DNA from: a bacterium
GTDB lineage: Bacteria; Campylobacterota; Campylobacteria; Campylobacterales; Sulfurimonadaceae
Direction: 5' to 3'
Length of the DNA: 64,000 nucleotides
NCBI GenBank assembly: GCA_018825665.1
Contig: JAHJEG010000037.1
Coordinates: forward strand, 1 to 64,000
This document shows positions 1 through 64,000 of the stretch, piece by piece. Position 1 is the first letter of the stretch. The number at the start of each line of letters is the position of its first letter. The notes under the pieces are model-generated. The model ran no database searches, was not told where the DNA came from, and saw only the letters and a program-made list of their open reading frames with translations. The position numbers were made by a program, and so were the translations under genes.

Positions 1-58
1 AAAATATATATATTTTATAATAAACCCTTACGTTTAGATTTAAAAATGATGAGTATGC

Positions 59-463
59 TTGTATCAATATATCTACTTTTTAGATAGAGGAAATATTTTT
101 AATTCTATCGATTCGAAATCTAGAGGTGACAATATTTTTGCTAAGCCTCAAAAGCTCTATTTGAGTAATACAAATCTCAATAGTGCGGATTGTGAAAACA
201 GCGATATTGGAACTTTGCGAGAGAGTTTTTTTGTAAATCAACTTCGTGATAATAATAAAATAGAGTATTCGCAGGTTGGTGATTTTTTGGTCGATGATAA
301 GTATATCTTCGAAGTCGGTGGAAAAAACAAAAGTTTTCTCGAAGAGAGTGCAAAGCACAAGGATCAGATAAAAGATATGAAAAATAGCTATATTGCAGCT
401 GATGATATTGAGATTGATTCACAAAATAAAATTCCACTCTATCTTTTTGGATTTATGTATTGA
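59..463 (+). pseudogene. C-terminal remnant of a DUF4143-type AAA ATPase
   Basis: The reading frame resembles the C-terminal end of the AAA-plus-DUF4143 family of predicted ATPases: an IGTLRESFF-like block, a GDFLVDDKYIFEVGGKNK-like block, and a terminal PLYLFGF segment. The N-terminal ATPase domain with its Walker motifs is missing. A stop codon lies in frame just upstream (about 50-52), and the only start available is a TTG without a clear ribosome site. It is therefore more likely a 5'-truncated relic than a working gene, although the true 5' part could in principle lie left of the window. It ends immediately before the duplicated tRNA-Leu fragment, as expected of debris next to a tRNA integration hot spot. 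Family assignment is from memory of the motif pattern. Confidence 0.6.
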
Positions 464-474
464 ATTCAAGGTTG

Positions 475-509
475 GAACCTCCACACCTTGCGGCACCAGA
501 TCCTAAGTC
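475..509. repeat. Distal att-like copy of tRNA-Leu fragment
   Basis: Identical over 35 bp to 2944-2978 inside tRNA-Leu(TAG), covering the region from the T-loop to the anticodon. The flanks diverge at once on both sides, so this is not a second tRNA gene but a leftover attachment core. Confidence 0.75.
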
Positions 510-635
510 CATTTTTTAACATTTTTCATCTTTTCTTAAACTGCTTCATTTCCTTTCAAGATCCCTATATTTAGGTCTTTATAAAAGGTTTCAAATTTTC
601 ATTTCAAATCATCTATTTTCATTGTTTTTCAAATT

Positions 636-659
636 TTGTAGTAAAAAATGTAGTAAAAA
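636..659. repeat. Arm-type GTAGTAAAAA repeat, left copy
   Basis: A tandem of GTAGTAAAAA units near the left end of the element. A near-identical tandem lies at 2839-2861 near the right end. Short direct repeats flanking both ends of an integrative element are typical of integrase arm-binding sites. That function is inferred from placement only. Confidence 0.4.
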
Positions 660-680
660 AATATGATTTTAGAAAAAACA

Positions 681-1898
681 TCAATCTACTTTTTGGGGAA
701 TAAGCTCTGGGATAATCTGCGAAGCAAAGAACGAATTTACTTTGAGGCGAAGTGGTGCTTTACTATGTTCACTCTCTATATAGCCCATTTTCGTTAGAGT
801 GCTTACAAGCTTTGTGGCTGTACTTACGCTTTTCCCTATAGCTGAAGGGACATATTTTCTCTCTAGTTCACCATTTAGCAACAAGTGAGAGAATAACAGT
901 TCAGAGTATTTTGGCAAGGCTTCTTGTTTGTAAAACATCCCCTCTTGTGAAAATTTTACAAATTTTCTAATTTTATCGTTAAGTTGATCAAGTCGCAAAC
1001 CATTGCCCATAAACTCTATTTGATCTAATGCTACCTCAAGCATATATTTTAAATATCCCTCAAGTCCTCTAAGTGACAATTCACCTCTGCCGTCAGTTGC
1101 ACCTTGTTGTTTCATGTCTGCATAAGATAAGTAGTGCTGATACTTTTTAACATCTCTTGCGAGTCCTCTTGATATATTCCATAGTCCGTAACCTTCAAGT
1201 TTCATATTCCAAAACATTGCATCAAGATGCAGTCTTGAAACCCTTCCATTTCCGTCTAAGAAAGGGTGAAGGTATACTAATCGATGATGAGAACTAAGCA
1301 CAGCAAGTAGTTTTATTGCTTTTGTAGAACTGCTAAATACTGTAGAGTACTCTTTTTCATAGTAGTTAAGAACTGTCGTGATTAAATCACTTGAAGGTGC
1401 AATATGGTTGCCAACTTGAACATCTCGATTTCTGAACTCACCGGGTATCATCTCTATGAGTTCATTTTCTTTTTCAAGTTTTGTGAATATTTGCATACCT
1501 TCACTAGAGTAAAAGAGTCGATGGATCTCTTTTATAAAATCTCTATTAATTACACTATCCTGCATAGAATAGCTTTCAACAAACTTTTGTGTTTTGATAT
1601 GTGCAACTGAAAGCTCTTGCAGTGCTTTTTCTTTAGAATCATCTGAGAATTGTTTCAGCATAGCTTTTTCAATATCTATAGGATGTGTACTTTCAGCTTC
1701 AATCCTGTTTGAATAGTAGCTGTTTGTGATCCGCAAAACATCTCTAAAAGCATTTACAACATGTTGGTTATATCCACTTGCAATCTTTGCACTTTCTATA
1801 CAAACTTTTTCTGCAAGCTCTAATAATTCTGGCTTTATCTGCCCTTTTAGATTATAGGGCATAATTGGAGATATTAACATTTTATTCTTCCTTGACAT
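681..1898 (-). CDS. fic: Fic family protein (predicted AMP-transferase)
   Basis: A 405-residue Fic/DOC protein. Fic enzymes usually transfer AMP from ATP onto Ser, Thr or Tyr of target proteins. The catalytic signature HPFLDGNGR is intact at residues 211-219. A helix around residues 60-68 reads SNRIEA, matching the autoinhibitory S/TxxxE(G/N) motif except for the last residue, so this is probably a self-inhibited class II Fic. The C-terminal third looks like a winged-helix DNA-binding region, common in stand-alone Fic proteins. It is the only intact gene in the tRNA-Leu element and has no adjacent antitoxin, consistent with built-in inhibition. Target unknown. Two copies of TTTTACGAGATAAATTA lie just upstream and could be regulatory. 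Confidence 0.85.
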   Translation of the reverse strand: MSRKNKMLISPIMPYNLKGQIKPELLELAEKVCIESAKIASGYNQHVVNAFRDVLRITNSYYSNRIEAESTHPIDIEKAMLKQFSDDSKEKALQELSVAHIKTQKFVESYSMQDSVINRDFIKEIHRLFYSSEGMQIFTKLEKENELIEMIPGEFRNRDVQVGNHIAPSSDLITTVLNYYEKEYSTVFSSSTKAIKLLAVLSSHHRLVYLHPFLDGNGRVSRLHLDAMFWNMKLEGYGLWNISRGLARDVKKYQHYLSYADMKQQGATDGRGELSLRGLEGYLKYMLEVALDQIEFMGNGLRLDQLNDKIRKFVKFSQEGMFYKQEALPKYSELLFSHLLLNGELERKYVPSAIGKSVSTATKLVSTLTKMGYIESEHSKAPLRLKVNSFFASQIIPELIPQKVD

Positions 1899-1930
1899 TA
1901 TTATACCTATTTTCTCTATTTTATAGCAAA

Positions 1931-2036
1931 TTTTACGAGATAAATTATGAGGAAAACAATGGCAAATAGTGCTAATTTTTAGGAATTTAAGGAGATATTT
2001 TAAATTTAATCAGTCTCTTTTTTACGAGATAAATTA
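1931..2036. repeat. Direct repeats TTTTACGAGATAAATTA upstream of fic
   Basis: Identical 17-bp copies lie at 1931-1947 and 2020-2036, and a shorter relative (ATTACGAGAT) at 2045-2054. The first copy is about 33 bp upstream of the fic start codon. They may be operator sites for a repressor, or leftover insertion-sequence ends, since a transposase relic abuts them. Confidence 0.4.
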
Positions 2037-2053
2037 CGGAATGTATTACGAGA

Positions 2054-2167
2054 TCATTTTGCTTTTAACATTTCACTAAATGCTTCGATAGGATACTTAT
2101 AGCCAATAGCTTTATAAGGGGTTCTATTGAGTTTTTTATTTATTTGGTAAATATCATCATCTCTTTC
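2054..2167 (-). pseudogene. IS30-like transposase C-terminal remnant
   Basis: A 37-codon open stretch, too short for the ORF track, ends in a natural stop and reads LNRTPYKAIGYKYPIEAF near its end. This resembles the conserved C-terminus of IS30-family transposases (LNxRPRKxLGYxTPxEVF). An in-frame TAG at 2168-2170 cuts it off from anything upstream, so the DDE core is gone. It shows that an insertion sequence once sat in this element. Family call from motif similarity only. Confidence 0.5.
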
Positions 2168-2413
2168 CTAAAAACTCTCAATATGTCTTTTCATATCATT
2201 CATAGAGGCGATAACACTTCTATTGGAAGTTTTAGAGTAGTTAAATGTTTCCATGCTCTCTAAGATTTTTTCAAACTGACTTTGAGCTAACCCACTCTCT
2301 ATCAAAAGTTTAAATACTCTTTCTCTCACAACCTCTTCAAAATGTTTAAAATCATATGCTTTTAATCCAAACAAGAAAAATGAATACAGCGTTTTATTAT
2401 TAGTGATCAACAC
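2168..2413 (-). pseudogene. DUF6933-like C-terminal fragment
   Basis: The 81-residue frame resembles the C-terminal half of DUF6933 proteins (FGLKAYDFKHFEEVVRE followed by YSKTSNRSVIASMND). Family-like sequence (NCVLITNNKTLYSFF) continues upstream of the listed GTG start into codons ended by a stop, so the original N-terminal half appears deleted. DUF6933 function is unknown. It abuts the transposase relic at 2167, so the two fragments probably arose from one rearrangement. Confidence 0.45.
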
Positions 2414-2561
2414 ACAATTTATTACGTTTTAAATGAATAAAAAAGATCTTTTATAAGTATAGCGCTATTCAATATGCTGGAAAAACCAGAAAAATTCAGC
2501 ATATGTTTTATACGTGTTGAAAAAACTTTAAACTTTAGTATATCTATAAAGGTTATATTAC

Positions 2562-2866
2562 ATGGCATTAAAACCAGCAGGTGGCAAATACGAAGGTGTT
2601 TGGATAAATATGGCGATATCTCTTATTACATCAATTATCGTGATGAATTTGGCAAGCCTGTCAAAGTTCAAGTTGGTAAGAAAACCGCAACATCGGACTT
2701 TAGTGTTAAAGATGCGTATGCAAAACTAATCGAAGTCAAATACAAACTTCAACACGATCAAGAACCTATCATCAAAGGCGGTAGAATTGGCGAAAAATAT
2801 TGGCGTAGCAAAATTTTATATGGAGTCAAGACTATGAGTTGTAGTAAAAAAGTAGTAAAAAGTTGA
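2562..2866 (+). pseudogene. Frameshifted N-terminal fragment of a phage-type integrase
   Basis: An ATG with an AAAGG ribosome site begins MALKPAGGKYEGVW. The match then jumps to another frame near position 2605, continuing DKYGDISYYINYRDEFGKPVKV and GKKTATSDFSVKDAYAKL. Joined, these look like the N-terminal arm-binding domain of Campylobacterota tyrosine recombinases. The catalytic domain (R..HxxR..Y) is absent, and the C-terminal residues before the stop do not fit the family. It is thus doubly broken, by a frameshift and a deletion. Its position next to the tRNA-Leu core is where the integrase of a tRNA-borne element normally sits. Confidence 0.65.
2839..2861. repeat. Arm-type GTAGTAAAAA repeat, right copy
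   Basis: The right partner of 636-659, differing by a single base in the spacer between the two GTAGTAAAAA units. It overlaps the 3' end of the broken integrase frame, about 80 bp from the tRNA-borne core. Confidence 0.4.
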
Positions 2867-2923
2867 TTTTGAAGTTTTCTTAAAGTGGCTGTTAAAAGTC
2901 TTGTGAAGCCCTATTTTAAAGGG

Positions 2924-3008
2924 TGGTGCGGATGAGAGGACTTGAACCTCCACACCTTGCGGCACCAGATCCTAAGTCTGGCGTGTATACCAATTTCACC
3001 ACATCCGC
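2924..3008 (-). tRNA. tRNA-Leu(TAG)
   Basis: The minus-strand sequence folds as a class II tRNA with a long variable arm. The acceptor stem is GCGGATG/CATCCGC, the anticodon loop is CTTAGGA (anticodon TAG), and CCA is encoded. It is the last gene of the five-tRNA run and the integration site of the decayed element. Confidence 0.95.
2944..2978. repeat. att-like core inside tRNA-Leu
   Basis: The tRNA-borne partner of the 475-509 repeat. It covers the T-loop, variable arm and anticodon-loop portion of the minus-strand tRNA-Leu gene. The tRNA remains complete, as expected when an element brings its own copy of the tRNA portion. Confidence 0.75.
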
Positions 3009-3040
3009 GCACGTTGTTGTAAGTTTAACAATAAAAAAAG

Positions 3041-3117
<77 letters not shown>

Positions 3118-3129
3118 ATCATAATAATA

Positions 3130-3206
3130 TGGTACGCCCGATAGGATTCGAACCTATAACCCTCGGAGCCGAAATCCGAAACTCTATCCAGTTGAGCCAC
3201 GAACGC
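3130..3206 (-). tRNA. tRNA-Arg(TCG)
   Basis: Cloverleaf on the minus strand beginning GCGTTCG, with anticodon stem TCGGA/TCCGA around loop TTTCGGC (anticodon TCG) and encoded CCA. It reads CGA/CGN codons and follows directly in the tRNA operon. Confidence 0.93.
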
Positions 3207-3249
3207 TACTATATTTGTTATTATCAAGCTATTATATCTTATTTTTTCA

Positions 3250-3327
3250 TGGGGTGGGATACGGGATTCGAACCCGCGACCCCCGGCACCACAAACCAGT
3301 GCTCTAACCAGCTGAGCTAATCCCACC
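3250..3327 (-). tRNA. tRNA-His(GTG)
   Basis: Cloverleaf on the minus strand with anticodon loop TTGTGGT (anticodon GTG). It shows the hallmarks of tRNA-His: an extra 5' G at position -1 opposite discriminator C73, then stem GTGGGAT/ATCCCAC and encoded CCA. Confidence 0.95.
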
Positions 3328-3354
3328 ATACATTAAAAATATAAATTTCAAAAG

Positions 3355-3432
3355 TGGTCGGGGTGAAAGGACTCGAACCTTCGGCCCCCTGGTCCCAAAC
3401 CAGGTACTCTAACCATACTGAGCTACACCCCG
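3355..3432 (-). tRNA. tRNA-Pro(TGG)
   Basis: Cloverleaf on the minus strand with acceptor CGGGGTG/CACCCCG, anticodon stem CCTGG/CCAGG around loop TTTGGGA (anticodon TGG), discriminator A and encoded CCA. It is the promoter-proximal gene of the tRNA run. Confidence 0.95.
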
Positions 3433-3479
3433 ACCTAACACATTAAACCAAGCTACTGGTAGCTGATTAATGAGGCGAA

Positions 3480-3508
3480 ATTATAGTCAATAATAAAACT
3501 AATGTCAA
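3480..3508 (-). promoter_or_regulatory. Sigma-70 promoter of the tRNA operon
   Basis: On the minus strand TTGACA (3503-3508) and TATAAT (3480-3485) are both perfect consensus with a 17-bp spacer. The predicted start is about 40 nt upstream of tRNA-Pro. A full -35 box is unusual for Campylobacterota and fits a strong stable-RNA promoter. Confidence 0.85.
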
Positions 3509-3548
3509 TACTTTTTTACAAATTCTTTTAAATATTTTTTTATTCCAG

Positions 3549-3554
3549 TATAAT
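3549..3554 (+). promoter_or_regulatory. -10 box for the NSS transporter gene
   Basis: TATAAT about 28 nt upstream of the start codon, in a T-rich stretch without a clear -35 box. A ribosome site (AAGGGGGAT) lies between it and the ATG. Confidence 0.5.
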
Positions 3555-3581
3555 TACCCTGATTAAGGGGGATATTCATAT

Positions 3582-4919
3582 ATGAAGATAGCTAGATTTA
3601 GTAGAATTGGATTTATTTTGGCGGCGGCAGGCAGTGCTGTAGGACTTGGAAACATTTGGAAATTTCCCTATATTGCGGGTGAGTTTGGTGGCGGAGCTTT
3701 TGTTCTTGTATACCTGTTTACGGTACTTCTTATAGGGTTTTCCATTATGATAGCAGAAATGCTCATTGGCTATCTCGGCAGAAAAGATACCGTCACCTCA
3801 TTTGAAGAACTCGCACCAAAAAACAAAGGCATGTGGAAATACGGCGGTTTTCAAGGCTTGGCCGGTTTGTTTATCATGATATTTTATTCGGTAGTTATCG
3901 GCTGGATATTCAACTATATCGTTACCTCTATCTTTTCGCTTCCTGCTACCGTAGAAGAAGCGGAGATAACTTTTACGACCATGCTTCATACCGATTTTAT
4001 CACACAGCTCTTTTACCATACTGTTGCATTTATATGGATAACCTATGTAGTGAATAAGGGGATAAAAGGAGGTATAGAAAAATTAAACATGATTTTAATG
4101 CCTACTCTTATGCTGATCCTTTTAGGAATGTTTATTTATGCTACAACGCTTGGAGCCTTTTCTCAGGCATTGGAATTTATGTTCTCTCCGGATTGGTCTA
4201 AAATAGACTCAAACGCTTTTGTAACGGCCGTAGGTCATGCATTTTTCACACTCTCTCTTGGTATGGGTGCTATCATGACCTATTCCGCCTCGCTTGAGAA
4301 ACACTCCAATATTGTTAAAAATGCTTTTTGGGTTGTATTTTTAGATACTTCTATTGCTATTGTGGCGGGTCTGATGCTTTTTACGTTTTTATATCAGTAC
4401 GGCGGGGGTCCGGCAAAAGGTCCGGGTCTTGTTTTTATCTCTCTTCCGGCTGCATTTTACGAGATGGGCATAATCGGAAATATCTTTGCCGTACTGTTTT
4501 TTATAGCCTTGGCCTTTGCAGGTCTTACATCTTCCGTTTCTTTGGTTGAGCCTATGGTTCAATACTTTATCGACAGATTCAAGTGGAGCAGACTCAAATC
4601 TTCCCTAAGCATGGGATTGTTCTTTTATCTCGTTGGTATCATTGCCCTGCTTTCAAATATTGAAGGCTTTCAAGAGGCTCTCACATGGGGAGACAAAAGC
4701 TTTTTTGACTGGGTTGACTATGTTACGGCTGCCATAATGCTTCCTGCGGGCGGATTGGTTATGGCTCTTTTTATCGGTTTTGCCGTAGAAAAGTCAAGAG
4801 TTGAAGCCGTGATGAGACCTCAGCTTCGCGGTGCCTTTGAAATCTGGTATTTCAGCCTCAGATACATCACTCCCGTTGCTATGTTTATCGTCATGTTAAG
4901 CCTCATGGGAGCCATATAG
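3582..4919 (+). CDS. Sodium-dependent transporter, NSS/SNF family
   Basis: This 445-residue polytopic inner-membrane protein is of the neurotransmitter:sodium symporter family (LeuT, TnaT, MhsT). Such bacterial members take up amino acids with sodium. The diagnostic first helix is present (AAAGSAVGLGNIWKFPY, residues 14-30), including the unwound GLGNIW region that binds substrate and Na+. About 11 hydrophobic helices follow, typical of short bacterial members. The start is supported by a strong ribosome site, AAGGGGGAT, about 9 nt upstream. It stands alone between the tRNA operon and a diguanylate cyclase. Substrate cannot be told from sequence; an amino acid is likely. One copy of the recurring GGCATGTGGAA word lies inside the gene at 3828. 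Confidence 0.92.
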   Translation: MKIARFSRIGFILAAAGSAVGLGNIWKFPYIAGEFGGGAFVLVYLFTVLLIGFSIMIAEMLIGYLGRKDTVTSFEELAPKNKGMWKYGGFQGLAGLFIMIFYSVVIGWIFNYIVTSIFSLPATVEEAEITFTTMLHTDFITQLFYHTVAFIWITYVVNKGIKGGIEKLNMILMPTLMLILLGMFIYATTLGAFSQALEFMFSPDWSKIDSNAFVTAVGHAFFTLSLGMGAIMTYSASLEKHSNIVKNAFWVVFLDTSIAIVAGLMLFTFLYQYGGGPAKGPGLVFISLPAAFYEMGIIGNIFAVLFFIALAFAGLTSSVSLVEPMVQYFIDRFKWSRLKSSLSMGLFFYLVGIIALLSNIEGFQEALTWGDKSFFDWVDYVTAAIMLPAGGLVMALFIGFAVEKSRVEAVMRPQLRGAFEIWYFSLRYITPVAMFIVMLSLMGAI

Positions 4920-4995
4920 ATATAAATCGCAAGGCCCTCTTGCCGGGCAGTGCAAAAAGCGATATATACTCAGGATACGGCTGCCTGTAGTTTTT

Positions 4996-5004
4996 TGCTA
5001 TAAT
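4996..5004 (+). promoter_or_regulatory. Extended -10 promoter (TGCTATAAT) abutting the start codon
   Basis: TGCTATAAT ends 6 nt before the ATG of the diguanylate cyclase and no ribosome site fits between. Transcription would begin at or within a base of the ATG, predicting a leaderless mRNA. Confidence 0.6.
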
Positions 5005-5010
5005 TCGAAA

Positions 5011-6627
5011 ATGATTAAAAATTTGTACAAGCATATTATCCTCTATATTGTTTTTGCATTATCCGTATTTGCCCTCTATACTCTTATTGATGTTTTTAGT
5101 AAAAAAAATCTTGAGTTTCAAAAAGAGATACTTGTAACGCAGGCACAGACCCATTTTAACAATCAGGTAAACACAAGAAAATGGAATGCGAGCTATGGCG
5201 GTGTTTATGTTAAACCCCAAAATGACCAAAAACCAAATCCATATCTCAAAGACAATATACTCAAAGTGGATGAAAACCTCACGCTTATAAAAATAAATCC
5301 CGCCTGGATGACAAGACAGCTGTCTGAACTCTCCAATGTGGAAGGATTTCATTTTCGTATCACCAGTTTAAATCCGATTAATCCAAACAATACAACGAGC
5401 CCATTTGAGAAAAAGGCTTTAGAATACTTTGAAGCTACTAAAATGAGGGAATATTATGAATTCGGCGATACCGTGTTTAACTACATGGGCGCACTTGAGA
5501 CTACTCAGGATTGTTTGTATTGCCACCGGCAGCAAGGGTATAAACTAGGAGATATCCGGGGAGGAATAAGCCTTAGTCTGGAAAGTTCCAAATACAACGC
5601 AGTCGCAGACAGAATAAAAAGAAATGCCTTGATGCTGAAGTTTTTTGTGCTTATCTTTTTGCTCAGTATCACGCTCCTTATCCACAAACAGCTAAAAGAT
5701 AATGAAAAGCTCGAGTTTAAAGTGGCAAGCAGAACAAAAGAGATAGAATCCACAAAAGAACTGCTTCAAAAAATCCTGGATTCCGAGCTGAGCTTTCTTG
5801 TTCTTTGTGATGGCACAGAGGTCAAATATGTGAATAAAACAATGCTTGATTTTTTTGGATTTGAGACATTAAGCGAGCTGAAAAACAGATATTCAAGTAT
5901 TTTAGACGCTTTTGAAGCGCTAGAGGGTGAACATTCTCTAAACGACTGCATTGAGGGTGAGCATTGGACGAAGTATCTGCATAGAGAACAAAGCACTAAA
6001 GAACTGAAACTGATGATAACAAAGGATGGGGTCACAAGATATTTCAAGCCGCATGTGAAAGATATATTACTCGACAATAAAACAGTCTATGTCATTATCT
6101 TTGACGACATCACCAATGTATTGAAACAGATACATAAACTTGAACATGAAGCTTCAACGGATGCTCTTACAAAACTTCCAAACAGAGCAAAATTCAACGA
6201 TGTACTCCTCAAAGAGATGGCTCTCTCAGACGAGAGTGCAGCACCGCTGTCTTTGATCTTTATCGATATAGACTATTTTAAAAGGGTTAACGACAATTAC
6301 GGCCATGACGAAGGGGACAATGTGCTTATCGGTCTATCTGAAACACTGCTCTCTACATTAAGACAGGGCGACTTCGTGGCGAGATGGGGCGGTGAGGAGT
6401 TTATCGTTGTGCTGCACTCGACAAAGCTTGAACAGGCAGTTTTCATTGCAGAAAAGATAAGAGTAAAATTTGAAAAGAACCATTTTCCAATATCTGCAAA
6501 ACAGACTATCTCGTGTGGTGTTACGGAGTATATTCACGGTGAGAACAAAGATACTCTTTTAAAAAGAGCTGATGAGGCACTTTATGAAGCCAAGGAGGAA
6601 GGCAGAAACCGGGTCGTAGTCAAATAA
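5011..6627 (+). CDS. Haem-binding membrane sensor diguanylate cyclase
   Basis: A 538-residue inner-membrane sensor that should make cyclic di-GMP from two GTP. The N-terminal helix (7-29) is followed by a periplasmic DUF3365/Tll0287-like domain with a covalent haem motif CLYCH at 168-172, a second helix (209-226), a short coiled coil, a PAS-like domain (about 250-370), and a GGDEF domain. The active-site GGEEF lies at 460-464. The product-inhibition motif RxxD is present as RQGD at 451-454, with the correct five-residue spacing. The haem suggests that redox state or a diatomic gas gates second-messenger output. It is monocistronic, probably leaderless, and shares a bidirectional terminator with thiG. 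Confidence 0.88.
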   Translation: MIKNLYKHIILYIVFALSVFALYTLIDVFSKKNLEFQKEILVTQAQTHFNNQVNTRKWNASYGGVYVKPQNDQKPNPYLKDNILKVDENLTLIKINPAWMTRQLSELSNVEGFHFRITSLNPINPNNTTSPFEKKALEYFEATKMREYYEFGDTVFNYMGALETTQDCLYCHRQQGYKLGDIRGGISLSLESSKYNAVADRIKRNALMLKFFVLIFLLSITLLIHKQLKDNEKLEFKVASRTKEIESTKELLQKILDSELSFLVLCDGTEVKYVNKTMLDFFGFETLSELKNRYSSILDAFEALEGEHSLNDCIEGEHWTKYLHREQSTKELKLMITKDGVTRYFKPHVKDILLDNKTVYVIIFDDITNVLKQIHKLEHEASTDALTKLPNRAKFNDVLLKEMALSDESAAPLSLIFIDIDYFKRVNDNYGHDEGDNVLIGLSETLLSTLRQGDFVARWGGEEFIVVLHSTKLEQAVFIAEKIRVKFEKNHFPISAKQTISCGVTEYIHGENKDTLLKRADEALYEAKEEGRNRVVVK

Positions 6628-6648
6628 AAGCCAAAAAGGCTTTTATTT
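6622..6648. terminator. Bidirectional terminator between dgc and thiG
   Basis: A perfect 11-bp stem (AAATAAAAGCC/GGCTTTTATTT) with an AAAAA loop overlaps the stop codons of the two convergent genes. A- and T-rich flanks provide a U-tract in both directions. Confidence 0.8.
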
Positions 6649-7426
6649 AAAACTGTATCATTCCGTCTACAGGAGAAGATGCAGTCGCGTAAGGACGCTT
6701 AGGAATTCTTCCTGAGAGATAGCTCATACGGCCTGCTATAACCGCATGCTTCATAGCTTCGGCCATAAACATAGGATTTTGCGCCTGAGCGATTGCGGTG
6801 TTTGTCAAGACTCCCGCAGCTCCGAGTTCCATCGCATATGCGGCATCGCTCGCACAGCCTATACCGGCATCTACGATTACGGGAACACGCACCGCTTCAC
6901 GTATAAAAACAATATTGTAAGGGTTTTGAATCCCAAGACCGCTTCCGATAGGTGCAGCAAGAGGCATGATTGCATGTGCGCCTGCATCCTCAAGTCTTTT
7001 TGCCATAATAGGGTCATCCGACGTATATGCCATAATGGTAAAACCCTCTTTTGCCAAGACTTCACAAGCCTTTATCGTCTCCAAAACATCCGGGTAGAGA
7101 GTTTTTTGCGTATCGCCGATAACCTCAAGCTTGATAAGGTCAATCCCTGTAGCCTCACGCGTCAAACGAAAAGTCGTAATAGCTTCTTCGGCGGTCACAC
7201 AGCCTGCCGAGTTTGGCAAAAATTTGACATTCGTACCTTTAAACGTATCACGAAGATTCTCCTTGTCAGGATCGGTAATATTTAAACGGCGAACCGCAAC
7301 GGTGATGAGTTCACTGCCCGAAGCAAGTGTTGCAGCTTTTGTAGTCTCAAAATCTTTATATTTTCCGCTTCCCACTATCAGGCGGCTTCCAAGCTCATAT
7401 TTTCCAATTTTTAAAATGTTATCCAT
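6647..7426 (-). CDS. thiG: Thiazole synthase ThiG
   Basis: The 259-residue TIM-barrel enzyme builds the thiazole phosphate of thiamin from 1-deoxyxylulose 5-phosphate, dehydroglycine and ThiS-thiocarboxylate. The Schiff-base lysine is K99 in LIKLEVIGD, and the phosphate-binding loops ([18 protein letters not shown] and [10 protein letters not shown]) are present. Length is normal. The preceding minus-strand gene is nnrD, 52 nt upstream. No other thiamin genes (thiS, thiF, thiH) and no recognisable TPP riboswitch lie beside it in this window, so those functions must be elsewhere. Confidence 0.95.
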
Positions 7427-7478
7427 AGTATTGATTTCCCTGTTTTATATTAATTATTTGTTTATAACATAAGCTATC

Positions 7479-8870
7479 TTATAGTTTACATATACCCTCT
7501 ATTAAGTCATCCGGTGTAAGAGAAAAATCAGCGCCTTCAAAATCCAGAGCCAGTCTGGCATGTGCAAGCGAAGCATTTTTTGCGGCCTCAAGAGGTTCGT
7601 ATCCCTGAGCCAGAAGTGCCCCAATCAGGCCGCTGAGAACATCTCCGCTTCCCCCTTTTGCAAGGACAGACGTGCCATGGGGGTTAATAAAGAATTCATC
7701 CCCTTTTGCAATAATCACGTTCGCACCTTTTAAAAGAAGGGTGGCATGTGGAAATCTCAAACAAAACTCCTCCACATATCTAAAACGGTTCTTTTGCAAA
7801 GTATCCACGCTGATATTTGCTATCTCCGTTTGTTTCAAAAGAGCAGTGAATTCTTTGGCATGTGGAGTCAGGACTATATTTTTTCTCTCCAGTATTTCTC
7901 TGAGTATCGGCATGTGGAAAATATCTGCATCTGCGACAAGAGGAAGCCAGTTATCCAAAAAAGTCTCCAGTTCCAAATCGCTAAACTCATCGCCCAAACC
8001 CATTCCCAAGGCCAGTGCCGTCGTATTTGCCGGAAGCTCATGCGAGTACATTATGCTTTGAGGGATTATCTCATCTTCAAATCCCACCAGAGTGACCAGA
8101 CCTGCTCCAAATCTAAGCGCGGTTTTTGCACTCATGATACTTGCTCCGGCTTTGTTTCCACATGCCAGGGCAAGATGTCCGAAACTGCCTTTATGAGAGT
8201 TCTTTGCCCTTCTGTATGGCAATTTCAAATCATCCATATCAAGCAGATTCCAGTCGCTCTTTGTCTCATATATCTCTCTGGATATTCCAAGGTCAATCAC
8301 TTTTATCTCACCGACAAAATCTTTCGCCTCATCCAAAAACATACTTTTCTTTAAAGCGCCCATGGTAAGCGAGACATCTGCGACAAAGGTTTCTCCGGCG
8401 CATTCGCCGTTTGCCCGTAAGCCGGAGGGAACATCACAGGCGATCTTGAAAGCCTTGAGCGCATTCATCTTTTTCATGATTGCTGAAAGCTCCTCACTAA
8501 ACTCACCCTCAAAACCTGTACCCACAAAAGCATCCACCAAGACATCGCAATCGACAAGTTCCCGGCATGTGGAAACTCCGAGGGCTTTATTGCGCCTCTC
8601 CTGCAAAAGCGCCATCTTTGACTTGGGCTCTTTGATATGAAAGATACAGACATCATAATCGCCATGCAGCAGTCGTGCAGCAGCAAGGCCGTCTGCACCG
8701 TTGTTTGCACTTCCACATGCCAGGATTATTTTGGAACCAAAAGCAAAATGATCGCGTATATACCCGGCTATGCCGTTTGCCGCATGCTCCATCAGGATAT
8801 CCTCGCTCAGGGCAAATTCCCCGTAGCATCTCTCATCAAGTGAAGAAACCTCGTCAAAGAGTTTTTGCAT
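7479..8870 (-). CDS. nnrD: Bifunctional NAD(P)H-hydrate epimerase/dehydratase
   Basis: A 463-residue fusion repairing damaged nicotinamide cofactors. The N-terminal YjeF_N domain (about 1-205, with CGSANNGADGLAAARLL) epimerises NAD(P)HX. The C-terminal ribokinase-like domain (about 215-463) dehydrates S-NAD(P)HX using ADP or ATP; it carries KGGSGDVLSGLIGALLAQG with the catalytic Asp. The arrangement matches E. coli NnrD (YjeF). The gene ends four bases before the start region of an upstream ATP-binding protein gene, so the two are probably co-transcribed. It contains an exceptional cluster of the GGCATGTGGAA word: exact at 7743, 7909, 8156, 8564 and 8711, with one-mismatch copies at 7557 and 7857. 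Confidence 0.95.
   Translation of the reverse strand: MQKLFDEVSSLDERCYGEFALSEDILMEHAANGIAGYIRDHFAFGSKIILACGSANNGADGLAAARLLHGDYDVCIFHIKEPKSKMALLQERRNKALGVSTCRELVDCDVLVDAFVGTGFEGEFSEELSAIMKKMNALKAFKIACDVPSGLRANGECAGETFVADVSLTMGALKKSMFLDEAKDFVGEIKVIDLGISREIYETKSDWNLLDMDDLKLPYRRAKNSHKGSFGHLALACGNKAGASIMSAKTALRFGAGLVTLVGFEDEIIPQSIMYSHELPANTTALALGMGLGDEFSDLELETFLDNWLPLVADADIFHMPILREILERKNIVLTPHAKEFTALLKQTEIANISVDTLQKNRFRYVEEFCLRFPHATLLLKGANVIIAKGDEFFINPHGTSVLAKGGSGDVLSGLIGALLAQGYEPLEAAKNASLAHARLALDFEGADFSLTPDDLIEGICKL
7743..8721. repeat. Dense cluster of GGCATGTGGAA words in nnrD
   Basis: Five exact copies in both orientations plus one single-mismatch copy (7857) lie within 1 kb of coding sequence, with a further variant (GGCATGTGCAA) at 7557. 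The copies fall in more than one reading frame, giving for example FHMP, ACG and STC peptides. This points to selection on the DNA rather than on the protein. Confidence 0.85.
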
Positions 8871-8873
8871 CGC

Positions 8874-9608
8874 TTATTCTTCGAATCTGTATTCGTCGAT
8901 TTGAACAAAATCACTTCTGATATCGCTAAATAAAAGCGTGCGGTGTGCTGTTCTTTGTTGGTGAAAAAAGATATTCTTCTGAAGAGTTTTCAGTCTTGCC
9001 GTATTGAAGTAGTCCAGATTGGAACATTTTCCAAGATACAAGAATGTGAATAAAAGCTTTACCTGCTGACTTTCAAAAGTGCTGTGAGGCTGTGCAAGAA
9101 AGGTAAATCCGTATTTCATAAGGTTTGAAAAAGACAGCATATATAATAAAAAGTCTTCAAATTTCGTATAAAACCCGTTTAGGTTTTCAATATCGTGAAA
9201 GAAGTAGTAATAATTTTCTACCAGGTCTTTTTGCCCTATCGTTTGGGAAAGTTTACTTTTTAAATCTTTTTTATTGGAAAAATATTTAGGATTCGCAGCC
9301 ATGTATATATGTTTTTTCTCTTGGATCAACTTGGCTAATTCCTCCTCAAACGCCGCACTTTCTTCAAATCGTATGTAGTTAAAATGCTCGTCTTTGTATC
9401 TTATCTCAATCTCGTCTTCATTGGAATCCGAAAAATCCAGGTACAGAGTAGGCACCTCATTGTCCATTACAAAGTTTCGAATCTTACACGCCAGATTCGT
9501 CTTGCCTGCCCCTTCTTCCGCCAGAATCAGCGTGTTGTACTCAAGCATCCTTTTTTCGATTTTAAACACATCGATACTGCTCATGTATCTTCCCAATTTA
9601 TTTCTCAT
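8874..9608 (-). CDS. Uncharacterised P-loop ATP-binding protein
   Basis: I do not recognise a named family. The protein (about 244 residues from the start chosen here) has a Walker A-like loop AEEGAGKTNL near residue 32 and a Walker B-like TLYLDFSD about 30 residues later. A mostly helical, Phe/Tyr-rich remainder follows. No membrane segment or signal peptide is visible. The ORF track begins at 9635, but AAGGA lies 6 nt before the ATG at 9608, the better start. The 3' end lies four bases from the nnrD start, so co-transcription is likely. By analogy with small AAA proteins it could act on DNA or a protein partner, but nothing here decides that. Confidence 0.6.
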   Translation of the reverse strand: MRNKLGRYMSSIDVFKIEKRMLEYNTLILAEEGAGKTNLACKIRNFVMDNEVPTLYLDFSDSNEDEIEIRYKDEHFNYIRFEESAAFEEELAKLIQEKKHIYMAANPKYFSNKKDLKSKLSQTIGQKDLVENYYYFFHDIENLNGFYTKFEDFLLYMLSFSNLMKYGFTFLAQPHSTFESQQVKLLFTFLYLGKCSNLDYFNTARLKTLQKNIFFHQQRTAHRTLLFSDIRSDFVQIDEYRFEE

Positions 9609-9671
9609 AGTCATCCTTAAAAATTTTCTTTTCAAATATTATATCTTATTTGTAAATACGATGTAATCATT

Positions 9672-10226
9672 TTAGCTTTTAAGCACCTGGGCAATTGCCT
9701 CGGGCATAATCTCAAACTCCAGTTCTTTTATCTTCCGGCTGAAACTCTCAAGGCTCTCATCCCCCGAGCGGATAAAGCTCTTTTGCAAAATGATCTCTCC
9801 TGCATCCAGTTCGCTGTTGACCCAGTGGACACTTACTCCGCATTCGGTATCCCCGCTTGAAAAACTCTGTTCTATCGCTTTTGCGCCCTTGTATTTCGGA
9901 AGCAGGGAGGGATGAAGATTTATCGCTTTTATATTCGAGGTGAACACCTCGCTCAGTATCCTCATAAATCCGCTAAGGACCACCAGGTCAGGCTCATAGG
10001 AGCGAATCAGCCCCACAAGTTTTGCATCAAAAGCCTCTCTGGAGTCAAAACCCGTATGGCACAGAACCTCTGTTCGTATCCCGAGGCTGCTTAATTTTTC
10101 TATCCCTTTGGCATCTGCCCTGTTTGTTATTCCACATGCCACGATACACTCTTTTTCATGCAGATTCTCTACAATATTTTGGGCATTAAACCCCTCTCCG
10201 CTAAATAATAATACTATTTTTTTCAT
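9672..10226 (-). CDS. purN: Phosphoribosylglycinamide formyltransferase PurN
   Basis: This 184-residue enzyme transfers the formyl group from 10-formyl-THF to GAR in the third step of purine synthesis. The catalytic Asn and His sit in INLHPSLLPKYKG and the catalytic Asp in NSELDAGEI, as in E. coli PurN. The nucleotide loop (LFSGEGFNAQNI) is a slightly altered form of the usual SGxGSN. It is a little short compared with about 200 residues in other bacteria but covers the whole domain. It runs divergently from kdsD. One GGCATGTGGAA word lies near its N-terminal coding part (10130). Confidence 0.93.
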   Translation of the reverse strand: MKKIVLLFSGEGFNAQNIVENLHEKECIVACGITNRADAKGIEKLSSLGIRTEVLCHTGFDSREAFDAKLVGLIRSYEPDLVVLSGFMRILSEVFTSNIKAINLHPSLLPKYKGAKAIEQSFSSGDTECGVSVHWVNSELDAGEIILQKSFIRSGDESLESFSRKIKELEFEIMPEAIAQVLKS

Positions 10227-10292
10227 TTTAAAAGTTTCCGTTTTTGTATCTGCAAATTATAGCCAATATGCCAAAAATGAAGTTAAAAAAGG

Positions 10293-10298
10293 TATAAT
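10293..10298 (+). promoter_or_regulatory. -10 box abutting the kdsD start codon
   Basis: TATAAT ends 6 nt before the kdsD ATG with no room for a ribosome site. The same spacing occurs at 5004, 16435 and 27025, predicting a leaderless transcript. Confidence 0.55.
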
Positions 10299-10304
10299 CA
10301 CACT

Positions 10305-11267
10305 ATGAATTACAAAGAGATTGCACAAGAAACACTTAACATCGAAGCACAAACTCTGCTTCAGGCTGCAAAAAACATGAATAATGTTTTTGAAGATGCC
10401 GTGAGTATGATACTTTCCTGCAAAGGCAAGCTTATAGTTACGGGTGTCGGCAAGTCTGGACTCATAGGTGCCAAGATGGCTGCGACCTTTGCCTCAACGG
10501 GGACTCCAAGCTTTTTTTTGCATCCGACCGAAGCGCTTCACGGCGACTTGGGGATGATAAGCAAAGATGACGTTGTCATAGCAATCAGCTACAGCGGAGA
10601 AAGCGAAGAACTCAGCTCGATTTTACCTCATATCAAAAGATTCGGCACTCCGCTCATAGGAATGACAAGAAGTGCAGCATCGACTCTGGGAAAATACAGC
10701 GACTTAGTCATAGACGTGATTGTGCAAAAAGAGGCATGTCCGCTGGACATAGCGCCTACAAGCTCGACCACTCTGACACTTGCGCTCGGAGATGCCCTGG
10801 CTGTGTGTCTTATGCGGGCGAGAGATTTTAAGAAGAGTGATTTTGCATCCTTTCATCCCGGAGGTGCCTTAGGCAAAAAGCTGTTTGTCAAAGTCAGCAA
10901 CCTGATGAGATATGAGGCCCTGCCGACTATCTCAAAAAATGCAAAAGTAAAAGAAGCAATCGTGAAGATCAGCGAGGGAAGACTCGGAACCGTTCTCATT
11001 ACGGATGAGGAGAATAGACTTCTAGCACTTGTCAGTGACGGCGATATTCGCCGCGCACTTTTGAGCAAAGACTTTTCACTCGATGATGAAGTTTTGAAGT
11101 ATGCTACGCAAAATCCGATGAGTATAGATGATGAAGATATGCTCGCTAGTGATGCGCTTGTGCTCATAGAAGAAAAAAAGATTCAGCTCTTGGTAATTAC
11201 AGACAAAAACAAGAGGGTAAAAGGTGTGTTGCACATCCATACCCTCATAGAAAAGGGCATATCATAA
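10305..11267 (+). CDS. kdsD: D-arabinose-5-phosphate isomerase KdsD
   Basis: The 320-residue cytoplasmic enzyme of the KpsF/GutQ family converts ribulose 5-phosphate to arabinose 5-phosphate, the first step to Kdo of lipopolysaccharide. An N-terminal SIS domain (about 35-180) holds GVGKSGLIGAKMAATFASTG and HPTEALHGDLGM. Two CBS domains (about 205-320) follow. Its stop overlaps the next start (rluB), beginning a tight four-gene run kdsD-rluB-yjbQ-rarA. The promoter lies directly against the start codon, so translation is probably leaderless. Confidence 0.93.
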   Translation: MNYKEIAQETLNIEAQTLLQAAKNMNNVFEDAVSMILSCKGKLIVTGVGKSGLIGAKMAATFASTGTPSFFLHPTEALHGDLGMISKDDVVIAISYSGESEELSSILPHIKRFGTPLIGMTRSAASTLGKYSDLVIDVIVQKEACPLDIAPTSSTTLTLALGDALAVCLMRARDFKKSDFASFHPGGALGKKLFVKVSNLMRYEALPTISKNAKVKEAIVKISEGRLGTVLITDEENRLLALVSDGDIRRALLSKDFSLDDEVLKYATQNPMSIDDEDMLASDALVLIEEKKIQLLVITDKNKRVKGVLHIHTLIEKGIS

Positions 11268-12055
11268 TGCGATTAAACAAATATATAGCACACCACTCAA
11301 GTTATTCAAGAAGAGAAGCCGACAAGGCTATCGAAGCCGGATACGTAAGAGTGGACGGCGAGATACAGACAAATCTTGCCACACAGGTTGACGAGAACAA
11401 GGCCGAAGTCTGGGTGAGCGGAAAAAAGATTACCCCATCCGACAAATATACCGTGATCGTCTACAACAAACCAAAAGGGGAACTTGTAACAAAGAGCGAT
11501 CCAAGAGGCAGAAAAACTATCTACGACACGCTTGAAAAAAAATACAAGCACTTTATCCCTGTCGGAAGACTTGACTATGCTACTGAAGGCGTACTTCTTC
11601 TGACGGACGCATCCAAGGTCGCAGCAGCGCTTATGACCTCAAATCTGGAACGCATCTACAAGGTCAAGATAAAAGGTCCTATCACTCCCGAAATGGAAGC
11701 GGCCATGCTAAACGGTCTTGAACTTAAAGACGCGACTGCCGGCGGACATGAAAAAAGCGATATCACCTCTATGACCTTTGCGCCCTTTATAGGATACAAG
11801 ATTCAAAAGAGCGAGCATAACTACTCTGTTTTAAAAATAGCCATCAGCGAGGGTCAAAATCGCGAGATCAGAAGATTTTTCGCACACTTTGGAGCAGAGG
11901 TGGCTGACCTTAAACGTGTAAGCTTTGCCGAGATTGAGTTAAACAATCTTCCTACAGGCAAATCAAGATTTTTGACCAGAAGCGAATACTCGGCACTGTT
12001 CACATTTTTAAAAGAAGAGAATAAAAAAGCAAAAGAAAGAGGAGAAAAACGATGA
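11267..12055 (+). CDS. rluB: Ribosomal large-subunit pseudouridine synthase, RluB/RsuA family
   Basis: A 262-residue protein with an N-terminal S4 RNA-binding domain (LNKYIAHHSSYSRREADK, residues 3-20) and an RsuA/RluB/RluE/RluF catalytic domain. The catalytic aspartate is D103 in VGRLDYATEGVLLLTD. RluB-type enzymes modify 23S rRNA near position 2605. The exact target within the RsuA/RluB group cannot be decided from sequence alone. It overlaps kdsD by one base and yjbQ by four, so translation is coupled. Confidence 0.85.
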   Translation: MRLNKYIAHHSSYSRREADKAIEAGYVRVDGEIQTNLATQVDENKAEVWVSGKKITPSDKYTVIVYNKPKGELVTKSDPRGRKTIYDTLEKKYKHFIPVGRLDYATEGVLLLTDASKVAAALMTSNLERIYKVKIKGPITPEMEAAMLNGLELKDATAGGHEKSDITSMTFAPFIGYKIQKSEHNYSVLKIAISEGQNREIRRFFAHFGAEVADLKRVSFAEIELNNLPTGKSRFLTRSEYSALFTFLKEENKKAKERGEKR

Positions 12056-12450
12056 AAAAAATGAAGTTTCCAACGAGTCACAAAACACAATTAATGGATA
12101 TAAGCAAAGAGGTGAACGAGGCTGTAATCACTTCAGGTATAAAAGATGGGATCTGCGTGATTTTCACTCCCCATACCACTTCAAGCATCTTTATGTTTGA
12201 AAACCAGGACCCTGCTCTTCGCCGTGACCTTTTAAATGCGCTTAACCGTGTTGCACCCAATGATGTGGAATACCTTCATTCAGGCGGAAATGCAGCCGCT
12301 CACCTGAAAAGCTCTCGTATGGGTAATTCGGTCAGTATCCCTGTTGTAAACGCAAAGCCTACAATCGGTCAATGGCAGGGTGTATTTTTCGGCGAATTTG
12401 ACGGCCCAAGACAAGAGCGGGAAGTGTATATAAAAGTCATAGCCGGATAA
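12052..12450 (+). CDS. yjbQ: YjbQ/UPF0047 family protein
   Basis: A 132-residue member of the UPF0047 family, with the conserved FTPHTTSSIFMFENQDPALRRD and LKSSRMGNSVSIPV segments. E. coli YjbQ shows weak thiamin-phosphate synthase activity and the family is annotated as secondary thiamin-phosphate synthase, but the physiological role is unsettled. The histidines of HTT and YLHSGGNAAAHLK are probably the conserved metal or phosphate site. The start ATG overlaps the rluB stop (ATGA). Confidence 0.88.
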   Translation: MKKMKFPTSHKTQLMDISKEVNEAVITSGIKDGICVIFTPHTTSSIFMFENQDPALRRDLLNALNRVAPNDVEYLHSGGNAAAHLKSSRMGNSVSIPVVNAKPTIGQWQGVFFGEFDGPRQEREVYIKVIAG

Positions 12451-12457
12451 GTCTACT

Positions 12458-13636
12458 TTGGCGGACTTCACACAACTCCTTCGTCCCACCAGCTTTGATG
12501 CCCTGGTCGGGCAAGAACACCTAAGCTCCAAAAATGCCCCTTTGCGTACTCTTTGTGAAAAAAATGTCCTGGGACATAGTTTTTTTTACGGACCGGCGGG
12601 ATGCGGGAAAACATCTATAGCAAGAATTATTGCAAAAAGTATGGAGCTTCCCTTTTACGAATTCAATGCCACCTCGCTAAAGATAGAACAGCTCAGAAAA
12701 ATCTTTGAACAATACAAAAATGCCCTGCAAAAACCGCTTATATTCATAGATGAAGTGCACAGACTCGCAAAAAACCAGCAAGAAGTCCTGCTCCCCGTCA
12801 TGGAAAACAATTCCGTTCTCATCATAGGTGCTTCAACCGAAAATCCTTTCTTTTCACTTACTTCGGCAATTCGTTCCCGTTCTATGCTTTTTGAGATAAA
12901 GCATATCTCCAATGAATCGCTCGAAATATTGGTTCAAAAGGCATTTGCACATGCCAAAATCAGTTGTGATGAAGATGCGAAAGAGTATCTCATAGCAAGC
13001 AGCGGAGGCGATGCCAGAAGCATGCTCAAGCTTTTGGAGTTTGCCTCGAACATCAGCACACATATCACACTCGATATCTTAAAGTCTCTTCGCCCAAATG
13101 CACTGAGTACAGGAAGCAGCGAAGCGGGTGTGCATTATGATTTGGCAAGCGCGATGATTAAGTCCATAAGGGGCTCAGATGCAGATGCTGCGGTGTATTA
13201 TCTGGCCCGTCTGATAGACGGCGGAGAGAGTGCCGAATTTATCGCCAGACGCCTTGTAATTCTCGCCAGCGAAGATGTGGGAAATGCCAATCCCCAAGCG
13301 CTCACGCTCTGCACCTCTGCAATGACCGGAGTCTCCAAGATAGGTTATCCCGAAGCCAGAATCATATTATCCCAGGCGGTTCTATATCTTTGCGCCTCTC
13401 CAAAGTCCAACTCCGCATATCTGGCAATCAATGCCGCACTTCATGCCGTCCGTGGTGGGGTGATGCTCGATATTCCAGAACATATCAAACAAAACGGAAG
13501 CGGCTATATGTATCCGCATGATTTTGGCGGCTATATAAAGCAGGACTATCTCTCAAAAACGATGCATTTCGTAGAATTTAAAGAGATCGGATATGAGAAA
13601 AAAATGAAAGAATGGTATGAGGAGATACGAAAGTAA
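12458..13636 (+). CDS. rarA: Replication-associated recombination protein A (RarA/MgsA)
   Basis: A 392-residue AAA+ ATPase related to clamp loaders and eukaryotic WRNIP1, acting at stalled replication forks. It begins with the typical LLRPTSFDALVGQEHL. Walker A is GPAGCGKTS (45-53), Walker B is IFIDEVHR, and the C-terminal oligomerisation region follows. The reading frame opens with a TTG codon, accepted because family similarity begins there and no ATG fits; no strong ribosome site is visible. It lies eight bases after yjbQ as the last gene of the kdsD run. Confidence 0.92.
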   Translation: MADFTQLLRPTSFDALVGQEHLSSKNAPLRTLCEKNVLGHSFFYGPAGCGKTSIARIIAKSMELPFYEFNATSLKIEQLRKIFEQYKNALQKPLIFIDEVHRLAKNQQEVLLPVMENNSVLIIGASTENPFFSLTSAIRSRSMLFEIKHISNESLEILVQKAFAHAKISCDEDAKEYLIASSGGDARSMLKLLEFASNISTHITLDILKSLRPNALSTGSSEAGVHYDLASAMIKSIRGSDADAAVYYLARLIDGGESAEFIARRLVILASEDVGNANPQALTLCTSAMTGVSKIGYPEARIILSQAVLYLCASPKSNSAYLAINAALHAVRGGVMLDIPEHIKQNGSGYMYPHDFGGYIKQDYLSKTMHFVEFKEIGYEKKMKEWYEEIRK

Positions 13637-13690
13637 TCCTTTTTTATGGAATTTTATATAAATTAAGATACAATTTATGCAATAAATCAA

Positions 13691-13704
13691 GAGGGGTTTT
13701 TTTT
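13691..13704 (+). promoter_or_regulatory. Ribosome site followed by a T8 tract
   Basis: GAGGGG is separated from the ATG at 13705 by eight T residues. A homopolymer as the entire spacer means slippage would change ribosome-site spacing without touching the protein. A likely -10 box (TACAAT) is at 13669-13674. Confidence 0.5.
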
Positions 13705-13998
13705 ATGGAAATTTCAATATATTCAAATACAGCTACAATCAAAGGCAACATAAAAAGCATCGGTGATTTTCAAGCCATAAAGAGCGCTATAGACGCTCTG
13801 GTCCTTAAAAACAAAAGTATTGTCCTGCTTATTCCCGATTCACTCTCAATCACCTCCTCTGTCATCGGTTATCTCAACAAACTTGTATTAAAAGACCGTG
13901 TTACAATCGATATGAGAGTCGGTAATGAGTCACTCATTGATCTGCTGAACGATTTAAATTTGACCTCAACACTTAATGCGAGAAGACTCAAAGTTTAA
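13705..13998 (+). CDS. STAS-like anti-sigma-factor antagonist
   Basis: A 97-residue protein with the size and alternating strand-helix pattern of STAS domains. A segment at about 46-57 (PDSLSITSSVIGYL) is placed like the phosphorylated serine loop of SpoIIAA/RsbV proteins. In such systems a kinase phosphorylates the serine and a PP2C phosphatase reverses it, switching partners. The next gene encodes both activities in one polypeptide and overlaps this one by a single base (TAATG), so the two are almost certainly partners. Which output they control is not shown in the window. Confidence 0.7.
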   Translation: MEISIYSNTATIKGNIKSIGDFQAIKSAIDALVLKNKSIVLLIPDSLSITSSVIGYLNKLVLKDRVTIDMRVGNESLIDLLNDLNLTSTLNARRLKV

Positions 13999-15671
13999 TG
14001 TCTAACAATACTGCCTTAGAGTATGCCAAATCTTTAAAGCTCTTATGCATTACCGACAACATGGAGAATAAAGATTTTTATTCTGCTGTTTTTGAAGAGT
14101 TGATCCCGACAATCTTCTTTGCAAATGAGAGCGAAGATATTCTTCAAATATTTAGTGACAACGACAGTGACCTCATACTGCTGGATTACACTATTTTAAA
14201 AACAGAAGACTTAAATCTGGTGCAAAAAATCAGAAAGACAAACAAAAGCATTCCTATAATCCTGGTGAGCGACACAAAGGATGCCGACATACTCATCAGA
14301 GCCCTCAATCTCAATGTCACCCATTTTATCAAAAAACCTTTGCAGATACATGAACTCCTGAATATTATCGGTGAGGATACAAAAAATCTAATCTCCAACA
14401 GATATATCCAAGATAAGCAACACGACAAGATGGAAATTCTCGAACAAAAGGACAAATACAGCCTGTATCAGGAAGATCTAGCCTTTCAAAAAGAACTAAA
14501 CATCCTCAGAAACGACTACTACTACCAGATGATAGACTCCAAATGCAGCTCTCTTGTCGACCTGCTGTATAAACCTTTGGATATCATCAGCGGAGATTCT
14601 TATTCTGCCAGAAAAATAGATAAAAATACCACACTGTATCTTATCGTTGATGGGATGGGAAAAGGCTTGTCCGCTTCCCTGAGTTCTATGCTTATGACCT
14701 CCTATATAAATCACACCGTAGACAAAATGAAAAAAAATGAGAGTTTTAATTTTTATTCCCTCATAGAAGAATCGATAGAATATATCAGGCCTATTTTGCT
14801 TGAAGAGGAAGCTCTTGCCATAGACTATATACTTATAGACAGTCTTAATGATACAATGGAGTATTCAAAATTTGCCATGCCTGTAGCATTACTGCAGGAT
14901 ACGCATTATAAAATCACAAAAGTAAAATCAAACAACCCTCCACTAAGTAAATATACAGACAATTTTAAACTCTCAAAGATAAGCACTGCCGATATTTTTA
15001 AATTTTTATTTTACAGTGACGGCCTTGTGGAGTGCGATACATACGACAATGAGAAAACCTACGCATCTTTTATAGAAGAAGACTTTTTGGACTCTTTTAC
15101 AAAAGAGGAGCTCAAAGAAAAACTCTTTGAGAGAATCACGGCACAAGAGGATGACATAACACTTATCTTTATAAACAGTTCCACATGTACGCACAACGTC
15201 GTAGCCAAAAAAAGCTTTGAGAGTACCCTGGAGAGTGTGGATGAAGCAAATGAATGGTACGAGCAAGAATGGAATCTGCTCAACGCAAAGAATGAAAGCA
15301 GATACAAATCAGGCGTAGTTTTTACAGAGCTCTTTATGAATGCCTATGAACACGGCAATCTTGGTATTGGCTCGATTGAGAAAAACGCTCTTTTAGAAAA
15401 TGACACCTACTTTGATACGCTCCAAAAGATGGAAAAAACATGCTCCAAAAAGATTACAGTGAGTATAAACAAGGTTCACTACAAGGCATCTACCTATATA
15501 AGCACTCAAATAACGGACGAGGGTGATGGTTTTGACACACAGATATTGAGCACGATATTCAGGAACTCACATACTTTTAACGGAAGGGGTGTTTTTGTAT
15601 CAAGACAATCGTCTTTGGGGATTTATTATAATTCGAAGGGAAATTCAGTTTTATACCTGAATAAGATTTAA
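13998..15671 (+). CDS. Response regulator with PP2C phosphatase and RsbW-like kinase domains
   Basis: The 557-residue protein has an N-terminal receiver domain (about 12-125; LILLDYTIL holds the phospho-acceptor Asp) and a linker helix. A SpoIIE/RsbU-type PP2C domain follows (about 185-395), with metal ligands in SGDSYSA, VDGMGKG, SDGLVE and DDITL. A C-terminal GHKL kinase domain (about 430-557) has N-box ELFMNAYEHGN and ATP-lid DEGDGFD. It could thus both dephosphorylate and phosphorylate the STAS partner, with phosphorylation of the receiver deciding the balance. The closest architecture I know is Vibrio SypE, which has the same three domain types in another order. No cognate histidine kinase is adjacent. 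Confidence 0.82.
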   Translation: MSNNTALEYAKSLKLLCITDNMENKDFYSAVFEELIPTIFFANESEDILQIFSDNDSDLILLDYTILKTEDLNLVQKIRKTNKSIPIILVSDTKDADILIRALNLNVTHFIKKPLQIHELLNIIGEDTKNLISNRYIQDKQHDKMEILEQKDKYSLYQEDLAFQKELNILRNDYYYQMIDSKCSSLVDLLYKPLDIISGDSYSARKIDKNTTLYLIVDGMGKGLSASLSSMLMTSYINHTVDKMKKNESFNFYSLIEESIEYIRPILLEEEALAIDYILIDSLNDTMEYSKFAMPVALLQDTHYKITKVKSNNPPLSKYTDNFKLSKISTADIFKFLFYSDGLVECDTYDNEKTYASFIEEDFLDSFTKEELKEKLFERITAQEDDITLIFINSSTCTHNVVAKKSFESTLESVDEANEWYEQEWNLLNAKNESRYKSGVVFTELFMNAYEHGNLGIGSIEKNALLENDTYFDTLQKMEKTCSKKITVSINKVHYKASTYISTQITDEGDGFDTQILSTIFRNSHTFNGRGVFVSRQSSLGIYYNSKGNSVLYLNKI

Positions 15672-15674
15672 AAA

Positions 15675-15690
15675 TTTAGCATAAGCTAAA
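15675..15690 (-). terminator. Terminator of rpmI-rplT
   Basis: On the minus strand the hairpin TTTAGC-TTAT-GCTAAA is followed by TTTTT, directly downstream of rplT. It also lies just past the end of the convergent phosphatase/kinase gene. Confidence 0.6.
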
Positions 15691-15707
15691 CCCCGGAGGG
15701 TCTAAAC

Positions 15708-16067
15708 TTATTTGCTAAGTGCTGCTTTTGAAGCTTCAGCTACAGCAGTAAATGCTGCTGCGTCATTCATCGCCATATCAGCAAGAATTTTACGGTCAAG
15801 CTCGATACCAGATTTATGAAGACCATTCATGAAAGTTGAATAGTTCATTCCGTTTAAACGACAAGCTGCATTGATACGAACGATCCATAGTTTACGGAAC
15901 TCACGTTTCTTTTGCTTACGGTCACGGAATGCGTACATCATTGAGCGCTCTAACTGCTCTTTGGCTTTTCTAAAGTGTTTACGGCGTCCGCTGTAAAAAC
16001 CTTTTGCTAATTTTAATATCTTTTTGTGTCTTCTTCTACGAACAACACCTGTTTTTACTCTTGGCAT
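15708..16067 (-). CDS. rplT: 50S ribosomal protein L20
   Basis: A 119-residue, very basic protein with the classic [19 protein letters not shown] start and the [18 protein letters not shown] and [16 protein letters not shown] signatures. L20 is an early assembly protein of the large subunit and binds 23S rRNA domain I. It follows rpmI in a two-gene operon without infC, the usual Campylobacterota arrangement. The 100-nt gap between rpmI and rplT is long enough to hold a leader structure, but I could not identify a specific L20 regulatory fold. Confidence 0.98.
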
Positions 16068-16167
16068 ATTTTTCCTTTTTCTTTACCCAGTCACTTCTGT
16101 GATCAAGGTGCCACATCGTCGGTGGTCTTGCCCAATTAAAATTGGAGATTTATGAGTCAACTAATAA

Positions 16168-16359
16168 TTAGTTGATCATAGCCTTAACATTTGCTTCATC
16201 TACTTTAGCAATTATCTTAGGTGTGTTTTGCTTACGACGCGTGCCCGCATCTTGCTTAGTCAGAATATGGCTTCTAAACGCAGTTCCACGTTTGATAGTA
16301 CCATTTTTCTTAACCTTAAAACGCTTAACAGCGCCTTTTACCGATTTCATTTTTGGCAT
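16168..16359 (-). CDS. rpmI: 50S ribosomal protein L35
   Basis: The 63-residue small basic protein begins [16 protein letters not shown], with the family-typical TKRKR-like tail region. The ORF track starts at 16386, but the family start and an AAGGAGC ribosome site 7 nt upstream put the start at 16359. It is transcribed with rplT from a -10 box TATAAT at 16401-16406 that sits back to back with the promoter of the divergent small gene at 16442. Confidence 0.97.
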
Positions 16360-16400
16360 CGATTGCTCCTTTTGTAAAATTCTCATAACTTGAGAGCGGG

Positions 16401-16406
16401 ATTATA
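16401..16406 (-). promoter_or_regulatory. -10 box of rpmI-rplT
   Basis: TATAAT on the minus strand, about 42 nt upstream of the rpmI start. No clear -35 box; the upstream T-rich stretch is typical of this phylum. Confidence 0.55.
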
Positions 16407-16427
16407 CCCAAATAATTATAAAAATTT

Positions 16428-16435
16428 GCTACAAT
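16428..16435 (+). promoter_or_regulatory. Extended -10 promoter abutting the start of the 16442 gene
   Basis: TGCTACAAT, with the TACAAT hexamer ending exactly 6 nt before the ATG at 16442, predicts a leaderless mRNA. Confidence 0.55.
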
Positions 16436-16441
16436 TAGAGT

Positions 16442-16669
16442 ATGAACTCAATAAAACATATACAAAACGCACTCAAAGAACTAGATGACGAAGTACAAAA
16501 AATCCTTCTGGATTGGAGTATTCCTTTAAATGAAAAAGACAATCTTATGCTTCCTATCTTGCAGCAAAAAAGAGTTTTAAGCCAAACTCTTGAAGATTTG
16601 ACCTATCTAAAAGAAAATCCACCCTCCCCGAATCAACCATGCGGGATTTCTAAATACAGAGAAGACTAA
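16442..16669 (+). CDS. Small uncharacterised acidic protein
   Basis: A 75-residue protein I cannot assign. The first 60 residues look like two amphipathic helices (KHIQNALKELDDEVQKILLDW, then ILQQKRVLSQTLEDLTYLK) and the tail is Pro-rich with a PCGISKYRED end. There is no signal peptide or membrane segment. A well-formed promoter abuts its ATG and a strong terminator follows its stop, so it appears to be a real single-gene unit. It sits between the ribosomal protein operon and the type II secretion operon; nothing ties it to either. Confidence 0.6.
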   Translation: MNSIKHIQNALKELDDEVQKILLDWSIPLNEKDNLMLPILQQKRVLSQTLEDLTYLKENPPSPNQPCGISKYRED

Positions 16670-16687
16670 GTAGCATTTATGCTACTT
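16668..16687. terminator. Bidirectional terminator between small gene and gspJ
   Basis: An 8-bp stem AAGTAGCA/TGCTACTT with a four-base loop, followed by T residues on the plus strand. It lies between two convergent genes and overlaps both stop regions. Confidence 0.65.
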
Positions 16688-17203
16688 TTCATTGAGCACC
16701 TTGACCTTAAACAAAACATCCTCTTCATCCTTGAAATCAATATGGATCAGATAAAGCTCTTTGTTCTCGTTGGAAGATTTATACACCCTAAAACTCTCCA
16801 CATCTCCAAGATAATCAACAACCGCTTCAGTGTCTCGGCTTAAGGGGTATTCCTTAAACTCTTTGGATGACTCGAGTCTGTAAAGTTTGGATTCTTTTAC
16901 GATGTATGCGAGATAGGGGTTGTATCGTTTATGGATAGAATTTGTACTTTGAAAAAACACGACATCCTCTTTTTTACCTTGGTTCATCGATTTTACGGAG
17001 TTGGCTAGAGCAAGTGAAAAATCTAAAAAAATCACCCGTTTTTTTATCTGCTGCGTTTGAATCTTCCTAAGCTCATCTTTATACACCGCATTTGATTTAT
17101 TAAGCTGTGCATACCCCTCATACAAAAATATCATCATTATGGAGAGTATGCTTATCGATATAAGCAGTTCAAGCAAGGTAAACCCTCTTTTAGCTCTCAT
17201 CAT
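16682..17203 (-). CDS. gspJ: Type II secretion minor pseudopilin, GspJ-like
   Basis: A 173-residue pseudopilin. The type III prepilin signal is KRG followed by FTLLELLIS, with Glu at +5 of the mature protein and one N-terminal helix. The rest is a globular domain without a calcium-binding signature that I can recognise. Its place as the last gene, after the gspI-like gene with a four-base overlap, and its length fit GspJ, which forms the pseudopilus tip with GspI and GspK. Prepilin peptidase (GspO) is not in the window. Confidence 0.75.
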   Translation of the reverse strand: MMRAKRGFTLLELLISISILSIMMIFLYEGYAQLNKSNAVYKDELRKIQTQQIKKRVIFLDFSLALANSVKSMNQGKKEDVVFFQSTNSIHKRYNPYLAYIVKESKLYRLESSKEFKEYPLSRDTEAVVDYLGDVESFRVYKSSNENKELYLIHIDFKDEEDVLFKVKVLNEK

Positions 17204-17652
17204 TGGAATCTCAGTCTCATAAGACCCGAAGTGGAGTCTCCTGTTTTTAAAACAGTCTTGCCCACTTCAAAGATAAGATTCGAATCAGAAGCCGACATAT
17301 CCCCTTCTGATAAATCGGCATCGCTTTGTTCAAATTCTCTTAAATCTATTGTGTTTAATTCTTGATACACAAGTTCTACTTTTATGTTTTTAAGCTCTCT
17401 TCTGAGTTCATCCTCAACCTTGAAGTCACTGACAAGTTCATCCATATCCACACTCTTTTTCTCAAATCCGTATTCTGCATTTGAGATAAAAAACGAAGTA
17501 TACTGATTCATTTTGAGCTGTTTTTTCAAGCCGGAAAAGATATGGGTACTGTTTCCCTGCATCTCTAAAAGAGCAAGGATTACCACAGATATTATCACGA
17601 CCGATATCATTACCTCAATCAGAGTGAAAGCATCTCTGGATTTTTTAGTCAT
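17200..17652 (-). CDS. gspI: Type II secretion minor pseudopilin, GspI-like
   Basis: A 150-residue pseudopilin with prepilin cleavage site RDA/FTLIEVMISVVIISVVIL, Glu at +5, and a short globular domain rich in acidic residues. Position directly after gspE and before the gspJ-like gene supports GspI. It overlaps gspE by eight bases. GspI would bind GspJ and GspK at the tip of the pseudopilus in the periplasm. Confidence 0.75.
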   Translation of the reverse strand: MTKKSRDAFTLIEVMISVVIISVVILALLEMQGNSTHIFSGLKKQLKMNQYTSFFISNAEYGFEKKSVDMDELVSDFKVEDELRRELKNIKVELVYQELNTIDLREFEQSDADLSEGDMSASDSNLIFEVGKTVLKTGDSTSGLMRLRFQ

Positions 17653-19162
17653 TCCCTAGACCGATACGAATAGCTTCATCCAATGATGTTTCGCCATTGA
17701 GCAGCATGATTAGAAGTTGCGTGGAGATTGTTTTGAGTCCGTCTTTTTCAAGTTCTGTTTTTATAGAATGCTCATCCGTCGTGGTTTTTAGCAGATCCCT
17801 GACCTTGTCATTCATAACCAAAAGCTCCCCTATGGAACGGCGACCGGCATAACCGCTGTAATTACAGGCCTTGCATCCGCATGATTTATAGATTTTGGCA
17901 TCTTTTGGTATCTTGTAGTCGTCCGCGTATTCCTGAGCGACCGCATCTTCTTCTTTACACTTGTCACACAAAATACGCACAAGTCTTTGGGCCAAAATTC
18001 CCAAGAGCGAGGAGGAGATTAAAAACGGTTCTATTTTCATATCGGCAAGTCTTGAGATTGTAGCCGCTGCCGAGTTTGTGTGCAGGGTTGAGAACACAAG
18101 GTGTCCCGTGAGCGCTGCACGAACAGCTATCGCCGCCGTTTCTTCATCACGAATCTCCCCAATCATAATGACATCTGGATCTTGTCGTAAAATAGAGCGA
18201 AGTGCTGCCGCAAAGGTAAGCCCCACTTTTTCGTTTACCTGAATCTGGGAGATATTATCTGACTTATACTCCACTGGGTCTTCCACTGTCAAGAGATTGA
18301 TATTCGGCTGTTCCACCTCACGTAAAAATGAGTGAAGAGATGTGGTTTTACCGCTGCCCGTCGGTCCTGTCACAAGGATGATACCGTGTGATGCACGCAA
18401 AAGCCTTTTAACATCTCCGATAAGTTCGTTGTTGAATCCTAGTTCTGAGATTTGAGGTATCTGGGAACTTTGCATCAAAAGCCTCATAACCACTCTCTCG
18501 CCATAAAAGGTTGGAAGAACCGAAACACGGATATCCAGGGTCTCGCCCGCTATTTTTATCTGTGTTCGCCCATCTTGGGGGATTCTCTTTTCTGAAATAT
18601 CAAGATTGGAAATAACCTTGATACGGCTTACTATAAGATTCACCACTTTTTTTTCAAGGTCTGCATTTTTTATCAGCATACCGTCAATTCTGAACCTTAC
18701 TTCACCGCGCTTTTCCTGAACTTCGATATGAATATCCGAAGCCCGTTTTTTCACGGCCTGATAAAAAAGAGCATTAACAAATTTTATTATCGGAGCAGAT
18801 TCTTCGGATGTCAAGATATCTGATGATGTTCTTAAAAAATCTGTTAAAGAGAGCTCCTCTTCACTTTGCGTCTCAGTTGAGTCTTCTTGCATAGTTTCTA
18901 TGGCTTTGTCTGTTCGAAGCTCCAAAAAACGGTTGTACAGTCTGTCGTAAGAGTCCTCGTCGAGCATATGAAGCGGATATCTGGTATCTAGTTTTGTGTA
19001 AAAGTTACTCGCCTCTACCAGATATCTCTCACACATAAAAGCGCTCACTTGACCCTCTAGTTCACTAAAGAGAAGATAGTTTTTGACGCTGAGCTCGGTT
19101 ACAACATCAGAGGGTTCAAAAACTTCAAGTTTCAGATTATGGAGCGGTTCGAGGCTAAGCAT
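17645..19162 (-). CDS. gspE: Type II secretion ATPase GspE
   Basis: The 505-residue cytoplasmic hexameric ATPase powers pseudopilus growth. Walker A is GPTGSGKTTSLHS. The Asp box (VEDPVEY), Walker B (DPDVIMIGEIRDEETA) and His box (STLHTNSAA) follow in order. A zinc-binding C4 element is present as CDKC and CGCKAC in the C-terminal domain, as in many GspE and PilB proteins. The N-terminal region (about 1-150) is shorter than in Gammaproteobacterial GspE but should still bind GspL. The start overlaps the gspD stop. Confidence 0.93.
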   Translation of the reverse strand: MLSLEPLHNLKLEVFEPSDVVTELSVKNYLLFSELEGQVSAFMCERYLVEASNFYTKLDTRYPLHMLDEDSYDRLYNRFLELRTDKAIETMQEDSTETQSEEELSLTDFLRTSSDILTSEESAPIIKFVNALFYQAVKKRASDIHIEVQEKRGEVRFRIDGMLIKNADLEKKVVNLIVSRIKVISNLDISEKRIPQDGRTQIKIAGETLDIRVSVLPTFYGERVVMRLLMQSSQIPQISELGFNNELIGDVKRLLRASHGIILVTGPTGSGKTTSLHSFLREVEQPNINLLTVEDPVEYKSDNISQIQVNEKVGLTFAAALRSILRQDPDVIMIGEIRDEETAAIAVRAALTGHLVFSTLHTNSAAATISRLADMKIEPFLISSSLLGILAQRLVRILCDKCKEEDAVAQEYADDYKIPKDAKIYKSCGCKACNYSGYAGRRSIGELLVMNDKVRDLLKTTTDEHSIKTELEKDGLKTISTQLLIMLLNGETSLDEAIRIGLGND

Positions 19163-21069
19163 CAGTATTCCTCTCCTGAACTTTTCACATTGAAAATATT
19201 ATCGCGATTTGGTTCTTGTTTTTGCGCTCCTTCTTGCGATGAAGAACCCTTGATATTTGCATTTTCTTCTATCCTTTCAAACACTTTTTGATTGTATTCG
19301 TTTTGAAGCTGCGTCAATACACCCAAATCTTTTTGCAATAAAGAGAGTTTTTCACTTTTGTCTACCACATAAGGCGTTAAAATAACCACCAGATTATCCT
19401 CTTCATTTTTTATGGAAGTAGAGGAAAAGAGCCATTCGCCAAGCCATGGAATGTCCCCTAAAAACGGGATTTTGCTTTTTGCTTTTATATCGTAAATCTT
19501 AACAAGACCTCCGATGATTATACTCTCGCCATGGCGCAGGATTGCTTGGGTTTTCACCTCTTGTTTTGAAGTAACGGGCTGACCTGTCGCATTATTGCTT
19601 CCGTCATCCGTAACATTTTCCAAGATAGTTTCCACATCCAGAGTCACCTTGTCCGTGGAAGAGACGCGGGGTTTTATTTTGAGCGTTAAACCTACATCTT
19701 CTCTTTTATAGCTGTTTGTGACTCCCGGAACCGTACCTGCAGATACCGACCCCGTGGATACGGAGATAGTTTTACCCACATATATGGAGGATTCTTTGTT
19801 ATTGACACAAAGGATTGACGGGTTTGAGATAGATTTGCTCGCACCGTTCGTCTGCAAAAAGTCCAGTGTGGCTCCAAGAGCAAATCCCGTTTTTGCAACA
19901 GAACCGATATCTCCCAAATATTCTAATACGCTGGCTGAAGCCGTCGCGGTTAAGGCATTGTCCCCAAAGTTTGCACTCATGGCATACAAGCCGGAAGAGG
20001 AGACGTCACCCGCCGCAAATCCATATTTGATACCCAGATTTTCAGCATCATTTTTATTTATCTCTACGATTCTTGCCTGAACATACACCTGATATTTTTC
20101 TTTGTCAAGTTCGTCAAGTATAAGCTTTATCCCTTTGATTACCACAGGCTCACCTATAGCGATTATCGCATTGATCTCTTCACTCGCGGAGACGTTCGGC
20201 TTCATTGCAGGGTCTGCAAAAGTCTGCTTTGAGATGATTTCCGTCAAACTTGCAAGCACCCCTTTTGCATCGGAGTTTTTAAGATGGAATATCTCTACCC
20301 CCTGGCTTATATGTGATTCTACATCCAGTTTTTTTACAAGATCCTGTATTTTTGCGACATTTGCGGCATTCCCGACAACGATAAGTCCGTTCACATTGTC
20401 ATCGAGAATGATTTTGACTGTCTGTGAAGCCACCTTGTCGTTAAAAAGTGATTTTGTGATATCAACCAGACGTATTTGCAGTTTTTTTGCCTCAGCGTTT
20501 ACGATTGGGATCACTTTTACTATCATCTGATTATTTGTGTCTATATCTTTTATAACTTTTTTTATTGTCTCAATATTGCTTGGATAGTCTGTGATTAAAA
20601 GGATATTGCTCTCTTTCATCGTCATAAGCTTTGCGGTTTTGGAGATCAGATATCTTATTTTAGCCGCAACCACGTCTACGTTTTCACCCTTTATCTCTAT
20701 AGACTGCGTAACCATCAAAGAGCCGCTGAGCTTTTGCCCGGGCTTGACCACTTCGGCATTGTTTTTGGCAGCGTCCGTAGAGCGGACAACCTCAAAAATA
20801 GAGCCTTGGCGCATAATGGTAAACCCTTTGGACTCCAAGACGGAGATAAGGATCCCCATAAGCTCATCATCATAGACGGGTGCCGTACTGACGAAGTCTA
20901 CCGTACCCGATATTTTGTGATTTATCAAAATATTTTTATTCGTAATCTTAGATATCAGCTTGATAAAGTCATCTATCTCCAAGTTTGAAAAATTCACATT
21001 CACCTGCTCCCTTGCAGACAAAACCAAAACTAAACTCAGCGTTAAAAATACTATTCTAATTAATCTCAT
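19162..21069 (-). CDS. gspD: Type II secretion secretin GspD
   Basis: A 635-residue outer-membrane channel subunit. A signal peptide (residues 1-19, cleaving after LSA) is followed by the N0 domain (VNVNFSNLEIDDFIKLIS), three N1-N3-type repeats (VKVIPIVNAEAKKL and EIFHLKNSDAKGVLASL are recognisable), and the C-terminal secretin beta-domain with DVGLTLKIKPRVSS and IPFLGDIPWLGEWLF. The tail has a short Gln/Ser-rich extension. No pilotin (GspS) gene or lipobox is visible, so targeting may be independent. It overlaps gspC by 14 bases. Confidence 0.93.
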   Translation of the reverse strand: MRLIRIVFLTLSLVLVLSAREQVNVNFSNLEIDDFIKLISKITNKNILINHKISGTVDFVSTAPVYDDELMGILISVLESKGFTIMRQGSIFEVVRSTDAAKNNAEVVKPGQKLSGSLMVTQSIEIKGENVDVVAAKIRYLISKTAKLMTMKESNILLITDYPSNIETIKKVIKDIDTNNQMIVKVIPIVNAEAKKLQIRLVDITKSLFNDKVASQTVKIILDDNVNGLIVVGNAANVAKIQDLVKKLDVESHISQGVEIFHLKNSDAKGVLASLTEIISKQTFADPAMKPNVSASEEINAIIAIGEPVVIKGIKLILDELDKEKYQVYVQARIVEINKNDAENLGIKYGFAAGDVSSSGLYAMSANFGDNALTATASASVLEYLGDIGSVAKTGFALGATLDFLQTNGASKSISNPSILCVNNKESSIYVGKTISVSTGSVSAGTVPGVTNSYKREDVGLTLKIKPRVSSTDKVTLDVETILENVTDDGSNNATGQPVTSKQEVKTQAILRHGESIIIGGLVKIYDIKAKSKIPFLGDIPWLGEWLFSSTSIKNEEDNLVVILTPYVVDKSEKLSLLQKDLGVLTQLQNEYNQKVFERIEENANIKGSSSQEGAQKQEPNRDNIFNVKSSGEEY

Positions 21070-21868
21070 ATACTAACTCCATCTCTTGATTATTTCTCAT
21101 TATCACTATCTCTACCGCATCCAATTTGTTGATATTGTTATAGATCTCTATTGCATCTCTGTAGGATTTCAAAGTCACGTTATTCGCCTTTATGATAATA
21201 TCTCCTTTTTTAAGCCCCAGAGTCTCAAACTTGGAACCTGCCGATATTTTTGTTACCTTGAAACCTTTGATTACATTGCCTTCTTTTATCTCATGTATAG
21301 AAATATCTTTCCAAATATCGTTTGGATTTTTTGCATAAAAGGAGATGTCGTTTCGCGATACTCCTATGGGCTCATCATAATTGACCTGTTTTGGCACTTT
21401 TGTAATCGAAGAGGCTGTTTTGAGCTCTTCAAGTTCCAGCACATAGTCTTTTCCCCCTTTTTCAAATATGGCGCTGTATCCGGTGATAGACTTCAGGGTA
21501 AACCCCTGGTAGACCTCTTTAACGGCTATGATAGAAGTATCTTTGGGTTTTGATTTCATAGCTACGATCACATAACCCCTCTCTTTCGTTCCGTAGAGCC
21601 CTTTTAAGACCATATTTGTTATGCTGATACCCGAATTCGTATCCTGCTTGTCCTGTGGATTCTCTGCACTCTTGGCATCGTTTATCATATTTTTGAAATC
21701 GACTCTTTGGTATTTGGGCTGAAAATTACTCTCTATATTGAGTTCAACGCCCTCGCTGGGAAAATACCACCATACGCCCAAAGAGACAGTTTTGGCAAGA
21801 GCCAGCAAAATCAGTAGCTTTACAAATATTTTCATAAAAACGGAGTTAGAAATTTTTGTCATAAACAT
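21056..21868 (-). CDS. gspC: Type II secretion inner-membrane protein GspC-like with PDZ domain
   Basis: A 270-residue bitopic inner-membrane protein. There is one N-terminal helix (about 13-35), a homology-region domain (about 75-155) that in GspC contacts the N0 domain of GspD, and a C-terminal PDZ domain (about 190-270) with KVTKISAGSKFETLGLKKGDIIIKAN-like core motifs. An alternative ATG two codons later (21862) has better ribosome-site spacing. Operon position directly before gspD is the standard place for gspC. Confidence 0.8.
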   Translation of the reverse strand: MFMTKISNSVFMKIFVKLLILLALAKTVSLGVWWYFPSEGVELNIESNFQPKYQRVDFKNMINDAKSAENPQDKQDTNSGISITNMVLKGLYGTKERGYVIVAMKSKPKDTSIIAVKEVYQGFTLKSITGYSAIFEKGGKDYVLELEELKTASSITKVPKQVNYDEPIGVSRNDISFYAKNPNDIWKDISIHEIKEGNVIKGFKVTKISAGSKFETLGLKKGDIIIKANNVTLKSYRDAIEIYNNINKLDAVEIVIMRNNQEMELVYEIN

Positions 21869-22379
21869 ACTCCCCGTTTTCAGATTTTTTCAGATTTCTC
21901 AGTGTGCTCTGATAATTTCTCAGCATTAATGCAGAGGGTTTGAGCACCAGACGAACAGCCTTTTGCATAATATCAAAAGAAACTGCCGCTTCGCCGAATT
22001 CTCCAAGAGCCTGGGCATTTACATGCAGAGGGTCGAGTACCGAATGAACGATTTTGGCATTTTGGATTTTCAAGGGTACAAATGCTCCGGCTGCACTTGA
22101 GAGCTTTATATCCTGAAACTCCGCCGAGTTGTAGAGCCCGAATATCCCGATATCGATCTCTGCAATATTTGCGCTCTCTATAGACTTCGCAGAGATACTC
22201 GCATGCTCGATTTTTAGTGTCAGACCCTTATCCGTAAGGGATTCGCGACTGATAACTACCCCAAAAGGTTTTATCTGCTCTTCCAAAAAGTAATACACGC
22301 TCAGCTTGGGGGTAAAATACATAAGAGCCAGTAAAAAGAAAAACAGATAGGCAAAAAATACAAAAATTCTTCTTACCAT
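21846..22379 (-). CDS. Type II secretion GspN-like protein
   Basis: A 177-residue protein with one N-terminal membrane helix and a periplasmic part rich in beta-structure. The operon slot between the gspM-like and gspC genes suggests GspN, an accessory component of unknown role that many systems lack. Sequence conservation in GspN is low and I base the call on topology and position. It overlaps neighbours on both sides. Confidence 0.55.
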   Translation of the reverse strand: MVRRIFVFFAYLFFFLLALMYFTPKLSVYYFLEEQIKPFGVVISRESLTDKGLTLKIEHASISAKSIESANIAEIDIGIFGLYNSAEFQDIKLSSAAGAFVPLKIQNAKIVHSVLDPLHVNAQALGEFGEAAVSFDIMQKAVRLVLKPSALMLRNYQSTLRNLKKSENGEYVYDKNF

Positions 22380-22780
22380 TTTATCTCCATATAAAAGCTT
22401 GTCTTCGTGTCACTGAGCTTTTTTATCTTAAAAGACGTGATGTTGTACGCTCCGTTTAAAAGCTTCGACATCAAGATATTCAGAGACTTCGCATCCATAC
22501 TCTCAGAACTGATGGTAATACCCGAGTTCTTCACTTTTTGCTCAATCTTTGCAGATTGCAGCGATGTATGTTTCAAGACAGCCTGTATTGCATTGCTGGT
22601 TTTTTTGCTCTGGTCATATACATTTTTCAGGCCGTTTAACTCCGTAGATACTTTCAGAGTCTCTTTGTAGAGCTCTTTTGCTTCGATTAAATCTGCTTTT
22701 GAGCCGTTGAGTTTAAACACAAGAAAACCTAGGATTATCAGCAGAAGAACACCTATATAGAGTGGATTTATACGATTCAT
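22373..22780 (-). CDS. Type II secretion GspM-like protein
   Basis: A 135-residue bitopic protein. One N-terminal helix (about 9-23) is followed by a helical linker and a small alpha/beta domain, the topology of GspM, which pairs with GspL in the inner-membrane platform. Its start overlaps the gspL-like stop. The name rests on topology, size and position rather than on clear sequence similarity. Confidence 0.6.
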   Translation of the reverse strand: MNRINPLYIGVLLLIILGFLVFKLNGSKADLIEAKELYKETLKVSTELNGLKNVYDQSKKTSNAIQAVLKHTSLQSAKIEQKVKNSGITISSESMDAKSLNILMSKLLNGAYNITSFKIKKLSDTKTSFYMEIKW

Positions 22781-23724
22781 ATCACAATCTCCACATGCCA
22801 GGTCTGGTCATTGAAAGAGGATTTATATTTGATATTTTGTGCTTTGAGCTCCCTGAGTATTCCGGTCTCTTTCCCCTGGGCAACCCCTTCAAATTCGACG
22901 ACCAGCGTATCATTCTTAAGACTCATAAGTGAGATTTTTTCTGTATCTTTGAGTTTTAGTGTCAAAAAGCAGGAGATATGCGCTCTGAGTGCTGTCTGTT
23001 TTTCATGGATCGTCTGGTATTTTTTTAGCATCGATTCGTTTTGCATCATTGTTGATTTGAGATTGTATTTTGCAAAAAGCGCATCTTTTGACTCCAGGAT
23101 ACCCTCCGATTTCTGCTTGGTTATAAAATATTCCGTCCCCACAAGCAGGGAAATAATCAGCAAAACCGTTGCTATTTTATAAATGATCGTATTATCTACG
23201 ATATGCGCATACTGCTGAAGTGCCACCGTATTTTTTGAAAGGGATATCTGTGAGATATCCAAATCCGCGGCATCTTTTATCCAGTCTGAAGGGACCAAGA
23301 CCAAAAGCCCCTCTTTGAGATACAGGCTCTGTTGCTCATTGATACGCACCGCACCCTTTATATCGGCAAGTTCACTCTGGGCAAAATACACGTTTGCCAC
23401 GTTGGATGGGGCAATCCCTTTTTTTGCCATAGTGTCAAGTATACGTTTGTCTTCATAGGCAAAAACAAAGAACGTATCTTCGCTTTTATAGGCGGCATAA
23501 CTGTAGTGCCCCTCAGGCAGAGTATCTTCAAATATGGAGGGGAGAAGCTTTTTTACCTGTCGGACGTATTTTACGGGAAGAGAAAGCTTTTTTACCCAGT
23601 AAAGAGACGGGGACAATATCACATTTACCTTGTTTTTTGTATCGCCCGCTTCATCCAGGGCAATGTTTGGAGATTGCGGGTCCAGAAAAACAGTAGTTAA
23701 TTTTTTGTTAAATATCGTAAACAA
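22777..23724 (-). CDS. Type II secretion GspL-like protein
   Basis: A 315-residue protein with a cytoplasmic actin-like N-terminal domain (about 1-165), one membrane helix (about 170-190, YKIATVLLIISLLVG), and a periplasmic ferredoxin-like domain. This is the GspL/PilM-PilN plan. GspL recruits the GspE ATPase to the membrane. The protein is shorter than Gammaproteobacterial GspL (about 400 residues), so the cytoplasmic domain is reduced. It overlaps gspK by 17 bases and gspM by four. Confidence 0.65.
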   Translation of the reverse strand: MFTIFNKKLTTVFLDPQSPNIALDEAGDTKNKVNVILSPSLYWVKKLSLPVKYVRQVKKLLPSIFEDTLPEGHYSYAAYKSEDTFFVFAYEDKRILDTMAKKGIAPSNVANVYFAQSELADIKGAVRINEQQSLYLKEGLLVLVPSDWIKDAADLDISQISLSKNTVALQQYAHIVDNTIIYKIATVLLIISLLVGTEYFITKQKSEGILESKDALFAKYNLKSTMMQNESMLKKYQTIHEKQTALRAHISCFLTLKLKDTEKISLMSLKNDTLVVEFEGVAQGKETGILRELKAQNIKYKSSFNDQTWHVEIVI

Positions 23725-24622
23725 AGTTCGATCCCTTTTTTGTTTTCATATCGTATTCGAATCCTATTTTTGCACTTTTTTCATCCTGGACAATCTCTAC
23801 AGTCACGTCCAAAAAGCGTTCATCAAATTTGGGATTAAATCTAAGCAATTGCTCTTTTTCCTCATCGCTCAGCCCTATATCCTCAATCGTTTTATAGATT
23901 CCAGAACCGGCGCCCATACTCAGTTCCAAGGCTCTTGCACTGTCACATCCGAGTATCATCTCCCAGACCTCGGCCGTTGCATAGTTCACATCGATTCCGA
24001 GATTTCTGTCACTACTGTAATAAAATAAATTATCATAGTTTATATTTTTAACACTTTTATCATGATAAATTTTCATATAAGAATCGATTATCTCCTCCAT
24101 ATGTCTCCTGGATGCTATGTAATCTCTAAAAAGATAGGGTTTTTCATTAAAGATGTCGCTTCTGTAGCCGTCTTGCCTTACCTTGCCCATACTGTCAAGC
24201 AGCAAATCCACAAAGCTGATATTGACCATATTCCTGTTCAAATACTGCTCCAGGGCAAACTTTCTGCTCTCGTTCACCGTAGCGTTTGCATCCGTAAGAG
24301 AGTTTATATTAAACCTGGACCTTGCGCTCTTTAGCCCAACCATAACCTTAACTCCCGAATATTCGGGGAGCATAAGGGGAAACTGGTTCAAAAATTCGTA
24401 AAAAGCTTCGCTTGAGTCTATGGCATCAAGCTCCTTGGATGTTCTCAAAAGAGTTAAGACATCATCTAAGAGCGTGCTCGTCTGAAGTAAAAAGCTTTCA
24501 TTTTCCACATGCCCGGATGCCTCTTTTACCTGTTTGAGGCCAAGGCCTATGGCAAGAGTGATGGCAATGATAAATAAGACTGTGATAAGCAATGCAATCG
24601 CATCTCTTTTGTTTTTTAACAC
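23708..24622 (-). CDS. gspK: Type II secretion minor pseudopilin GspK-like
   Basis: A 304-residue large pseudopilin. The N-terminus KNKRDA/IALLITVLFIIAITLAIGLG has the prepilin-like hydrophobic helix but no Glu at +5, the known peculiarity of GspK. The large helical domain of GspK caps the pseudopilus tip. One exact copy of the GGCATGTGGAA word lies at 24503 in reverse orientation. Confidence 0.75.
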   Translation of the reverse strand: MLKNKRDAIALLITVLFIIAITLAIGLGLKQVKEASGHVENESFLLQTSTLLDDVLTLLRTSKELDAIDSSEAFYEFLNQFPLMLPEYSGVKVMVGLKSARSRFNINSLTDANATVNESRKFALEQYLNRNMVNISFVDLLLDSMGKVRQDGYRSDIFNEKPYLFRDYIASRRHMEEIIDSYMKIYHDKSVKNINYDNLFYYSSDRNLGIDVNYATAEVWEMILGCDSARALELSMGAGSGIYKTIEDIGLSDEEKEQLLRFNPKFDERFLDVTVEIVQDEKSAKIGFEYDMKTKKGSNFVYDI

Positions 24623-24626
24623 TTTT

Positions 24627-25841
24627 TCAACCTACGCTCATTGAAAATATCGGAAGGAGCATTGCGGCGACTATAAAGCCTATACTTCCTCCTACAAACA
24701 GCATAAGCGCCGGTTCAAGAAGGGTAAGAAGTGTGCTTATCTTGTCTCTGTTTTCCTCAAAATAAAGCTCAGACACATTTGTTAGCACGCTTTCAACCTG
24801 TGATGTTTCCTCGCCCAGAGCAATCGACTGTATAAAGGCATAATCTATCTTGGTCTTTGAATCGTTCAAAGCGTTTGAGAGCAGTTTTCCCTCCACCACT
24901 TTTTTTGAGGCTCCCACAAACAGCTCTTTTAAAACCAGATTGTTCAGAATATTTGCACTCAGGTTTATCGTCTGCACAAAAGGCACGCCTGAACGGACAA
25001 GCAGTGAGGCTATATACGAGAACCTCGCAAGCTCGCTCTTTTGTGCGATCTCTCCAAACAAAGGGAGTTTGAGTATCAGTTTGTGAACCGCATAGGCGAA
25101 GACATGGCTCTTTTTCATAAAAAACATAAATGCGGAAACAAAGACAAAGATCAGCCCTAAGATCGTTGTGAAATTATCATTAAAAAAGTCACCCATCGCG
25201 ATGACCACTTTTGTGGCTGTGGGCAGTTCCTGATCCATACTCTCAAAGATACCCGTGATTTGCGGAACCACAAAAGCCAGCATAAAAGAGATCATCAAAA
25301 GAGAGATTATTATCATAAAGGACGGGTAGGCGAAGGCTCCCTTAATCTCTTTGTTTATCCTGTCCTGCTCTTTTAAAAATCTGGATAGCTCCAAAAGGAC
25401 CTCATCCAAAATACCGCCGCTCTCACTGACCTTGATAGACTGCTTAAAAAATTCCGGCAGAATGACTATGCTCTGGGTATCGAGTGCGGTAAAAAAGTTT
25501 TTTCCCTCGTCGAGATGGGTACTGACCGTGCTTAAGAACAATGCCATTTTTTTATTGTTCTGATAATGGGTTTGGACTATCTTCAAAGCCGAAACGATAC
25601 TGATTCCGGAGCGGATATACATTGAGAGTTCGCGAGAAAGAGCGGAAAGCTCTTTTGCGGGGATCTTGTATTTTCGTGAAAACTCCAGCCCTTCAAAAAA
25701 AGAGGGTGTATCCTCACTGATGCTCTGGTATATAATCTTTTTGGCTTTTAATTTGCTCTTCGCTTCAACCAAGGAAGCAGCTTCAATCTTATCGCTGAGC
25801 CCTTTGCCGCTTGAATCTATCCCTTTGAATTTAAAAATCAT
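24627..25841 (-). CDS. gspF: Type II secretion inner-membrane platform protein GspF
   Basis: A 404-residue polytopic platform protein with two GspF repeats and three hydrophobic helices (around 170-195, 220-240 and 375-400). Family motifs include LSRELSMYIRSGISIVSAL and a second LARFSYIASLLVRSGVPFVQ repeat. It should anchor pseudopilus assembly and couple to GspE. It starts inside the end of the gspH-like gene and ends four bases before gspK. Confidence 0.93.
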   Translation of the reverse strand: MIFKFKGIDSSGKGLSDKIEAASLVEAKSKLKAKKIIYQSISEDTPSFFEGLEFSRKYKIPAKELSALSRELSMYIRSGISIVSALKIVQTHYQNNKKMALFLSTVSTHLDEGKNFFTALDTQSIVILPEFFKQSIKVSESGGILDEVLLELSRFLKEQDRINKEIKGAFAYPSFMIIISLLMISFMLAFVVPQITGIFESMDQELPTATKVVIAMGDFFNDNFTTILGLIFVFVSAFMFFMKKSHVFAYAVHKLILKLPLFGEIAQKSELARFSYIASLLVRSGVPFVQTINLSANILNNLVLKELFVGASKKVVEGKLLSNALNDSKTKIDYAFIQSIALGEETSQVESVLTNVSELYFEENRDKISTLLTLLEPALMLFVGGSIGFIVAAMLLPIFSMSVG

Positions 25842-26365
25842 TTCAGCACTTTGTCCAGAAGGGTTTCTTTGGCTTTTACAGCTTCTTCAATCGAGTCGAA
25901 CTTAGTGACTTTTTCAAGATACTGCGAAAAATCATAAACACTGTTTTTATATTCTACAAACACTTGCTCACCTACCCCTTTCTTATCTACCGTATAAGAA
26001 AAACAGACATCTTCTTCAACATCTTCTTCATTGAAATACACCTCTTTTTCCTGCTCAAAAACACCAAAAGACGCTTCATATCTGTATACTTTGATACTGT
26101 TATCCAAAAATCCGTCAAATACACCCTCAAGATCTTTTTGTTTTTCATCATCCACAAAAATATCACAGCTTGCACAAGAGTCAAGACAGAGAAACTTTAC
26201 GCTTCGCTCATGCGGGATTCCCTGTAGATACTCTTTGAGGGTGGCAAGTGTCAGGGAATTGCTTTTTTCTTCCATCTTTTGGAAATTGCTAATCGCCAGA
26301 GTGTAGACCACGCCCACTATCATAACGACGATCAACAGCTCCACAAGAGAGAAAGCCTTTCTCAA
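25838..26365 (-). CDS. gspH: Type II secretion minor pseudopilin, GspH-like
   Basis: A 175-residue pseudopilin with a very short leader, MRKA, before FSLVELLIVVMIVGVVYTL (Glu at +5). The globular domain contains two cysteines close together (CLDSCASC), which may form a disulfide in the periplasm. Position after gspG suggests the GspH slot, though minor pseudopilins are hard to tell apart by sequence. Confidence 0.65.
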   Translation of the reverse strand: MRKAFSLVELLIVVMIVGVVYTLAISNFQKMEEKSNSLTLATLKEYLQGIPHERSVKFLCLDSCASCDIFVDDEKQKDLEGVFDGFLDNSIKVYRYEASFGVFEQEKEVYFNEEDVEEDVCFSYTVDKKGVGEQVFVEYKNSVYDFSQYLEKVTKFDSIEEAVKAKETLLDKVLK

Positions 26366-26367
26366 TT

Positions 26368-26802
26368 TTATTTACACTCACTCATCTTGATATCGGCAGC
26401 TTCATCTTTTCCGCCCTCTTTTTTATCCGCGCCCAGTGAGATTATCTCGACTGAGCCCTCGTTGTTCACATAGATAAAATTATTGCCCCAGGAATCTTTT
26501 GGCATCTTTGAATCTTTGAAATAGCCGCTCGTAGAATACCCGGGATATTTTTCTTCATCGGGATTTGCGACAAGCGCTTCGAGCCCTTCTTCTGTGGACG
26601 GATACACGCTGTTGTTTATTTTAAACATATCCAGAGCCCCGTTATAGATGCTCTTCATCTGAACGCAGACCAGATTTCTTTTGGCTTCTTCCCCTTTTCC
26701 CGTAAGACTGGGCATAACCATAGCGGCCAAAAGACCCAGAATAACGATAACGATCATCAGCTCTATAAGTGAGAATCCACTTCTTGATTTTTTATTTTGC
26801 AT
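26368..26802 (-). CDS. gspG: Type II secretion major pseudopilin GspG
   Basis: A 144-residue major pseudopilin, the subunit polymerised into the pseudopilus. The leader ends RSG before FSLIELMIVIVILGLLAAMVMP, with Glu at +5. The YPSTEEGLEALV segment and a C-terminal PKDSWGNNFIYV segment are GspG hallmarks of the calcium-binding class. It is the first gene of the operon and is preceded by a TATAAT box and three phased GTAAC repeats. Confidence 0.93.
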   Translation of the reverse strand: MQNKKSRSGFSLIELMIVIVILGLLAAMVMPSLTGKGEEAKRNLVCVQMKSIYNGALDMFKINNSVYPSTEEGLEALVANPDEEKYPGYSTSGYFKDSKMPKDSWGNNFIYVNNEGSVEIISLGADKKEGGKDEAADIKMSECK

Positions 26803-26832
26803 ATTAGGTAACCTTTTTGTAATTGCTGTATT

Positions 26833-26874
26833 ATTATAGTAAAAAAATGTTACTTTTGAGTTACATCCGGTTAC
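26833..26874 (-). promoter_or_regulatory. gspG promoter with three phased GTAAC repeats
   Basis: On the minus strand, GTAAC occurs three times (plus-strand GTTAC at 26849, 26860 and 26870), 10-11 bp apart and so on one face of the helix. A TATAAT box (26833-26838) follows. This is the layout of an OmpR-type response regulator site overlapping the -35 region; such a regulator gene lies divergently at 28854. Confidence 0.55.
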
Positions 26875-26880
26875 GTAAAG

Positions 26881-26937
26881 CTATTTTTTAAGCCTTGGAG
26901 CTGTTTTGTGCAGTTTTGTTTTTGTATAGATTTTCAT
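26881..26937 (-). CDS. 18-codon small ORF with perfect ribosome site
   Basis: Too short for the ORF track. AAGGAG lies 5 nt before an ATG opening an 18-residue basic peptide (MKIYTKTKLHKTAPRLKK). The first seven residues equal the usual N-terminus of PduO-type cobalamin adenosyltransferases (MKIYTKTGDKG), so it may be the 5' stub of a deleted gene. Alternatively it may be a leader peptide upstream of the gspG promoter. A small inverted repeat (ACACC/GGTGT, 26970-26982) precedes it. Neither reading is proved. Confidence 0.35.
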   Translation of the reverse strand: MKIYTKTKLHKTAPRLKK

Positions 26938-27017
26938 CGTCTCTCCTTAAAACCATCAGCTGCAATATTACACCTCGGGTGTTACATTCTAATTTTTTTC
27001 ATTTTAATAATGAACGT

Positions 27018-27025
27018 GCTACAAT
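27018..27025 (+). promoter_or_regulatory. Extended -10 promoter abutting the histidine kinase start
   Basis: TGCTACAAT, with TACAAT ending 6 nt before the ATG at 27032, the same geometry as at 5004, 10298 and 16435. Confidence 0.5.
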
Positions 27026-27031
27026 GGCCGG

Positions 27032-28861
27032 ATGAGAACTTTAAGATATATATTTAAACTGTTGTTTCTTATTTTGGCAGTTGTGGATCTTCATGCCATA
27101 GAGATAGATTCAAAGACATCCGGGATTGATCTTCTCTCCCGCTCAAGCATCTTCATAGATGACACGAACACTCTCTCGCTGGATGAAGTGCGCAGCAGAC
27201 AGTTCACACAATGCGAAAAAGAGATTTTGGGGTTTGGCTTTGTTCCCGATAAAGTTTTGTGGATTCGGTTCACGCTCAAAAATACTACGGACGCCACTCT
27301 GCATAAAGTGCTTCAGTTTGATAATGCCACTACGGAAAACATCCGCTTGTATTACGATGACAAGGTTATAAACGACGGCATGTGGAACATGGACAACACC
27401 CGAACAAGCCTGCATCCGAGCTTTGAGATATCTTTGGAGCCTTATGAAGAAAAAAGCTTTTATATCAAGGCACACTCCAAAATATCCACACTTATCGCCA
27501 AACTTGTTTTATGGGAAAAAGAACCCTTCCTCCAATATGAATACGAAAGAAAAACCTATCTGTTCCTATTTTTTGCAGTGCTTGTCACTCTGTTGCTCTA
27601 CAATCTTATGCTCTATGTTTTTACCAAAGACAGAGCCTACCTCTACTATATTCTCTACCTTGCATCCGTTATATTCTTTCAGTCCAATTATCTTGGGATC
27701 TCTCAGCTGTATCTCTTCTCAAACGAGATAACAGCCATTGTCGCCAAGGCAAGCATGACATACATCTCTTTTTTGATTATAAGTATCCTCCTCTTTACCA
27801 GAGAGTTTTTACATACCTCCAAATTTGAAAAACTTGATTTTGTGCTGAAGGTCTATCTCTACATCACGCCCGTAATCGCGCTTTTGAGTTACGACAATTT
27901 CCTCTTTGACATGAATATCATCCTCGTTTTTATTCCCTTGGGAATGCTTGTCGTATTTACGGGATTTTATGCCTTGTACAAGGGTGTAAAACAGGCGAAA
28001 TTTTATGTACTTGGATGGAGTTTTGTCATCTTCTCGCTTATCTTCATAAACCTTAAGGCTACGGGGCTCTTTGATATCACCAAATATTTTTTGTATATCA
28101 ACGAACTTGCCTTTGTTCTTGAAGCCCTGCTCTTTTCCATCGCACTCGCGCACCGTATAAAGATACTCTCAGAAGAAAAAAGCGAAGCAGACACAAGACT
28201 CATAGAGTTTCAAAAACAAGAGCAGTTAACACTCAAAAGACTTGTAGATGAAAAAACCGCCGATCTGCTGCTGGCACTCAACCAAAAAGAGCTGCTCTAT
28301 AAAGAGTTAAACCACAGAGTAAAGAACAATCTTCAGATGGTTCTCTCCCTGATAAAACTGCAGATTCTTAAAAGCAGTTCGCATCAGACGAAAAACGAAC
28401 TTGAAATCACAAAAAACAGGATAAATTCTATCTCCCATCTCTATGAGACCCTGCATCTCGACACCAAGAGTGAAAATATCAGCACCTATGAATACTGCAA
28501 GAAAATTGCACAAAACCTTGATATCAACCCTGCCGTAAAAATAGATGTCGTATACGATATCAAACATAACCTGAGCATAGACCATCTGGTGTACTGCGGT
28601 CTAATCCTCAACGAACTGATGACCAATGCTATCAAATACGCTTTTACAAACAGCGGTGAGCTGAAAATAGATCTATACAAAATAGGAAGAACCGTTTTTC
28701 TCACAGTGCAGGATAACGGAGCGGGATTTGAACAAAAAGGGAATATCTCTTTGGGACTTGAGATTGTCAGGACCCTGGTAACAAAACAGCTTTTGGGGGA
28801 TATGGTCATTGATTCCAAAGATGGAACTGTAGTAAAAATAAAGTGGGACGAAAATGAATAA
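27032..28861 (+). CDS. 7TMR-DISM sensor histidine kinase
   Basis: A 609-residue inner-membrane kinase. A signal sequence is followed by a periplasmic 7TMR-DISMED2 domain (about 30-165), a folding resembling carbohydrate-binding modules. Then come seven membrane helices (about 180-375), a coiled coil, and a HisKA_2-type dimerisation domain whose acceptor His is in ELNHRVKNNLQMVLSLIKLQ. A GHKL ATPase domain ends the protein (LILNELMTNAIKYAF; DNGAGF). The ligand is unknown; a small molecule or glycan is plausible for DISMED2. It overlaps the response-regulator gene by eight bases and faces the type II secretion operon. Confidence 0.9.
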   Translation: MRTLRYIFKLLFLILAVVDLHAIEIDSKTSGIDLLSRSSIFIDDTNTLSLDEVRSRQFTQCEKEILGFGFVPDKVLWIRFTLKNTTDATLHKVLQFDNATTENIRLYYDDKVINDGMWNMDNTRTSLHPSFEISLEPYEEKSFYIKAHSKISTLIAKLVLWEKEPFLQYEYERKTYLFLFFAVLVTLLLYNLMLYVFTKDRAYLYYILYLASVIFFQSNYLGISQLYLFSNEITAIVAKASMTYISFLIISILLFTREFLHTSKFEKLDFVLKVYLYITPVIALLSYDNFLFDMNIILVFIPLGMLVVFTGFYALYKGVKQAKFYVLGWSFVIFSLIFINLKATGLFDITKYFLYINELAFVLEALLFSIALAHRIKILSEEKSEADTRLIEFQKQEQLTLKRLVDEKTADLLLALNQKELLYKELNHRVKNNLQMVLSLIKLQILKSSSHQTKNELEITKNRINSISHLYETLHLDTKSENISTYEYCKKIAQNLDINPAVKIDVVYDIKHNLSIDHLVYCGLILNELMTNAIKYAFTNSGELKIDLYKIGRTVFLTVQDNGAGFEQKGNISLGLEIVRTLVTKQLLGDMVIDSKDGTVVKIKWDENE

Positions 28862-29531
28862 TCTGAATATACTCATCGTCGAAGATGAAAGCCTTGTAGC
28901 TATGGAACTCTCAAACAGTATCACCGCACTTGGCTACAATGTGGTGGAGTTCGCCACAAACGCAAAAATGGCAAGAGAGTTTATGCAAAATGAGGCAATA
29001 AACCTGATTTTAATGGATATCAATCTCAGAGAATCTCTCGACGGGATAGACCTGTACAAAAGTCTCCGGACAAAGACACCCGTCATTTATCTCACCGCCT
29101 ACAAGGATGAAGACACTATCTCAAAAGCCATTATAACCAACCCTCTGGGCTACCTGATAAAACCGCATAATGAAGATGAATTAAAAGCACTTTTGAAATT
29201 GGCTCTTTACAAGCTCCAAAACAACTCACAGCTGAGAGATTCGGGTGAAAGGATAGATATAGGGAAAAAATACTTCTATCATTGCGATGAGGAGAAGGTG
29301 TATTTGAACGACACCTATGTACGGCTCACCAAAAAAGAGCTGCAGCTGCTCAAACTTCTTATCAATGCGAGAGGCAATATTGTCAGCTATCAGACTATAG
29401 AAAATGAGATATGGGATAATGAAATAGTCGGTAACTCGTCTGTGAGAACACTGATATACAGATTAAGAGGCAAACTTGCCGATGATTTGATAAAAAGTGA
29501 ATTTAATCATGGATTGAAACTGGAGGTTTAA
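28854..29531 (+). CDS. OmpR-type response regulator
   Basis: A 225-residue DNA-binding regulator. In the receiver domain (about 4-120) the acceptor is D55 in LILMDINL, with T81 and K103 completing the switch. A C-terminal winged helix (about 140-225) carries VRLTKKELQLLKLLINARGN and SVRTLIYRLRGKL. It is translationally coupled to the 7TMR-DISM kinase, its certain partner. The phased GTAAC repeats before gspG are an obvious candidate target, but this is inference from proximity and repeat layout. Confidence 0.9.
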   Translation: MNNLNILIVEDESLVAMELSNSITALGYNVVEFATNAKMAREFMQNEAINLILMDINLRESLDGIDLYKSLRTKTPVIYLTAYKDEDTISKAIITNPLGYLIKPHNEDELKALLKLALYKLQNNSQLRDSGERIDIGKKYFYHCDEEKVYLNDTYVRLTKKELQLLKLLINARGNIVSYQTIENEIWDNEIVGNSSVRTLIYRLRGKLADDLIKSEFNHGLKLEV

Positions 29532-29534
29532 AAA

Positions 29535-29640
29535 GACTCCCCTCCAGATACCTGCGGCACATGATAAATCAAGGTGTGCTGCTGTATTCCTACCCTGACA
29601 CATTGTCTCAAGATACCATTGCACAGGTCTAAAGGGAAGC
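29535..29640 (-). ncRNA. ffs: Signal recognition particle RNA (4.5S-type)
   Basis: The minus strand forms one long hairpin whose tip carries the SRP domain IV signature: TCAGG on one side, a GTA/TAC stem closing a GGAA tetraloop, and AGCAG on the other side (29576-29602 region). Outer arms pair (CTTCCC with GGGGAG; CCTG with CAGG). A T-run follows at the 3' end, and a promoter with TATAAT (29647-29652) and TTGTAA (29669-29674), 16 bp apart, starts it near 29640. It would bind Ffh and direct membrane-protein targeting. It lies between the response regulator and the phosphorylase-like gene and was not in the ORF track. Confidence 0.88.
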
Positions 29641-29646
29641 GGTGGA

Positions 29647-29674
29647 ATTATAGCGAAAAAAGATATAATTACAA
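29647..29674 (-). promoter_or_regulatory. Promoter of the SRP RNA gene
   Basis: TTGTAA (-35) and TATAAT (-10) on the minus strand with a 16-bp spacer. The -10 box ends 6 nt before the predicted RNA start. Confidence 0.7.
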
Positions 29675-29697
29675 AACTTTTAAGGGATTTTTTTATT

Positions 29698-30252
29698 ATG
29701 TTGTATATTATAGCCGCACTTAAACCTGAAGCACAAGCTTTCGTAGACAAATACAGACTCAAAAAAACAAAACTTAATGCCTATACTCTTTACTTTAACG
29801 ATGATATGAGACTTATCATCAGCGGTCTTGGCAATGATAAGGCCAGAGAAGCCACCCAAACCCTTATCGACAACTATGACATCACAAATGAGGATATCTA
29901 TCTCAATATAGGCATTTGCGCGGCAAACACCCGCTACTCCATCGGCGAACTCATAGAGGCGGGCTCCATCGCCTATAAGGGCGAAATCTATCCGCTTCAA
30001 AACAGTTCCCCTAAAAGACTCACCTGTCTGGATGCAGAAGCCGCAGAGGCTGTTTGTGAGATAGCGGATATGGAATCATTCGGATTCTATGATGCCATCA
30101 GACACTCCCCCGCCATCAAAAATTTTCATGTTCTGAAGGTGGTGAGCGATCATTTTGAGCCTCAAACCGTTACAAAAGAAAAGACAAAATCACTTATCTT
30201 TAATATGATTGATGCTATAAATAAACTGATTTTAAATCACCCATACAAATAA
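29698..30252 (+). CDS. Nucleoside phosphorylase-like protein
   Basis: A 184-residue protein of the phosphorylase superfamily (MTA/SAH nucleosidase and purine nucleoside phosphorylase fold). It shows the N-terminal IIAALKPEAQAFVD strand, a SGLGNDKAREATQTLI loop and the INIGIC-like central strand (YLNIGICAA). It is short for MTA/SAH nucleosidase (about 230), and the late segment ADMESFGFYDA holds the MExxA/G-type ribose-binding glutamate. Substrate cannot be fixed; futalosine or SAH hydrolysis are family possibilities. An AAGGGA ribosome site precedes the start after a T-run. Confidence 0.65.
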   Translation: MLYIIAALKPEAQAFVDKYRLKKTKLNAYTLYFNDDMRLIISGLGNDKAREATQTLIDNYDITNEDIYLNIGICAANTRYSIGELIEAGSIAYKGEIYPLQNSSPKRLTCLDAEAAEAVCEIADMESFGFYDAIRHSPAIKNFHVLKVVSDHFEPQTVTKEKTKSLIFNMIDAINKLILNHPYK

Positions 30253-30268
30253 ATAAAAGGCAAGAGAC

Positions 30269-31945
30269 TTGAAATTTTTACTACTCTTTATACCCATTTT
30301 GCTGACACTTCATGCCCAAAACTTTGATGAGGATACTCTAAAAAAACAGATAGGACGGATGCTTGTTGTAGGTTTCAACGACAAGAGCCTTGATGAAAAT
30401 TCAAGGATTGCCCGAGAGATTCGCAAGTATGAACTCGGAGGGGTAATCTTGTTTGACCGTTTTTACAATGATAAAAACCGCACGAAGAACATCAGTTCCC
30501 CCCAACAGCTCCGGGAACTCACGGCAAAACTGCACTCCTTCTCAAAAAAACCTCTTTTTGTCTGCATAGACCAGGAGGGGGGAAGGGTCGCAAGACTCAA
30601 GCCGCAATACGGTTTTACAAAAATCCCCTCTGCAAAAAAAATATCCCTGATGGAGAGTGCGGATGTTCAAAACATTTATGCGGCTCAGGCAAAAATGCTC
30701 AGACAAAACGGCATCAACTGCAATTTTGCCCCTGTTCTTGATTTGGCACTCAATCCAAAAAACAAGGTGATTGTGGGATTGGAGCGCTCTTTTTCTGAGA
30801 GCTCTTTGCAGGTGCTTAAATATGCCAAAATCCTTATAGAGGCACAAAGAGCCCAGCATGTCATCTCGGTCCTAAAACATTTTCCGGGACACGGCTCCTC
30901 TTTGGGCGACTCGCATCAGGGCTTTGTCGATGTCAGCAAGAGCTGGAACGAAAAGGAGCTTGAACCCTATCAGGAGCTTATAGATTCGCAAGACGCAGAT
31001 ATGATAATGACCGCCCATGTCTTTAACTCCCGTCTTGACAAGACCTATCCCGCCACCCTCTCCTACAAGGTCAACACCGAGCTTTTAAGAAAAAAGATGG
31101 GCTTTAGGGGTGTGGTTATCTCCGATGATTTGCAGATGAAGGCGATCTCAGAACATTTCACCCTCAAAGAGACCCTCACCCTTGCCATCAACTCCGGCGT
31201 GGATATGCTCCTCTTTGGCAATCAGCTTGCATCCCAAAGCGTCGATGTGCTTATCGATATGATCTACTCCCAGGTAAAAAGCAAGAAGATTCCACATGCC
31301 AGGATTCTAGAAGCAAACCGCAGGATTGAGAACCTCCATACCAAAAACTCCATTGTCTCCAGAGCGATAAAGTTTGAAGAAGAGCGTATCGCCATGACAA
31401 AAGAGTATATCAAACAGCATTACGGTCTGAGCGTTGCTGATATCAAGATAAAGCCAAAAATAATCGTTCTTCACTGGACGGCGGTTATGGATTTTGAAAA
31501 GAGTTTTAAAAGACTTTACCCCCAAACGCTCTACAGCGACAGGGCAGACATAGCAAATGCAGGCGCACTGAATGTATCGGCGCATTTTTTGATAAAGCGC
31601 AACGGAGAGATTATCCGGCTTATGCCGAGCGACCATATGGCAAGACATGTGATAGGGCTGAACTATTCAAGCATAGGGATTGAGAATGTAGGGGGAGAGA
31701 ACAATACCGAAGATGATTTGACACCCGCGCAGCTGCAGGCCAATATCGCACTTGTACACTACCTCAAAGCCCAATACCCTGATATACAATACCTCATCGG
31801 CCACCACGAATACACAAAGATGCAGGACACGCCCCTATGGCTGGAAAAGGATGCTTCCTACAGAACCAAAAAAGCCGATCCCGGAGACAGGTTTATGCGT
31901 GAGATCAGAGCTTCGCTTCAGGAGCTTGGATTGAAGAGACCCTGA
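30269..31945 (+). CDS. Exported NagZ-type glycosidase fused to an N-acetylmuramoyl-L-alanine amidase
   Basis: A 558-residue fusion. A signal peptide (1-16, cleaving after LHA) is followed by a GH3 beta-N-acetylglucosaminidase domain (about 25-345) with IDQEGGRVARL, the NagZ catalytic KHFPGHGSSLGDSH loop and the VISDDLQMKAI nucleophile Asp. An Amidase_2 domain (about 390-550) has zinc ligands in VLHWTAV, IGHHEY and KADPGDRF, as in AmpD. It would split GlcNAc-anhMurNAc-peptide into GlcNAc, anhMurNAc and peptide in one protein. In E. coli NagZ and AmpD are separate and cytoplasmic; here both appear periplasmic. The downstream transporter and kinases fit the products. One signal word lies at 31290. 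Confidence 0.88.
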   Translation: MKFLLLFIPILLTLHAQNFDEDTLKKQIGRMLVVGFNDKSLDENSRIAREIRKYELGGVILFDRFYNDKNRTKNISSPQQLRELTAKLHSFSKKPLFVCIDQEGGRVARLKPQYGFTKIPSAKKISLMESADVQNIYAAQAKMLRQNGINCNFAPVLDLALNPKNKVIVGLERSFSESSLQVLKYAKILIEAQRAQHVISVLKHFPGHGSSLGDSHQGFVDVSKSWNEKELEPYQELIDSQDADMIMTAHVFNSRLDKTYPATLSYKVNTELLRKKMGFRGVVISDDLQMKAISEHFTLKETLTLAINSGVDMLLFGNQLASQSVDVLIDMIYSQVKSKKIPHARILEANRRIENLHTKNSIVSRAIKFEEERIAMTKEYIKQHYGLSVADIKIKPKIIVLHWTAVMDFEKSFKRLYPQTLYSDRADIANAGALNVSAHFLIKRNGEIIRLMPSDHMARHVIGLNYSSIGIENVGGENNTEDDLTPAQLQANIALVHYLKAQYPDIQYLIGHHEYTKMQDTPLWLEKDASYRTKKADPGDRFMREIRASLQELGLKRP

Positions 31946-33414
31946 TGCAGAGTTCTTTTAGCACCCTTGACTGGTCTATATTTGCAGGCTACTTTGCCCT
32001 GCTTGGCATAAGCTCCTACATGCTCAGCCGTGTAAAGATCACAAGTTCCAGAGAGTATTTTATAAGTGCAAACTCTATGCCTATGTTTGCAGTCGCCGTC
32101 TCAGTGCTTGCCACCTCACAATCGGCCGCCACCTTTTTGGGCGCACCGGAGTTTTCCTACAAAAACGATTTTACTTTTATCGGTTTTTACCTCTCTGCCC
32201 TTGTCGCGGTCGTTTTTGTAGCCTACGTTCTTATCCCGAGGTTTTACGAGATACGGGCTGTCACCGTGTATGAACTTCTTGAAAAAAGATACGGAAAAAC
32301 CGCAAAGGTGCAGGCGGGGATTATGTTTTTGCTCGGCCGTATTCTTGCCAGCGGAGCCAGACTCTATATCGGCGCTCTTGCCATCTCCATGATTTTGTTT
32401 ACGGATATCAGCGCCTGGCATGTGGGAATCTCCATACTCATCTTAGTCCTCTGCGCCCTCGCCTATACCTATTTTGGCGGGGTGAAATCCGTCATACTCA
32501 GCGATGTCATCCAGGCGCTTACCTATGTGGGAGCAGGAGTTGTCGTGCTTGTGTTTCTCTACATCCAGCTTGAGAGCGTGGAGATTTTTGCCACGCTTGA
32601 GGCGTACGGCAAACTCCGTTTTATTGACACTTCCCTCGGGGGAAACTTTTCTGTTGCAGGGCTTTTGAGTGGTTGGCTGCTGCTTAATATCGCCGCCTTC
32701 GGACTTGATCAGGATATGACACAAAGGGTTCTCAGCTGCAAGAACAAAAAAGAAGCCGCAAAGTCTCTGATTGTCTCAATCCTTTTAACCATACCCGTAG
32801 TCTTGCTCTTTTTAGCCATAGGCGCTCTGCTCTTTGTTTTTTATCAGCAAAGCGAGGTTGTCCAGAATTTTGAGGGGGAGAAGATCACGATTTTTATGTA
32901 CTATATTTTACATGAGATGCCCGAGGGTCTGCGGGGGCTTGTTACCGTCGGAGCCATTGCAGCGGCACTCTCAAGCACAAACTCTGTTTTGGGAGCCATG
33001 GCCTCGGTAGCCGTAGAGGATATATACAAACCCTGGCGGCTCAAAAAAGGGGATGTGGATGAGATGCACTTTGTCCATGCATCACGAAAGGCTGTTTTAT
33101 TTTTTGCCCTGATCTTGTCTGCTATGGCGATAGTGAGTTACTTTTGGCAGCGCTACTCTGAACTCTCGCTTATCAGCTTTGCCCTGGGAGTGATGGCTTT
33201 TGCGTATACGGGGCTTTTGGGAGTTTTTTTCTCAGCCATTTTTACCTCCCGCGGAAATTCCAAAACGGTTCCATGGGCTTTGGCAGGCGGATTTTTTACC
33301 GTACTGGCACTTCAGCCTTATTCCTTTGGGATCACGCTTGGTTTTTCATGGCAGATCGTAATAGGAACCCTAGTTGCTTTTGGTGTGATGCAAACAGGAG
33401 CCAAAGATGAGTGA
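31945..33414 (+). CDS. Sodium/solute symporter (SSS family)
   Basis: A 489-residue inner-membrane protein with about 13 helices. SSS/LeuT-fold signatures include AVSVLATSQSAATFLGAPEF and GAIAAALSSTNSVLGAMASV, the latter carrying sodium-site serines. It starts at the overlap TGATG with the glycosidase-amidase gene and runs into anmK by eight bases. From this context its cargo is predicted to be anhydro-MurNAc or MurNAc released in the periplasm. A symporter of this class has been reported to carry MurNAc in Tannerella forsythia (from memory). Substrate prediction is inference. Confidence 0.85.
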   Translation: MQSSFSTLDWSIFAGYFALLGISSYMLSRVKITSSREYFISANSMPMFAVAVSVLATSQSAATFLGAPEFSYKNDFTFIGFYLSALVAVVFVAYVLIPRFYEIRAVTVYELLEKRYGKTAKVQAGIMFLLGRILASGARLYIGALAISMILFTDISAWHVGISILILVLCALAYTYFGGVKSVILSDVIQALTYVGAGVVVLVFLYIQLESVEIFATLEAYGKLRFIDTSLGGNFSVAGLLSGWLLLNIAAFGLDQDMTQRVLSCKNKKEAAKSLIVSILLTIPVVLLFLAIGALLFVFYQQSEVVQNFEGEKITIFMYYILHEMPEGLRGLVTVGAIAAALSSTNSVLGAMASVAVEDIYKPWRLKKGDVDEMHFVHASRKAVLFFALILSAMAIVSYFWQRYSELSLISFALGVMAFAYTGLLGVFFSAIFTSRGNSKTVPWALAGGFFTVLALQPYSFGITLGFSWQIVIGTLVAFGVMQTGAKDE

Positions 33415-34489
33415 ACTTTATATCGGTGTGATGAGCGGTACGAGTCTCGATGGGATTGATATAGCGCTTTGTGAGATAGACGCACTAAGATGCACCCTTG
33501 TCGCATCAAAAGAATACCCTTTTGAGCAGGCACTCAAAAAAGAGATTTTGGCTCTGATAGACACCCCCTCCACGCTCATGCAAATCGGTACTGCAGACAA
33601 AAAACTCGGGCTTATGTTTGCAGATGCCATCAACTCTTTTATACAAACACACAAGATAGTTCCACATGCCATCACCGCCGTGGGACTTCATGCTCAAACA
33701 CTCTGGCACAACCCGGACTCGGAGTTTTCTTTTTCCATGCAGCTGGGCGATGCAAACACCGTATCTGCCAAGACAGGCTTGCAGGTTGTCGCGGATTTTA
33801 GAAGGATGGATATGGCAAACGGCGGTCAGGGCGCTCCTTTTGCTCCCGCTTTTCACCAGTTCGTGTTTGGCTCGCTTGAAGAAAAAACGGCAGTTCTCAA
33901 TATCGGCGGAATGGCAAATATTACGATTTTGGGGGAGGAGCTCAAAGGCTGGGACACGGGTCCGGGCAATGTCCTGATGGATATGTGGATACAAAAGTCC
34001 CAAAACCAGGCCTATGACAAAGAGGGTGCATTCTCGGCATGTGGAACCCTGGACGAAGAGCTCCTAAAAGCCATGCTTGGCGACGAATATTTCCAAAGAC
34101 CTCCCCCAAAAAGTACGGGCAGAGAGTATTTTAATGAGACCTGGCTTGCCAAACATCTGCCTCTCTTTCAGACCATAAAAGATGAGGATATACAAAGAAC
34201 CCTTGCAGAACTCACCGCCTGGAGTATCGCAAACGATGTGAATAAAACCGATACCCGGCTTCTTCTCGTCTGTGGCGGGGGAGCAAAAAACAGCTTTTTG
34301 ATGCAGAGGCTCCAAAAGCTTTGCAGATGCACAATCGCGACAAGCGATGCATACGGTCTCAACAGCGACTTCTTAGAAGCGATGGCTTTTGCCTGGCTTG
34401 CATACAAAAGAGTACATAGAGAAGAAGTGAACCTCAAATCCGTGACAGGTGCTTCAAAAAATTCAATTCTGGGCGGTATATATGGATAA
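33407..34489 (+). CDS. anmK: Anhydro-N-acetylmuramic acid kinase AnmK
   Basis: This 360-residue ASKHA-fold kinase opens 1,6-anhydro-MurNAc and phosphorylates it to MurNAc 6-phosphate with ATP. Family motifs are GVMSGTSLDGIDIAL at the start, NIGGMANIT and GWDTGPGNVLMD, and CGGGAKN near the C-terminus. Length is normal. It overlaps the symporter gene and the amgK gene, so it is translated in step with them. Its product would need a 6-phosphatase before AmgK can act. Two exact signal words lie inside it (33660 and 34036). Confidence 0.96.
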   Translation: MSELYIGVMSGTSLDGIDIALCEIDALRCTLVASKEYPFEQALKKEILALIDTPSTLMQIGTADKKLGLMFADAINSFIQTHKIVPHAITAVGLHAQTLWHNPDSEFSFSMQLGDANTVSAKTGLQVVADFRRMDMANGGQGAPFAPAFHQFVFGSLEEKTAVLNIGGMANITILGEELKGWDTGPGNVLMDMWIQKSQNQAYDKEGAFSACGTLDEELLKAMLGDEYFQRPPPKSTGREYFNETWLAKHLPLFQTIKDEDIQRTLAELTAWSIANDVNKTDTRLLLVCGGGAKNSFLMQRLQKLCRCTIATSDAYGLNSDFLEAMAFAWLAYKRVHREEVNLKSVTGASKNSILGGIYG

Positions 34490-35420
34490 GATACAAGCAT
34501 GGCTAGACACAACTCCCTATAAAGGTTTTGGGATAAGTCCGGCCTCGGCAGATGCCAGTTTTCGCAAATACTACAGGATCACTTCCGGGGGGATATCGTA
34601 TCTGCTTATGGACTCATCACTTGAAAAACACTCCCTGGCACCCTTTTTGGACGTAACTGCAAGGCTTTTGAAGATAGGCGTGCATGCACCCGATATTTTG
34701 GAGCAAAACTTGGCAGAGGGGTATCTCATTATCAAAGATTTTGGAAATACCCACTATCTCAATCTTTTGCACAGCGGTAATTTTACAGAACTATACTCCA
34801 GAGCCATAGAGCAGATTCTCTTGATGCAAAAAGCCTCAACTGCAGATCTTCCCCTGTACGACAGGGCTTTTTTGCATATGGAGATGGATTTGATGCAGGA
34901 GTGGTATCTGCAAAAGCTCTTGGATAAAAAGCTCAGCGACACGCAGCTGCAGATACTCGACATCTCCTTAAAGAGCATCTCGGATGTGGTTTTGTCACAG
35001 CCCCAGAATGTTTTTGTACATCGTGATTTTCACTCAAGAAACATTATGCTCACTCCCGCAGACGAGATTGGGGTGATTGACTATCAAGACGCAATGAACG
35101 GGGCCCTCACCTATGATTTGGTCTCCCTTTTAAAAGACTGCTATATAGAGTTTCAAAGAGAGGATATCTTAAGACTTGTTCTTGAGTTTCGGGATAAAAA
35201 AGGGGTGGATGCGGACGATGAAACATTTATAAAATGGTTCGATTTTATGGGGCTCCAAAGACACATAAAGGTGCTGGGCGTCTTTTCAAGGCTTTATCTG
35301 CGTGACGCCAAAGAGGGGTATCTCAAAGATATTCCGCTCACCCTGAAATATCTCCTGGACACCGCCTCTTTGTATGATGAGACCAAAGAGCTGGCAAAGC
35401 TGCTAAAAGAGCTGCAATGA
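34482..35420 (+). CDS. amgK: MurNAc/GlcNAc anomeric kinase AmgK
   Basis: A 312-residue aminoglycoside-phosphotransferase-fold kinase. Catalytic motifs are FVHRDFHSRNIML (Brenner motif) and GVIDYQDAM (metal-binding Asp). AmgK makes MurNAc 1-phosphate and feeds the MurU step of the cell-wall salvage route known from Pseudomonas. The ORF track starts at 34449, but the ATG at 34482, eight bases inside the anmK end, gives the usual N-terminus (MDKIQAWL). Identification rests on the fold plus the adjacent murU gene. Confidence 0.88.
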   Translation: MDKIQAWLDTTPYKGFGISPASADASFRKYYRITSGGISYLLMDSSLEKHSLAPFLDVTARLLKIGVHAPDILEQNLAEGYLIIKDFGNTHYLNLLHSGNFTELYSRAIEQILLMQKASTADLPLYDRAFLHMEMDLMQEWYLQKLLDKKLSDTQLQILDISLKSISDVVLSQPQNVFVHRDFHSRNIMLTPADEIGVIDYQDAMNGALTYDLVSLLKDCYIEFQREDILRLVLEFRDKKGVDADDETFIKWFDFMGLQRHIKVLGVFSRLYLRDAKEGYLKDIPLTLKYLLDTASLYDETKELAKLLKELQ

Positions 35421-36079
35421 AGGCTATGATCTTATGTGCGGGACGCGGCGAAAGGATGCGCCCCTTGAGCGACACGCTTCCAAAACCCCTCTTGGAAGTG
35501 CGGGGAAAACCGCTGCTTCTTTGGCATGTGGAAAGACTCAGGGCATGTGGATTTAGCGACATCATCATCAACATCGCATATTTGGGGTACAAGATATCCG
35601 AGTATCTGGGTGACGGTTCGAAATACGGGGTGCATATACACTATTCGGATGAGCAAGACAGCGGAGCATTGGAGAGTGCAGGCGGAATCATAAAGGCTCT
35701 TCCTCTACTTGGGGAGGAGCCTTTTTTGGTCGTAAACGGCGACGTGTTTTGTGATTATGATTTTGACCCCTCTTTTGATTTGGGCGACAAACTGGCACAT
35801 CTGATTTTGGTGCCAAATCCTGAACATAATCTTAACGGTGATTTTGGTCTGCAAAACTTTCTTTTGATTAATGAGAATCAAGTAAAATACACTTTTTCCG
35901 GTATAGGCTACTATTCACCCGGGCTCTTTGAGGGTCTTAGGTGTGAAAAACTGCCGCTGGCTCCGATACTCCGAGAAAAGGCAGAAGAAAAAAAGATCTC
36001 TGCCTCTTTATACCTTGGCATGTGGAATGATATCGGAACACCAAAAAGGCTCAAAGAAATAAATATGGATACGCGATGA
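35417..36079 (+). CDS. murU: MurNAc-1-phosphate uridylyltransferase MurU
   Basis: A 220-residue nucleotidyltransferase with the sugar-nucleotide signature CAGRGERMRPLSDTLPKPLL. In the AmgK/MurU pathway it makes UDP-MurNAc from UTP and MurNAc 1-phosphate, bypassing MurA and MurB and hence fosfomycin. It overlaps amgK by four bases and the transglycosylase gene by four. Two exact signal words (35523 and 36017) and one variant (35542) lie inside it. Confidence 0.9.
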   Translation: MKAMILCAGRGERMRPLSDTLPKPLLEVRGKPLLLWHVERLRACGFSDIIINIAYLGYKISEYLGDGSKYGVHIHYSDEQDSGALESAGGIIKALPLLGEEPFLVVNGDVFCDYDFDPSFDLGDKLAHLILVPNPEHNLNGDFGLQNFLLINENQVKYTFSGIGYYSPGLFEGLRCEKLPLAPILREKAEEKKISASLYLGMWNDIGTPKRLKEINMDTR

Positions 36080-37050
36080 TACAACTGATTTTACTGGCTT
36101 TTCTTGCTACTTTTGCATCTGCACAATATACGGACTGTACTTTTAAGAACAAAGACTATACGGATATCTGCGAAAAGGTTGTAAAAGAGGGCGTTTCATA
36201 CGAATACGCAAACAGATTTCTCCTCTCTTATTTTAAAACCCAGAAATTTGACGAGATAAGCTGGAAATATCTTCAGCCGCGCCACATAAAGATACATACG
36301 CAAAATGAGAAAAAAGCCAATAACGTACTTGTAAAATATATCCCAAGATTGGTGGAACATCTCAAAGAGTACAAAGAAGTCTACGATTACAGTGAGAAAA
36401 AATACGGTGTCAACAGAGAGATAATCGCCGCCATACTGATGAAAGAGACTCATCTGGGCAGAATCCGGCCCACGCATGACGCTTTTATAGTTTTTAACAC
36501 CATGGTGGTTCGAACCAATCCCCAAAGCAGCCGCGAGAAATGGCTTTTGAACATGGGCAAAACCAACATGGCTTCCATCATAGGCTACTGCTATAAAAAA
36601 GACCTCAGCCCCGAGGAGTGCAATCTGCCGAGTTCTTACGCCGGAGCGGTGGGAATCCCACAGTTCATGCCCAACAGTTTTGTGTATATGGACGGCTACA
36701 AAAGCAAAATGGGTGATTTGACAAAAATGGAAGATGCGATCATGTCGGCAAGCAAATTCTTAAACCTCAAGGCTGATTTTAATGAACTCATCCAATGGGA
36801 TAAGATCCCGAGTATGCCGGAGCTGGAATCCGCCTGGTATGATTATGAGTTTGAAAACGAAAACGCTTCCTTCGCCTACAGCCACAGCAGCAGGTCGGAC
36901 AAGGTATATGCATGTTTTTCGTGCGCAGACAGCGAACTTGATTATCTAAGAGAGTACACCAAAAAAATCATGCGCTACAACAACTCCTCCAATTATGCCA
37001 TAGGAGTCCTGCGACTCGCATACGATGCGAATCTTCTGCTCAAAGAATAA
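36076..37050 (+). CDS. Lytic murein transglycosylase, MltB family
   Basis: A 324-residue exported enzyme. A signal peptide (1-15, cleaving after ASA) precedes a Slt/MltB-like domain with the catalytic Glu in ILMKETHLG and the YAGAVGIPQFMPNSF motif. No lipobox is seen, so it should be soluble in the periplasm. It would cut glycan strands to 1,6-anhydroMurNAc ends, the substrates of the upstream recycling enzymes, closing the logic of the operon. It is the last gene, convergent with the mutarotase gene nine bases away. Confidence 0.88.
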   Translation: MIQLILLAFLATFASAQYTDCTFKNKDYTDICEKVVKEGVSYEYANRFLLSYFKTQKFDEISWKYLQPRHIKIHTQNEKKANNVLVKYIPRLVEHLKEYKEVYDYSEKKYGVNREIIAAILMKETHLGRIRPTHDAFIVFNTMVVRTNPQSSREKWLLNMGKTNMASIIGYCYKKDLSPEECNLPSSYAGAVGIPQFMPNSFVYMDGYKSKMGDLTKMEDAIMSASKFLNLKADFNELIQWDKIPSMPELESAWYDYEFENENASFAYSHSSRSDKVYACFSCADSELDYLREYTKKIMRYNNSSNYAIGVLRLAYDANLLLKE

Positions 37051-37058
37051 GGCGGACT

Positions 37059-37892
37059 TTAGCTGATAAGAGCCTTGAGCGTGTGCGATGCACGGGGTTT
37101 TAGTATTTTGAAATCCCCATAGGCGTTTGCCGATTCAATGCAGACCATTCCCAAATAGGCGTCCTCTTTCATCCCGCTCATTCTGGAGCATTTTTCTATC
37201 CACGGGTTCCACACCACGACCGAAGAGGAGCCTTCATTTTGTATCTTTATCACTCTGTTCTTGTCTGATAAGAACAGAGCCTCTTTTACATCCTGATAGA
37301 CCCTGTCCACTTCTTCCATAAAGACAACATCCCCTTTTTGCACACATGTTTGCGCGCTTAATGCGTCAAAATAGGGCTTCGCATCCAAACCTTTTACAGC
37401 TGCATCTGAGATATCCGAAACCAAAAAATAACTGTGAAGCGCCTGTGTTATTTTGAATTCCCTCTCATCCGTATTGGTCGTGGTCAGCTCCATGCAAAGA
37501 GTGTCCGATACGCGAATCCTCAACTCCAAATGAAACCTGTAGGGCCACAGTTTGAGGGACTCGGGTGTTTCGTTGAGTTCCAAAACCAGCTGCGTTGTTT
37601 TTGAATCTGTCTCTTGGCTCCTTGCTACTTTCCACATGCCGAGTCTGGCAAAGCCGTGCTGGGGAAGGTCCGGATTGTTCATCCCAAAAGAGGGCCAGCA
37701 GAGGGGAACGCCGCCTCGTATCGCCTTGCCCTTTTCAAAATCGCTTGTCTCGCTGAGCCAGAGGATATCCTCTTCCCCTTTGCGTTTGTATTCAAAGATA
37801 TGCGCACCCTGCAAAGCGATTTTTGCCTGTGAAGCCTCATTGCTTATCTCGATATATTCGAAACCGTTTTCCAATTGTTTATGCTGTATCAT
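37059..37892 (-). CDS. D-hexose-6-phosphate mutarotase
   Basis: A 277-residue aldose-1-epimerase-fold protein of the YeaD type. It shows IRGGVPLCWPSFG and LPQHGFARLGMW (substrate His), and a later ITQALHSYFLVSD segment (second His). The family interconverts alpha and beta anomers of hexose 6-phosphates. It is the last gene of a three-gene minus-strand operon with a sugar permease and a HAD phosphatase, and it abuts the end of the peptidoglycan-recycling operon. One exact signal word lies at 37630. Confidence 0.85.
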   Translation of the reverse strand: MIQHKQLENGFEYIEISNEASQAKIALQGAHIFEYKRKGEEDILWLSETSDFEKGKAIRGGVPLCWPSFGMNNPDLPQHGFARLGMWKVARSQETDSKTTQLVLELNETPESLKLWPYRFHLELRIRVSDTLCMELTTTNTDEREFKITQALHSYFLVSDISDAAVKGLDAKPYFDALSAQTCVQKGDVVFMEEVDRVYQDVKEALFLSDKNRVIKIQNEGSSSVVVWNPWIEKCSRMSGMKEDAYLGMVCIESANAYGDFKILKPRASHTLKALIS

Positions 37893-37893
37893 C

Positions 37894-39159
37894 TTAGTTC
37901 CATGAAGTGATTTTATGCCATTTCAAGGCATACATAAGTATAAAGATATAACAGACTATACCCAGAATATAGCTCGACTGCATATCCCCCGAGACCTGCG
38001 CCGCTTTTCCAAAGACAAGAGGGAGGATTGCTCCTCCGGCTATTGCCATAATAAGCAAGGCGCTCCCCTTTGCCGTGTACTTTGCTAGCCCCTCAAGCGC
38101 CAAAGGCCAGATACTCGGCCATACAAGGGCATTTGTAAATCCCAGAAGTGCCACAAAGCTTACACTGTCAGGCAGGGTCGGAATCCCGCTCCAGCCCCAG
38201 AGTATCTCAGAGATTCCAGAGCTTGAGCTTGAACCAAAGACCACGGCAGCTATAAGCACTATCCCCCCAAGGGCAGAGCCGGCAAGAGCTTTTTCCTGCG
38301 AAAGATATTTGGGTATGCACAAGATGCCCACAATATACCCAAGCACCATAAAGACCATAGTATACGAAGTGAGCGAACTTGCATTGGCGACACCTAGGCT
38401 TTGTCCGTAAAGCCCTATGGTATCGCCTGCGATAACCTCGATACCGACATAGAAAAAAAGTGCGGCCGCTCCAAGGACAAGACGCGGAAATTGCAGGATA
38501 CTCCCCCCGCCATCAGGACCATCCTCCTCGAACTCAAGCTCCGGAAGCGATGAGAACTTCACCAGAGCGATGAGCGCGATAAGCACAATCGCCATGATGA
38601 TATAGGGGCTTATCAGCCTTGAGGCAAGGGTGTGTCTCTGTACATCTGACAAATCAGCAGATATGCTCCCGATGTCAGAAAGGATGAGCGCCGTAAAAAG
38701 CAGGGGGACAAGAACGCCCGCACTCTTATTTATAAGTCCCATAATACTTATGCGCATGGCGGCGCTCTCAATGGGACCTATAAGCACTACATAGGGGTTT
38801 GAGGCGGTCTGCAGGATTGTAAGACCCGTCCCGAGGGTAAAAAGAGCGATAAGAAATAAAACAAAATCGGCACTTAAAGCCGCGGGAATGAAGAGCAGAC
38901 TGCCGATAGCCATCACGGCCAAACCTATAGCCATGGCGTTTTTGTATCCGGTTCGCTCAAGCACAAACGACATAGGAAGTGCCATCACCGTATATGCGAT
39001 ATAAAATGCAAAAGTGACAAGAAGAGCCTGAAATTCATTCAAATCGCAAATCACCTTTAAAAAAGGGATAAGAGAGCCGTTAAGCCAAGTGACAAAGCCG
39101 AATATAAAAAATAAGATCCCTATGATAATCATAGGAAAGATGCTTGAGTTATTTTTCAT
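37894..39159 (-). CDS. FHS-family sugar:proton symporter (FucP/GluP/NagP-like)
   Basis: A 421-residue 12-helix MFS protein. Its first helix, GILFFIFGFVTWLNGSLIPFLK, is the signature of the fucose-galactose-glucose/NagP group. NagP members import N-acetylglucosamine, which the nearby exported NagZ would release; other hexoses remain possible. It overlaps the HAD gene by 11 bases and ends just before the mutarotase. Confidence 0.85.
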   Translation of the reverse strand: MKNNSSIFPMIIIGILFFIFGFVTWLNGSLIPFLKVICDLNEFQALLVTFAFYIAYTVMALPMSFVLERTGYKNAMAIGLAVMAIGSLLFIPAALSADFVLFLIALFTLGTGLTILQTASNPYVVLIGPIESAAMRISIMGLINKSAGVLVPLLFTALILSDIGSISADLSDVQRHTLASRLISPYIIMAIVLIALIALVKFSSLPELEFEEDGPDGGGSILQFPRLVLGAAALFFYVGIEVIAGDTIGLYGQSLGVANASSLTSYTMVFMVLGYIVGILCIPKYLSQEKALAGSALGGIVLIAAVVFGSSSSSGISEILWGWSGIPTLPDSVSFVALLGFTNALVWPSIWPLALEGLAKYTAKGSALLIMAIAGGAILPLVFGKAAQVSGDMQSSYILGIVCYIFILMYALKWHKITSWN

Positions 39160-39979
39160 CCAGAAGACCTTTTAGATAGCGCGCCACACCGTCCTCATCG
39201 TTGGTATGGGGCAGGACGATGTGGGCATATTTTTTCACACCCTCTTGAGCATTCGCCATGGCTACGGCGGTTCTTGCAAGCTCAAACATCCCCACGTCAT
39301 TAAAATTATCCCCAAAAACCGTGAGCTTTGAGAGGTCGAATCCCAGATATTGGCTTACACTTCTTATGCCGTGTGATTTATCCGCGTCTTTATGCAGTAT
39401 GGTCAGAAAATAACACCCCACATAAGCCTCTGGAGCTAAAATATATTTCAGTGCATCTCCGTAAATGCTCTTGAGATGCACTTCCATAGAGCGCAAAAGC
39501 TGCTCCTCACCCATATATACTATCTTGAAATTGTCATCCATGGCACGGATATTCGTTTGTTCTTGCAGGTTGTCGTCTTTTACATATCTTGAGAGGACAT
39601 TTTTCTGGTCTTCATTTAAAATCGAGGAGTGGATAAAGGCCTCATTGAGATTTTTATCCGCCAAAGAGAGGATAAAGGGGTAGATACCAAACCTGCTCCC
39701 CTCATCGATAATACTGTCTGCGATCTCTTTGTTTATAAATTTCGTATCAATTATCTTTTTGTCCATTGTCGCAATCAGCGCGCCGTCAAGCAAGATCATG
39801 GGAGCATTGATATGCACGCCCTGTAAAAGCTGTTGCGTTTTTTTGTATGTCCGGGCAGTCGCCACACTCAAAATAGAGCTTTGGGCTTTTGCATTCCAGA
39901 TACTTTTAGTATAATCGCTTATCGATAAATCATTGCGTAAAAATGTATGGTCAAGGTCTGTGATATATATATTTTTCAT
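39149..39979 (-). CDS. HAD-IIB (Cof-type) sugar phosphatase
   Basis: A 276-residue HAD phosphatase. Motif I is ITDLDHTFL, slightly unusual (DLDHT rather than DLDGT). Motif IV is GDNFNDVGMF and the cap is of the C2B type used for sugar phosphates. Its operon and the neighbouring anmK-amgK genes suggest a sugar phosphate substrate. MurNAc 6-phosphate would fill the missing MupP step, but MupP of Pseudomonas belongs to another HAD subclass, so this is a guess. Confidence 0.8.
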   Translation of the reverse strand: MKNIYITDLDHTFLRNDLSISDYTKSIWNAKAQSSILSVATARTYKKTQQLLQGVHINAPMILLDGALIATMDKKIIDTKFINKEIADSIIDEGSRFGIYPFILSLADKNLNEAFIHSSILNEDQKNVLSRYVKDDNLQEQTNIRAMDDNFKIVYMGEEQLLRSMEVHLKSIYGDALKYILAPEAYVGCYFLTILHKDADKSHGIRSVSQYLGFDLSKLTVFGDNFNDVGMFELARTAVAMANAQEGVKKYAHIVLPHTNDEDGVARYLKGLLDEK

Positions 39980-40024
39980 GATGCAAGTATAACGAAACTC
40001 ATAGCCAAAGCAGAAGGTACATAT

Positions 40025-40738
40025 ATGAAAACAGCAGTAGTGACGGGTGCGAGCAGCGGGATTGGAAAAGAGATAGCCGGGCGACTTCTCTCTTTGGGCT
40101 ACAGCGTGACGGGCATAAGCAGAACGATCAGCGACAAAGATTTTGATGATACCCGTTTCACTCCCCTGCAGGCGGATCTCTCCTGCGAGGCATCCACCCT
40201 TCTGGCATGTGCAAAACTAAAAGATTATGATCTAAGCATCCTGATAAACTGTGCCGGTTTTGGCAGGTTTGAACCGCATGAGGAGCTGAGCCTGCAGACC
40301 ATTACAAAGATGACTTTTTTAAATCTGACAGCACCCATGCTCCTGAGCAACACCCTGCTTCGCTCTCTTAAAAAAAACGGAGGCTACCTTATAAACATAA
40401 ATTCCATAGAGGCGGTAAGGGCGAGCAAGTTTGCAGGGGTATATTCCGCTACGAAGGCGGGACTGAGAGCTTTTGGCGATTCGCTGTTTGAAGAAACAAG
40501 AAAAAGCGCTCTGAGCATCACAAATATAAATCCGGATATGACCCAAAGCGGTTTTTATGATGCACTCAGATTTGAGACAAGCCAAAAAGAGGATGAGAAA
40601 CTGCTTGCTTCGGATATCGCGGATGCGGTCGAGCATATACTCAAAATGAGAAAAGGTGCGGTAGTGAGCGATTACACCATCAGAAGTCTTAATTTTGGAA
40701 TTTCTAAAAAAAGCTTAGGAGCGAATATCAAATTTTGA
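40025..40738 (+). CDS. Short-chain dehydrogenase/reductase
   Basis: A 237-residue classical SDR. The cofactor motif TGASSGIG lies at residues 8-15, NCAGFG is the NNAG equivalent, and the catalytic Ser and YSATK tetrad are in ININSIEA and GVYSATKAG. The ORF track start at 39947 adds 26 unlikely residues; the ATG at 40025 has AAGG upstream. Substrate unknown. It lies divergent from the HAD gene and its end overlaps the end of the minus-strand fliT-like gene. A variant signal word (GGCATGTGCAA) is at 40204. Confidence 0.85.
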   Translation: MKTAVVTGASSGIGKEIAGRLLSLGYSVTGISRTISDKDFDDTRFTPLQADLSCEASTLLACAKLKDYDLSILINCAGFGRFEPHEELSLQTITKMTFLNLTAPMLLSNTLLRSLKKNGGYLININSIEAVRASKFAGVYSATKAGLRAFGDSLFEETRKSALSITNINPDMTQSGFYDALRFETSQKEDEKLLASDIADAVEHILKMRKGAVVSDYTIRSLNFGISKKSLGANIKF

Positions 40739-40969
40739 GCTGGACCTTGATTCTGTAGAGCGTAAAAACTGTAGATTTTTTTTGATTTGTTTCATCGAGT
40801 TTGCCGTATCATCCTGTAAGCCGTGCACCAGCTCGGCGGCTTCTCTTAAGAGATAGATCGCCTCTTGCGTCTCATTTGCTCCGCTAAGCTCAGGAATATC
40901 TTCCAAAAGCTTATTTAAAGCATCCGTATTTTTTTCTATTATGGCTATTTTGAGCTTAGTAAGCCACAT
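40715..40969 (-). CDS. FliT-like flagellar chaperone candidate
   Basis: An 84-residue, almost entirely helical, polar protein downstream of fliS, overlapping it by 14 bases. Small helical proteins after fliS in Campylobacterota are considered FliT-like export chaperones for the filament cap FliD. Sequence similarity is too weak to see by eye, so the call rests on size, predicted helices and operon position. Its 3' end overlaps the convergent SDR gene by 24 bases. Confidence 0.5.
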   Translation of the reverse strand: MWLTKLKIAIIEKNTDALNKLLEDIPELSGANETQEAIYLLREAAELVHGLQDDTANSMKQIKKNLQFLRSTESRSSSKFDIRS

Positions 40970-41330
40970 CTGTGGTTTCTCTCCATGCTTCTAAAAGACC
41001 TTTAAAAACATTGCTGACCTCGTCAAGATGCGCCATATTGTTCTGTGATCCGGCAGATGTAAGAAGCTGTATCTCATAGTTGTACAGACCTTCGAGGTAT
41101 TGTGACACATCACCGTGGGAGTGATCCAAAATCGAGATAAGCTCCGTGATTATAGAGATAGAACGGTTCGTCCAATACACTCTTTTTTCCACATCCTTGT
41201 CTTTTATCGCTTTTTTTGCCTGTGCATTAAACTTCAACACACCCTCATACAACATCTCTATAAGCTTGGCAGGAGACTCCACCCCTACATTATTCTGTGC
41301 ATAAATATTATGAGCTAAATTACCATACAT
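40956..41330 (-). CDS. fliS: Flagellin export chaperone FliS
   Basis: The 124-residue four-helix chaperone binds the flagellin C-terminus and keeps it unpolymerised until export. The start of mature similarity (AHNIYAQNNVGVESPAKLIEMLYEGVLKF) and NRSISIITELISILD are typical. The ORF track begins 39 bases earlier; the ATG at 41330 has AAAGGA 6 nt upstream and gives the usual MYGNLAHNIY start. It lies 91 bases after fliD and before the fliT-like gene. Confidence 0.93.
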   Translation of the reverse strand: MYGNLAHNIYAQNNVGVESPAKLIEMLYEGVLKFNAQAKKAIKDKDVEKRVYWTNRSISIITELISILDHSHGDVSQYLEGLYNYEIQLLTSAGSQNNMAHLDEVSNVFKGLLEAWRETTDVAY

Positions 41331-41421
41331 CTTAAATCCTTTTTCTTTTTCATCATCTAAATCATCCATGTTAAAGTATATCGGTCCGCAAAAGAATTTC
41401 TTTAACTATTTTCTATTATAT

Positions 41422-42804
41422 TTAGCTGTTTTGCGCCGCTGTCTGAGCATCTGCCATTTGAGTGAACATAGATGAAGCAGAGTTTATTTGGCTTATTATC
41501 AAATCGTATGCAGCGTATTGTTTTTTCAATATTTCATACTTGGTATCGAGTCTGCTTGTCGCGGATTCTTTTCTGTCTTCAAGTGCTGAAATGCTTTGCG
41601 TGATAGAGTCTTCAAACAAATCCAATGTGGCATTGTATTTCGTATACCCCTCCACCACGGTAGCAAGCTCGTTGAATGCCCCCGTGAGTTCAACCGTCGT
41701 AGTGTCTGCGTTTGTGTAGGTGCCTCCGGAAAAAAAGGCTTCGACATTTGCAGGATTTTCATCAAGTGCTGCATTAAAGACGGTTTTATCGATTGTCATC
41801 TTGCCGTCTACATCCAGATCAAAGCCGTAATCAGCCATATACCCCACACCGCCGCCGATGGTGGAGATAAGATCCTGAAGAGTGCTCTTCATATTTTTTA
41901 TAGTGCTCTCGCCCGAAAATATACCCCTTTGAGCACTGTCCGTACTCTGCTTTGTCATCTTGCCGAGTTCCGTGATGGCAGAGTTGTACTTCTCTACGAA
42001 ACTGTCAATTTTTTCTATGATATTGTCGCGGTTTTGCTCTACGCTCACAACTGAAGTGCCTGCTTCTTTGAGCGTGATATCAAGACCTGCAATCAAATCA
42101 TCCACACTGTTGCTCTCACGCTCAATTGCCTGTCCGTTAAATGAAAAACTGGCATTTATGCCTGTTTGAACGGCACTTGCGTCAAAAGAGGTGGTCAAAC
42201 GCGTATCTTTTAAATTTCCGCTTGTATCGCTTATCGCTATATTTTGTGCGTCTCCCGTATTGGCTGCACTGATAAAAAGACGAAATTCCCCGCTGTTTAT
42301 CTGGACTATCGTAGCATCCACCAAGTCACCTGCCTGGTCATTTATCAGCTTTTTAAAGTCATCCAGCGTCGTGGTTTCATCATAGTCTATAGTAATCGGA
42401 GCAGCCGCGCCCACACTAAAAGATACGCTTCCGGCTGCATTTGCGATTGTTTCTGTACGTGCCGTAAAAGCACCCGATTGCTCTATCTGCTTCGTTGCGA
42501 TATTTGTAACGCTTAACGTAAAGTCCTGAATATCGCTGTTGGCCTCTGCCGTTACTTCGACGGCTGTTCCCGATACGGTAGTTGAACGCTCATCAAAAAG
42601 CGACTGCGTCTTAATCTCCGTGATACTGTCTATAAGATTCGTCATACTCGCATCAATCAGAGCCAGCGCATCTTTTTTGTCATTTTCATTTGCAAGGCTA
42701 AGGTCGATGGGTGTTATCTGTGCAGACTCATCTGCAGCACGCAACTGGTCTAAGACATCCTGTGTTAAAATACTTGAACCGACACCTAATGAACTGATAC
42801 CCAT
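41422..42804 (-). CDS. fliD: Flagellar hook-associated protein 2 (filament cap) FliD
   Basis: The 460-residue filament cap protein is exported by the flagellar apparatus and folds each flagellin subunit into the filament. The N-terminus MGISSLGVGSSILTQDVLDQLR and the C-terminal heptad-rich helix are characteristic. The central domain is short. No flaG precedes it. A sigma-28-like promoter lies 78 nt upstream of its ATG and AAAAGGAT is a good ribosome site. Confidence 0.95.
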   Translation of the reverse strand: MGISSLGVGSSILTQDVLDQLRAADESAQITPIDLSLANENDKKDALALIDASMTNLIDSITEIKTQSLFDERSTTVSGTAVEVTAEANSDIQDFTLSVTNIATKQIEQSGAFTARTETIANAAGSVSFSVGAAAPITIDYDETTTLDDFKKLINDQAGDLVDATIVQINSGEFRLFISAANTGDAQNIAISDTSGNLKDTRLTTSFDASAVQTGINASFSFNGQAIERESNSVDDLIAGLDITLKEAGTSVVSVEQNRDNIIEKIDSFVEKYNSAITELGKMTKQSTDSAQRGIFSGESTIKNMKSTLQDLISTIGGGVGYMADYGFDLDVDGKMTIDKTVFNAALDENPANVEAFFSGGTYTNADTTTVELTGAFNELATVVEGYTKYNATLDLFEDSITQSISALEDRKESATSRLDTKYEILKKQYAAYDLIISQINSASSMFTQMADAQTAAQNS

Positions 42805-42881
42805 GACACATCCTTTTTATGCCTTCAAATCGGCACTTCGTAAATAATCTTTCATTACTTATAGTTTTTCTGTTAGCTATA

Positions 42882-42908
42882 ACATCGGCAGATTATATTA
42901 TATTTTTA
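42882..42908 (-). promoter_or_regulatory. Sigma-28 (FliA) promoter of fliD
   Basis: On the minus strand, TAAAAATA, then exactly 11 bp, then GCCGATGT. This matches the FliA consensus TAAAGTTT-N11-GCCGATAA at the key positions, as expected for a late flagellar gene. Confidence 0.65.
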
Positions 42909-42941
42909 ATAAACCGCATAAAATTTTAATGGTACCTTTTT

Positions 42942-43985
<1,044 letters not shown>

Positions 43986-45119
43986 ATGACCAGGCTTGAC
44001 TACTCCACTCAGTGCATAGAAGAAGATGATATCAAAGGGGTTATGGAGGTTTTAAACAGTCCATTTTTGACACAGGGCAGAAAAGTTGAAGAGTTTGAAA
44101 AAGCTCTATGCGACTACACAGGCGCAAAATATGCCATAACGTTTAATTCTGCGACCTCAGCTCTATCGGGCGCTTACCTGGCATGTGGAATCAGTGAAGG
44201 TGATGAGATAATCACTTCGCCTATCAGTTTTGTGGCAACCTCAAATATGTTTGTAACACTTGGAGCAAGACCTGTCTGGTGTGACGTAAAACTTGATGGC
44301 AACATAGATGAAACACAAATCCAAAGACTTATAACTCCAAAAACAAAAGCAATAGTACCCGTTGACTTTGCAGGCAAACCTGTTGCTATTGAGCTTATAA
44401 ACTCCATTGCCAAACAACACAACCTGCTTGTGATTCAAGACGCTTCACATGCTCTAGGCTCAAGCATGAATGGCAAGAAAATAGGAATATTGGCTGACAT
44501 GACAATATTTAGCTTTCACGCCATAAAACCAATAACGACCAGCGAAGGCGGCGCTGTTCTTACGGACAATGAAGAGTATGCTAAAGAGCTCAGACTCATC
44601 CGTTCTCACGGCATGATAAAAAAAGAGTTGTGGAACTCTGACATGGTACGCATGGGTTATAACTTTAGAATGACCGAGGTGGCTGGTTCACTGGGTGTCA
44701 CACAAATAAAAAAACTTGATACTTTCATAAAAAAAAGAAATGAAATTTCAGCTTATTATGATGAAAGATTTAAAAACGAGAAGCTGTTTTTAACCCAAAA
44801 AATCAGTTCCGGGCAGATCAGTTCAAGACACCTCTACCCCGTCATCTTGGCTCCACAGCTGCACTGTTCAAAAGAAGATATCTTTAAAGAGCTCCAAGAG
44901 CTTGGTCTTGGTGTGCAGGTTCACTATAAACCGATCTATCAAAACAGTTTTTACAAAGAAAAATTTGGAGAGATTTCACTTCCGGTAGCAAACGACTTTT
45001 ACCGTTCAGAAATTTCCATACCATGCCATCAGCAAATGAGTTTAGAAGATGCTGAGTTTGTAGCCGATATTTTTTTGAAAGTTATAAACAAATACAGTTT
45101 TAGAGGGTGCAGTTTTTAA
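43986..45119 (+). CDS. pseC: UDP-4-amino-4,6-dideoxy-L-altrosamine transaminase PseC
   Basis: A 377-residue PLP enzyme of the DegT/DnrJ family that aminates the PseB product at C4. The PLP lysine is in FSFHAIKPITTSEGG. The RLIRSHGM and MGYNFRMTEVAGSLG segments are family hallmarks. It starts immediately after the pseB stop. It carries the last signal word (44180) before a 9-kb stretch lacking it. Confidence 0.95.
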   Translation: MTRLDYSTQCIEEDDIKGVMEVLNSPFLTQGRKVEEFEKALCDYTGAKYAITFNSATSALSGAYLACGISEGDEIITSPISFVATSNMFVTLGARPVWCDVKLDGNIDETQIQRLITPKTKAIVPVDFAGKPVAIELINSIAKQHNLLVIQDASHALGSSMNGKKIGILADMTIFSFHAIKPITTSEGGAVLTDNEEYAKELRLIRSHGMIKKELWNSDMVRMGYNFRMTEVAGSLGVTQIKKLDTFIKKRNEISAYYDERFKNEKLFLTQKISSGQISSRHLYPVILAPQLHCSKEDIFKELQELGLGVQVHYKPIYQNSFYKEKFGEISLPVANDFYRSEISIPCHQQMSLEDAEFVADIFLKVINKYSFRGCSF

Positions 45120-45137
45120 TTAAAATAAGGTAGTTCA

Positions 45138-46625
45138 ATGTTAGAGTATCCAATTGTAGATTTTTTAAAAGATTTAAAAGCGGAAGATAAACAACTGTTT
45201 GCAGAGACTTTACAGTACTTGCATACAAGTACACATTCCAATGTCGGCAGTTTTTTGATCGATTTAGCAGTGAATGATCATAACGAGACGCTCACAAAAC
45301 TCTTTGAGTTCATGGTCACAAAAGAAGAATATGTAGAAACTCTGCCCGAAGTCTGTATCAGAGACCTGCATGAAAAAAATAATTTTGGACTTATTACAGA
45401 GGCTGTCCTCTCCGATGAACTCCCTTTATCTCAAAGAAATACTCTTTATTGGCTGGCAATGCAATTATCGGCTAGATATAATGACAGAGAATTCTTAAAC
45501 CAAAAAGAGTGTTATCTCTCCTTGTTAAACTCTGCAAAAGAACTGCTTGATTTATCTGTGCTTAAAGATCTTGAAATAAACGTTGATGAAAAAAGGGTTT
45601 TTTTATATATTAACCAATATATCAAAGAACCCCATGCGCCGACAACTATTGCAAATAGCTGGGCAAATGTGTTTAAATATCTCGGCTATAAAGTCATTAT
45701 CATATCCTGTGCTCCCTCAAAATTCGCCTTTCCTTCTCTTGTATCCTATGCATATCACAAACTGCTCAGCCTTGGTGAGTCCAAAGAGATAGACAAGGGG
45801 ATATTTCTTATTGAAATAGGCTCAAATCTGGTTGTCAATGATATATATGTAAAACTCATTGAAGCAGTTCATATGAATAAAAATGATAAATTTTTACTGA
45901 TAGGGGATTCGTGTCTGCCTTTTGACATTTTGCCATTTGAGCATAAATATGTAGTTCCGACAATTGCTGCTAAAACATTCTTGACAACTACTGCAAAATC
46001 ATACATATTGAATAAAAATTTAGACCTCGTAAATATTTATGATGAAAATATACATTTTGTAAAAGGTCCGAACGATTACACGAAGTCAGACAACGAAAAT
46101 TTCAACCCGCAAGATATTAAAGATAATGACACGATAAATATTGCACTCATAGGCAATCGCTTAAAAAATGAACTCGATGATGTGTTTTGGGAACATATCG
46201 ATACTTTGATTACACAAAGACAAAATATAAAAATCCATATCATTGGGGTAGTACCCGAAGAGTTCATACCTCAAAAGCTCTCAAGTAAAATAATATTGGC
46301 AGGGTTTCAGACAGACTTGAATGCGTATCTAAAAAATATGCAGTTTTATCTTAATCCGGATAGGCAAGGTGGCGGACAATCAGCCATATCTGCCATCAAA
46401 CTTGGCCTCCCTGTCATTACGCTTCCAAAACATGATGTATATCACGCCATACAAGAAAAATATTTTATAGAAGATTTAAGCCAAATTAATACTTTTATAG
46501 ACAGCTATATACACGATGCAGAGTTTAAAACACATATTGACAATAGCAACCACATGTTAAACAAGCAATACAATGACTCTGAAAATGAGCTCCGACAAGC
46601 CGTACAAACACTCCTGGGAATATGA
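45138..46625 (+). CDS. GT-B type glycosyltransferase-like protein
   Basis: A 495-residue protein with a helical N-terminal region (about 1-150) and a Rossmann-like C-terminal half. INIALIGNRL, IKIHIIGVVPEEF and a late LNPDRQGGGQSAISAIKLGLPVITLP segment resemble the donor-binding part of GT-B glycosyltransferases. No closer family can be named. It is the first gene of an AT-rich cassette between pseC and pseF and overlaps the following methyltransferase gene, so it probably adds a sugar to, or acts on, the flagellin glycan. Confidence 0.55.
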   Translation: MLEYPIVDFLKDLKAEDKQLFAETLQYLHTSTHSNVGSFLIDLAVNDHNETLTKLFEFMVTKEEYVETLPEVCIRDLHEKNNFGLITEAVLSDELPLSQRNTLYWLAMQLSARYNDREFLNQKECYLSLLNSAKELLDLSVLKDLEINVDEKRVFLYINQYIKEPHAPTTIANSWANVFKYLGYKVIIISCAPSKFAFPSLVSYAYHKLLSLGESKEIDKGIFLIEIGSNLVVNDIYVKLIEAVHMNKNDKFLLIGDSCLPFDILPFEHKYVVPTIAAKTFLTTTAKSYILNKNLDLVNIYDENIHFVKGPNDYTKSDNENFNPQDIKDNDTINIALIGNRLKNELDDVFWEHIDTLITQRQNIKIHIIGVVPEEFIPQKLSSKIILAGFQTDLNAYLKNMQFYLNPDRQGGGQSAISAIKLGLPVITLPKHDVYHAIQEKYFIEDLSQINTFIDSYIHDAEFKTHIDNSNHMLNKQYNDSENELRQAVQTLLGI

Positions 46626-47254
46626 TTGTGAATCAAATATACCAAGATGTAAATACCTACTATAGCAATAAGGTCAACAAATTTGGTGCTACTCCAAAAG
46701 GTGTAGATTGGAATGGAGCAGAGTCTCAGATACTTAGATTCACACAACTCTTAAAGATTATAGATCATAATGAATTTTCACTAACAGACATTGGCTGCGG
46801 ATACGGAAGACTATACGAATATATGGATGAAAAATATGATTCTTTTGAATATTACGGATATGATATTTCAGAAGATATGATCCAAAAAGCAAAAGAAACC
46901 TACACCGGCAACACAAACAAAACATTTCTTCACATCTCATCCGTAAACGACATAAAGATTTCAGATTACTTAGTTGCAAGCGGCATTTTTAATGTAAAAA
47001 TGAATTACAGCGATACGCAATGGTTGGATTATATTTTGGAGACTTTAGATGTTTTAAACAGCAAATGCCTCCACGGATTTTCATTCAATATACTTACCTC
47101 CTATTCTGATAAGGAGTACATGAAAGATACTCTTTATTATGCCGATCCTCTTTTTTTATTTGACTATTGCAAAAAACACTTTTCTCAAAATGTAGCGCTG
47201 CTTCATGATTATGATCTATACGAATTTACAATATTGGTTAAAAAGGCTGCATAA
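46622..47254 (+). CDS. Class I SAM-dependent methyltransferase
   Basis: A 210-residue methyltransferase with SAM motif I TDIGCGYGRLYEY and motif II GYDISEDMI. Small stand-alone methyltransferases in nonulosonate clusters usually O- or N-methylate the sugar. It shares ATGA overlaps with both neighbours. Substrate unknown. Confidence 0.8.
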   Translation: MIVNQIYQDVNTYYSNKVNKFGATPKGVDWNGAESQILRFTQLLKIIDHNEFSLTDIGCGYGRLYEYMDEKYDSFEYYGYDISEDMIQKAKETYTGNTNKTFLHISSVNDIKISDYLVASGIFNVKMNYSDTQWLDYILETLDVLNSKCLHGFSFNILTSYSDKEYMKDTLYYADPLFLFDYCKKHFSQNVALLHDYDLYEFTILVKKAA

Positions 47255-47916
47255 TGGAAAAAGTAATCATCTTTGGTTTGGGAAATATCTCTGAAATAGC
47301 AAATTTTTATTTCTCAGGTGATGATAAATATGACGTGGTCGCATTTACAATAGACAAAGATTTTCTTACCTGCGATACGTTCAATGAGCTGCCTGTTATA
47401 GCTTTTGAAAATATAGAACAACACTATCCGCCATCAAAATTCAAAATATTCATTCCCCTTAGTTACACAAAAATCAATAAATTAAGAGAAGAGAAATTTT
47501 TGCAGGCAAAAGCGAAAGGATACAGTTTTGTTACATATATCAGCCCAAATGCAACTGTAGCAACAAATGCAAAAATTGGTGAGAATTGTTTTATTTTCGA
47601 AGACAATACCATACAGCCATTTGTAGAGATTAAAGACAATTGCATCTTATGGAGCGGTAATCATATAGGGCATCATTCAACTATTGAAGAGAACTGCTTC
47701 ATAGCATCACATGTAGTTGTCTCAGGCGGCGTAGAAATTGGTCAGAACACATTTATAGGTGTAAACGCGACTCTAAGAGATCATATCAAAATAGGCAAAG
47801 CCAATGTTATTGGAGCCGGCAGCTTAATATTATCAGACACGAAAGATAACGAGGTCTATATGGCAAAAGCCACTGAGGCTTCAAAAGTTCCCAGCAATAG
47901 ACTCAGGGGGATTTAA
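47254..47916 (+). CDS. NeuD/PglD-like sugar O/N-acyltransferase
   Basis: A 220-residue protein with an N-terminal Rossmann-like domain (IFGLGNISEIANFYF) and a C-terminal left-handed beta-helix of hexapeptide repeats (IGENCFIFEDNTIQPF and onward, with the GHHSTIEENCFI catalytic-type His). This is the NeuD/PglD architecture of acetyl-CoA-dependent sugar acyltransferases. It lies with no gap after a methyltransferase and before a PhyH dioxygenase. Confidence 0.8.
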   Translation: MEKVIIFGLGNISEIANFYFSGDDKYDVVAFTIDKDFLTCDTFNELPVIAFENIEQHYPPSKFKIFIPLSYTKINKLREEKFLQAKAKGYSFVTYISPNATVATNAKIGENCFIFEDNTIQPFVEIKDNCILWSGNHIGHHSTIEENCFIASHVVVSGGVEIGQNTFIGVNATLRDHIKIGKANVIGAGSLILSDTKDNEVYMAKATEASKVPSNRLRGI

Positions 47917-47917
47917 A

Positions 47918-48724
47918 ATGAAAGAGAGCTATTATGGAAGACTCAAGCAAGTTGATTATAACTCAAAAGTTGATTTGTATGTTGAAGAGATAAAAAATAA
48001 CGGATTTACTATTATCGAAGGTTTATTGGACGAAGATGAATTACTGCAATATCGCAAAAAGATAGACGCAATATATAAAATACAAGAGACTGAGTTTGGC
48101 AAAGACAGGTTACACTCAATACAAGAAACAAATGTATGCAGAATGCCATTAAAGTATGATGATTATTTCATAAATATTGCAACAAAGGATACTGTACTTA
48201 ATATTGTTGAAAAATTTCTTGGCAGGTATTTTATACTAAATCTCCAAAATGCAATTATCAACACCCCAAAGGAAGAGCATCATCAAAGCGCATGGCATAG
48301 AGATTTACCATACCAAAACTTTGTTATTTCTAATCCTATTGCAATCAATGCCCTCTTTTGTATAGATGATTTTTCAGCCAAAACAGGCGGAACACTTGTG
48401 GTGCCCTATACACACAAGATGGAAGTTTTACCATCAGATGAATATATACAAAAAAACTCTCTTACGGTACATGCAAAAGCCGGTTCTGTTGTAATATTTG
48501 ATTCAATGCTATTTCACAAAGCCGGATACAACACATCAGATATAATAAGAAGAGCAGTAAATCATATCTATTCAGTACCTATCATGAAACAGTTTTATGA
48601 CTTTCCAAAGGCACTTGAGGGTAAATTTTCAGACAATGTATTTTTAGGTCAATTACTCGGGTACACATCACAGACTCCATTAGATGATAAACAGTGGAGA
48701 GAAAACAGAGCAAAAAACATATGA
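47918..48724 (+). CDS. Phytanoyl-CoA dioxygenase (PhyH) family oxygenase
   Basis: A 268-residue Fe(II)/2-oxoglutarate-dependent oxygenase. Iron ligands are HRD in SAWHRDLPYQ and a distal His in LFHKAGYN. An Arg for 2-oxoglutarate follows in IIRRAVNH. PhyH enzymes hydroxylate small molecules; within a sugar cluster, hydroxylation of a sugar or of its acyl group is plausible but unproved. It overlaps the following gene by ATGA. Confidence 0.82.
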   Translation: MKESYYGRLKQVDYNSKVDLYVEEIKNNGFTIIEGLLDEDELLQYRKKIDAIYKIQETEFGKDRLHSIQETNVCRMPLKYDDYFINIATKDTVLNIVEKFLGRYFILNLQNAIINTPKEEHHQSAWHRDLPYQNFVISNPIAINALFCIDDFSAKTGGTLVVPYTHKMEVLPSDEYIQKNSLTVHAKAGSVVIFDSMLFHKAGYNTSDIIRRAVNHIYSVPIMKQFYDFPKALEGKFSDNVFLGQLLGYTSQTPLDDKQWRENRAKNI

Positions 48725-49830
48725 AAAAAAGCTGTTGTCTCTGCGGTAGTCAAGATTTTAAAAATATACTTTTACTCGATAAAGGAGTTATGAGTGACGG
48801 TTCCGGTACAAAATACCCTTTGATTAAAGAAGAATGTTCGAGATGCGGCACAATTAGAACGGGGATTAATTTTGATACAGACAGCTTTTATGAAGACAAT
48901 TACACTCCAAGCAGGAGTCTTGATACATTAGCTATAAAAAACAATAATGCCACAACAAGAAGTCTCTTCATTTATGAATGGATCACAAAACTAATCAAAG
49001 AATCCATTCATTCATTTACAAGCATATTGGAGATTGGTTGTGGTCAAGGTTACCTCCTAGAGAAATTTAATATTAAAAACCGATATGGCATTGAGCCTAA
49101 CGCATCTGCAGCGAAAGAAGCAAAAAACATAGCTAATATCAGAGAGATGGGCTTTGAGCAATTAGACGATAGTGAAGGCTATGACCTCTTAGTATCCTAC
49201 TGTGTCATAGAGCATATTAAAAACCCGGCTTTCATGCTTGAAAAGATGCATAACATATTAAATGAAAATGGCTTGATGGTGATTGCTCTGCCAATACAGG
49301 ACAAGCTTAATTATGACCTGTTATTTTTAGATCACCTTCACCACTTTCATCATAAAAACTTTGAAGTTTTTTTAAACAACAATCACTTCTCTGTTATAAA
49401 CTATGAGCTGGGAAGCGGCTCCTATTCAAATATAGCTCTTTATATCTGTAAAAAAAATGCGACCGCACAAATGAAGCCGTACAGCTATATACACAATAAA
49501 AATATTTATAATATTCACATCATACTAAACTCTCTCCATAATATCAAAAATCAATATATCCATAAGGAACTCTATGCGTTTGGCTTTGGAGAGATAGCAA
49601 AGACTATCCTTCCTTATGCAGAGTTGGATACTTTAATAAAATACTATATTGACGATTATACATCGGGTGAGAAGGTCATCACATCCATCAAAGCTAAAAA
49701 TATTTTTAGAGAAAAAGAGAGGGTGGCGGTCTTGCTCTTGGTAAATGTCAGCCATATTCAAAAAGTTAAAAGCATATTTCAAGAATTTAAAAATATAAAC
49801 TTTATAGATATATTTGATGGCACAAAGTAA
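48721..49830 (+). CDS. Sugar C-methyltransferase-like protein (zinc finger, SAM and C-terminal domains)
   Basis: A 369-residue protein with the three-part plan of TDP-sugar C-methyltransferases. An N-terminal zinc site (CCLCG and CSRCG) is followed by a SAM domain with LEIGCGQGYLLEKF. A C-terminal Rossmann-like domain has YAFGFGEIAKTILPYA and YYIDDYTSGEKV. The ORF track starts nine codons earlier; the ATGA overlap with phyH at 48721 and the MKKSCCLCG start are preferred. It implies a branched sugar in the glycan. Confidence 0.75.
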   Translation: MKKSCCLCGSQDFKNILLLDKGVMSDGSGTKYPLIKEECSRCGTIRTGINFDTDSFYEDNYTPSRSLDTLAIKNNNATTRSLFIYEWITKLIKESIHSFTSILEIGCGQGYLLEKFNIKNRYGIEPNASAAKEAKNIANIREMGFEQLDDSEGYDLLVSYCVIEHIKNPAFMLEKMHNILNENGLMVIALPIQDKLNYDLLFLDHLHHFHHKNFEVFLNNNHFSVINYELGSGSYSNIALYICKKNATAQMKPYSYIHNKNIYNIHIILNSLHNIKNQYIHKELYAFGFGEIAKTILPYAELDTLIKYYIDDYTSGEKVITSIKAKNIFREKERVAVLLLVNVSHIQKVKSIFQEFKNINFIDIFDGTK

Positions 49831-49834
49831 ACAT

Positions 49835-50734
49835 ATGAGATGGAAAAAACTGGGAAAGATTTTTGACTTCCAAGCTATCAACGATAATCTCTTTACTCAT
49901 GCCTCCAATCCGTTGGCAAAACACCTGGAGGGTGATGTATTTAGAATCTTTTTCAGTTCAAGAGATAAAGAGAACAAATCATCAGTGGGTTTTGTGGATT
50001 TGAATATTTTTACAAAAGATATCATAAATCTCTCTACTCAAGCAATTTTTAAATATGGTGATACCGACAGTTTTTACTCACATGGTGTCAGTATAGGCAA
50101 TCTATATTCAGCCGATGATAAAGAATACATGCTTTTCATGGGTTGGCAGATAAAAGATAATGCGCATTGGAGAGGTGAAATAGGCAGGCTTCGTTTAGAT
50201 GACAATCAACTCTCTTTAGACCCAAACGCTCTCTTTATCGGTTGTGATACAGAGGATAAAGTCAGTTTATCTTACCCTTGGGTGATGCTTGATGAGGGAA
50301 TATATAAGATGTGGTACGGTTCGACGATTAGCTGGACATCTAAAAATAAAGAGATGGTACATGTTATAAAATATGCCACTTCTAAAGATGGTGAAACATG
50401 GAAGAAGCATGGCTTAGCCGTTCCCTATGAAATAGGAGTAGCACAAGCTTTTTCAAGACCTAGCGTTATAAGAGATGCGCGAGCTTACCATATGTGGTAT
50501 TCTTATCGAAGCGGTGAGGGATCGAAGTACAAAATAGGCTATGCCCACAGTGCTGATGGTGTTAACTGGGTCAGAAAAAACAGCTTAGGCTTGGGGGTTA
50601 GTGACTATGGATGGGATTGTGAAATGGTATGCTATCCCTTTGTCTTTGAACATAAGAACAATATGTATATGCTTTACAATGGAAATGCCTATGGCAAAAC
50701 TGGCTTTGGCTTGGCAATATGGGAGCACTCATGA
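49835..50734 (+). CDS. Beta-propeller glycosidase-like protein
   Basis: A 299-residue protein with repeating blade motifs (MWYGSTISW, MWYSYRSG, MLYNGNAYG), like five-bladed propellers of GH43/GH32/GH130-type enzymes. No signal peptide, so it is cytoplasmic. The start is uncertain: a TTG (49814) and an ATG (49817) lie upstream, but MRWKKLGKIFDF at 49835 matches the way relatives begin. Similar proteins occur in surface-polysaccharide clusters without assigned function. Confidence 0.6.
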   Translation: MRWKKLGKIFDFQAINDNLFTHASNPLAKHLEGDVFRIFFSSRDKENKSSVGFVDLNIFTKDIINLSTQAIFKYGDTDSFYSHGVSIGNLYSADDKEYMLFMGWQIKDNAHWRGEIGRLRLDDNQLSLDPNALFIGCDTEDKVSLSYPWVMLDEGIYKMWYGSTISWTSKNKEMVHVIKYATSKDGETWKKHGLAVPYEIGVAQAFSRPSVIRDARAYHMWYSYRSGEGSKYKIGYAHSADGVNWVRKNSLGLGVSDYGWDCEMVCYPFVFEHKNNMYMLYNGNAYGKTGFGLAIWEHS

Positions 50735-51429
50735 AAAAAATCGCCATTTCGCAATCAAACTATATTCCATGGAAGGGATATTTTGACATGATAAACATGG
50801 TGGATGAATTTATTCTCTATGATGATGTGCAATACACAAGAAGAGACTGGAGAAACAGGAATAAGATAAAAACACAACACGGCCTCAAATGGCTTTCTAT
50901 TCCTGTCGAAGCCAAAGGCAAGTACTTTCAAAAAATCAACGAGACTAAGATTTCAGATAAAGAGTGGGGAGCCAGGCACTGGAGCATCCTACAACAAAAC
51001 TACGCTCACACAAAATATTTTACTAGGTACAAAGAGATATTTGAAGAGCTATATCTCAACAGCAATGAAGAGTATTTAAGTAAAATAAATTATAAATTCA
51101 TCATGGCTATCAATAAACTTCTAGGAATCACTACAAAAATAAGAGATTCCGGTGAGTTTAATTTGGCAGACGGACAGACTGAGAGACTTTTAACTATTTG
51201 TAAAGATTCTAATGCCGATATATACCTGAGCGGTCCTGCGGCTAAAGAGTATTTTGATGAAGATTTAGCGCAAAAAGAGGGCATTAAGGTGGAGTGGATG
51301 GATTACAGCGGCTATAGAGAGTATCATCAGTGTTTTGAGCCGTTTGAGCATGCCGTGAGTATACTTGACCTGCTTTTTAATGAAGGGCACAATGCGCATA
51401 AATTTATGAAAAGTTTTACAAAACAATGA
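50731..51429 (+). CDS. WbqC family protein
   Basis: A 232-residue WbqC-like protein (ISQSNYIPWKGYFDMI at the N-terminus, the defining motif, and DDVQYTRRDWRNRN). WbqC proteins are found in O-antigen and nonulosonate loci; their reaction is not established, though acyl transfer has been suggested for some. GGGAG precedes the ATG at 50731, which overlaps the propeller stop. It overlaps the downstream aminotransferase gene. Confidence 0.85.
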   Translation: MKKIAISQSNYIPWKGYFDMINMVDEFILYDDVQYTRRDWRNRNKIKTQHGLKWLSIPVEAKGKYFQKINETKISDKEWGARHWSILQQNYAHTKYFTRYKEIFEELYLNSNEEYLSKINYKFIMAINKLLGITTKIRDSGEFNLADGQTERLLTICKDSNADIYLSGPAAKEYFDEDLAQKEGIKVEWMDYSGYREYHQCFEPFEHAVSILDLLFNEGHNAHKFMKSFTKQ

Positions 51430-52577
51430 ATATATCATTCAACAAGCCACCCTACACCGGCAACGAAGAACAGTATGTTCTAAAGTCTATGCGAAGTGAT
51501 AAAATCTCCGGAAACGGAGAGTACACACAAAAAGTCGAGAAGTGGTTTGAAAAAGAACTATTGTGCAAAAAAGCACTTTTAAGCACCTCCTGCACGCATG
51601 CTTTGGAGATGGCGGCTATACTGCTCGATATAAAAGATGGCGACGAAGTTATCATGCCAAGCTATACTTTTGTAAGCAGTGCAAATGCTTTTGTCCTAAG
51701 AGGTGCAAAAATCGTTTTTGTTGATATCCGTCCTGATACGATGAACATAGATGAGACAAAAATAGAAGCGGCTATAACACACAAGACAAAAGTTATAGTA
51801 CCCGTGCATTACGCCGGTATTGCCTGCGAGATGGACACTATCATGAATATAGCAGACAGACACAAACTGTTTGTTGTAGAGGATGCCGCTCAGGGGATGA
51901 TGTCGACGTACAAGGGAAAAGCACTTGGAACTATAGGGCACATGGGGGCCTACAGTTTTCATGAGACTAAGAATTATACCAGTGCCGGTGAGGGTGGACT
52001 TCTTATCATTAATGATGACACATTCACAGAAAAAGCCGAAATCATCAGAGAAAAAGGAACAAACAGAGCCCTCTTTTTTCAGGGAAAAGTAGATAAATAC
52101 AGCTGGGTAAATATAGGAAGCAGTTATCTTTTAAGCGATGTAAGTGCCGCTTACCTATGGGGACAGCTTGAAAATACAGATACTATCAACAGTAATAGGC
52201 TTGCCAGCTGGAACCTGTATCACAACGGCCTCAAAGAGCTGGAAGAAAAAGGTTTTTTTGAACTGCCAAAAGTACCCGCAAAAACAGTTCACAACGGGCA
52301 TATTTTTTATCTCAAAGTTAAAGACCTAGGGACGAGAACTGAGATCTTAGACTATCTGAAAGTTCAAGGCATCAATGCAATATTTCACTATGTCCCGCTT
52401 CATTCTTCAGAAGCCGGAAGAAAATTTGCCAGATTTAACGGAGATGACATCTATACTACCAAAGAGAGCAACAGATTGCTTAGACTTCCTATGTACTACG
52501 CTCTTTTAAAATCTGAAATAGATTTTGTAGTCAAAGCGATACATGATTTTTACACATATAAAGAAGTTTCAAAATGA
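51426..52577 (+). CDS. WecE/RffA-like sugar nucleotide aminotransferase
   Basis: A 383-residue DegT/DnrJ/EryC1/StrS PLP enzyme. The PLP lysine is in YSFHETKNYTSAGEGG, and the GSSYLLSDVSAAYLWGQLE segment is characteristic of WecE-type dTDP-4-keto-6-deoxyglucose aminotransferases. It is distinct from pseC in this locus, so the cassette probably makes a second amino-deoxysugar, with WbqC and the acyltransferase modifying it. No dTDP-sugar synthesis genes (rmlA, rmlB) are in the window. It overlaps pseF by four bases. Confidence 0.82.
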   Translation: MNISFNKPPYTGNEEQYVLKSMRSDKISGNGEYTQKVEKWFEKELLCKKALLSTSCTHALEMAAILLDIKDGDEVIMPSYTFVSSANAFVLRGAKIVFVDIRPDTMNIDETKIEAAITHKTKVIVPVHYAGIACEMDTIMNIADRHKLFVVEDAAQGMMSTYKGKALGTIGHMGAYSFHETKNYTSAGEGGLLIINDDTFTEKAEIIREKGTNRALFFQGKVDKYSWVNIGSSYLLSDVSAAYLWGQLENTDTINSNRLASWNLYHNGLKELEEKGFFELPKVPAKTVHNGHIFYLKVKDLGTRTEILDYLKVQGINAIFHYVPLHSSEAGRKFARFNGDDIYTTKESNRLLRLPMYYALLKSEIDFVVKAIHDFYTYKEVSK

Positions 52578-53278
52578 ACCATACAGATAAAGCAGTAGCT
52601 ATCATACCCGCAAGAGGCGGCAGCAAGAGGATACCCAGAAAAAACATCAAAGATTTTTTTGGAAAACCACTTATTGCCTATTCGATACAAACCGCACTTG
52701 ATTCACAGCTTTTTGATAAAGTCATCGTATCAACCGATGATGAAGAGATTGCAGACATTGCAAAAAAGTATGGAGCAGAGGTTCCGTTTTTGCGGCCTTC
52801 AGAGTTAAGTGATGACTACAGCGGTACAACCGACGTCACAAAACATGCTTTAAAATGGCTGCAGGAACATGGAGAGAATTATGATTACGTTTGCACCATC
52901 TATGCCACTGCTCCGCTGCTGGATAAAAAATATTTAAAAGAGAGCTTGGAAAAACTGAAAAATTCCACCGCCGTCAACGCTTTTTCTGCCACGACAATGC
53001 CATTTCCCATTCAAAGAACATTTAAAATAAACAAAGACGGCAGATGCCAGATGTTTACTCCCGAGCATTACTCTGCAAGAAGCCAGGATCTGGAGGAAGC
53101 CTATCAGGATGCCGGACAGTTTTATTTCACAAAAACAGGAAAAAAATCTGATGAGATTATGTTTGGTAAAGAAAGCATACCGGTTATTTTGCCAAGATAT
53201 TTAGTACAGGACATTGACACTTTAGAAGATTGGAAAAGAGCTGAATATATGTACCAGGCGATAAAAGCTTCACAATGA
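52574..53278 (+). CDS. pseF: Pseudaminic acid cytidylyltransferase PseF
   Basis: A 234-residue CMP-sugar synthase that activates pseudaminic acid with CTP. It has the N-terminal IIPARGGSKRIPRKNIK, VSTDDEEIA and a DAGQFYF segment. Overlaps on both sides with the aminotransferase and pseG genes place it in one transcript. Confidence 0.94.
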   Translation: MNHTDKAVAIIPARGGSKRIPRKNIKDFFGKPLIAYSIQTALDSQLFDKVIVSTDDEEIADIAKKYGAEVPFLRPSELSDDYSGTTDVTKHALKWLQEHGENYDYVCTIYATAPLLDKKYLKESLEKLKNSTAVNAFSATTMPFPIQRTFKINKDGRCQMFTPEHYSARSQDLEEAYQDAGQFYFTKTGKKSDEIMFGKESIPVILPRYLVQDIDTLEDWKRAEYMYQAIKASQ

Positions 53279-54198
53279 AAACGATCCTTTTTCGGGCCGA
53301 CTCCTCCTCAGACATTGGAACCGGACATATCATGCGCGATTTGGTTTTGGCATCACAGTTCAAAAAAAAGTTTCCACATGCCGAGATTTTCTTTGCTGCA
53401 CAAGACTTAGACGGCAATATCAACCACAAAATAGTGGATGCGGGATATGAACTTAAAAGAGTAACTTCCAATGCAAAAGAGGAACTTTTAGAGCTTATAA
53501 GAACACGGCATGTGGAAATGCTGGTGATAGACCATTACGGCATCGATTATAACTACGAAAGCTTCCTGAAAAACAATTCAAACATAAAGATTTTCTCTTT
53601 GGATGACACCTATGAAAAACACGATTGCGACATACTTCTCAACCACAACATAAGTGCGGATAAAAAAAGATACAAAGGTTTGGTACCGGAGGGATGTGAA
53701 CTCAGATGCGGAGCAAAATACACGCTTCTAAGAGATGAGTTTAACAAAGAGAAAAAGAAAAAGAAAAAAGCAAATAAAGAAAAAACAATATTCTTAGCCA
53801 TGGGTGGAGCTGACCACAGCAATATAAACATAGAGATATTAAAAGTTTTAAAAGCGTTTAAAAATATAAAAGTCAAGCTTGTAACAACGAGTGCGAACAA
53901 AAATATCAAAGCCCTCAAAGGATACGCACAGAATAAAAAATGGATTACATTGCATATAAACTCAAACTCTATCGCCAAACTTATGAGAAAAAGCGACGTA
54001 GCGCTTATTACACCCAGTGTTACGCTCAACGAAGTCTACTATATGGGTCTTCCCTTTATCGCTATTAAGACAGCCTCAAACCAGAATGAGATATATGAGT
54101 ATTTAAAAAAGAAGAAGTTTTTAACTTTAAGCAGGTTCGACAGACACAAGCTAAAATCAAAACTCAAAACTCTCTTAAAGAAGATACAAAATGCTTGA
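53275..54198 (+). CDS. pseG: UDP-sugar hydrolase PseG
   Basis: A 307-residue GT-B-like hydrolase removing UDP from the 2,4-diacetamido-trideoxy-altropyranose intermediate. Start motif RADSSSDIGTGHIMRDL holds the catalytic His, and NEVYYMGLPFIAI is in the C-terminal half. A Lys-rich insert (EKKKKKKANKEK) coded by GAAAAA repeats sits near residue 160. Two exact signal words (53372 and 53507) lie within it. Confidence 0.92.
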   Translation: MKTILFRADSSSDIGTGHIMRDLVLASQFKKKFPHAEIFFAAQDLDGNINHKIVDAGYELKRVTSNAKEELLELIRTRHVEMLVIDHYGIDYNYESFLKNNSNIKIFSLDDTYEKHDCDILLNHNISADKKRYKGLVPEGCELRCGAKYTLLRDEFNKEKKKKKKANKEKTIFLAMGGADHSNINIEILKVLKAFKNIKVKLVTTSANKNIKALKGYAQNKKWITLHINSNSIAKLMRKSDVALITPSVTLNEVYYMGLPFIAIKTASNQNEIYEYLKKKKFLTLSRFDRHKLKSKLKTLLKKIQNA

Positions 54199-54679
54199 GA
54201 CTGTAAGCCTTATAAATTTTATAGATTTGACGCAAAAAGAAAAAGAGATGGTTCTTTCATGGCGAAATCACAGTGAGATAAAAAAATGGATGCATACCTC
54301 ACATGATATTTCACTTGAGTCGCATTTAAACTTTATTGATACTCTGAAAAACTCTCAACAAAAGCTCTATCTCTTGGTAAAACAAGGCAGCGAGCCTATA
54401 GGCATAATCGATTTTACCGATATTACCGATACGAGTGCAGAGATTGGGATCTATAAAAATCCATATGCCAAAAAGAAAGGGCATCTGCTTTTACATACTC
54501 TCATCACATATGCTTTTGAGACTCTTGATTTAGATAAAATTCATGCGGAAGTCTACAAAACAAACACAAGAGCATTAAATTTGTATGAGAAATACAACTT
54601 TAAAAAAACAAAAACAAAGAAAATAGATAACAAAGAAGTTCTTTGTTTGGAGCTGAAAAATGAAAATAGATACTTTTGA
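54191..54679 (+). CDS. pseH: Pseudaminic acid pathway N-acetyltransferase PseH
   Basis: A 162-residue GNAT acetyltransferase that adds the N4 acetyl group after PseC. It shows a SWRNHSEIKKWMH start, the acetyl-CoA loop around KNPYAKKKGHL, and VYKTNTRALNLYEKYNF. It overlaps pseG and pseI. Confidence 0.9.
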   Translation: MLETVSLINFIDLTQKEKEMVLSWRNHSEIKKWMHTSHDISLESHLNFIDTLKNSQQKLYLLVKQGSEPIGIIDFTDITDTSAEIGIYKNPYAKKKGHLLLHTLITYAFETLDLDKIHAEVYKTNTRALNLYEKYNFKKTKTKKIDNKEVLCLELKNENRYF

Positions 54680-55706
54680 TTTGACTAAAGACGGCACTTT
54701 CATAATAGCTGAAGTGTCCGCCAATCATAACGGTGATTATGCAATAGCAAAAGAGATGATAAAAGCGGCATATGATGCGGGAGCCGATGCTGTTAAACTT
54801 CAAACTTATACAGCTGACACCATGACACTCGATGTGAAAAATGAATACTTTATGATAGACCAAGGGACTATCTGGGATGGCAAAAATCTGTATGATCTGT
54901 ATAAAGAAGCATACACCCCTTGGGAGTGGCAGCCTAAACTAAAAGAGTATGCGGATGAACTTGGCATCATACTTTTTTCATCCCCGTTTGACAAAACATC
55001 TGTAGATTTTTTGGAAGATATGAATGTCGCAGCATACAAAATCGCCTCTTTTGAGATTACAGACATTCCGCTCATCCGCTATGTCGCTTCAAAACAAAAG
55101 CCTGTGATTATCTCAACCGGGATTGCCTCACTTGAAGATATTGAAGAGGCTGTCAAAACTTGCAAAGAATCAGGCAATGATGAGATTATTTTGCTCCAAT
55201 GCACCTCTGCATACCCTGCCCCGCTTGAGGATGCGAATCTTTTAACCATACAGGATTTAGCAGAGAGATTTGGTGTGATTGCAGGGTTCTCTGACCACAC
55301 TTTAGGTATTACGGCACCCGTAACTGCCGTAGCTTTGGGTGCGAAAGTTATAGAAAAACATTTTATACTCGACCGTGCCATGGGCGGAGTTGACAGTGAG
55401 TTTTCACTTAATATTGATGAGTTTAAAGAGATGGTCAAAGCCGTCAGGGAAACCGAAAAACTTATGGGCAAAGCAACTTACGAGATGACACCAAAAAAGC
55501 TAAAATCCCGTGAATTTTCAAGAAGTATCTTTATTTCACAAGATATCAAAAAAGGGGAACCTTTTACAGAAAAAAATCTAAAGATTGTACGTCCAAATTA
55601 CGGTCTTGCACCAAAATATATAGATAAAGTTTTAGGTAAAATAGCCGATAAAGATTACACAAAAGGTACTCCGCTGACAAGTTTACCAAAAGAGGATAAG
55701 AGATGA
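54660..55706 (+). CDS. pseI: Pseudaminic acid synthase PseI
   Basis: A 348-residue NeuB-family synthase condensing the trideoxy-altrose with phosphoenolpyruvate. The TIM barrel begins EVSANHNGDYAIAKEMI; KLQTYTADTMT is present. A C-terminal SAF antifreeze-like domain (about 285-345) includes REFSRSIFISQDIKKGEPFT. A GGAG ribosome site lies inside pseH. Confidence 0.95.
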   Translation: MKIDTFDLTKDGTFIIAEVSANHNGDYAIAKEMIKAAYDAGADAVKLQTYTADTMTLDVKNEYFMIDQGTIWDGKNLYDLYKEAYTPWEWQPKLKEYADELGIILFSSPFDKTSVDFLEDMNVAAYKIASFEITDIPLIRYVASKQKPVIISTGIASLEDIEEAVKTCKESGNDEIILLQCTSAYPAPLEDANLLTIQDLAERFGVIAGFSDHTLGITAPVTAVALGAKVIEKHFILDRAMGGVDSEFSLNIDEFKEMVKAVRETEKLMGKATYEMTPKKLKSREFSRSIFISQDIKKGEPFTEKNLKIVRPNYGLAPKYIDKVLGKIADKDYTKGTPLTSLPKEDKR

Positions 55707-56839
55707 GATACTGCACGAAATGTGTTATGCCGGACACAAAACCGGAACTGACTTTTGATGAGAAGGGCGTATGCAATGCCTGTCGTGCTCATGAAAGAAA
55801 AGTTGGTACTATTGACTGGAAGCAGAGAGAAAAAGAGTTTTTAGAGATTGTTAAAACTAACAAAAAGAATGACGGTTATGATGTTTTAATCCCTGTTAGC
55901 GGAGGGAAAGACTCGACGTACCAAACAATCAAAGCACTTGAGCTTGGATTGAAACCGCTTTGTGTATGTTTTGAGCCCACTATCGCCACAGAGCTTGGAA
56001 AAAGAAATCTTGATAACCTGCAAAATCTTGGCGTGGATTTGATTCTTGTTAAAAAAGACCCCAAAGTATATAAAAGTATGGTTATTGAAGGCTTTAAAAC
56101 ACTCGGCGACAATGAATGGCCTGACCATGTGGGAATATTTACGGTTCCTGCCCACTTTGCCGTCAAATTTAATATTCCTCTGCTTTTATGGGGAGAAAAT
56201 TCTCAGTTTGAGTACGGCGGACCTGCAACTTCACAAGACAACAAACATCTCAACAGAAGATGGCTTGAAGAATTTGGCGGACTTCTTGGCTACAGAGTTG
56301 AAGATATGATAGGAATTGATGGAATAACCAAAAAAGATCTCTATCTCTACAATTATCCCTCAGACGAGGAGATACAGAGAGTCGGAGTTACAGGCGTATT
56401 TCTAGGCTACTACTTTCCCTGGGATACAAGAAGACAAACAGATGTATCTGTAGCGCACGGCTTTGAGACTGCATCACGACATATAGAGACCACCTATACA
56501 AACTTTGAGAACCTTGACTGTCACTCTATGACGATACATGATTATCTGAAATATGTGAAGTACGGTTTTGGCCGCGCGACAGATCATGCATGTTTAGATA
56601 TCAGAAACGGCGATATAAACAGAGAAGAAGGGGTAAGGCTGGCAACTCGCTATGACGGACGCTATCCTTATGAAGCCGTGACTGAGTTTTGCAATTACAC
56701 AGGTATGAGCAAAGAGGAATTTGATGAGACCGTAGATACTTTCACCAACAAAAAGATTTTCCTCCAAGATGAAAACGGTGAATTTTTAAGAGATATAGAC
56801 GGCTCTTTGGTAAGAAACAGCGAGTATGTTTTAAGATAA
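55703..56839 (+). CDS. pseA: N-acetyl sugar amidotransferase PseA
   Basis: A 378-residue enzyme of the PseA/WbpG/LnpA group, which turns an N-acetyl into an acetamidino group. A zinc site (CTKCVMPD, CNACRAHE) precedes a PP-loop SGGKDSTYQ for ATP. In Campylobacter pseA is needed for the acetamidino form of pseudaminic acid; in Pseudomonas WbpG works with HisH and HisF paralogues. Here both follow at once. Confidence 0.92.
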   Translation: MRYCTKCVMPDTKPELTFDEKGVCNACRAHERKVGTIDWKQREKEFLEIVKTNKKNDGYDVLIPVSGGKDSTYQTIKALELGLKPLCVCFEPTIATELGKRNLDNLQNLGVDLILVKKDPKVYKSMVIEGFKTLGDNEWPDHVGIFTVPAHFAVKFNIPLLLWGENSQFEYGGPATSQDNKHLNRRWLEEFGGLLGYRVEDMIGIDGITKKDLYLYNYPSDEEIQRVGVTGVFLGYYFPWDTRRQTDVSVAHGFETASRHIETTYTNFENLDCHSMTIHDYLKYVKYGFGRATDHACLDIRNGDINREEGVRLATRYDGRYPYEAVTEFCNYTGMSKEEFDETVDTFTNKKIFLQDENGEFLRDIDGSLVRNSEYVLR

Positions 56840-57447
56840 TGGTCAGCATCATAGACTACGGGATGGGAAACTCCGCCTCTGTAAAAAAAGCATTTGATTT
56901 TTTAAATATACCGTGCCGGATAACAAACAAAGCTCAAGACATAAAAACTGCAGACAAGCTTCTTATCCCGGGTGTCGGCTCTTACGGCGATGCGATTCAG
57001 GCTCTTCACGCTCTGGAACTTTTTGAGCTTCTAAAAGAGGAAGTCTTAGTCAACAAAAAACCTATTTTGGGAATATGCCTCGGGATGCAGCTTATGGGAT
57101 GCTCAAGTGCAGAAAGCGAAGGGGTCAGTGGATTCGGGTTTATCGATTCCACATGCCAAAGATTTGACATTGACCTGAAAGTTCCACATGTCGGCTGGAA
57201 CAACGCAAAAATTGTGAATAAGGATTCCCGGCTCTTTAAAAACATACCCGATAACAGTGACTTCTATTTTGTCCACTCTTACCATTTTGGCATCAACACC
57301 AAAGAGAAGAGCACAACTGTAAAATACGGTTATGATTTTGCAAGCTCTTTTGAGAAAGATAATATTTTCGGCGTACAGTTTCACCCTGAAAAAAGCCAAA
57401 AATATGGTCTTGAACTTCTCAAAAATTTCGGTGAACTTCAATGCTAA
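56839..57447 (+). CDS. hisH: HisH-like glutamine amidotransferase subunit
   Basis: A 202-residue class I glutaminase. The nucleophile Cys is in LGICLGMQLMG and the His/Glu pair in VQFHPEKS. It likely releases ammonia from glutamine for PseA through the HisF-like partner, rather than serving histidine synthesis, since no other his genes are adjacent. One exact signal word (57147) and a variant (57182) lie inside. Confidence 0.9.
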   Translation: MVSIIDYGMGNSASVKKAFDFLNIPCRITNKAQDIKTADKLLIPGVGSYGDAIQALHALELFELLKEEVLVNKKPILGICLGMQLMGCSSAESEGVSGFGFIDSTCQRFDIDLKVPHVGWNNAKIVNKDSRLFKNIPDNSDFYFVHSYHFGINTKEKSTTVKYGYDFASSFEKDNIFGVQFHPEKSQKYGLELLKNFGELQC

Positions 57448-58193
57448 AACACAGAATCATACCCTGCGTACTTTTAAAAGACTGGCAGCTTACCAAAAGT
57501 GTCAAGTTTAAAGAATTTCGTACGATCGGGCATCCTAAAGTTACCTCTAAAATATATAACAGAAGAAATGTTGATGAGCTTATCGTCTTGGACATCGATG
57601 CAAGCGGTTCAGACAACAGCATAAACTATAAAACTCTCAGCGACATCGCAAAAGAGTGCTTTATGCCGCTCACACTTGGCGGAGGGATAAAATCACTCCA
57701 AGACATAAACTCCCTTTTGGCTATAGGCGCGGACAAGGTCTCCATCAATACAATAGCGATTAAAAATCCGGATTTTATAAGAGAAGCAAGCAAAAAATTT
57801 GGTTCACAATGCATAGTTGTAAGCATAGATGTCATCGAAGATTCCGGCATGTGGAAAGTTTATAACAAAAACCTTGGCATCTTGGAAGAACCGGAGCTTT
57901 TGGAATGGGCAAAGAGGTGTGAAGAACTGGGTGCAGGCGAGATTCTTCTTACCAGTGTCGACAGAGACGGATGTGAAAGCGGTTATGACACAAAACTCAT
58001 ATCTCTTCTTGCCAAAGAGCTGACTATCCCTATTATCGCCAATGGCGGAGCATCTACGCCCGAAGATGCCGTACAAGCTGTAAAAAGCGGCGCAGATGCG
58101 GTAGCAGCCGCCAGTATTTTCCATTTTACACAATATACTCCCAACAATATCAAAGAAGCTTTGCAAGAGGCAGGCTTTGCTGTCAGGTTATAA
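57441..58193 (+). CDS. hisF: HisF-like ammonia-channel subunit
   Basis: A 250-residue TIM-barrel protein paired with the HisH-like gene. The N-terminus reads RIIPCVLLKDWQ where true HisF reads RIIxCLDVKDGR, so catalytic Asp11 is Leu. The second catalytic Asp (VVSIDVIED) is kept. The loss argues that it acts as an ammonia conduit for PseA. One exact signal word lies at 57846. Confidence 0.85.
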   Translation: MLKHRIIPCVLLKDWQLTKSVKFKEFRTIGHPKVTSKIYNRRNVDELIVLDIDASGSDNSINYKTLSDIAKECFMPLTLGGGIKSLQDINSLLAIGADKVSINTIAIKNPDFIREASKKFGSQCIVVSIDVIEDSGMWKVYNKNLGILEEPELLEWAKRCEELGAGEILLTSVDRDGCESGYDTKLISLLAKELTIPIIANGGASTPEDAVQAVKSGADAVAAASIFHFTQYTPNNIKEALQEAGFAVRL

Positions 58194-58240
58194 GGAATAT
58201 TTATTGCTTTGCTCTCATAAAAATTAAACAAGAGTATTGA

Positions 58241-61200
58241 ATGAACACTATAATCACAAAAGAAGAATCTATTCACTCTTGTGATGATTTTGAATTAAAC
58301 ATCAAGCGGGAAAATCAACTTAGCTACAAATATTCTTATCCGGATTCCAAAGAGCTCAAAGGGATTGTTTTTATAGTGGCCGGATTCGGTGAAGATACAA
58401 ACAGTGACTATATCGATAAACTAAGAACCTATATCGCAGATACATTCTCTGTTGTAGCTGTGAATGTCTTTTACCACTGCTTCTATTCAAGACCGGAAAA
58501 TGGTGCTATCGTAAATGCGGATGTTGATGATATGCAAACCCTCAAAGCCTATGCAAATCATGAGGGAATCTCCTACGGCATTCAAGATACGGCGGAAAGT
58601 CTGCTCACTAAAATCAATGCCGTACTCCAAACAAAAAAAGACTTAGGCGAGATAAACGAACAAGACAGAGCTGCAATCTCCATGACAATTTTTCCAAAAC
58701 ACGGAGAATACCAGAACTTCGGCATCATGCAGGCACTTGATCATCTGAATGTTTTAAATACGCTCGAAAAAAAATCTTTTAATTTTCAAACAGACTACAG
58801 TGTCACAATGATGGGAAGCAGTCATGGCGGCTATATATCTTATCTTTGTGCCAAACTTGCTCCACACAGAATCGATTGTGTTATAGACAACTCTTCATAT
58901 GTCAAACCGCCCTATAATTATTTTCTCGGAAAAGAGTATGATGCTTCGTCAGCTGAATATCATGCTACATATCAAGAAAATATAATTTTGTACTGCTTCG
59001 TAAAAACCAACTGGACTTTAGATAAAAATTCCAAAAACTATTTTTCAAATGACAGATACAGGATCAGGGATATATCAGACCAGGAACATCTACAGACAAT
59101 GGGAACGTGCGCCCACAATAGAACCAGATATATATCCTACCACTCATCTAAGGACGCCATTGCACCCATTGAAGACAAAATCAATTTTTTCAATGAGCTT
59201 CAAGCACTGGGTTTTGATGTAAAACTGCATATCATCGACAATGAATCCTATGTAGAGGGCAGATTTATAAAGAACCTGCATCACGGCATGGATATGTCTC
59301 TCAAAGAGTTGGCAAACAGAGAACTCCCGGGTGCGCTCAATATAAAAAACAAAAAATCCAAAACGAAAAAAATAAGTTACACATGCGATACCTTGGCATA
59401 TGAATTTGAAATCAAAGACGACTCCTATGTATGCAAACAGCCAAGCCTGCATGATGAGACAAAAGAAGAAACCCTCTATTTAGACAATATATCCTATTTC
59501 CAAGAAAATCATCCACACATCTACAATAAACTCGCAGCACTGGATGCAGCGATAGAACAAAAACTTCATAAGAGCAGATACGAACTCATGATGAAAGATA
59601 CCTACTATGATGTTCTTGAGATTGTATCAGGCAACTATCTTTATGGCAGCAACAGCAATGAGTATGCGGATATTGCCGCTCAAAGCATTACTTTTAAAAC
59701 GAATGAAAATGTTTTTGAGACATTCAAAAAAACACAGATACAAAAACAGAATCTACAAAAATATGCAAAAGAGAGCATCCTGGATAATAATCTCAGCGGC
59801 CTGGCGCCTATTCTTCACTATATAAACGAAAACAAACCTCCCCATTCTGAATTAAAAACAATAGACAAGTTTATCTTTTTCGGTGTCGGCTTAGGGGGGC
59901 ATCTTTTGGCAATTGATAAAAAAATCCATGCCAAAGTGTATTTCATCATTGAAGATGATCTAGAACTTTTCAGACTGTCACTTTTTACGACTCCATACTA
60001 TAAGTTAGCCTCCAAAAGTCAACTTATTTTTTCTGTATTTGATACAGCACAGGAGTTTAGCTCATATGCCTTTTCATTTCTAGAAAAACGTTTTTACAAC
60101 AACCATTATCTAAAATATTTTCAGATGCTCAACCATAGTGATGACAAACTCAAAGAGTTTCATATTAAAGTTGCCTCGCAGTCACATAATCTTTTTTATT
60201 ACAATGCGATATTAAAACAGTATTTAAGACCGCTTGAGTACCTGCAAGATAATTTCAAATTCTTAAATATACTAAAACTCTACACAAACCCTTCACTGGA
60301 TTCCAGGCCCTTTTTACTCTTGGCGGCTGGACCGTCCCTGCATAAAAATATACAATGGCTCAAACAAAATCATACTAAATTTATAACTGTAGCCTTGTCG
60401 GCGACATTAAGCATTTTAGAACAAGAGGGAATCGCACCGGACATTGTCACGCATATAGATGGGCTTGAAGAGAGCATCATTCACTTTGACAAGCTAAAAT
60501 CTTTAAATTTTTTTAAAAACAGCATCTTTTTAATCTCTGCAAGAACTCTCAGAGAAATAGTTGAGAGACTCGATAAGGAAAATATATTTTTCTTTGAAAA
60601 CGGCACGAGCTATAAAAAAGATTTTGGGAACCTCTCCGCTCCCTGTGTCGGTTCAACCACATATCTCCTCTTGTTGGCGCTGGGAATCAAAGAACTCTAC
60701 CTTTTAGGTCTGGATCTGGCACTTGACTCTGCAACCGGTGCTACACATGCCACAGGGCATGAATACAGCCAAACTTTAGACTTAAAGCTCTCAGATACAC
60801 ATGAGGATATACTGACGTTTAAAGACAGCGTTATAAAAACACTCGGGAACTTCAGGAATGAAGTATATACTACACCTGATTTTATGCAATCCATAGACTC
60901 CATCAATGCATCTTCAAAGAGTTTTAAAAGAACAGATCAAAATGTTTACAATCTCAATGACGGGGCAAAATTTGAAAATACTATCACATTGGATATCGAT
61001 GCACTCAATACTCAGAATTTTGCGGATATAAACAAAACAGTTTCACACACCAAAATACATGAAATATTTTCTCTTCACTCTTCAAACAGAATAACCGATG
61101 ATGAATTTACAGGCTTAAAAGAGCGGTTAGACAATGCGATACGCATCCAGGAGATTATAATAGCCCAACAACACAGCCTATTTGATTCATCCGTCGAGTT

Positions 61201-61462
61201 TCTTGATTCACTGGTAACTATTTCTGATAAACTTACATACAGCACATCGGCGATTAGCTACGATTTAGCTTTGGTGTATCAGGAATATTTTAGATTTATC
61301 TACACATTTATCTTTGATTTTTTCAACACAGACAAGACAGACAAAAAAATACATGTAGATGAAATAAATAAATTATTATGCACCCAGCTGATGAGAATCG
61401 TACACGGGTATAAAGAAGAACTGGAAAATATACTTTTAAAGGATACTATATGCAAGAGATAG
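58241..61462 (+). CDS. DUF2920 hydrolase fused to a Maf flagellin glycosyltransferase
   Basis: An unusually long 1073-residue protein. Residues 1 to about 370 match DUF2920, an alpha/beta hydrolase-like domain of Campylobacter flagellar loci, with nucleophile elbow GSSHGG (S194). After a Lys-rich linker (about 385-395), residues about 440-1073 form a complete Maf protein (MAF_flag10/DUF115) with LAAGPSLHKNIQWLK, DIVTHIDG and the second GLDLALDSATGATHATGHEY block. Maf enzymes transfer CMP-activated nonulosonates to flagellin. In Campylobacter the two families are separate genes. The fused hydrolase could add or remove an acyl group at the point of transfer. It overlaps the next Maf gene by 13 bases. 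Confidence 0.85.
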   Translation: MNTIITKEESIHSCDDFELNIKRENQLSYKYSYPDSKELKGIVFIVAGFGEDTNSDYIDKLRTYIADTFSVVAVNVFYHCFYSRPENGAIVNADVDDMQTLKAYANHEGISYGIQDTAESLLTKINAVLQTKKDLGEINEQDRAAISMTIFPKHGEYQNFGIMQALDHLNVLNTLEKKSFNFQTDYSVTMMGSSHGGYISYLCAKLAPHRIDCVIDNSSYVKPPYNYFLGKEYDASSAEYHATYQENIILYCFVKTNWTLDKNSKNYFSNDRYRIRDISDQEHLQTMGTCAHNRTRYISYHSSKDAIAPIEDKINFFNELQALGFDVKLHIIDNESYVEGRFIKNLHHGMDMSLKELANRELPGALNIKNKKSKTKKISYTCDTLAYEFEIKDDSYVCKQPSLHDETKEETLYLDNISYFQENHPHIYNKLAALDAAIEQKLHKSRYELMMKDTYYDVLEIVSGNYLYGSNSNEYADIAAQSITFKTNENVFETFKKTQIQKQNLQKYAKESILDNNLSGLAPILHYINENKPPHSELKTIDKFIFFGVGLGGHLLAIDKKIHAKVYFIIEDDLELFRLSLFTTPYYKLASKSQLIFSVFDTAQEFSSYAFSFLEKRFYNNHYLKYFQMLNHSDDKLKEFHIKVASQSHNLFYYNAILKQYLRPLEYLQDNFKFLNILKLYTNPSLDSRPFLLLAAGPSLHKNIQWLKQNHTKFITVALSATLSILEQEGIAPDIVTHIDGLEESIIHFDKLKSLNFFKNSIFLISARTLREIVERLDKENIFFFENGTSYKKDFGNLSAPCVGSTTYLLLLALGIKELYLLGLDLALDSATGATHATGHEYSQTLDLKLSDTHEDILTFKDSVIKTLGNFRNEVYTTPDFMQSIDSINASSKSFKRTDQNVYNLNDGAKFENTITLDIDALNTQNFADINKTVSHTKIHEIFSLHSSNRITDDEFTGLKERLDNAIRIQEIIIAQQHSLFDSSVEFLDSLVTISDKLTYSTSAISYDLALVYQEYFRFIYTFIFDFFNTDKTDKKIHVDEINKLLCTQLMRIVHGYKEELENILLKDTICKR

Positions 61463-63462
61463 AGCTCCAAGCCATGAGGAATTATGAAAACAATCTAAAA
61501 TTTTTATCCAATAACAACCCGTCACTTTTTAAAAAAATACAACTTTTTGATTTAGGCCAAGAGAATGAAGATCTTCAAGCCAGATATGATTTAGAGTACA
61601 AAGAGAACTATTTTGACGTTAAGGACATAGCATCCAATAATTACCTTTATAACATGGACTCTATCAAATATTCCCAACAGGTCGCCCAGAATATAAACTA
61701 TAAAAAAACATCTTTTCTTTTTAACGGTATGCTCGATTATGAAATATCCAAAGAGCAGATGCAAAAAATTCAAGAACAAAAGGCTTTTGCATACAATAAC
61801 ATAAAAGATATACTGCCGATTATGAAATATGCTATGGAGCTTGCACCCAAAAGTACCACAATGAAACATATTGATAAATTCATCTTCATAGGTACAGGTC
61901 TTGGTTTGCATATAGCCGATGTCCACCGGCAAATACATTCTACAGAATACTTAATAATTGAAGATGATTTAGAGCTTTTTAGACTTTCTCTTTTTACTAC
62001 TGCCTATCATGAAATAGCTCAAGATGCCAATTTGCACTTTAGCATTTCAAAAAACGAAAATGAATTTACCGCTGTTATGGCCGGATTTTTAGAGGGTTCC
62101 TTTTTTAATAACAGATATATAAAATACTTTCACTTTCCTGCACACTCAACAAATAAAATGAAATTGATTCAAAATAATTTAGCCACGCAAACACATCAGA
62201 TCTTTCCCTATGACATTCAACTTGAAAAATGCCTAAGACCATTAAAGAGAATAAAACAAGAGTATAAAACTATTGATATTTCAAAAAAATTTCCAGAATC
62301 TGCCATATCGCAAAAACCTCTTCTCATCTTGGCAGCCGGTCCTTCAATGAAAAAAAATCTCGATTGGCTTAAAACCAATAAAGATAAATTCATCATACTT
62401 GCCGTTACTGCTGTGCTAAAAACGCTTCACGATAACAACATCAAGCCTGATATCGTTACGCATATCGACGGGGTTGAAAGTGAGGGAAACAGCTGTATGG
62501 TTCATTTTGAAGGGTTTAATGCAAAAGAATTTTTAAAAGACAGTCTCTTTATCCTAGGTTCGCACACTCCAAACTCTGTTTTGGACTTGGTAAAAAAAGA
62601 GAATGTATTTTTCTTTGAAAGTTTTACATTCTACTTCAAGAATTTCGGTTCCTTGTCTACGCCGTGCATTGGTTCAACATCAACAGTGCTTTCCTTGTGG
62701 CTCAATGCCAAAGAGATATATCTGCTTGGTTTAGATCTGGCCCTTGACCAGGAAACCGGAGCGACACACTCTGGAGACCATGAGTACAACGCAACGCACG
62801 ATCTCAGCAATACAGACGAAATAGACTACACTATTTCACTCAGAAACAATCTCATTCCGATTAAAGGCAACTTTTCCAAAACAGTGTTTTCAACTCCGAT
62901 ATTTATCGCTTCGGTTCAATCTTTATATAATAATATACCGCAAATCATCGATGATTCCCAAACTATCTATAACCTAAATGACGGCGCCTATTTCTATCAG
63001 ACAACACCGCTAAAAATAGAAAATATAAACAAATATAAGGACATAGACAAGAAGGATTTAGCTGTCGAATTAAATGCTCTGTTTAACTCAAAATCCAAAT
63101 CAAAACTAGATCAAGAAGATATGGCATCTCTGAAAAAACGTCTTAACAATGCAAAAGAGGTGCAGAAGAATTTTCAAGAATATGAAAATAAAAACTTTAC
63201 AAATGAAGAGGCATACCTTTATGACTTGCTTGGAATCGTTTCATCTACCTTAAAGTATCATGGTCGGGAGGGCAATAACCTCACACTGGTTTTTGCCTCA
63301 TATTTTCAATACACTTTACCCTATATAGTGGATGTTATCAATACAAAAGAGGTAACTAAGATTATGAAACATCTAAAAAAGCTCGATAAAATGTTTGTAG
63401 ATGGCTCCTATAATATTCTGCATAGATATATTCAAGAGATTGAGGAGTTTTTCAATACTTAA
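61450..63462 (+). CDS. Motility accessory factor Maf, flagellin glycosyltransferase
   Basis: A 670-residue Maf protein paralogous to the C-terminal part of the preceding gene. Both share a YFDV.DIASNNYLY-like N-terminal block, FIGTGLGLHIAD, LAAGPSMKKNLDWLK, DIVTHIDGVE and LGLDLALDQETGATHSGDHEY. It should move pseudaminic acid or a derivative onto Ser/Thr of flagellin in the cytoplasm before export. AAAGGA lies 7 nt upstream of the start. Convergent to the flagellin gene 18 bases away. Confidence 0.92.
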   Translation: MQEIELQAMRNYENNLKFLSNNNPSLFKKIQLFDLGQENEDLQARYDLEYKENYFDVKDIASNNYLYNMDSIKYSQQVAQNINYKKTSFLFNGMLDYEISKEQMQKIQEQKAFAYNNIKDILPIMKYAMELAPKSTTMKHIDKFIFIGTGLGLHIADVHRQIHSTEYLIIEDDLELFRLSLFTTAYHEIAQDANLHFSISKNENEFTAVMAGFLEGSFFNNRYIKYFHFPAHSTNKMKLIQNNLATQTHQIFPYDIQLEKCLRPLKRIKQEYKTIDISKKFPESAISQKPLLILAAGPSMKKNLDWLKTNKDKFIILAVTAVLKTLHDNNIKPDIVTHIDGVESEGNSCMVHFEGFNAKEFLKDSLFILGSHTPNSVLDLVKKENVFFFESFTFYFKNFGSLSTPCIGSTSTVLSLWLNAKEIYLLGLDLALDQETGATHSGDHEYNATHDLSNTDEIDYTISLRNNLIPIKGNFSKTVFSTPIFIASVQSLYNNIPQIIDDSQTIYNLNDGAYFYQTTPLKIENINKYKDIDKKDLAVELNALFNSKSKSKLDQEDMASLKKRLNNAKEVQKNFQEYENKNFTNEEAYLYDLLGIVSSTLKYHGREGNNLTLVFASYFQYTLPYIVDVINTKEVTKIMKHLKKLDKMFVDGSYNILHRYIQEIEEFFNT

Positions 63463-63480
63463 AATTTTGATGTTTTGAAA

Positions 63481-64000
63481 TTACTGTAATAATTTCAAAA
63501 CATTTTGCTGAACGGCATTTGCCTGACTCATAGCGTATGAACCCGACTGTGCAAGAATATTGTGTTTTGCAAAGTTTGCAGACTCTGCTGCGAAGTCAAC
63601 ATCTCTGATTTGAGACTCTGCCGCTGCAATATTAACTTCAGTAACAGAAATATTTCGAATTGTAGCTTCAAGTTTGTTCTGTGCAGCACCCAATGTCGCA
63701 CGCAAACCGTCCACTTCTTTGATAGCATCATCCATTGAAGAAATTGTAGCCTCTGCAGAAACTTGTGACCCTACTGTTTTAGATCCTGTGACTAATACGG
63801 CAACATCTGCATCGCCTATGTTTAGAGTTTGTGTTTCACTGCTGTATGCACCTGTGTGAAAAACAAATATTCCGGCATTGTATGTGCCGTCTAACAGATT
63901 AAGCCCATTAAATTTAGTTGTGCCTGCTATATCACTTGCTTCTTCTAGCAGAGCTGTTATCTCCTGAGAAATATATCCGCGAGAATCCGCATCCTGTGTA
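63481..64000 (-). CDS. Flagellin, 3' part (gene continues past the window edge)
   Basis: The minus-strand frame is open from 63481 to the end of the window (about 172 codons), longer than the ORF track shows. The C-terminal D0/D1 helices are typical of flagellin ([50 protein letters not shown]). The upstream part ([33 protein letters not shown]) is the standard D1 segment. A Ser/Thr-rich stretch between them would carry the glycans added by the Maf enzymes. The N-terminal half lies beyond 64000. Confidence 0.96.

Follow-up and report, generated by a model that had tools for sequence, protein, structure and literature searches.

A DUF2920-Maf fusion at the end of a pseudaminic-acid operon points to acyl tailoring of flagellin sugars as a candidate role for DUF2920

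The window analyzed here is a 64,000-nucleotide stretch of a Sulfurimonadaceae genome (contig JAHJEG010000037.1, positions 1 to 64,000), in which a pseudaminic-acid operon, equipped with acetamidino-modification genes as well, ends in a DUF2920-Maf fusion gene. The gene order begins with FliS- and FliD-like genes (40959-42804, assigned by eye), followed by PseB and PseC (42978..45119, + strand, both above their NCBIfam cut-offs), a second sugar module (45138-52577), and a PseF-like cytidylyltransferase with PseG, PseH, and PseI (52574..55706, + strand, the last three above NCBIfam cut-offs). The acetamidino-modification genes (55703..58193, + strand) come next and encode a WbuX/PseA-type amidotransferase, a HisH-like protein, and a WbuZ/HisF-like protein, with WbuX scoring above its cut-off and WbuZ reaching 297.3 against a cut-off of 299.7. 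Downstream of the fusion, a second, stand-alone Maf of 670 amino acids (61450..63462, + strand) overlaps its 3′ end and is followed by a convergent flagellin gene, the 3′ part of which lies in the window (63481..64000, − strand). The fusion and the stand-alone Maf are the genome's two Maf copies, both at this locus, and the fusion holds its one DUF2920 copy. No carrier protein or ligase gene was found next to the fusion by profile scans and the gene list of the window.

The second sugar module encodes a glycosyltransferase, two methyltransferases, a hexapeptide transferase, a PhyH-type oxygenase, a WbqC-like protein, and a WecE-type aminotransferase (TIGR02379, 640 bits), a content that suggests a further amino sugar on flagellin.

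The fusion gene occupies 58241..61462 on the + strand as a single ATG-initiated frame of 1,073 amino acids, and its translation contains no internal stop. The original prediction of one 1,073-residue DUF2920-Maf protein was thereby borne out, with every Pfam domain above its gathering cut-off. Pfam, structural modeling, and Foldseek together delimit the DUF2920 domain to residues 1-400 (58241..59440; PF11144, residues 10-395, 371.9 bits against a gathering cut-off of 24.7, E = 5.7e-111). A poorly conserved linker of 11 residues (401-411; 59441..59473) separates it from the Maf N-terminal region (residues 412-668; 59474..60244), which was assigned from the alignment and from Maf_flag10_N (PF20157, residues 412-592, 44.4 bits, E = 1.8e-11). 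Aligned with the other fusions described below, the linker of the window is 9-27% identical, compared with 44-59% for the adjoining Maf N-terminal region. The central, MptE-like domain (PF01973, residues 669-828, 100.1 bits, E = 1.5e-28; 60245..60724) and a C-terminal region (60725..61459) with long helices (residues 932-1072) complete the protein, in which inspection by eye found no apparent signal peptide. A stop or frameshift between the domains, named beforehand as the observation that would speak against the fusion, is absent, and the same junction recurs in four other genomes; an assembly chimera or a hidden stop is therefore ruled out. DUF2920-Maf is a new domain architecture built from two known families, and the passages of the literature on DUF2920 that were retrieved contain no mention of such a fusion.

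The AlphaFold model of the DUF2920 domain (pLDDT 95.2, pTM 0.93) adopts an alpha/beta-hydrolase fold. Ser194 (codon 58820-58822) sits in the nucleophile elbow G192-S-S194-H-G196 (58814..58828), between strand 182-193 and helix 195-206, and the putative triad acid Asp305 (59153..59155) and base His348 (59282..59284) follow strands 296-302 and 326-332, respectively; as modeled, this is the usual alpha/beta-hydrolase order of the three elements. Across 49 aligned DUF2920 domains, drawn from Campylobacterota, Desulfobacterota, and Pseudomonadota, all three residues are invariant (49/49), as are Asp16, Glu18, Trp258, Arg276, and His301. The GSSHGG elbow is therefore intact, as had been claimed, with GSSHG at residues 192-196 and Ser194 kept in all 49 relatives. 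There is no sign of an inactive DUF2920, the predicted triad being intact in every fusion, including one that is split between contigs.

Among the 50 Foldseek matches listed for this model, we found feruloyl/cinnamoyl esterases and S9 peptidases; the nearest ones are hydrolases, and none of the 50 is an acyltransferase. A PDB sequence search for DUF2920 relatives returned nothing significant. Feruloyl/cinnamoyl esterases (Est1E, LJ0536) and S9 peptidases share the alpha/beta-hydrolase core and the Ser-Asp-His order with DUF2920, but they differ in gene neighbors, are only 9-14% identical in sequence, and reach a TM-score of about 0.6 on the smaller partner only. An earlier survey likewise describes DUF2920 as an alpha/beta hydrolase, with a small extra domain of its own (PMC11878206).

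The two-domain model matches the solved Maf structure 5MU5 (Foldseek E = 9e-24, 727 columns, TMt 0.60) and contains the long C-terminal helices, with a pTM of 0.66 that leaves the orientation of the two domains uncertain. Structure prediction, which had been suggested as a check, thus yielded a DUF2920 hydrolase fold (pLDDT 95) joined to a Maf fold like 5MU5. Of 23 residues invariant in 13 stand-alone Mafs, the Maf half of the fusion keeps 21; the exceptions are residue 450 and residue 812, the latter changed conservatively in some of the other fusions. The claim that the Maf is complete holds on four counts, namely both Pfam domains above cut-off, the conserved residues, the helical C-terminus, and the 5MU5 fold. 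A misnamed Maf, such as archaeal MptE, is ruled out by the PF20157 match, this fold, and the flagellin neighbor. The fusion scores far below the NCBIfam cut-off for PseD (NF050051; 33.6 versus 670 bits), which indicates a divergent Maf rather than PseD itself. It resembles the Maf/PseD/PseE flagellin nonulosonic-acid transferases (PF20157 + PF01973; 5MU5) in its three Maf regions, conserved residues, and operon and flagellin context, and differs from them by an extra N-terminal enzyme of 400 residues, DUF2920.

A search for other DUF2920-Maf fusions, also among the checks proposed originally, identified four further genomes that carry the full fusion. Three hold complete frames of 1068-1079 amino acids, from Sulfurimonas (L024), Sulfuricurvum (L026), and Sulfurospirillum (L025); in each, the fusion is followed by an oppositely oriented flagellin gene, whereas the window has the second Maf in between. 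In the fourth (G176), from a further family, the fusion gene is divided between two contigs (L105, L106), and the order PseG-PseH-PseI-PseA-HisH-HisF-fusion-Maf, read across the contig break, is that of the window. A frame of 470 amino acids in this genome (L106:6484-7893) has a PseG-like start and is long enough to include PseH, an apparent PseG-PseH fusion.

Truncated fusions of about 600 amino acids, consisting of DUF2920 and part of the Maf N-terminal region only, occur in Sulfurimonas G002 (L111:15327-17129) and Aliarcobacter (L030:7989-9782). Both lie inside Leg operons, between LegI- and LegG-type genes, and they share internal gap and deletion boundaries and lack the MptE-like domain, although they belong to two families. 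Their common Maf part is 51% identical and their DUF2920 63%, a pattern unlike simple decay. The fusion is nevertheless rare: DUF2920 is present in 14 of 228 genomes of the window's family, three with the full fusion and one with a truncated form.

Phylogenetic analysis of 32 DUF2920 domains placed the seven fused ones in one group with moderate support (87/71), with the unfused L023 as sister. This clustering makes a single fusion event likely, and several independent fusions are not supported. For the fused Maf halves, a single clade is neither recovered nor rejected in the Maf tree (p-AU 0.131), so that later swaps are possible. One fusion, followed by loss of the Maf catalytic part in the truncated lineages, is the simplest reading, with moderate support.

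We next consider the genomic context of DUF2920 elsewhere. A scan of genome contigs, which finds only copies carrying one of two short motifs, yielded 52 loci. In 25 of these, Maf, flagellin, or nonulosonic-acid genes share the stretch with DUF2920; such counts are sensitive to contig ends and to the queries chosen. The 25 include all 11 Campylobacterota loci outside Campylobacter (L023-L033). Two Thiomicrospira loci (L057, L073) place DUF2920 within a Leg operon; here and in the truncated fusions, the LegB, LegC, LegG, and PtmE-type genes (L030, L057, L111) were identified by eye, on the strength of their initial residues and their order. Within about 8 kb of DUF2920 in L020, L038, and L107, none of the searched partner genes was found.

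At the genome level, a NeuB-type synthase is present in 10 of 11 DUF2920 genomes tested and Maf in 8 of 11, and two Alphaproteobacteria among those tested have DUF2920 and NeuB without Maf. Since DUF2920 genomes nearly always have the synthase and do not always have Maf, the substrate of DUF2920 is likely to be the sugar; NeuB is widespread, however (9 of 14 control genomes), so this co-occurrence is supportive only. DUF2920 presence is not a significant marker for Maf (8/8 versus 89/119, p = 0.09).

The Campylobacter jejuni Cj0617 paralogous family (Cj1305, Cj1306, Cj1310, Cj1342) is DUF2920 (PF11144), with the full domain and the same invariant triad as the fusion, and it adjoins maf and pse/leg genes. 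These Campylobacter proteins are stand-alone and, according to PMC3068675 and PMC7099621, often phase-variable, whereas the DUF2920 of the window is fused. DUF2920 and Maf are indeed separate neighbors in Campylobacter, as originally noted, and are tightly spaced in L036, L039, L045, L047, and L113; because they are neighbors there already, the fusion adds less than it seems to. The functional link that the fusion was said to provide is nonetheless upheld for nonulosonic-acid flagellin glycosylation, backed by recurrence, operon position, and neighbors elsewhere, and is stronger than first stated.

Some DUF2920 relatives are accompanied by acyl-activation genes. In the Alphaproteobacteria L059, L061, and L068, a fatty-acyl-AMP-ligase-like gene and an ACP gene precede DUF2920; at L059:7547-10715, the ends of the three genes touch, in a genome with NeuB and no Maf. 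In Campylobacter L112, DUF2920 genes flank a DltA-like amino-acid adenylation enzyme, a GNAT, carrier proteins, an FkbH-domain protein, and a KASIII, near pseF, pseG, and pseH, and L114 and L115 hold parts of this set. Such an acyl- or aminoacyl-AMP ligase and carrier-protein context favors acyl addition over removal. Ligase and carrier genes are present beside these relatives but absent beside the fusion, and the carrier-associated domains are distant from it (28-39% identity), with possibly different donors. The likeness to DltA/DltC- and FAAL/ACP-type systems lies in the ligase and carrier genes that adjoin DUF2920 relatives; in those systems, the acyl-accepting enzyme is not DUF2920.

The pseudaminic acids on C. 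jejuni flagellin include O-acetyl, N-acetylglutamine, and di-O-methylglyceroyl forms, most of which had not been assigned to genes; Cj1295 is required for the di-O-methylglyceroyl form, and the DUF2920 genes Cj1305 and Cj1306 switched phase in the same variants (PMC3068675). In a 2026 study, cj1305 and cj1306 are placed alongside pse genes as putative transferases (PMC13130089).

We propose that the fusion is a bifunctional cytoplasmic flagellin-modifying enzyme in which DUF2920 acylates a nonulosonic acid and Maf attaches the sugar, a reading to which we assign a probability of roughly 0.45. The Maf half would transfer the operon's CMP-nonulosonic acid product to serine or threonine of flagellin before export. 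The DUF2920 half would form an acyl-enzyme on Ser194, charged from a carrier (acyl-ACP or acyl-CoA), and hand the acyl group on to a hydroxyl or amine of that sugar, either before sugar transfer or shortly afterwards, and the joining of the two halves would couple decoration to attachment. In Aeromonas, a published study reports that Maf-dependent glycosylation precedes chaperone binding and export (PMC4065374), and by extension the whole fusion protein would be expected in the cytoplasm. That DUF2920 tailors acyl groups of the sugar, in either direction, appears probable; that it does so by acyl transfer rather than hydrolysis we would hold at a little under even odds.

The reverse chemistry, the acyl editing suggested originally, has DUF2920 as an esterase or amidase stripping the nonulosonic acid, or its CMP-activated form, of acyl groups, so that Maf receives the trimmed sugar. 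This is unlikely, yet it draws on the fold and triad, which among the 50 Foldseek matches listed are nearest to carbohydrate-ester (feruloyl/cinnamoyl) esterases and acylaminoacyl/dipeptidyl peptidases, and on a fusion that has no adjoining acyl-carrier module. Fold neighbors do not tell transferase from hydrolase, however, and the ligases and carrier proteins beside the relatives serve to load acyl groups. Those ligase-ACP-DUF2920 operons, together with the two Alphaproteobacterial genomes that have DUF2920 without Maf, would also suit a thioesterase-like or editing role on carrier-bound or other acyl intermediates, with Maf joined mainly for co-production and co-localization; this we regard as improbable, given that the fusion and the neighboring second Maf hold DUF2920 at the sugar-attachment step and that carrier genes are absent nearby. 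About as improbable is an accidental read-through of two adjacent, functionally uncoupled genes: the close spacing in Campylobacter offers a ready origin, but several families retain the fusion, its triad and Maf residues undamaged, and two lineages without the Maf catalytic part still keep the Maf N-terminal part joined to DUF2920. The action on a glycopeptide that was also suggested originally gains no support from the analysis, and a role as an S9-like peptidase or deacylase with the flagellin (glyco)peptide as its substrate is very improbable, since the many S9 peptidases among the listed matches share the common hydrolase core alone at about 10% identity, and, despite a weak Peptidase_S9 Pfam match in DUF2920 relatives, DUF2920 in L057 and L111 belongs to operons for sugar synthesis, which precedes any step on flagellin.

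Extending the proposed decorate-then-attach enzyme, DUF2920 might be the missing carrier-protein-dependent acyltransferase for unusual nonulosonic-acid acyl groups (such as N-acetylglutaminyl or di-O-methylglyceroyl), the fusion a single decorate-and-attach enzyme, and the Maf N-terminal part of L030 and L111 a module on which the sugar, or else a separate Maf, docks; we offer this tentatively, as a doubtful but possible extension. According to PMC7099621, DUF2920 is a large, partly phase-variable family, without an assigned activity, in the flagellar glycosylation loci of Campylobacter. The recurrent fusion and the ligase and carrier-protein operons elsewhere narrow the hypotheses for this family to nonulosonic-acid acyl tailoring, and non-pathogenic sources now supply enzymes for testing its role, among them one polypeptide with both predicted activities.

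Further DUF2920 arrangements were observed in the survey. In L062, L063, L065-L067, L069, and L110, DUF2920 is divided into two overlapping frames with a break near residue 180-186, immediately before the nucleophile, a pattern such as would be expected of phase-variable homopolymer tracts. A split DUF2920 at L064:7962-9133, from a Citrobacter that is one of the 11 genomes tested and has neither NeuB nor Maf, is probably a decayed acquisition. Two frames of 872 and 852 amino acids (G640:C1:293678-296155 and G646:C8:88806-91283) each contain two tandem DUF2920 domains.
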